From positions 1 to 22,359 of IMG/VR virus record IMGVR_UViG_3300043773_001216: 22,359 nt of DNA, one strand, 5' to 3'. This stretch comes from a virus. The first letter of the stretch is position 1, and every line of letters starts with the position of its first letter. Under the pieces are notes generated by a model. That model did not search any database. It was not told where the DNA came from and was given only the letters and a program-made list of their open reading frames with translations. Both the position numbers and the translations under genes were made by a program. Positions 1-22,359 of this stretch are shown in pieces.

Positions 1-1
1 G

Positions 2-79
2 CGGTGGGTGCCTGACTGGGCCAAAGGCTGTCCGATCAACTGCGAATCCGGCATAGGCCGGAACTACGGGGAAGCATGA
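2..79 (+). CDS. 3' end of an unidentified upstream gene (partial)
   Basis: One frame is open from the window edge to a TGA at 77-79 and encodes the last 25 residues of a protein, beginning RWVPDWAKGCPINCESG. Its stop overlaps the start of the next gene in an ATGA arrangement (ATG at 76), the same coupling used at later junctions of this operon, so I think it is a real gene end and not chance. Two cysteines four residues apart are visible (C10 and C14 of this fragment), but the fragment is too short to identify. In comparable phage modules a nuclease, helicase or DNA polymerase could sit here; that is speculation. Confidence 0.55.
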   Translation, partial: RWVPDWAKGCPINCESGIGRNYGEA

Positions 80-276
80 ACGAGAACCTCAACGACTACG
101 CTATGCCGCTCATCACCATCGAGCGGTTCACCAAACAGATCCATGACCTGTGCCTTGAGCACCGGTACGCTGAAGCGAGCGAAGCGGCCTTGCATCTTGG
201 CGTGGAAGTGCGTATCCTTCAGGGTGTACTTGCCATCATGGAGAACGGGCCTTCGGCCCGTCCGCGCTCGTCATGA
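76..276 (+). CDS. Small hypothetical protein, 66 aa
   Basis: I do not recognise this protein. It is predicted to be mostly helical, with an acidic N terminus and a central segment (about residues 15-55) rich in Leu, Ala and Glu, and no cysteines apart from one at residue 26. The start is supported by a GGGGA run seven to ten bases upstream and by the ATGA overlap with the upstream gene. Its own stop overlaps the ATG of the nuclease gene at 273, again as ATGA, so the two are probably translationally coupled. A perfect 7-bp inverted repeat lies in its last codons (245-261). A role as a small accessory or regulatory protein of the replication operon is possible but not shown. Confidence 0.6.
   Translation: MNENLNDYAMPLITIERFTKQIHDLCLEHRYAEASEAALHLGVEVRILQGVLAIMENGPSARPRSS
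245..261 (+). other. Perfect inverted repeat / RNA hairpin at a gene junction
   Basis: ACGGGCC (245-251) pairs with GGCCCGT (255-261) around a TTC loop. It lies in the last codons of the small upstream gene and ends 11 bases before the nuclease ATG at 273, where no Shine-Dalgarno sequence is visible. No T-run follows, so it is not an intrinsic terminator. It may pace ribosomes or limit re-initiation at the coupled start; that is inference. Confidence 0.4.
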
Positions 277-956
277 CATTGCCCGGACCCTGGTCCTACT
301 CGTCCCTCAAGTCCTTCAAGACTTGTCCAAAAAAGTTCTACGAGATCAAGGTAGCGAAGAACTTCAAGGAGCCCGAACACACTGAGGCTACGTTGTACGG
401 AAAGAACTTCCACACAGCGGCAGAGAACTTCATGCGGGATGGTGTCGAGCTACCACCAGAGTTCAGCTTCACGAAGCCACACCTAAGCGCTCTTCGTTCG
501 CTGCCTGGGACGAAGTACTGCGAGTACGAGATGGGGTTGACCAAGGAATTCAATCCCTGCGGATTCAGGGACAGCACGGTGTGGTGCCGGGGTATCGCGG
601 ACCTGCTCATCATCAACGAAGAGAAGGGCATCGCCCGGGTGGTGGACTACAAGACCAGCAAGTCCACGAAGTACGCTGACACAGCGCAGCTTGAGTTGAT
701 GGCACTGATGATCTTCAAGCACTTCCCGTTCGTCCGTAAGGTGCGGGCGGGGCTGCTGTTCGTCGTTGCCAACAACTTCAAGCCAGCGGACTACGAAGCC
801 GCGCAAGAGAAGCTCTACTGGAGACAGTGGATGGAGGACGTGCGCCGCCTGGAGGTTGCGCACAACCTGGGGGTGTGGAACCCTAGCCCGTCAGGGCTGT
901 GTAAGCGGCACTGCATCGTAACGACCTGCCCCCACAACGGGGCCAACGGAGGTTGA
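273..956 (+). CDS. RecB/Cas4-like PD-(D/E)XK exonuclease (PDDEXK_1 type)
   Basis: The 227-residue protein has the layout of the RecB-like nucleases found in phage recombination modules and in Cas4. An N-terminal SYSSLKSFKTCPKKFYE-type segment (about 9-24) carries C18; GKNFHTAAE gives H47; GIAD supplies D110; and VVDYKTSK supplies D125 and K127 of the PD-(D/E)XK core, followed by a Gln at 139 (motif QLEL). Near the C terminus C210, C214 and C219 are clustered. In Cas4 and AddB one N-terminal and three C-terminal cysteines bind a 4Fe-4S cluster, and the same 1+3 arrangement is seen here, though with Cx3Cx4C spacing. The expected activity is metal-dependent DNA end resection or processing for phage recombination or replication. 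The start at 273 is coupled to the preceding stop. Function is inferred from motifs. Confidence 0.8.
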   Translation: MTLPGPWSYSSLKSFKTCPKKFYEIKVAKNFKEPEHTEATLYGKNFHTAAENFMRDGVELPPEFSFTKPHLSALRSLPGTKYCEYEMGLTKEFNPCGFRDSTVWCRGIADLLIINEEKGIARVVDYKTSKSTKYADTAQLELMALMIFKHFPFVRKVRAGLLFVVANNFKPADYEAAQEKLYWRQWMEDVRRLEVAHNLGVWNPSPSGLCKRHCIVTTCPHNGANGG

Positions 957-957
957 C

Positions 958-1224
958 ATGCCCTACAAGGACATGAAGGACAGAGACCACAAGAAGGAGT
1001 ACGCGGACTTCCTCGCCAACGGTGGCAGGGCCAAGCAGTCCGAACGGCAGCGTGCTCGCAGAGCCTGGGACAAAGAGAACGGTAGGGATTCACGCAGGGG
1101 CAAGGCCCTCGACCATGTGACTCCTATCAAGGATGGCGGCAAGAGCAAGCCCGGGAACGTGCGGCTCAAGTCGTTCAGTGCGAACAGCGCACGGAATTTC
1201 AAAGGCCCAAACTCGGGCAAGTAA
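958..1224 (+). CDS. Small HNH-like nuclease protein, 88 aa
   Basis: A very basic 88-residue protein, with a strong GGAGG (948-952) five bases before its ATG. The N-terminal half is Lys/Arg/Glu-rich and helical. The C-terminal half contains LDHVTPIKDGGKSKPGN followed by a Ser/Asn-rich stretch, which matches the core of HNH (beta-beta-alpha metal) endonucleases: a D-H pair (52-53), the GG turn (60-61), a central Asn (67) and a final Asn (76) where a His or Asn is common. The zinc-binding CxxC pairs of many HNH proteins are absent. It may nick DNA during recombination or packaging, or be a DNA-binding relative with reduced activity. It sits between two other nuclease genes, which fits DNA processing. 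Confidence 0.55.
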   Translation: MPYKDMKDRDHKKEYADFLANGGRAKQSERQRARRAWDKENGRDSRRGKALDHVTPIKDGGKSKPGNVRLKSFSANSARNFKGPNSGK

Positions 1225-1228
1225 CCCC

Positions 1229-1245
1229 GCCCCGGGGATCGGGGC
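1229..1245 (+). other. Short G/C hairpin in the intergenic gap
   Basis: GCCCC (1229-1233) pairs with GGGGC (1241-1245) over a 7-nt loop, four bases after the stop of the HNH-like gene. The following bases (CAAACG) contain no T-run, so it is at best a weak or factor-dependent terminator or a processing hairpin. The rest of the 77-nt gap up to 1301 shows nothing else clear apart from the ribosome-binding site before 1302. Confidence 0.3.
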
Positions 1246-1290
1246 AAACGCTAGCTCAACGGACTTTGTCCCTTGGGCTGGATGTCTTTT

Positions 1291-1300
1291 TGGAGTGGAG
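1291..1300 (+). promoter_or_regulatory. Ribosome-binding site that decides the exonuclease start
   Basis: Two GGAG copies stand in tandem (1292-1295 and 1297-1300) just before ATG 1302. The first is at ideal spacing of six bases. This favours 1302 over an in-frame TTG at 1266, which has no such signal and would add 12 residues lacking similarity to the family. Confidence 0.65.
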
Positions 1301-1301
1301 A

Positions 1302-1835
1302 ATGCAACAGAATCATGTAATGGTAGACATCGAGACCTTGGGCGCCCGCCCGGGGGACATCATCCTCAGCATCGGTGCTGTGAAATTCAGCGCTGAGAAA
1401 GGTCTGGGGGAAGAGTTCTACGTCACCATCGACCCGGAATCGTGCAAGGCTGCTGGGCTGCGTGCGCAGAAGAGCACCCTGGAGTGGTGGGGCAAGCAGT
1501 CTGACGAAGCTCGGCGGGCTGCGTTCAAGGGGGAGTTCTCGCTCGAAGTAGCACTCACCAAGTTCACCATGTGGATGCCCCCGCTGGACACGGCTATTGT
1601 CTGGGGTAACGGTGCGAACTTCGACAATGCACTGATAACCGCTGCCTACCGTGCTGTTAAGCATGATGTGCCCTGGCACTTCTGGAATGATCGCTGCTAC
1701 CGGACGATTTCCGCGATGTTCATGAAGACCAGGGTGGGACGTGTGGGTACTGGACACGTCGCGCTGGACGATGCCAAGACGCAAGCTCTGCGGCTGCTGC
1801 AGATGGTGGAAGACCACAAGTTCGCGCTCAAGTGA
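1302..1835 (+). CDS. DnaQ-like DEDDh 3'-5' exonuclease
   Basis: Starting from ATG 1302 the protein has 177 residues, the normal size for a stand-alone DnaQ-fold exonuclease. All acidic motifs are visible: VDIETLG (Exo I, D9 and E11), GANFDN (Exo II, D108), and GHVALDDA (Exo III, H152 and D157), which makes it the DEDDh subtype. The overall pattern, with an STLEWW segment around residues 58-63 and CYRTI near 132-136, resembles the phage and bacterial Rv2179c-like 3'-5' exonuclease family. It would remove nucleotides from 3' ends of DNA or RNA with two metal ions. Whether it proofreads, trims recombination ends or acts on RNA cannot be told. The next gene begins eight bases after its stop, so it is part of the operon. 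Confidence 0.8.
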   Translation: MQQNHVMVDIETLGARPGDIILSIGAVKFSAEKGLGEEFYVTIDPESCKAAGLRAQKSTLEWWGKQSDEARRAAFKGEFSLEVALTKFTMWMPPLDTAIVWGNGANFDNALITAAYRAVKHDVPWHFWNDRCYRTISAMFMKTRVGRVGTGHVALDDAKTQALRLLQMVEDHKFALK

Positions 1836-1842
1836 GAAACAT

Positions 1843-2247
1843 ATGTATAAAAGTACCGCTAGGAGTGAGCAGTTTTATAACCGTGAGGGCTCGTTCTCTA
1901 CACGACCCTCAGTACGTGGGGTGAACCTGCTGGGTTGGGAACTCCCCGAAGAACTCACCGACGAGCAGAAGATAGAGTGCCTGCGGTCGCGGCTTATTTA
2001 TCTGCGTTCCTTTCTTGAAGATGGTTTGTTGACTAAGGAACAGCGTAGGATCGTAGGGCAAGAGATAAACCAACGTAATTCAGAACTCAGCATCCTCAAG
2101 CCGAGGAAACAGATGCGTGGTCTACCAAACATAATTGTTGATGTGGTCAAAGAAAGACTGTCAAAACAAGAATGGAAGGTCATCATCACGGAAGCTATAA
2201 GGCGTTGGGATGCGAAGCACGGGACGCCAGACCATGCAGATCATTGA
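1843..2247 (+). CDS. Hypothetical helical protein, 134 aa, AT-richer than neighbours
   Basis: I do not recognise this protein. ATG 1843 lies eight bases after the exonuclease stop; a longer reading from 1741 would run inside the exonuclease gene in another frame and is rejected. The first 30 residues are polar, followed by a helical, charged region (about residues 38-80, LTDEQKIECLRSRL and onward) that could form a short coiled coil, and a C-terminal helical segment with an Ile/Val-rich patch. By eye the gene is clearly AT-richer than its neighbours, with codons such as ATA, AGG and TTA more frequent, which hints at later acquisition. Its end overlaps the start of the helicase gene by 14 bases (ATG 2234), supporting co-expression. 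No function is proposed. Confidence 0.65.
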   Translation: MYKSTARSEQFYNREGSFSTRPSVRGVNLLGWELPEELTDEQKIECLRSRLIYLRSFLEDGLLTKEQRRIVGQEINQRNSELSILKPRKQMRGLPNIIVDVVKERLSKQEWKVIITEAIRRWDAKHGTPDHADH

Positions 2248-3805
2248 AAACAAAGCGCTTCTGCTTCGGCTGCGCAACCCCGAGCGGGTTCTAGCCACCA
2301 TACCGAAGGCGAAAGTTGTCGCCCAAAGCTCTGGGACTTCTGACGTCTTGGTGTGGTGGGGGCTGGACGAAGCGCGGGTGCTGCGCAATCTGGGTGTGAA
2401 GAATGTGCCATCGCCCATCCTGGGCCGCTACAAGTGGCCTGGGGTGTTCAAGCCGTTCCAGCACCAGAAGACGACCGCAGCGTTCATGACACTGCACAAG
2501 CGGGCGTATTGCTTCAATGACCCGGGCACGGGCAAGACCGCTTCGTTCGCCTGGGCTGCGGACTACCTTCTTGAACGCAAGTTTGTACGAAGGGTACTGG
2601 TCATCTGCCCGCTGTCCATCATGGCCCCGGCATGGCAGGCGGACTTGTTCAAGACGCTGATGCACCGCAGGGTGGACGTGGCCTACGGTGACCGCAAGAA
2701 GCGGGCCAAGATCATCGCTTCAGACGCTGAGTTTGTGGTGATTAACTTCGACGGTGTGGAGACGGTCCTCAACGAACTCAAAGCCGGGGGGTTTGACCTC
2801 ATCATCATCGATGAAGCGAACGCGGTGAAGACAGCGACGACCAAGCGCTGGAAGGCCATCAACCAACTCATCACCCCCAATACGTGGCTGTGGATGGCGA
2901 CCGGTACCCCTGCCTCGCAGGCACCGACCGATGCCTATGGGTTGGCGAAGATGATGGATGACACGTCTGTGCCGAACTATTTCTACGCATTCCGGGACCG
3001 GGTGATGCACAAGGTCACGCAGTTCAAATGGAAAGCGAAGTCGAACGCACAAGAGATCGTCAACCAAGTTCTGCAGCCAGCGATCCGGTTCACCAAGGAC
3101 GACTGCCTGGATCTACCCGAGCTTCTGTACACCACACGGGACGTGCCTCTGACCCCACAGCAGTCCAAGTACTACAAGCTGCTGAAGGAGCAGTTCATCA
3201 TGGCGGCAGGGGGCGAGACCGTGACCTCAGTCAACGCTGCTACCAATCTCAACAAGCTACTGCAAGTCTCTTGCGGTGCGGTCTACTCGGACGACGGTAA
3301 CGCGGTTGAGTTCGACATCACTACCCGGTACAACGTGTTGCTGGAAGCCATCGAAGAGAGCACTCACAAGGTGCTGGTCTTTGTCCCCTTCCGGCACACC
3401 ATCAAGGTACTGCACGAGAAGCTCAAGAAGGATGAGTACACCGTTGAAGTGATCGATGGCAGCGTGCCCGTGGGGCAGCGCAACAAGATCTTCGCTGACT
3501 TCCAGACCCAGCCCGAGCCGCGAGTGCTCCTCATCCAGCCTGCGGCAGCTTCGCACGGGGTCACCCTGCACGCAGCCAACACCGTGGTCTGGTGGGGGCC
3601 TGTGACGTCGAACGAGACCTACCATCAGGCCAATGCCCGAGTGCACCGCTCGGGGCAGAAGAACCCCTGCCTCGTTGTGCGGCTGTGCAGCACCCAGGTG
3701 GAGCGCAAGCTCTATGACGCGTTGGACTTGAAGACCGAGGACATGAGCACCCTGCTCGACCTCTACCGCCAGGAGGTGCTTGACACATCCAAAGTTGCCA
3801 CGTAA
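2234..3805 (+). CDS. SNF2-family (SF2) DNA helicase/translocase
   Basis: The 523-residue protein shows the SF2/SNF2 motifs in order: a Q-like PFQHQKTTAAFM segment near residue 74, Walker A DPGTGKT (96-102), motif Ia VLVICPLSIMAPAW (about 121-134), the Walker B box DEAN (193-196), motif III ATGTPAS (222-228), motif IV-like KVLVFVPF (379-386), motif V in AAASHGVTLHAANTVVWW, and motif VI YHQANARVHRSGQ (463-475). The QxxxRxHRxGQ signature is specific to SNF2-like enzymes. These proteins are double-stranded-DNA translocases driven by ATP. Small phage versions accompany RecB-like nucleases, SSB-like proteins and primases, and probably remodel replication or recombination intermediates. ATG 2234 is preferred over the in-frame ATG 2210 because it gives a shorter overlap with the previous gene; neither has a strong Shine-Dalgarno site. 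Confidence 0.88.
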   Translation: MQIIENKALLLRLRNPERVLATIPKAKVVAQSSGTSDVLVWWGLDEARVLRNLGVKNVPSPILGRYKWPGVFKPFQHQKTTAAFMTLHKRAYCFNDPGTGKTASFAWAADYLLERKFVRRVLVICPLSIMAPAWQADLFKTLMHRRVDVAYGDRKKRAKIIASDAEFVVINFDGVETVLNELKAGGFDLIIIDEANAVKTATTKRWKAINQLITPNTWLWMATGTPASQAPTDAYGLAKMMDDTSVPNYFYAFRDRVMHKVTQFKWKAKSNAQEIVNQVLQPAIRFTKDDCLDLPELLYTTRDVPLTPQQSKYYKLLKEQFIMAAGGETVTSVNAATNLNKLLQVSCGAVYSDDGNAVEFDITTRYNVLLEAIEESTHKVLVFVPFRHTIKVLHEKLKKDEYTVEVIDGSVPVGQRNKIFADFQTQPEPRVLLIQPAAASHGVTLHAANTVVWWGPVTSNETYHQANARVHRSGQKNPCLVVRLCSTQVERKLYDALDLKTEDMSTLLDLYRQEVLDTSKVAT

Positions 3806-3835
3806 ACTCTGAACCCTCAACCCCTAGGAGATCCC

Positions 3836-4246
3836 ATGGAGCCCAGTATCGAGGCACCCCAAGTGCCCACTGAAAAACTCGTCAAGGCGTACATCAAGAT
3901 GCGCGATGCGCGTTCCGCCCTGACCCAAGAGTACGAGGCCAAGGACAAGGCCATCAAGGACCAGATGGAAATCATCGAGCACACGCTGCTCGATGTCTGT
4001 AAGCGTGCTGGTGGCGATAGCATCAAGACCAGCGCAGGCACCATCATCCGTGGTGTCAGGACTTCTTATTGGACTTCCGACTGGGAGTCCATGCACAACT
4101 TCGTTAAGGAGAACCAAGCACTCGATCTACTTGAGAGGCGCGTTGCGCAGAAAGCTATGGGGGAGTTCCTCAAAGCAAATCCAGACAAGATGCCCAAGGG
4201 CATGAATGTCGAAACCAAGTACACGGTTACTGTAAGGAGAGCCTGA
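3836..4246 (+). CDS. Conserved-looking phage protein upstream of the SSB candidate, 136 aa
   Basis: The start is well supported by AGGAG (3826-3830) five bases before ATG. The N-terminal half (about residues 12-55) is a continuous charged helix with heptad-like spacing, likely a coiled coil. It is followed by a compact segment, KTSAGTIIRGVRTSYW, and a basic C terminus ending in VTVRRA. This layout, a long helix followed by a short beta-rich tail, is also seen in Gam-like host-nuclease inhibitors and in other phage recombination accessory proteins, but I cannot see a diagnostic Gam motif and do not assign that name. The stop codon directly abuts the ATG of the next gene, so production is probably coupled to the SSB candidate, and the two may act on the same DNA. 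Confidence 0.65.
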   Translation: MEPSIEAPQVPTEKLVKAYIKMRDARSALTQEYEAKDKAIKDQMEIIEHTLLDVCKRAGGDSIKTSAGTIIRGVRTSYWTSDWESMHNFVKENQALDLLERRVAQKAMGEFLKANPDKMPKGMNVETKYTVTVRRA

Positions 4247-5236
4247 ATGTCTGAAATGACTCTTTTCCAGAACGGCAGTCAACTGCCTGCACACCTGAAG
4301 CGTGGTGAACTCAGCGACCTGACCCGGTCGCTCATGGGCACCAGCAGCAAGCGCATCAGCTTGGAAGGCGGTGTGTTCCGCCTCATCGTCGGCGGGCAAG
4401 AGGTCGCCAAGAACGAGAACCGCTCGATGAACATCGTGGTGGTTCGTGCTGCCAGTGCGAACTCCCGTGGCTTCTACGCGGAGAAGTACGTCAAGGGTAC
4501 GAAGTCGCGCCCTGTGTGCTGGTCCGATGATAGTAAGGTTCCGCACCCCAGTGTGAAGGCACCCCAGGCCAGCAGTTGCGACAAGTGCCCGCAGAACATC
4601 AAGGGTTCTGGGGACCGTCCTGATTCGCGTGCCTGCCGCTTCCAACGCCGTCTGGCTGTGCTTCTGGAGAACGATCTGGAAGGTGACATCTACGCGATGG
4701 TCATCCCCGCTGCGTCGATCTTCAGCCAAGGCGAAGGTCGCAAGATGGGCCTGCAGCAGTACGCTCGTTTCCTGGGCGGTCATGGCATCGAGGTCAATGC
4801 GGTGGTCACCGAGCTTCGGTTCGACACTGAGGCTGAGGGTGTCAAGGTGACGTTCAATGCGGTGCGTCCCCTGGAAGTGGACGAGTACAACTCCATCGTC
4901 GCTCGCAAGGACGAGCCCGCTGCCATCGATGCTGTGACGATGACCGTGGGTGAGATGGACGGTGCACCTGAGGACGGCACGGCTGTGCCTGCGCCTGAGC
5001 CCGCTCCGGCCCCCATGCCGGTGTTCTCTGCCGCGCCCACCCCTGTGGCCCCTGCGCCCGCTCCGAAGCCTGCTCCTGCACCCAAGCCTGCGGCAAGCGG
5101 ATTCAAGGTCACCAAGTCCACCCCGGCCCCTGCGCCGGTCGAAGAGCCCGCTGTGCGTGAAGCCAAGGCACCGGCCCCTGCGGTGCCCGATGTCAGCAAC
5201 ATCCTGTCGCAGTGGGGCGACGACGCTGACGACTGA
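4247..5236 (+). CDS. Candidate single-stranded DNA-binding protein with cysteine motif and acidic tail
   Basis: The 329-residue protein has three parts. Residues 1-215 look like a folded beta-rich domain; it contains four cysteines, C91, C111, C114 and C130 (CDKC at 111-114), that could bind zinc in the way phage T4 gp32 does with His/Cys ligands. Residues 240-315 are a long Pro/Ala-rich linker. The end, SNILSQWGDDADD, is a short acidic tip with an aromatic residue, the hallmark of SSB C-terminal tails that recruit partner proteins. No Walker or nuclease motif is seen. I infer ssDNA coating during replication and recombination, supported by its place between the SNF2 helicase and the primase-helicase. 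AAGGAG (4234-4239) seven bases upstream supports the start. A different DNA-binding role remains possible. Confidence 0.6.
   Translation: MSEMTLFQNGSQLPAHLKRGELSDLTRSLMGTSSKRISLEGGVFRLIVGGQEVAKNENRSMNIVVVRAASANSRGFYAEKYVKGTKSRPVCWSDDSKVPHPSVKAPQASSCDKCPQNIKGSGDRPDSRACRFQRRLAVLLENDLEGDIYAMVIPAASIFSQGEGRKMGLQQYARFLGGHGIEVNAVVTELRFDTEAEGVKVTFNAVRPLEVDEYNSIVARKDEPAAIDAVTMTVGEMDGAPEDGTAVPAPEPAPAPMPVFSAAPTPVAPAPAPKPAPAPKPAASGFKVTKSTPAPAPVEEPAVREAKAPAPAVPDVSNILSQWGDDADD
4987..5185 (+). repeat. Pro/Ala-rich low-complexity coding tract
   Basis: This stretch encodes the linker of the SSB candidate, made of irregular Ala-Pro and Lys-Pro units built from GCCCCTGCG- and CCTGCGCCC-type repeats. It separates the folded domain from the acidic tip and is probably flexible. 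Such GC-rich repeats produce long false open frames on the opposite strand (4780-5280). Confidence 0.6.
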
Positions 5237-5242
5237 TTGAAC

Positions 5243-5327
5243 GGGGCGGCGACAAGCGCGTGAGCGGGGGCTCCTTCCAAAGGTCTCCTACCCCCGCAAT
5301 AGTCCCGGGTTGCGCCGGGACCGCCCC
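5243..5327 (+). ncRNA. Possible three-stem structured RNA leader in the gap before the HTH gene
   Basis: Three perfect stems nest without crossing in this 85-nt interval: P1 GGGGCGG (5243-5249) with CCGCCCC (5321-5327), P2 GCGGGGG (5264-5270) with CCCCCGC (5291-5297), and P3 GTCCCGG (5302-5308) with CCGGGAC (5315-5321). P1 and P3 compete for one base, so P1 is effectively 6 bp if both form. The result would be a three-way junction ending 10 bases before the HTH gene's ATG. No T-run follows, so it is not a standard terminator, and D- and anticodon-arm features of a tRNA are missing. It could be a cis-acting translational control element, an mRNA stabiliser or an operator DNA. It matches no RNA family that I recognise, and high GC content raises the chance of accidental pairing. 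Confidence 0.35.
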
Positions 5328-5337
5328 ACCTACCACC

Positions 5338-5571
5338 ATGCCCTACACCGCAAAAATCATTCGGCTCAACGCCGATGCAGACTCAAGCCTGCTTGGCGTC
5401 CAACTGGGGCGGCTCTGCATACACCGGCAGGTCCCGGTGGCTGACGTTGCCCACGCTTTGGACGTGACCAAGGTGGCGGTCTACCGCTGGTTCTCGGGTA
5501 AGCGAGATGTGTCGAAGCACTTGCGTGAGCGCGTGCTGGCGTACTATCGTTCCACCCTGCCCCCGGCGTGA
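5338..5571 (+). CDS. Small helix-turn-helix DNA-binding protein, 77 aa
   Basis: From ATG 5338 the protein has 77 residues. Residues 20-55 (LGRLCIHRQVPVADVAHALDVTKVAVYRWFSGKR) form an XRE/Cro-type helix-turn-helix: a first helix, then PVADVAHAL, a turn at DVT, and the recognition helix KVAVYRWFSG. The remainder is a short C-terminal helix. Such proteins act as transcription or copy-number regulators; here it stands directly upstream of the primase-helicase and may repress or tune its expression. A longer reading from GTG 5260 would add 26 residues of Pro/Gly-rich sequence running through the structured gap and is unlikely. The ATG has no visible Shine-Dalgarno sequence; it is preceded by a C-rich CCCCACCTACCACC run. 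Confidence 0.7.
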   Translation: MPYTAKIIRLNADADSSLLGVQLGRLCIHRQVPVADVAHALDVTKVAVYRWFSGKRDVSKHLRERVLAYYRSTLPPA

Positions 5572-5589
5572 CCCTCCCCCAGCCAGCTT

Positions 5590-5612
5590 CCCCGGTGCTC
5601 GTCGCACCTGGG
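5590..5612 (+). other. Hairpin before the primase-helicase gene
   Basis: In the 57-nt gap after the HTH gene, GGTGC (5594-5598) pairs with GCACC (5604-5608) over a 5-nt loop, and CCC (5590-5592) with GGG (5610-5612) extends the stem past one mismatch. It ends 16 bases before ATG 5629, which also lacks a Shine-Dalgarno sequence and is preceded by a C-run. There is no T-run. A role in translational control is possible but unproven. Confidence 0.35.
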
Positions 5613-5628
5613 CTACTCCCGTGCCCCC

Positions 5629-8427
5629 ATGGCTTTCACAGACTTCTTCAGAAGCATCCTCCCACAAGGCACGCGTTATGTACTACGGCTAATCCACAAA
5701 CCCACGGACAAGCGTCGCAATGTCTTCTCGTCATCATTCGAGGAGATGGCGGAACAAGCGGAGCAGCTTGTTCATAGTGGACTCGACCTCTACTACGCAA
5801 CAGCAGGGTTTGGAGCGCAGAAAAAAGCGAACGCAGAGAACGCCGTAGCGAAGCGCGAACTGTACATAGACATAGACTGCGGAGAGAAAAAACCATACAA
5901 AGACAAAGCAGAAGGGCTAGGAGCCCTGCGTACATTCTGCACTTCCGTTGGATTGCCAAGACCCACGCTAATCGACTCGGGTAACGGTATCCATGCACAC
6001 TGGATCTTCAACGACAGCGTCGCACTGCATGAATGGCATGCGGTAGCTGAGGCTCTGAAGCACAGGTGTGTCGCTGAGAACTTCAAGGTTGACGGTGCCT
6101 GCACTGCGGACTACGTCCGGGTACTGCGTATTCCGGGCACGGTCAACACCAAGAACGGTGCTACCGTCGCGCTGCTCACGCCGATCAAGCACCATGATTT
6201 CAACACACTGCGCGAGATCATTGGCGTCGAAGTATCCCAAGCGGATATGTTCGCCAAAGCGCGGGCGTTGTCCAAGGGCTCGATAGAGGAGACAAAGAAG
6301 CTCTTCGTTGACCCCAACAAGACCAACAAGTTTCACACCATCTGGATGAAGTCTGTTGGCAGCTTCGGCTGCGAGCAGATCAACAACGCGATCCGCAACC
6401 CTGAGACCCTTGCCGAGCCGCTGTGGCGCGGCGTGCTGTCGATTGCACAGCACTGCGAGGACAGGGACTGGGCCATACACGAGATCTCGAAGAACCACCC
6501 CAACTACAGCCCTGAGGAGACCGAGGCCAAGGCTTCGCTGACCAAGGGACCGTACACCTGTGAGACGTTCAGGGGGTTGGACGAGGGGCCGTTGTGTGAG
6601 AAGTGCCCGCACCTGGGCAAGATCACGTCCCCGATCCAGCTTGGGGCAGAGATCAAAACGACGACCGAACCGGTGGCGGTCAAGGTCGAAGACCGCGAAG
6701 AGACGATCCCGGCCTACCCGGCACCCTTCGTGCGTGGCGCTACTGGCGGTGTGTACATGAAGCAGTACAACCCGCAGGGGGACAAGACCGTGCTGGTCAA
6801 CCCCTACGACATCTATATCTACCGGCGGATGCGCGACAACCATGGTGGTGGCGACACGCTCTGGGTCAGGCACCATCTTCCGCACAACGATGTACGTGAG
6901 TTCACGATACAACAAAGCGAAGTCGCATCCAAGGACAAGTTCCGGGACTGCGTAAACCGTGAGGGGGTCATTGCGTTTGAGGATCGTCAACTGAGTGGCC
7001 TGCAGTTGCTGTTCAGCAAGATGATCGAAGAACTGCAAAAAGCTGAGAAAGCCGACAACATGCGAGTCAAGTTTGGCTGGACCGCTGATAACACTTTCGT
7101 TATCGGTAATCGTGAATACACGCACAACGGCGTCATTCACAGCCCAACGTCCAAGCCCCTAGAGAACTACGTCAACTGGTTCACACCCAAAGGCAATATC
7201 GATGACTGGAAGAGCGTAGTCGATCTGTACAACAAGCCCGAGATGGATATGCACGCGGCGGGTGTGCTGGCTGGTTTCGGAAGTGTGTTCATGCATCTGT
7301 CCCCTGAGAGCGGGGCTGTGCTGAATTACTACTCGAAGAAGTCAGGCACGGGCAAGACCACCATCCTGCGGATTGCGAACTCGATCTTCGGAGACCCTGT
7401 AAACCTGATGAAGGACGCGCAGGACACGAAGCTCACGAAGATACACCGCATGGGCTTGATGAACGGCATCATCGTCACCATCGACGAGATGACCAACGCG
7501 GACCCCATGGAGATCTCTGACCTGCTCTACAACTCTACGCAAGGCCGTGCTAGAGACAGAATGCAGGCGAACACCAACGCGGAGCGTGTGAACAATACCC
7601 GTTGGAAGCAGATCACTATTATGTCGAGCAACACTACCCTCGAAGATAGGCTATCAACGATCAAGTCTGATCCTCAGGGGGAACTTGCACGGTCATTGGA
7701 GATCCGCCTGGACACCCCCCTACCTGACGATGTGCTCGGTGCACAGTTGACGTTCAACAAGATTCTGGACAACTACGGTCTGGCCGGTGACATATTCATG
7801 CGCTATGTCATCCCGCATCTTGATGAAGTGAAGCGGATCTGGGAGAACACCAGAGACAAGATCTACGGTATGGAGCGCTGGACCCAGACCGAACGGTACA
7901 AGCTGAACGCTGTGATCTGCATGGTCTCGGCAGGGTTGGTGACAAACCACCTGGGGCTGACTAGATACGACATCGGTCGCATCGCCAAGAAGCTCGTCAA
8001 CAAGGTGCGCGATCTGCGTGATGAACTGAAGGCTGTCAGCACCACTGCATCCAGCACGGTGTCGTCGTTCATCAACAAGAATATCAGGAACATCCTGATC
8101 GTCAACAGGAAGACTGGACCCAGCGGCTTACCGGAAGCACCTAGGGTGGAACCTCAGGCTGAACTGATCATCAGGTACGAACCTGATACCGATACGTTGT
8201 TCATCAACAAGCGGGAGTTCACCAAGTGGTGCGCCACCAACTACATCAACGCGAAGGAGATAGGTCCGCTGTTCAAGCAAGAAACCGGAGGCACGGTCAA
8301 CGTCACCAAGAAGCGCATGGGCGCTGGCTGGCGTACCGACCTGGGGGCGGTCGATGTGCTGGAATTCCAGAACGCCCGCAGTCTGATGAACCTCGATGAC
8401 CTCGATGGATCGTCGGCTCCCGCATGA
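5629..8427 (+). CDS. Primase-polymerase (AEP-type) fused to AAA+/SF3-like replicative helicase
   Basis: The 932-residue protein joins two enzymes. The N-terminal part (about 1-200) has archaeo-eukaryotic primase motifs: LYIDIDCG (D81, D83), SGNGIHAHW (117-125), and VRVLRIPGTVNTK (163-175). A central cysteine set, C311, C323 and C326 (CEKCPH), resembles the zinc-binding linker common in phage primases, with C248 and C276 possible extra ligands. After a middle domain (about 370-540), the C-terminal ATPase shows Walker A SKKSGTGKTT (569-578), Walker B IVTIDEMTN (615-623), a sensor-like MSSNTT (665-670) and a later Arg-rich segment, similar to DUF927/SF3-like helicases. It would prime and unwind the phage origin. 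The first hundred codons look AT-richer. No Shine-Dalgarno sequence is visible; the upstream frame stops at 5571, so 5629 is the first available start. Confidence 0.85.
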   Translation: MAFTDFFRSILPQGTRYVLRLIHKPTDKRRNVFSSSFEEMAEQAEQLVHSGLDLYYATAGFGAQKKANAENAVAKRELYIDIDCGEKKPYKDKAEGLGALRTFCTSVGLPRPTLIDSGNGIHAHWIFNDSVALHEWHAVAEALKHRCVAENFKVDGACTADYVRVLRIPGTVNTKNGATVALLTPIKHHDFNTLREIIGVEVSQADMFAKARALSKGSIEETKKLFVDPNKTNKFHTIWMKSVGSFGCEQINNAIRNPETLAEPLWRGVLSIAQHCEDRDWAIHEISKNHPNYSPEETEAKASLTKGPYTCETFRGLDEGPLCEKCPHLGKITSPIQLGAEIKTTTEPVAVKVEDREETIPAYPAPFVRGATGGVYMKQYNPQGDKTVLVNPYDIYIYRRMRDNHGGGDTLWVRHHLPHNDVREFTIQQSEVASKDKFRDCVNREGVIAFEDRQLSGLQLLFSKMIEELQKAEKADNMRVKFGWTADNTFVIGNREYTHNGVIHSPTSKPLENYVNWFTPKGNIDDWKSVVDLYNKPEMDMHAAGVLAGFGSVFMHLSPESGAVLNYYSKKSGTGKTTILRIANSIFGDPVNLMKDAQDTKLTKIHRMGLMNGIIVTIDEMTNADPMEISDLLYNSTQGRARDRMQANTNAERVNNTRWKQITIMSSNTTLEDRLSTIKSDPQGELARSLEIRLDTPLPDDVLGAQLTFNKILDNYGLAGDIFMRYVIPHLDEVKRIWENTRDKIYGMERWTQTERYKLNAVICMVSAGLVTNHLGLTRYDIGRIAKKLVNKVRDLRDELKAVSTTASSTVSSFINKNIRNILIVNRKTGPSGLPEAPRVEPQAELIIRYEPDTDTLFINKREFTKWCATNYINAKEIGPLFKQETGGTVNVTKKRMGAGWRTDLGAVDVLEFQNARSLMNLDDLDGSSAPA

Positions 8428-8635
8428 ACTTCCTGAGGTTGCCACGATCAGGGGCGTCAGGTACCGGTTGCCGCAGTGGCTTGAGCCGGGTCAGAGCTTC
8501 TTCGTGCCGTGCCTGGAAGCGCGGTCCATGGCGTGGGTGCTGGTGCACCGCTACAGCCGCGTGGGGTTCAAGCTCACATGGGCAGAACGGATCGAGGACG
8601 GGATGCTTGGCATCCGCATCTGGCGTGAGGTATAG
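8396..8635 (+). CDS. Small hypothetical protein at the operon end, 79 aa
   Basis: The gene overlaps the last 32 bases of the primase-helicase gene in another frame. A second in-frame ATG at 8405 could equally be the start, since neither has a clear Shine-Dalgarno site. The protein reads as a compact beta-rich unit, with a conserved-looking core RGVRYRLPQWLEPGQSFFVP, and an end segment GMLGIRIWREV; the mix of Trp, Phe and charged residues looks like real coding sequence, unlike the competing frame at 8424-8675, which is Arg/Ser-rich. I do not recognise a family and propose no function. It is the last gene before the terminator. Confidence 0.6.
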   Translation: MTSMDRRLPHELPEVATIRGVRYRLPQWLEPGQSFFVPCLEARSMAWVLVHRYSRVGFKLTWAERIEDGMLGIRIWREV

Positions 8636-8678
8636 TCCGCCCCGCCGATTGCTCCTGAGTCGGTCTCCCTCCTAGTTG

Positions 8679-8715
8679 GCCCCCGGGTGAGTTCGCTCCC
8701 CGGGGGCAATTTTTT
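8679..8715 (+). terminator. Strong intrinsic terminator of the rightward operon, UUCG loop
   Basis: GCCCCCGGG (8679-8687) pairs with CCCGGGGGC (8699-8707), extended inward past a bulged T by GAG/CTC around a TTCG tetraloop (8692-8695), and followed by AA and TTTTTT (8710-8715). This is a textbook intrinsic terminator for the + strand. The T-run overlaps the TAA stop codon (8714-8716) of the convergent giant gene. On the - strand the hairpin is not followed by a T-run, so it should stop leftward transcription poorly on its own. Confidence 0.88.
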
Positions 8716-11700
8716 ACATCCCCTGCTGGATCTTCCGGGCCTGGGTACGCAGCATCCCTACCTGCTGCGCAATCTCGTTCTGTTGGGCACGTAGCTGGTT
8801 GATCAGCATGCGTCGTTCTCCCTCATCGATCTCCGTAGTACGGTCAACCAAAGCAGCTTCGTTGTTGAGTTCCTTGATTGTCTTCATCAAGGACGACACT
8901 GCAGGGCGGATGGAGAACAAGCCTACGTTCTTACGCAGATACTCGTCAGCGTTCTCAGGTTCGCGCTCCAACATACGATTGTACGTTGAATTGACGCGGT
9001 TGACATCCTTTTCCAGATCATAGACCTCGTCGAGGTACCTCGTACCAACAGCGTCTTTCATCACAGCCGACGCACCTGTGAGTTGGGCAGCGAGCATTTG
9101 GTGCAGGGGGCGGTCAGTTCGCGTGGGGTTGATGAACGCGTCTGTCATAGCCAGCGCTACACCTGCGGTCGTGCCCAGAATTCCCCGAATGGCGTTCTCG
9201 ATCTTGATTGGAGAAACGCGAAACAGTTCTACACCAGTTGTCTGGTACAGATCTTCGAGCTTCTTGGCCGCTTCTTTCGCGGTGTCGGATGTGCCGGTGC
9301 CGAAGCGCTGGAAGGGGTCCAGTGCAAGCTGGCCCTGCGACTCAAGCGGGCGACCGAGGAACCACGAGTAGTTCGTGATGTTCTCGACGAACGGACGAAG
9401 CAACTGCGGCGTGACGTTGGGGGACGAAAACACGTCCACCCCACGCTTCAGCAAATTACCCACGACCTCGATAGCTGCTTTCTCTTCATCCGTCCCTTGC
9501 AGTTTGTAGTAGCGAACTACACGCTCAGGGATAGCTTTGAAGAAGAACGCGAGTTCGGCAGGAATGGGGATCGCTGGAGTAAAGCCAAGATCCTTACCGT
9601 AAGGGAGGATCCAGTTCGTGTCCCGCACATGGTCGGGCAGTGCGTTGTACTCGTCATCATCAGACATCATCAGGGCGTAAGCAAGCCCCATAGCTGTCAT
9701 CACGCCCATACGCTTGTAGAACATCGCTCTAGCTTGTCCTACCGATTGTCCAACAGCTTTGCCCGCAGCGGCCACCGCCAGCTTGTCCATACCTCGGGCG
9801 TATGCGTTGAAGAACGGCACGATGGCAATCATCGTGTTCATGAAGTTAGCTGAGCCCCGCCTGGAGAAGTTGATGATCTCTCGGGCACGAGACTCTGCCG
9901 CTGCAGCATCTCCAGTTTCTTTCAGCACCTGCTCATAGATAGCTTGGCGCACAGAAACGTCGGAAGCCTTGGCACCGGCTTCCATGAATCGCATGATGGT
10001 TTTGCCAACAGACTTACCCTCTGCACCAGCCTCTTCCAAGATGTCCCGAAGGTTCCCACCTTTGGTGAAATCGAACGTGCCGAAGATACCGAGCTTCGCC
10101 ATCTCCCGGACAGTGGCATTCTGTTTCTTACCGAACGCTTCGCGGTACCAGTTCGCAGGGAAACTGGTAAGAATACGAGCCGTCAGTTGCATGGGGTTCT
10201 TCACCCCGGAATAGGCATAGGCCCGTGCGATGTCGTCAAAGATCTGCTTGACTGCGAACGGTGGCATCGAGGTGACACCAGCACGCAGGATATTGGAAGC
10301 AGTCTGCATCTTTTTGAAGACAGACGACAGTTCCGGCGGCTGGAAAGTGAACGCGATTACATGTGCCGGATCAGGGACGTAGTACTCGACCTTCTCCCCT
10401 TTGTCGTACACCTTGACGTTTGCACCGGTAGCGCCGACTTCGTTGTTGGCCCCCTTCTTGGCGAGCTTCAGCAGTTCCATGTCCTTCAACGCGGACAGGG
10501 AAGCATTGTTGAGCATGGCTTCGCGGGTTGACCAGTCCATGAACCCTGCGAAGTTCTCAATGACGGACAGCGATTCTCGGCTGCTACCTTCCAGATTCCG
10601 AATGTTCTTCAGTGCAGCAATACCACGGTTGCCGCCCCTAGCAGTGTCGAACCCTGCTTCGTATTCAACAATCCGCTTGAACGGGATGTAGCCGATGTTG
10701 TCCTTGTACTCCTGGGCTTTCTCAGGCGACAGACGGTTGGTTTCGACCAGCACATCCAGATTGTTGAAGCGGATTGCATCCAGGGTCTGGGAGATCTCTT
10801 GGATGTCCTTGTTTCTCTGGAACTCCGCTTCAAGCGCATCCAGCTTGGCGTCATCCTTGATGAGCAACTCAATGGTCTGATCTTCACGTAGCTGATCAGC
10901 TTCCTTGGTTTTGCCCGCTGCTTCCAGTGCCAGTGCCTGCTTTTCAACCTCACGGTTGTGCTCACGGAGGTAGTACTCACGGTGCCCATAGAGCACGGTG
11001 TCCACCTGGGTGCGGTACTTCTCGTAGGTCGTTCCAGCTTTCTCAGCTTCCTTCGCCAGACGCTCGATGACATCTTTCTGGTAGCTGATGGTTTTGCCAG
11101 CGATGAACGGGAACTCCTTCGAGTCCTCAGGCACCGTCAGTTCAGCAGCTTGGACAAGCCCGTCCTTGATCTTCAAGCCCCCGGTACGCATGGCTTCGAG
11201 GCTGACACGCCCATGGTCGAGTGCCCGGGAGATCAGCACCATGGGGTTCAGGTTGCCCGTAGCGTCGCGCACCTTCCCTGCGTAAGCCTTGGTGAAGATG
11301 TCATCCAGCCCTGCAAGGTAGTCCGTCGCTTTGATCCGTGCAGCCAGCGCAGGGTTGCGCCTGAGGAGATCCGCAAGGCTCTTCTTGGACTCCTTACCGA
11401 TGGCGTTGACACCCGCCGTTGCAGCTTCGGTCTGGGGAGTGACGGTGCGGAACCTTGCCACTCCAACTCCGCCAGAACCAATCCCTGCCTGGATAGCCTC
11501 ACGAATGAAGGCTTGCAGTGGGTCGAGGCCCATCGTGCGGATCGCACGAGCAAGGTTTGGCATACCGATCCGCTCGGCCAACCGGGCGAAGAAGTTCCCA
11601 AGCTGCCGCAGCATGGAGCCAGTGAGCTTGGTCTGCTCTGCTATTTCAGCGAGCGCTTCTTCCACTGCCAGGACTTGAGCTTCTTCCCGGCTCATCCCCT

Positions 11701-14700
11701 TAGTGTCTTTCTTCCCGGTTTCCGAAGTGAGGTAGTCGTCCGCCGCCTGACGCATCGCTGCGCTCTGGTTGTAGAACTTCGTCATCAATGCCCGGTACTC
11801 AGCGGGCGACAACAGATTGGCTAGACCCTTGTGAAAGACTTCATGGAAGATAGTCTTCTGACCTTCAATGCCCTCTTTGATACCGCTACGGAAAAGATAG
11901 ACCTTGCCTCTGATTACCGCACCAGCACGCGACCCAGCAACCTGCTTATTGTCTATATCGGTGACGTCATCGAGGACGGTGATGTCAAGATTACCACCCA
12001 GCGCTTTTTCAATGTCTGCAACAATTTTGCGGAGTTGGGCATCGGAGATAACGCCTTGGACGAGAGGGGTTTGAGGAATAGTGCGGTAGCGAACGTCTTC
12101 ATCTTCAAGAGACGTTTTTTCCTCCCCTTTGAACCTTCTTGCGCCAGTCTTCCCCTCACGAACGATAGGTTCGGTGGCTTCGTCCTCAGCGCGCTCAGTT
12201 TCCTCTTCCTCTAGTGCAGCTTCCTCTTCCTTCCGTACAAATTTGTAGGCACGGTCAAGTGCCGACTGCATGGACTTGCGGTCTTTCTTTGTACGTACTG
12301 CGATCTCTTCATTTAGCTGCTTGATGACATCGCGGTTGTTACCTTTACTAGGATCGTAGTTAGAAGCTCTAGCGTAGATATCTGCAACCTGCTTGTCAGT
12401 CAGCCCAGAAAAATCAAGCGTACCTGTTTCTGTAAGTGCGGGTTTCAGAAGGTCTGCGACTTTAGCTTTCTTCTTTCCCTTAGGAGCTTCATATAGCACT
12501 CCTCGGGTAGGCTTAAGATCGGTAGCGCCAGTGCCTGCTTCAGACACATTTTTGCCACGAACAATAATGTCAGTCTGACCAGCGTGGAACCGGCTCACTG
12601 CTTCCGCATCGATGCCCATTGCCTGGGCCACGCGGCTCACATTCGCACCCGAGCTACGTTCCATTCCTGCCAGTTCGGCGGCTTCCTCGCGGGAGTACGT
12701 GGTGGGCAGGTAGTTGCCTTCGGCATCCACACCAATGTAAGCAAGCACAGCTTGGTACATGCCCGGTTCCGCACGGGCCTTGAGAAGGTTCTCCTTCACT
12801 GCATCAAGGTCGATGACAGGCCGTTCCCCGCGTGCACCCAGAACGCCAGATGCACCCATCTTCTCCAGACGATCAACGAGATCACCTTTCTCAGAAGTTA
12901 GAAGCGTATCAAGTTGCGCCTTGAGTTCGTCGTATTTGGCGCGGTTTTTTGACTTCGGTGCAGGTGCCCTACCATTCTTCTGCTTCAGTGCGTCTATCTG
13001 TGCTTTGAGATCAGCTACACGACGTTCAAACGCCAAACCCATAGCAGTCTGCGGAGCTTCTTCCCCACGCAGTTCTGCACGGTACACCTCGGCCTGTTCT
13101 TCTGTGAACAAGCCAGCTTCCACCGCCCGGTCGATATCCTCTTCGGTGTACTCAACACCAGTGGTAGCACGCTCTGTTGCCTTGGGAGCAGCAGGCTTAG
13201 GCGCAGGGGCTTCGCTCGGGGGCGTTACTGCAGGGGGTTGCTGTCCTTCTCCTGCAGGAGGCTGTCCAACATCCTCGACAGGAGGAACCACTCGTACTGG
13301 CTCAGTGGCTCCAGTTCCTTGGGCGGGGCTGACGGCAGCGGGTCCGCCAGCCACTGGAACGCCTGCTCCACTTGGCTCTGGCTCAGTTGGAACATTGGAC
13401 GCACTTGGGGTCTCCGTAGTGATGGGTTCCGCTACAGTGATAGTTTCGGCCACAGGGGCGGCTTCCTCTACCGTAGGTGTAGTCGCTTCCGTGGCGGTCA
13501 GAGGTGCTACAGCAGCGGGAGGCTTGGGTGCTTCTGTAGGTTTCGGCGTTTCCTTGGCTGGCAACGTCTCCAAGAACTGCGCCGCCTTGAGCGCTGCGCC
13601 CTTGAGTTCCGGCCCTTGGTTGCGGGCTTTCTCTACAAAGTTCTCCAGGATACTGCGGACAGTTTCGACGTCTTTCGGATTGCTCAGGTCCTTGTTGACG
13701 AGCTTGTCGTAGAAGGTCTTCCGCTTCCCTTTGCCGGGAGCAAACCCCAACGCCCGAACAGCAGCGTCGTCGAGCACGGTGGAAGGGGCAGCTTCGCCAG
13801 GAGCAGCTTCGCCAGGAGCAGATTCAGGGGGCGGCGGTGCTGTTGTGGGCTGCGCAGGGGCGGTCTTGGCGGCTTTCTCGGCCTCAGCCCTGGCAGCTTC
13901 TTGACGGCGGACATCGATGGGCGCAAGCTCGCCGGTAGAAGGCTCAGCACCCGCACCCCGGGCGCGACGTCCCAAGGCAAGGTCCATCAGCCCCTGTACG
14001 ATGGCACCGGTAGCGCCCCCGTAGGCGGCTTGTTCACCAAGCCCTTCAATCAGAGCCTGCTCAGGCTTGTACACCCCCCGAGCAATCAGGTTCTGCGCAA
14101 GGCCCGAGGCGGCTTCCTGCGCAGCTTCTTCGCCGCCAGCAACGAACGCACGCTTGACCCTGGCCGTTGCGGTGAGCACTTCCCCTTCGGGGATGCGAGA
14201 CAGGATCCTGAACGGCGCGAAGATCTCCAAGGCGCCAGGGATGGTGCCCAGAGCGGTGGCCGTGCCCCGCTGCTCAGCGGTAGCTCCCTCCGTCTCGGCC
14301 CGGGTCCGCGCTTCGCCTGCACCGGCACCAACGCCCAACGCGGTAGCGCCGATACGACCAGCCAGCCCGAGGGGGCCTGCGGCCAGGAACGGTCCTGTGG
14401 AACCTACAGCCTCACCGAGCTTGCGTCCGACTGTCTGCTCATACCCCGGGGCCGGGGCGAAGGGCGCCTTGGCGGCACCAGCTATCCTGGCGATAGCTTC
14501 ACGAGCGGCACTTTCTTGCTCCTCTGGCAGAAGAGCAGAGGCACCAATAGCAGCGCTTTCGACTAGACCGACAGCACCGGGGACCAGCCCCTTGAAGGCT
14601 TCACCAACCTGACCAAAGAACGTAGGTTCCGGGGGCCGTGCACCAGCTTCCGGTTTTAGCGCCAACACCGCACGGATGACTTCCTCCTGGCTTGCTCCAG

Positions 14701-14758
14701 GCGGGCCTTCGACACGGTAGGTTTTGCCGTTCGGTGCGGTGACTTGGTAGGTTGCCAT
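8714..14758 (-). CDS. Giant polyvalent ejection-type protein with zincin metallopeptidase motif and LPD38-like region
   Basis: This 2014-residue protein is the last gene of the virion block, 5 bases after its neighbour. In order I see: a short N-terminal unit MATYQVTAPNGKTYRV; a Gly/Ala-rich hydrophobic stretch (about 115-150) that may touch membranes; Pro/Ala-rich disordered linkers (about 270-330 and 400-530); coiled-coil-like segments (about 577-636, and an acidic helix 830-865); a metallopeptidase-like domain with HEVFH (972-976) and downstream acidic residues (EEALAE, near 1030) that may give the third zinc ligand; helical, charged regions (about 1200-1320); and a C-terminal part (about 1600-1900) resembling large polyvalent protein-associated domain 38 (SRRGSANFMN, IVPFFNAYARG). 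Polyvalent phage proteins are packaged and injected with DNA. Function is inferred from layout; catalysis is unproven. Confidence 0.75.
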   Translation of the reverse strand: MATYQVTAPNGKTYRVEGPPGASQEEVIRAVLALKPEAGARPPEPTFFGQVGEAFKGLVPGAVGLVESAAIGASALLPEEQESAAREAIARIAGAAKAPFAPAPGYEQTVGRKLGEAVGSTGPFLAAGPLGLAGRIGATALGVGAGAGEARTRAETEGATAEQRGTATALGTIPGALEIFAPFRILSRIPEGEVLTATARVKRAFVAGGEEAAQEAASGLAQNLIARGVYKPEQALIEGLGEQAAYGGATGAIVQGLMDLALGRRARGAGAEPSTGELAPIDVRRQEAARAEAEKAAKTAPAQPTTAPPPPESAPGEAAPGEAAPSTVLDDAAVRALGFAPGKGKRKTFYDKLVNKDLSNPKDVETVRSILENFVEKARNQGPELKGAALKAAQFLETLPAKETPKPTEAPKPPAAVAPLTATEATTPTVEEAAPVAETITVAEPITTETPSASNVPTEPEPSGAGVPVAGGPAAVSPAQGTGATEPVRVVPPVEDVGQPPAGEGQQPPAVTPPSEAPAPKPAAPKATERATTGVEYTEEDIDRAVEAGLFTEEQAEVYRAELRGEEAPQTAMGLAFERRVADLKAQIDALKQKNGRAPAPKSKNRAKYDELKAQLDTLLTSEKGDLVDRLEKMGASGVLGARGERPVIDLDAVKENLLKARAEPGMYQAVLAYIGVDAEGNYLPTTYSREEAAELAGMERSSGANVSRVAQAMGIDAEAVSRFHAGQTDIIVRGKNVSEAGTGATDLKPTRGVLYEAPKGKKKAKVADLLKPALTETGTLDFSGLTDKQVADIYARASNYDPSKGNNRDVIKQLNEEIAVRTKKDRKSMQSALDRAYKFVRKEEEAALEEEETERAEDEATEPIVREGKTGARRFKGEEKTSLEDEDVRYRTIPQTPLVQGVISDAQLRKIVADIEKALGGNLDITVLDDVTDIDNKQVAGSRAGAVIRGKVYLFRSGIKEGIEGQKTIFHEVFHKGLANLLSPAEYRALMTKFYNQSAAMRQAADDYLTSETGKKDTKGMSREEAQVLAVEEALAEIAEQTKLTGSMLRQLGNFFARLAERIGMPNLARAIRTMGLDPLQAFIREAIQAGIGSGGVGVARFRTVTPQTEAATAGVNAIGKESKKSLADLLRRNPALAARIKATDYLAGLDDIFTKAYAGKVRDATGNLNPMVLISRALDHGRVSLEAMRTGGLKIKDGLVQAAELTVPEDSKEFPFIAGKTISYQKDVIERLAKEAEKAGTTYEKYRTQVDTVLYGHREYYLREHNREVEKQALALEAAGKTKEADQLREDQTIELLIKDDAKLDALEAEFQRNKDIQEISQTLDAIRFNNLDVLVETNRLSPEKAQEYKDNIGYIPFKRIVEYEAGFDTARGGNRGIAALKNIRNLEGSSRESLSVIENFAGFMDWSTREAMLNNASLSALKDMELLKLAKKGANNEVGATGANVKVYDKGEKVEYYVPDPAHVIAFTFQPPELSSVFKKMQTASNILRAGVTSMPPFAVKQIFDDIARAYAYSGVKNPMQLTARILTSFPANWYREAFGKKQNATVREMAKLGIFGTFDFTKGGNLRDILEEAGAEGKSVGKTIMRFMEAGAKASDVSVRQAIYEQVLKETGDAAAAESRAREIINFSRRGSANFMNTMIAIVPFFNAYARGMDKLAVAAAGKAVGQSVGQARAMFYKRMGVMTAMGLAYALMMSDDDEYNALPDHVRDTNWILPYGKDLGFTPAIPIPAELAFFFKAIPERVVRYYKLQGTDEEKAAIEVVGNLLKRGVDVFSSPNVTPQLLRPFVENITNYSWFLGRPLESQGQLALDPFQRFGTGTSDTAKEAAKKLEDLYQTTGVELFRVSPIKIENAIRGILGTTAGVALAMTDAFINPTRTDRPLHQMLAAQLTGASAVMKDAVGTRYLDEVYDLEKDVNRVNSTYNRMLEREPENADEYLRKNVGLFSIRPAVSSLMKTIKELNNEAALVDRTTEIDEGERRMLINQLRAQQNEIAQQVGMLRTQARKIQQGM
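13788..13817 (-). repeat. Tandem 15-bp repeat inside the giant gene
   Basis: A 15-bp unit (GCAGCTTCGCCAGGA on the + strand) occurs twice in exact tandem, with a third partial copy beginning at 13818. It encodes repeated PGEAA units in a disordered Pro/Ala linker. The unit is a multiple of three, so copy-number change would keep the frame. Confidence 0.85.
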
Positions 14759-14763
14759 GGGTA

Positions 14764-16299
14764 CTACTTGACTTCTTGGACTGTCCAGCCTGAACGCTCA
14801 GCAGGTGCCGTTCCAGCGCCAGACGAGGGAGCCGCGGGCGCAGTTCCCATCAATCTAGCGGTTTCTCTCTCAATCAGATCTGCAACAAATGCCTCTCTGT
14901 CGAACGGTTTACCGTCTTTCTTAGCAGCCTGCTCTGCCCTCAAAATTCTAGCGGGCAACTGCGGGTCTTTAGTAATGTTGTCAGTTGCTTTATCCCGCAT
15001 CTGCGCTTTCTGGGCGTCGGTCATACCTCCTGAAGTTCTTTGGTTTGCAGCGGCTCTAGCCGCTTCCGCCGAAATTCGTCTCGACTCGGTGTCGCTTGAC
15101 TTGAAGCCGAAATCGATGACCTTTTCCCGCAGTGCGATCCTGGCGTTGAGGACCGCCTGATCTGCAGCTTCACGGGCTTGTCTATCCCCGACAGAGTACG
15201 CCAGACGCTGTTGTGCCAAGGCCGTGTTGAGCTTGCGGTTTGCAGCGTCAATCTCGCGGTTGGCCTTCTTGGCTTCTTCCGCTTTGGCTTCCCGAGCGCT
15301 CATGACACCAGCAGCCTTCTCTGCAAGGCTACCCATCCACTTACCCTTTGTGGGGTCGAAGGACGCAAGCTGGAGCATCTCCCGAGTGGTCAGCCCTTCG
15401 GGCTCCTTGTACTCTACAGGCTGCTGGCGCTCCGCTTGTTGCGCGGCGAGCAGTGCTTCACGAAGCTGCAGTTCTTCGGGGGTCACTTTGCCCCTACCTT
15501 CCATGCCAGCGATCCCCGCGTTAGCGGCTTTTGTGTACTCCGCGATGTCAGCCGGGACGGCAGGTGCAGCGGCAGGGGGAGTATCAGCGGGAGGACGAGT
15601 AGCGGGAGAACGAGTAGCTGGAGGACGAGTAGCGGTAGGAGCAGCGGAGGGACGAGCGGCGGCAGGCGTAGGAGCACCACGCAGCGGCGGCGCAGAGCGA
15701 TCAGGATCCAGCCATGGGTTTTCTCGCAACATCCTTGCAGCAGTATCTGGCGCTGCGTCTTTCAAAAAGTCGTAGCGTTCTTTGATTTCCCGACGCTCAC
15801 GTTCTTGTAATGTATTAGCTACACGTAGCGCATCCAACGCGATGGTTTCAGGCGTCGCTCCAAAACCCAGAGTGTCAGCGTACGTACTTCCCTCGAATTG
15901 CGCCATCAAGTCCGCGGGGCCTGCAGACTCAACGTCCTCTGTGGTCAGAGGCTCTTCTTCTGCCTTACCACCGTATTGGAACGCGACAAGTCCGCCCCCG
16001 GCGTAGCCATACGGCTGAGACCCGATCCCTAGAGCCAGAGCTTCTTGGTCGATCTCGTCCTTGAGAGTCGCAGGCTTGCGGGCCATCTGGGCACCTGCCT
16101 GGAGCCCTTGATTCATCATCGCGTTCTTCTTGGCCGTGATCCTTCGAGCCAGATCCGCAAGCATGGCAATCGGCGTCACGCCGGTCTGCTGCATGGACTG
16201 CGTAGCCAAACGCGCAAACTGATCATCCGGCACGCCGGATCCCTGGGCCAGCGCACTGCCAAGCCCACCAGACTGAGACTGCCCAGGATTGAACATCAT
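14764..16299 (-). CDS. Putative internal virion protein, Ala/Gln-rich, 511 aa
   Basis: Not recognised as a named family. Residues 1-80 are Gln/Met/Ala-rich. A Gly motif YAGGGLVAFQYGG stands at 99-111, a signature that recurs in proteins of phage internal-virion regions. Residues about 215-250 are a Pro/Ala/Thr-rich linker with 15-bp DNA repeats, and residues 340-480 are helical and charged, with Ala/Arg/Lys-rich coiled-coil-like spacing. The start is one of two adjacent ATGs overlapping the upstream gene's TAA (TAATG). There are no cysteines. Together with its position between the giant protein and three Gly-rich proteins, I infer a structural or DNA-ejection role in the particle interior. 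Confidence 0.6.
   Translation of the reverse strand: MMFNPGQSQSGGLGSALAQGSGVPDDQFARLATQSMQQTGVTPIAMLADLARRITAKKNAMMNQGLQAGAQMARKPATLKDEIDQEALALGIGSQPYGYAGGGLVAFQYGGKAEEEPLTTEDVESAGPADLMAQFEGSTYADTLGFGATPETIALDALRVANTLQERERREIKERYDFLKDAAPDTAARMLRENPWLDPDRSAPPLRGAPTPAAARPSAAPTATRPPATRSPATRPPADTPPAAAPAVPADIAEYTKAANAGIAGMEGRGKVTPEELQLREALLAAQQAERQQPVEYKEPEGLTTREMLQLASFDPTKGKWMGSLAEKAAGVMSAREAKAEEAKKANREIDAANRKLNTALAQQRLAYSVGDRQAREAADQAVLNARIALREKVIDFGFKSSDTESRRISAEAARAAANQRTSGGMTDAQKAQMRDKATDNITKDPQLPARILRAEQAAKKDGKPFDREAFVADLIERETARLMGTAPAAPSSGAGTAPAERSGWTVQEVK
15590..15634 (-). repeat. Three imperfect 15-bp tandem repeats
   Basis: On the + strand GGAGGACGAGTAGCG, GGAGAACGAGTAGCT and GGAGGACGAGTAGCG follow each other directly. 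They encode RPPAT/RSPAT units of the disordered linker in the 511-residue protein. As multiples of three they can expand or shrink in frame. Confidence 0.85.
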
Positions 16300-17126
16300 T
16301 ACTTCTTCCCAAACATCATGTCGTAGATGCTATTCGCAAACAGCCCGCCTTGGATAGCAGAGCCGAATGACGACGTCCCTGGCTGATAGGGCTGCGCGTC
16401 GATAGGCATGCCGCTGACGATGTTACGCATGAAACCAAGCTGCTTGTACGGCCAGTTCATGGACTCAGACCACTCCTTGTAGCCGAAATCCAGAGGTTCT
16501 TGCGCGATGCCACGCTGGAGCGTACCAGCCTTCATCTGGTCCGCGATGGTCTTCAGGTCCTGACCAGCACCGAACTGCCGCGAGGCTTCGCCCAGACGTT
16601 GACCTTCGAGCCCAAGGGTCGCCTCTCCGAGGCGTTGCTTCTGAGCCTGCTCATACGCAGCCATGAGGCCCTTGGCCTGGATGTCCCCGATCTGGGTCCC
16701 CAGGTTGCGCTGACGCTCAGCCTCCATGATGGCCTGCCTGCTGCCGCCGTAGGCACCGGCCTGGGCAAGGCGAGCCTGCTCGGTGTTGCGGCTGATGTCA
16801 GCGGTCCTACGGGCTTCCCGGGCCTGGATGTCAACGACATTCTGCAGGTACGGGTTCATGTAGTCCTGAACGGACCCGACCGGACCAAGGCCCGTGTTGA
16901 ACTGCCCCGGCTGATACGAGCCGATACCGCCCAGGCTGGTGAATGCCTTCTCCTCCAGCGGGGAGTAGCCCGGTGCACCTTCAGGCGTCTCGTAGGCAAA
17001 CCGCTGGCCGGTGTAGGGCGTGTACTCCTGCTGCGCCAACCCCCACGAACGATTGAGCATGTCCGTGAGGTAGCCCTCAAAGCCGGGGGCAACGGTGCCG
17101 GTTGGGCTCACATTGGTGTTCATCAT
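16299..17126 (-). CDS. Putative internal virion/tail protein, 275 aa
   Basis: The central part is distinctive: DYMNPYLQNVVDIQARE (88-104) followed by AYGGSRQAIMEAERQRN (125-141) and QAKGLMAAYEQAQKQR (150-165). This long helical pattern is, to my memory, widespread in phages next to tail and ejection genes and suggests a helical internal virion or tail-tube component. Residues 30-80 are Tyr/Pro/Gly-rich, and the C terminus ends in a short hydrophobic segment with SIYDMMFGKK. AAAGGAG (17130-17136) precedes two adjacent ATGs; its spacing suits the second one, at 17123, better (274 residues). The start overlaps the upstream stop in an ATGATG arrangement. The specific job is unknown. Confidence 0.65.
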   Translation of the reverse strand: MMNTNVSPTGTVAPGFEGYLTDMLNRSWGLAQQEYTPYTGQRFAYETPEGAPGYSPLEEKAFTSLGGIGSYQPGQFNTGLGPVGSVQDYMNPYLQNVVDIQAREARRTADISRNTEQARLAQAGAYGGSRQAIMEAERQRNLGTQIGDIQAKGLMAAYEQAQKQRLGEATLGLEGQRLGEASRQFGAGQDLKTIADQMKAGTLQRGIAQEPLDFGYKEWSESMNWPYKQLGFMRNIVSGMPIDAQPYQPGTSSFGSAIQGGLFANSIYDMMFGKK

Positions 17127-17818
17127 GCGCTCCTTTGAAGCCGGTTCATCATGGCATAGAGCGTCTTGGCCCCACCTGCTTCATCAACAACTGCTTTCGG
17201 AACGTAGGCTTCGCCGCTGGAAACCCTGGCCGGAGTCGTGTTACCGATTCTGGCATGGACACGGTCATCTCGACCAGACCCATCACCTGGGCCGTGGATC
17301 ATTTTGGCCCCAGGCAGCATTTGCGCGAGGCCCTGCGGCCCGCCTGCACCGTCTACAGCCTTCTTCGTCATGACGAAGCCTCCGTCCTCCATGGGCAGGG
17401 GGCGTTGCGGCGTACCAGTGACCATGCCACCGGCAGCGTATGCCTGCATGAGTCCACCATCAGCGGCAAACGAGGTCTTCGCAACGGGGCCGTACTTGCC
17501 CGGGACGATGTTGCGTGTGACCTTGGACGGGGAGAGGTTCAGGTTGATGCCCCCGCTGTCAGGTCTCGTGTTGCGTGCACCATAGATCATTGCCAGCAGC
17601 GTCGCAATGCCACGCGGCGTCGTCAGCAGGGATGTACCGAGGGTTTTGGCACCGCCAAGGGCAGCGCTGAAGAGACCTGCGAGTCCACTGCTATCTGGAG
17701 TGTAGTTCGCGTATGGATCGCCATAGGTGGGGTCAAAAACATTTTCTTGCGCCCCAATAGTAGGAACATAGCGGTAGCTGTCGTCGTAAAAACCTGCGGG
17801 ATCATAAAACTCGTCCAT
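17123..17818 (-). CDS. Gly-rich virion protein with C-terminal phage motif, 231 aa
   Basis: ATG 17818 is chosen because GGAG (17825-17828) lies six bases before it; an in-frame ATG at 17836 would run farther into the upstream gene and lacks such a site. The N terminus is Tyr/Asp-rich (DEFYDPAGFYDDSYRY). Residues 45-81 are hydrophobic, with Gly and Ala. A Gly segment, DGGLMQAYAAGGMVTG (120-135), echoes the motif in the neighbouring 511-residue protein. The C terminus has HGPGDGSGRDDRVHARIG and ARVSSGEAYVPKAVV, close to the 'GPGTG..D.IPA.LSDGE..V' pattern seen in many phage tail or internal proteins. It probably belongs to the virion; the exact role is unknown. Confidence 0.6.
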   Translation of the reverse strand: MDEFYDPAGFYDDSYRYVPTIGAQENVFDPTYGDPYANYTPDSSGLAGLFSAALGGAKTLGTSLLTTPRGIATLLAMIYGARNTRPDSGGINLNLSPSKVTRNIVPGKYGPVAKTSFAADGGLMQAYAAGGMVTGTPQRPLPMEDGGFVMTKKAVDGAGGPQGLAQMLPGAKMIHGPGDGSGRDDRVHARIGNTTPARVSSGEAYVPKAVVDEAGGAKTLYAMMNRLQRSA

Positions 17819-17819
17819 A

Positions 17820-18704
17820 TCACGCTCCAAACTCATATTCCATCAGGGGGCCATAGCGTCCTGCGGTCATCTGTGAGGACCACTCGGGCTGCTTGGGTTC
17901 TTGCGCTGCCTGTTCTATCGCTGCCAGGACAGAATAGGTGTCTGCGTTGACACCTGCGTCGCCGTAGGTGTTACCCGTGGGAGATGACCCCTGGGACGGC
18001 GCCGAAGACAGACCGAGGGCTGCGCCCAAGCCACCAGACCTTGACCCACCCGTGCCGCCAGACACCGCTTCAGCCACACCTTTGCCGACTGCGGGGCCGA
18101 TACCGGATAGATTAAGCGCCAGTCCACCAAGCGGACTGCCGGTAAGGCTGTTTGCCAGCGATGCAAGACCTCCTTGCACGCCAGCCCCTGCGGCCTTGCC
18201 AAAGTCTCCGCTAAGGATGCCTTCAAACACGGGACCAGGGATGCCTGTCCTTGCTCCAAGCGCTCCTGCAAGCCCCGCAGTAAGGGCCTGCGCAGGCGTC
18301 ATCGTACCGGACATCAGCCCCGCGCCTACCCTGCCGATAGTGGAGATGGTGCCGTAGCCAGGGATTAGACCGGCAAACGCAGGAGCAGCGTAGTTGAGAA
18401 TGTCATGCACATTCCTAGCAGCAAGCGCTTGCTCTACGTTTTGGGTGAAGCCTGGGATGTCCATCTTCCCGAAGCCCGCATCCTGCAACCCCGCCAACGT
18501 GCCGTAGCTGACCCCTGGCGAATGAAAGCCCCTACCTGTTGCAGCGCCCTCGCCAAGAGGCGTGCCCAACATGTCCGCAATTGCTTGCGCTACGTCTTGT
18601 GAGTATGGGCCGGCAGAAAGCCCAGATGCTCCGCTGGGGTCGTTGTAGTCCCCAAAGTTTTCGCCGCTAAGGTCAGAGCCGCCAGGGCCTTGGTCACCTT
18701 CCAT
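17820..18704 (-). CDS. Gly/Ala-rich virion protein, 294 aa
   Basis: Not recognised. GAGG followed by AG stands just before the ATG and supports the start. The first 30 residues are acidic and Gly-rich. Residues about 95-240 are Gly/Ala/Leu-rich, with several hydrophobic stretches (for example YAAPAFAGLIPGYG and ALTAGLAGALGA) that could form membrane-interacting or amphipathic helices. The last part is polar. The composition, together with the neighbours, suits an internal virion protein that helps form a DNA channel in the host envelope, but this is inference. The end overlaps the following gene only if the longer start there (17836) is used. Confidence 0.55.
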   Translation of the reverse strand: MEGDQGPGGSDLSGENFGDYNDPSGASGLSAGPYSQDVAQAIADMLGTPLGEGAATGRGFHSPGVSYGTLAGLQDAGFGKMDIPGFTQNVEQALAARNVHDILNYAAPAFAGLIPGYGTISTIGRVGAGLMSGTMTPAQALTAGLAGALGARTGIPGPVFEGILSGDFGKAAGAGVQGGLASLANSLTGSPLGGLALNLSGIGPAVGKGVAEAVSGGTGGSRSGGLGAALGLSSAPSQGSSPTGNTYGDAGVNADTYSVLAAIEQAAQEPKQPEWSSQMTAGRYGPLMEYEFGA

Positions 18705-18724
18705 CTCTACCTCACTGAGTCAAA

Positions 18725-20104
18725 TTACCGGCTGATCTCTTCCCAGTCCATCGAGGCATGAACCTGATCTCCATTCGACGACGACGTGCATACAAGCGTA
18801 AGCTCGTAGGGCGTGGCGGTGAATGAGTTCCGTTCAAGCTGAAAAGAGAACAAGGCTTCCTTCAAGATGTCAATGGTGTTGGACCCTTGATTTGATCCCT
18901 GGAAGTAGCCTGAAGCCAGGATGCGCCCGCCTGCTGTTGCAGTGCCTGTGATGTTGTAGTCCACAGCCGAACTCGTCCCCGCACTCACCCATGTGCCCCC
19001 AGTAGTCGTACCTGATGCCACCACGCTCCACTGGTAGTTGGTGTTGTTGGTGATGCCCATGATGGACAGCGCGGTCAAGATGACAATGCCATCCAAGCGG
19101 GTAGACTTGAGTCGGATTGAGATGATAGGGTACAAGGTGCCTGCAGTCGTCAGCGTTCTTGGCGTCAAGATATTTGTGCCGACAGCTTGCTGCAACCCTC
19201 GAAGCTCGTAGCCCCCTTCAGAGATCACCGTCGAACAAACCTGCTTCATCGTGCTCGACGAATCAGTGCCCGCCACGTTTTCAATCTCGTAGCGCAGGGG
19301 CAGGGAAGCGGTGGTGATATATGTCGTTGTGATCAGGTTCGCATGATTGAAGTTGTGCGCCGGAACAAACACGCCATTGATGATGAACCCCAAGCGGCAA
19401 GTGCCCAGGCCCAACCACTCAATATCCATGTACAAGATCTGCGCTTTTGACAGATCGAGCGTGATACCTGACGGACCCGTGCCATCAAGCGGATCTTGGT
19501 TCCAGTTTGCCTGTGCAACAAGAGTGTCCGTGGTTACACCGGTTACAAAACTTCTCTCAACAAAATATACATTGCTGCCGTTTTGCTCAAGGTAGAGTCC
19601 GTTTGAAGCCCCAAAATAGCCTACACGTTGGCGCAGGTTAGCTTTTGTTTGAGCCATCACAAACGTGGACATCACCAGCAGGCTCTTTCCAGGCTGGTAG
19701 GAGAAAACTTTCGTCGTCTCGCGGATGATCTTGCTACCGCTTGCCGTATTGATTGTGAGATCCACAAGACCTTGGGCGGCATTGAACGCTACGGTGAAGG
19801 TTCCGGCGGCTGAAGTGTCGTTTACCCAAAGGTTGTTGTCCGAAAAACGGTGCGACGAATCAAACAGCGTCAGCGGGCTGCTGGTGCGCAGACGGCCAAA
19901 CGCATCAACGTTGGTGCCGCCAATTGATACCGGGACAGTTGTTGCAGATCCGTCCACGATGCGCTCCAGAAGATTGTCCAGTTGGTTGAAATAGATCCGC
20001 AGGATGCTCAGCAGCTTATCGAAATACTGCGGATCGTAGGTGCGCGTTGCGACCGGCAGGGCCGGAGCCCTGAACCGCTTGATGATGTTGGCCCAGATTG
20101 TCAT
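18725..20104 (-). CDS. Putative tail fibre or receptor-associated structural protein, 459 aa
   Basis: The N terminus (about 22-50, YDPQYFDKLLSILRIYFNQ) is a helical attachment-like region, followed by DAFGRLRTSSPLTLFDSS (68-85) and HRFSDNNLW, a short pattern that I associate with phage structural proteins of the tail-fibre region. The remainder is beta-rich, Thr/Ser/Gly-rich, with repeated short strands, as expected for a fibre or receptor-binding protein, and has few charged stretches. The start overlaps the end of the upstream tail gene as ATGA (20101-20104). The exact role (fibre, spike or decoration protein) is uncertain. Confidence 0.6.
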   Translation of the reverse strand: MTIWANIIKRFRAPALPVATRTYDPQYFDKLLSILRIYFNQLDNLLERIVDGSATTVPVSIGGTNVDAFGRLRTSSPLTLFDSSHRFSDNNLWVNDTSAAGTFTVAFNAAQGLVDLTINTASGSKIIRETTKVFSYQPGKSLLVMSTFVMAQTKANLRQRVGYFGASNGLYLEQNGSNVYFVERSFVTGVTTDTLVAQANWNQDPLDGTGPSGITLDLSKAQILYMDIEWLGLGTCRLGFIINGVFVPAHNFNHANLITTTYITTASLPLRYEIENVAGTDSSSTMKQVCSTVISEGGYELRGLQQAVGTNILTPRTLTTAGTLYPIISIRLKSTRLDGIVILTALSIMGITNNTNYQWSVVASGTTTGGTWVSAGTSSAVDYNITGTATAGGRILASGYFQGSNQGSNTIDILKEALFSFQLERNSFTATPYELTLVCTSSSNGDQVHASMDWEEISR

Positions 20105-22083
20105 GACTTGCGCCCATCAGGACGAAGGTCGATCCGGAACTTGCCCAACTGCCATTGAACACCCAGACCAGTAGACTTCGCACGCACCGCCATCTGGCGC
20201 CCACGCACACGGATGTAGAGATTGCCGTCGTAAGGCGTGACCGTACCCGAAAACCGTTCCACGCTTACCGTGGGGTCGCGCTGCACGGTACGTTCACTCT
20301 CAAGCGCCACGGACATGTTGGCGCTCTCAGAAACATTGGTCACACCGCGCGTGTACCCTGAGCCAGAGTTTTGCAGAGGCAGCAAAGACATGGTTAGCGA
20401 CTGGTTTTCAACCGCTGCGGTAGAGCCTGCGAAGGTCACATCAGGCAGCATCCGCGTGACAAACCCGAAGTTGTGGCCGTCATCAATGTCGAACTCCGAC
20501 GAGATGATGTACGCCTCGATGGGCTGAAATGTGCCAGTAGCCCCATCATCACAACCGCTCTCATGGTACAGAAGCTGGCTGTTGTAGTCCGCCGCAACCG
20601 GGATGTTGGAAAACACGCTGGCATCGTTCCATGCCGTCCGACCCATACTGCCGTAGTACCACACCTTGTCGGCGTAGTTGTAAACGACATAACGATCTAT
20701 GACGGTGGAGTTCGCGGAGCAGTAGAACCACCACACTTCGCTGAACTGCTCCACGGTGGAGGCAAAGATCTGCAGGTTCTGGTTGGTGTTCAGATCATCA
20801 AAGATGAATTTTCGGATATCGCAGTTGAGCGTGGCCGTCCGTCCATCAAAGACGTAAAACTTCTCGTCGCCCATCCAGTACACAACGCCCGCCGCCACAG
20901 CCCAGGCGCGATCAGAGACGATGGTGATGTTGTCAGCCAGGATCTGCGAGCCCCACACAATAGGCGGGCCGAGGTACTGCAGCGAGTACAGCGCCGTGTC
21001 AGTCCAGACCAAGATCTCCTGCCGGGTCTGCGCTACAGCCTGAATCTCAGAGCCCCGGGACAGCGTCAGGCTTCCAGCCTGAGTAGTCGCAGAAGGCGAC
21101 CAGTTGGCGGCTGACTCTTGATCCGACCACCGGATCAGCATGGGGTTGAGCGCGGACGAGCCGTAGTCCGTCGTGCCAAAGGCCAGAACGAAGCGCGAAG
21201 CATCCGAGACGAGGCGGAACAGTGCTGCAGAAGGCGTGTCGCTGGCACCGGTTAACGTCGAGATGTTTACACCTCGTGTTGTCAACGAGGTTGATGAAGA
21301 AGAGTTCCAGTAGTAGATCCCGCCGCCCTTGGGGCCGTAGATCAGATCTGAACCGAAGTTAGCATGGTTCCACAGGCCGATCTGCTCCGGCACGAACGGG
21401 TCAGGGTCGCCACCCCAGCCGCCGCTACCCCACAAACCAAAGCCCCAACCCTCTGTGTCGCTGGGCGGGGGGTACTGGATGGCCGTGCCGATGTTGGGCT
21501 GGTACTGCGCCTGGACCGTCGTGCCGCCGCCAGGAGAACCCGAAACGTCCGCTGCAGTGGCAAGCACAGGCAGCCCCGTGGTGGGATCTCGGGCGTTGAA
21601 GGTATAGCTGTTGGCGTCTATGACAGTAGCCACCTGATACTCAAGCTCCAGCACAGCCTGGGTCATGTTGCCGCCAAGGCCCGTGACGTTGTCGAACTGC
21701 ACGTAGTCACCGACAAGACGCCCGTGCGCAGTGTGCGCGACGGTGATAGAAGCCGCTGTGAGAGGAGCGATTGGAGTTGTCGTAGCTGTGAACGGATTGC
21801 TCAGCGTGTAGACATCAATCGGCGTGATGTCGTTGTACACCCCGTAGTACACGTAGTATTTGAGGTTCGTGCCGATGCCGAGGTAGACACTCCAGGGCCA
21901 CAAGGCGCGGCAGATGCCGAGGAAACTCCCGGCGTTGCTGTTGACCTGCTTCCAGCCGCCGATCTTCTCCGGCTGACCCATCCGGAAACGGATCTTGTCG
22001 CACTCATACCAGCCGTTCTCGGCTGCGTAGCGAGTGTTCTCCCGGAAGATCCCGGGGCGAAGTTGGAGTGTCTTCAGCGGCAT
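20101..22083 (-). CDS. P22 gp10-like packaged DNA stabilisation / tail protein
   Basis: The 660-residue protein begins with LQLRPGIFRENTRYAAE (6-22), CDKIRFRMGQPEKIGGW (28-44) and a later LGIGTNLKYYVYYG and DITPIDVY, a pattern close to the podovirus P22 gp10 family, in which this protein forms the tail needle-proximal plug that closes the portal and keeps DNA in the head. The body is beta-rich, with repeated Trp/Tyr-containing blades (for example WSDQESAANW and DNITIVSDRAWAV), suggesting a propeller fold. Its presence is the best sign that the virus is podovirus-like. GAGG followed by TAAGCAC precedes the ATG and supports the start, four bases after the lysozyme stop. Other tail-hub adaptors with similar starts cannot be excluded. 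Confidence 0.7.
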   Translation of the reverse strand: MPLKTLQLRPGIFRENTRYAAENGWYECDKIRFRMGQPEKIGGWKQVNSNAGSFLGICRALWPWSVYLGIGTNLKYYVYYGVYNDITPIDVYTLSNPFTATTTPIAPLTAASITVAHTAHGRLVGDYVQFDNVTGLGGNMTQAVLELEYQVATVIDANSYTFNARDPTTGLPVLATAADVSGSPGGGTTVQAQYQPNIGTAIQYPPPSDTEGWGFGLWGSGGWGGDPDPFVPEQIGLWNHANFGSDLIYGPKGGGIYYWNSSSSTSLTTRGVNISTLTGASDTPSAALFRLVSDASRFVLAFGTTDYGSSALNPMLIRWSDQESAANWSPSATTQAGSLTLSRGSEIQAVAQTRQEILVWTDTALYSLQYLGPPIVWGSQILADNITIVSDRAWAVAAGVVYWMGDEKFYVFDGRTATLNCDIRKFIFDDLNTNQNLQIFASTVEQFSEVWWFYCSANSTVIDRYVVYNYADKVWYYGSMGRTAWNDASVFSNIPVAADYNSQLLYHESGCDDGATGTFQPIEAYIISSEFDIDDGHNFGFVTRMLPDVTFAGSTAAVENQSLTMSLLPLQNSGSGYTRGVTNVSESANMSVALESERTVQRDPTVSVERFSGTVTPYDGNLYIRVRGRQMAVRAKSTGLGVQWQLGKFRIDLRPDGRKS

Positions 22084-22087
22084 GTGC

Positions 22088-22359
22088 TTACCTCAAGAAC
22101 AGCGCACGCTCATCTCTGCGCCGCTTGACAAGACCCGGGAGTTCCTTGCCGCCAGCCTTCGTCCACTGCATGAACGCATCTGCGGCCCCCTCGATGTCAT
22201 CGCGGTTGGCCTTCATGCGGATCTGACTGCGCTGGAGATTCCCTAGACCGGCGTTGTACGCAAAAGAGACCAGAGCGTCGAAGCGCCCTTGATGACCAAC
22301 ACAGCCGGGCACCAGACGAAGAACACCTCGTTCAAAAGCAGCGACGTCCACCGCGAATA
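22088..22359 (-). CDS. GH24 phage lysozyme, C-terminal part (cut by window edge)
   Basis: The frame is open to the right edge, so the N-terminal half, including the catalytic Glu region, lies outside the window; the GTG at 22351 is probably internal. The visible part, DVAAFERGVLRLV then GRFDALVSFAYNAGLGN, GAADAFMQW and KAGGKELPGLVKRRRDE, is characteristic of the C-terminal lobe of T4/P21-type muramidases (glycoside hydrolase family 24). The full protein would cut the glycan strands of peptidoglycan. As first visible gene of the late block, four bases before the tail gene, it could be the endolysin or, less usually, a virion-associated enzyme. No holin or spanin is visible here. Confidence 0.85.
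   Translation of the reverse strand, partial: FAVDVAAFERGVLRLVPGCVGHQGRFDALVSFAYNAGLGNLQRSQIRMKANRDDIEGAADAFMQWTKAGGKELPGLVKRRRDERALFLR

Follow-up and report, generated by a model that had tools for sequence, protein, structure and literature searches.

Phages related to the one studied here swap a zinc-metalloprotease (zincin) domain of a giant polyvalent protein for other zincin types without going without one. That this domain is kept but repeatedly replaced suggests it is a required working part of the protein. We observed this in a family represented by a 2014-residue protein encoded within a 22,359-nucleotide stretch of viral DNA (IMG/VR record IMGVR_UViG_3300043773_001216, positions 1 to 22,359; hereafter the window). 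It is possible, and proposed here tentatively, that the family maintains an obligatory, interchangeable slot in which a self-processing zincin, bracketed by its own recognition motif, is traded among at least five types while cargo and ejection module stay in place.

A giant polyvalent protein gene closes a virion operon

The gene lies on the minus strand of the window, with its ATG at 14758; an earlier sequence-only reading of this DNA had correctly placed a 2014-residue ORF here and had left the strand unstated. The ORF is not an assembly artefact, because an independently assembled IMG/VR contig (L002; IMG/VR loci carry L numbers throughout) encodes a full-length copy that is 91.7% identical. 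The features discussed below are as follows, with residues numbered in the giant protein.

8714..14758, minus strand: giant polyvalent protein gene, 2014 aa (ORF listing; ~92% identical copy on an independent contig)
13964..14641, minus strand: residues 40-265, Ala/Gly-rich N-terminal region with a single hydrophobic stretch from residue 59 (hydropathy)
13769..13963, minus strand: residues 266-330, low-complexity linker (65% P/E/A/T)
13124..13573, minus strand: residues 396-545, low-complexity linker (65% P/E/A/T)
12080..12091, minus strand: residues 890-893, RYRT, N-side flank motif and proposed cut site ([FY][RS]T in 14/14 homologues)
11459..12073, minus strand: residues 896-1100, zincin domain (conservation, AlphaFold core, profile homology to HExxxH zincins, BFVD fold matches)
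11831..11845, minus strand: residues 972-976, HEVFH, two proposed zinc ligands and the proposed catalytic Glu (HE, F and H invariant in 14 homologues)
11657..11659, minus strand: Glu1034, proposed third zinc ligand (invariant in 14 homologues; on a later helix of the model)
11444..11455, minus strand: residues 1102-1105, RFRT, C-side flank motif and proposed cut site ([FY][RS] in 14/14 homologues; boundary motif in 15/17 of the superfamily, 0/31 others)
8717..11446, minus strand: residues 1105-2014, conserved C-terminal module (97% identical in L008 and L009; 51-row alignment; helical model)
9131..9658, minus strand: residues 1701-1876, LPD38 (PF18857, E=1.4e-32)
14764..16299, minus strand: 511-aa ORF with no assigned function, directly upstream in the same operon (a homologue immediately precedes the giant gene in 6 loci)
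16299..17126, minus strand: 275-aa homologue of a PHROG DNA ejection protein (phrog_4287, E=1.3e-11)
18725..20104, minus strand: virion structural protein (phrog_1645, E=6e-146)
20101..22083, minus strand: virion structural protein (phrog_3287, E=6e-61)

Both the LPD38-like end and the linkers that had been suspected from the letters alone are borne out, the former by the PF18857 match and the latter by the two P/E/A/T-rich tracts. With LPD38 and a zincin joined in one protein of this length, the product has the make-up by which polyvalent proteins are recognized. PHROG_9854, whose function is unassigned, spans residues 1306-1999, and a Pfam search of residues 1-890 returned no known domain.

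The giant gene is the last of the operon that holds the phrog_1645 and phrog_3287 virion genes. The smaller gene for the ejection-protein homologue lies close to it in this operon and also upstream of it in relatives: homologues of the phrog_4287-like ORF were found in 40 of the 56 loci searched, in 31 of them no more than 2.5 kb upstream of the giant gene. The opposite strand of the window encodes a PDDEXK nuclease, an SNF2-type helicase and a DUF927 protein.

The central domain is a zincin related to HExxxH proteins

HEVFH is the sole HExxH in the giant protein, at the residues where it had been noticed earlier, and one such motif arises in 0.5% of composition-preserving shuffles. Across a set of 14 homologues with identity as low as 24%, H972, E973, F975, H976, K977, G978, L979, E1034 and E1041 are all kept. 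The zinc-metallopeptidase signature claimed by the sequence-only reading is thus conserved rather than lost among homologues, with H972, E973, H976 and the downstream E1034 invariant.

An AlphaFold model built on the homologue alignment has a confident core, with blocks mostly at 80-94 pLDDT, which runs from a helix through three strands to a helix bearing the HExxH and a later helix bearing E1034 (helix 153-170 of the model slice). This is the order of a gluzincin fold, comprising an N-terminal helix, a three-stranded sheet and two active-site helices, and the same core order is described for polyvalent-protein zincins by Iyer et al. 2017 (PMC5512222). The placement of H972, H976 and E1034 on the model helices fits a zincin, in which the three would converge on one zinc ion. 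Foldseek searches of BFVD matched the model to predicted phage polyvalent proteins (best E=4.6e-6), the PTXU04 protein being matched weakly at rank 12 (E=0.043); sequence and fold searches of the PDB matched the domain to no solved structure. Queried with whole proteins and with isolated slices, Pfam and NCBIfam gave no named peptidase family above cut-off for the slot slices tested. Sub-threshold matches to M85, SprT-like and M10 families were weak and owed mostly to the HExxH stretch, and we set them aside.

Profile comparison places the domain more closely. The window-type zincin matches a 13-sequence alignment of HExxxH zincins (E=7.5e-18); one gap brings the two motifs into register, and the Glu residues further on line up as well. 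The zincin of PTXU04 (HEIIVH) was found by the window profile at E=3e-10, PTXU04 being absent from that profile. In the joint alignment the invariant positions are the first His, the Glu, the second His, a Gly two residues after it, and E..A...E. In these alignments the window zincin has the look of an HExxxH zincin altered by one residue, whichever of the two forms came first. Conservation and profile homology together make the identity of the domain as a zincin well supported. Residues 896-1100 would then comprise a gluzincin-type metalloprotease in which His972, His976 and, likely as third ligand, Glu1034 bind zinc, and Glu973 acts as the base.

The protease slot is filled in all 51 proteins, by exchangeable types

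Scanning IMG/VR with the C-terminal alignment yielded 71 loci, and the slot was counted over 51 non-redundant proteins with enough sequence, the window included. A motif of the form HE(x)2-3H lies upstream of the C-terminal module in 51/51 of these proteins, where shuffles give an expectation of 1.08, and falls 110-310 residues before the module in 48/51 (0.74 expected); nine relatives have HExxxH rather than HExxH. This fixed position is the constancy expected of a built-in function. Seven of eight isolates also carry the motif (CF418P1, PTXU04, phiARM81mr, JC1, Vibrio 1.183.O, D274 and Pag-Yong1), Bacillus phage Palmer being the only one without it. Scanning GTDB with the same alignment returned no relative. 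Window-type zincins also precede C-termini that the module profile does not recognize (L098, L099, L104). The C-terminal module itself is modeled as largely helical (mean pLDDT 71), with no PDB match.

We sorted the domains that occupy the slot into at least five types, judging by their motifs and by how they align: the window type, HExxxH, a large HELIHAxT...ELxAxG type, HExGH...EWYADQ and HExxHxxxxxHG. Every type keeps its own motif residues, and four of the five keep a later Glu. Clear homology links the window type to the HExxxH type alone; tested against the other HExxH types, it shows weak kinship, and we therefore do not claim these types as one family.

We counted at least 17 changes of slot type across the 48 labeled rows of the C-terminal tree. 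The tree is a quick one with several long branches; the most secure changes are those between near-sisters with good support. Near-identical C-termini accompany different zincin types in window/L008 (97%), L014/L018 (90%), L015/L019 (96%), L025/L027 (98%) and L029/L035 (95%). The cleanest cassette replacement is seen between L024 and L029, both within the broad third type. At the DNA level their genes are 96.9% identical up to and including residue 700 and 94.8% identical from residue 932 onward, and the intervening stretches cannot be aligned. Between the window and L003/L005/L007, the zincin is 80-86% identical, compared with 15-41% for the 100-residue block before it and 23-37% for the 300 residues after it.

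A short motif brackets the cassette

In the window family, [FY][RS]T precedes the zincin in 14/14 proteins, and [FY][RS] follows it in 14/14, reached across a poorly conserved linker. At the C-side boundary, [RKQA][FY][RS] is present in 15 of 17 proteins with a zincin of the window/HExxxH superfamily versus none of 31 with other types (Fisher p=1e-10, kinship not being corrected for). Six pairs of near-sisters also show the C-side motif following the type of zincin: window/L008, L018/L014, L015/L019, L020/L023, L027/L025 and L035/L029. The N-side motif with a preceding basic residue, tested across all types, is not enriched outside the window family. In L012, the motif occurs twice after the zincin and brackets an extra stretch. 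Judged from the alignments, a short [FY][RS] motif closes the cassette in the window/HExxxH superfamily, and a copy also opens it in the window family. Because the motif brackets the zincin and follows its type, we propose that the two copies may be self-cleavage sites.

Relationship to known systems

Zincins in phage polyvalent proteins, their HExxxH form, the LPD38 domain and the idea of an autoprocessing or effector role are all in Iyer et al. 2017 (PMC5512222), who describe proteins that share with ours a giant multidomain build, an HExxH zincin with a Glu on a later helix, and LPD38. Beyond that account, our data define one family in which a zincin always precedes the C-terminal module at close range and is swapped between backbones that are almost identical, and in which, in one superfamily, the zincin is bracketed by a short motif; the window further presents the HExxH form inside an otherwise HExxxH superfamily. 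A search of that paper by terms found no mention of an obligatory slot before the LPD38 module, of exchange between near-identical backbones or of the flank motif. The obligatory, interchangeable slot and its paired motif therefore appear to be undescribed so far.

One characterized relative is PTXU04_00025 (gp25) of the Escherichia podovirus PTXU04 (PMC6563267), which has the C-terminal module (E=4e-32), LPD38 and a homologous zincin in common with the window protein. It differs in having HExxxH (HEIIVH) rather than HExxH, in a C-terminal part that is ~24% identical and in an N-terminal part that is unmatched. PTXU04_00025 is a Fit gene; its knockdown strongly lowers plating and it is reported essential (PMC11879866), which favors a core function over an accessory one.

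The DarB-like gp69 of the Burkholderia podovirus JC1 likewise carries LPD38 near its C-terminus, and its zincin-like motif, HEAFHQG, aligns with that of the window. It is longer (4515 aa), with an added LPD3 and helicase-like matches below cut-off; the module profile did not detect a C-terminal module in it, and its zincin is too diverged for either of the profiles used to search for it. JC1 gp69 is present in purified virions (PMC9144972), and by analogy the giant protein of the window is probably a virion component that is delivered into the host cell.

Two further comparisons are made by description or analogy. In the N4 virion RNA polymerase (gp50), according to Iyer et al., the region on which packaging depends holds a zincin immediately followed by another C-terminal domain (PMC5512222); gp50 is likened to the window protein by that description rather than by sequence, and differs from it in carrying an RNA polymerase and in being packaged uncut. 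Dipeptidyl peptidase III (M49, HELLGH) is an unrelated cellular exopeptidase, in which an engineered HExxH form keeps similar metal coordination and activity (PMC3268031); the spacing to its third Glu is 52 residues, compared with 57 in the window.

A possible role in cis processing

We lean, at a little under even confidence, towards an ejection-type polyvalent protein whose zincin works mainly in cis to separate cargo from ejection module. Residues 1-890 would comprise a variable cargo, and the C-terminal 910 residues, including LPD38, a conserved module that places the protein in the ejection apparatus. The zincin would cut the giant protein at the [FY]-[RS]-[TS] sites on either side of it, at about residues 890-893 and 1102-1105, and cargo, protease and C-terminal module would separate at maturation or after ejection. 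A cis-acting protease that brings its own sites would explain both the constancy of the zincin and the replacement of its type, and the repeated type changes and the clean L024/L029 replacement are expected of such a protease. Against cis processing, the zincin-bearing N4 RNA polymerase is packaged uncut (PMC5512222), Palmer has no zincin, and the essentiality of PTXU04_00025 is that of the whole gene rather than of the zincin. The flank motif may also be a mere conserved edge of the cassette, no solved structure matches the domain, and the cleavage itself is something we infer.

Alternatively, the zincin could be a host-directed effector, ejected with the DNA to cleave host or defense proteins and swapped as hosts or defenses differ. 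The rapid replacement of types does resemble an arms race, other polyvalent domains are effector-like (InPase in CF418P1), and the published view of PTXU04_00025 is one of defense subversion (PMC11879866). An arms-race effector accounts for replacement but not for constancy, however: the zincin was never seen swapped for another enzyme class in the 51 relatives, the homologous gene is essential on laboratory hosts (PMC11879866), and restriction systems act very strongly against a Xuquatrovirus relative (PMC11990801). A zincin that is obligatory yet exchangeable, its position at the joint of cargo and module, and the repeated flank motif favor cis processing over this alternative without proving it, and we consider a host effector rather unlikely. 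The sequence-only reading had proposed a delivered protease acting on host or virion proteins at ejection; the zincin-type domain, the LPD38 polyvalent protein and the virion and ejection context stand, whereas for its target we favor the giant protein itself.

It is improbable that the protease acts in trans, whether on host envelope proteins or on other proteins of the virion or ejection apparatus, so that the ejection channel can form. This reading draws on the shared operon with an ejection-protein homologue and on a relative (L060) with an N-terminal transglycosylase domain, but unrelated zincin types would all need to recognize the same partners, and the flank motif points to sites in cis. 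Quite improbable too is a structural or packaging element for which catalysis is not needed. Such a role would recall N4, in which, according to Iyer et al., encapsidation depends on the region holding the zincin and the protein remains uncut (PMC5512222), and it would account for constancy, but not for replacement by different folds or types, and the catalytic residues are the best conserved in each type. Finally, there is a negligible probability that HEVFH arose by chance in a domain that is not a protease: the domain lacks Pfam, NCBIfam and PDB sequence or fold matches, but its motif is invariant across 14 homologues, aligns together with the Glu in profile homology to HExxxH domains, and has an HE(x)2-3H counterpart in 51/51 relatives.

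The role of zincins in phage polyvalent proteins, autoprocessing or effector, has been an open proposal since 2017. A protease that is kept but repeatedly replaced, together with an essential homologous gene in a cultivable E. coli podovirus, makes this role directly testable. Moreover, the natural HExxH/HExxxH pair within one superfamily offers a system for studying how an active site tolerates a change of register.

Domain variation among relatives of the giant polyvalent protein

The cargo at the N-terminus varies among relatives of the window's giant polyvalent protein: one carries an SLT transglycosylase (L060:2220-6461), and another a GHKL-type ATPase domain (L044:3066-7049), the latter having a near twin, L039, that is 512 aa shorter. 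The LPD38 protein of Bacillus phage Palmer (L112:3950-8986), a phage of a Gram-positive host, has the C-terminal module in common with the window and wholly lacks HE(x)2-3H, the zincin motif found upstream of this module; it is the sole exception that we met.

In the related protein L012, about 160 extra residues (1206-1371), with RFR motifs at either side, separate the zincin from the C-terminal module. By eye, a YHGT...-type sequence was seen at this position in two further relatives, L042 and L068, and its appearance suggests a domain resembling an ADP-ribosyltransferase.

A window-type zincin (31-52% identity) also occurs in three proteins, L098, L099 and L104, whose C-termini are not recognized by the C-terminal module profile. 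L104 features LPD39, together with weak, sub-cut-off matches to LPD3, SNF2 and helicase.

Genomic context in the window

Further features of the window:

273-8427, plus strand: module of a PDDEXK nuclease, an SNF2-type helicase and a DUF927 protein
21330-21425, minus strand: tRNA-Thr (cgt) call by ARAGORN, within the virion structural gene 20101-22083

The tRNA call is probably spurious. Short glycine motifs, YAAGGMV and YAGGGLVAF, were spotted by eye in the ORFs at 17123-17836 and 14764-16299. The plus-strand module and the virion operon are convergent.
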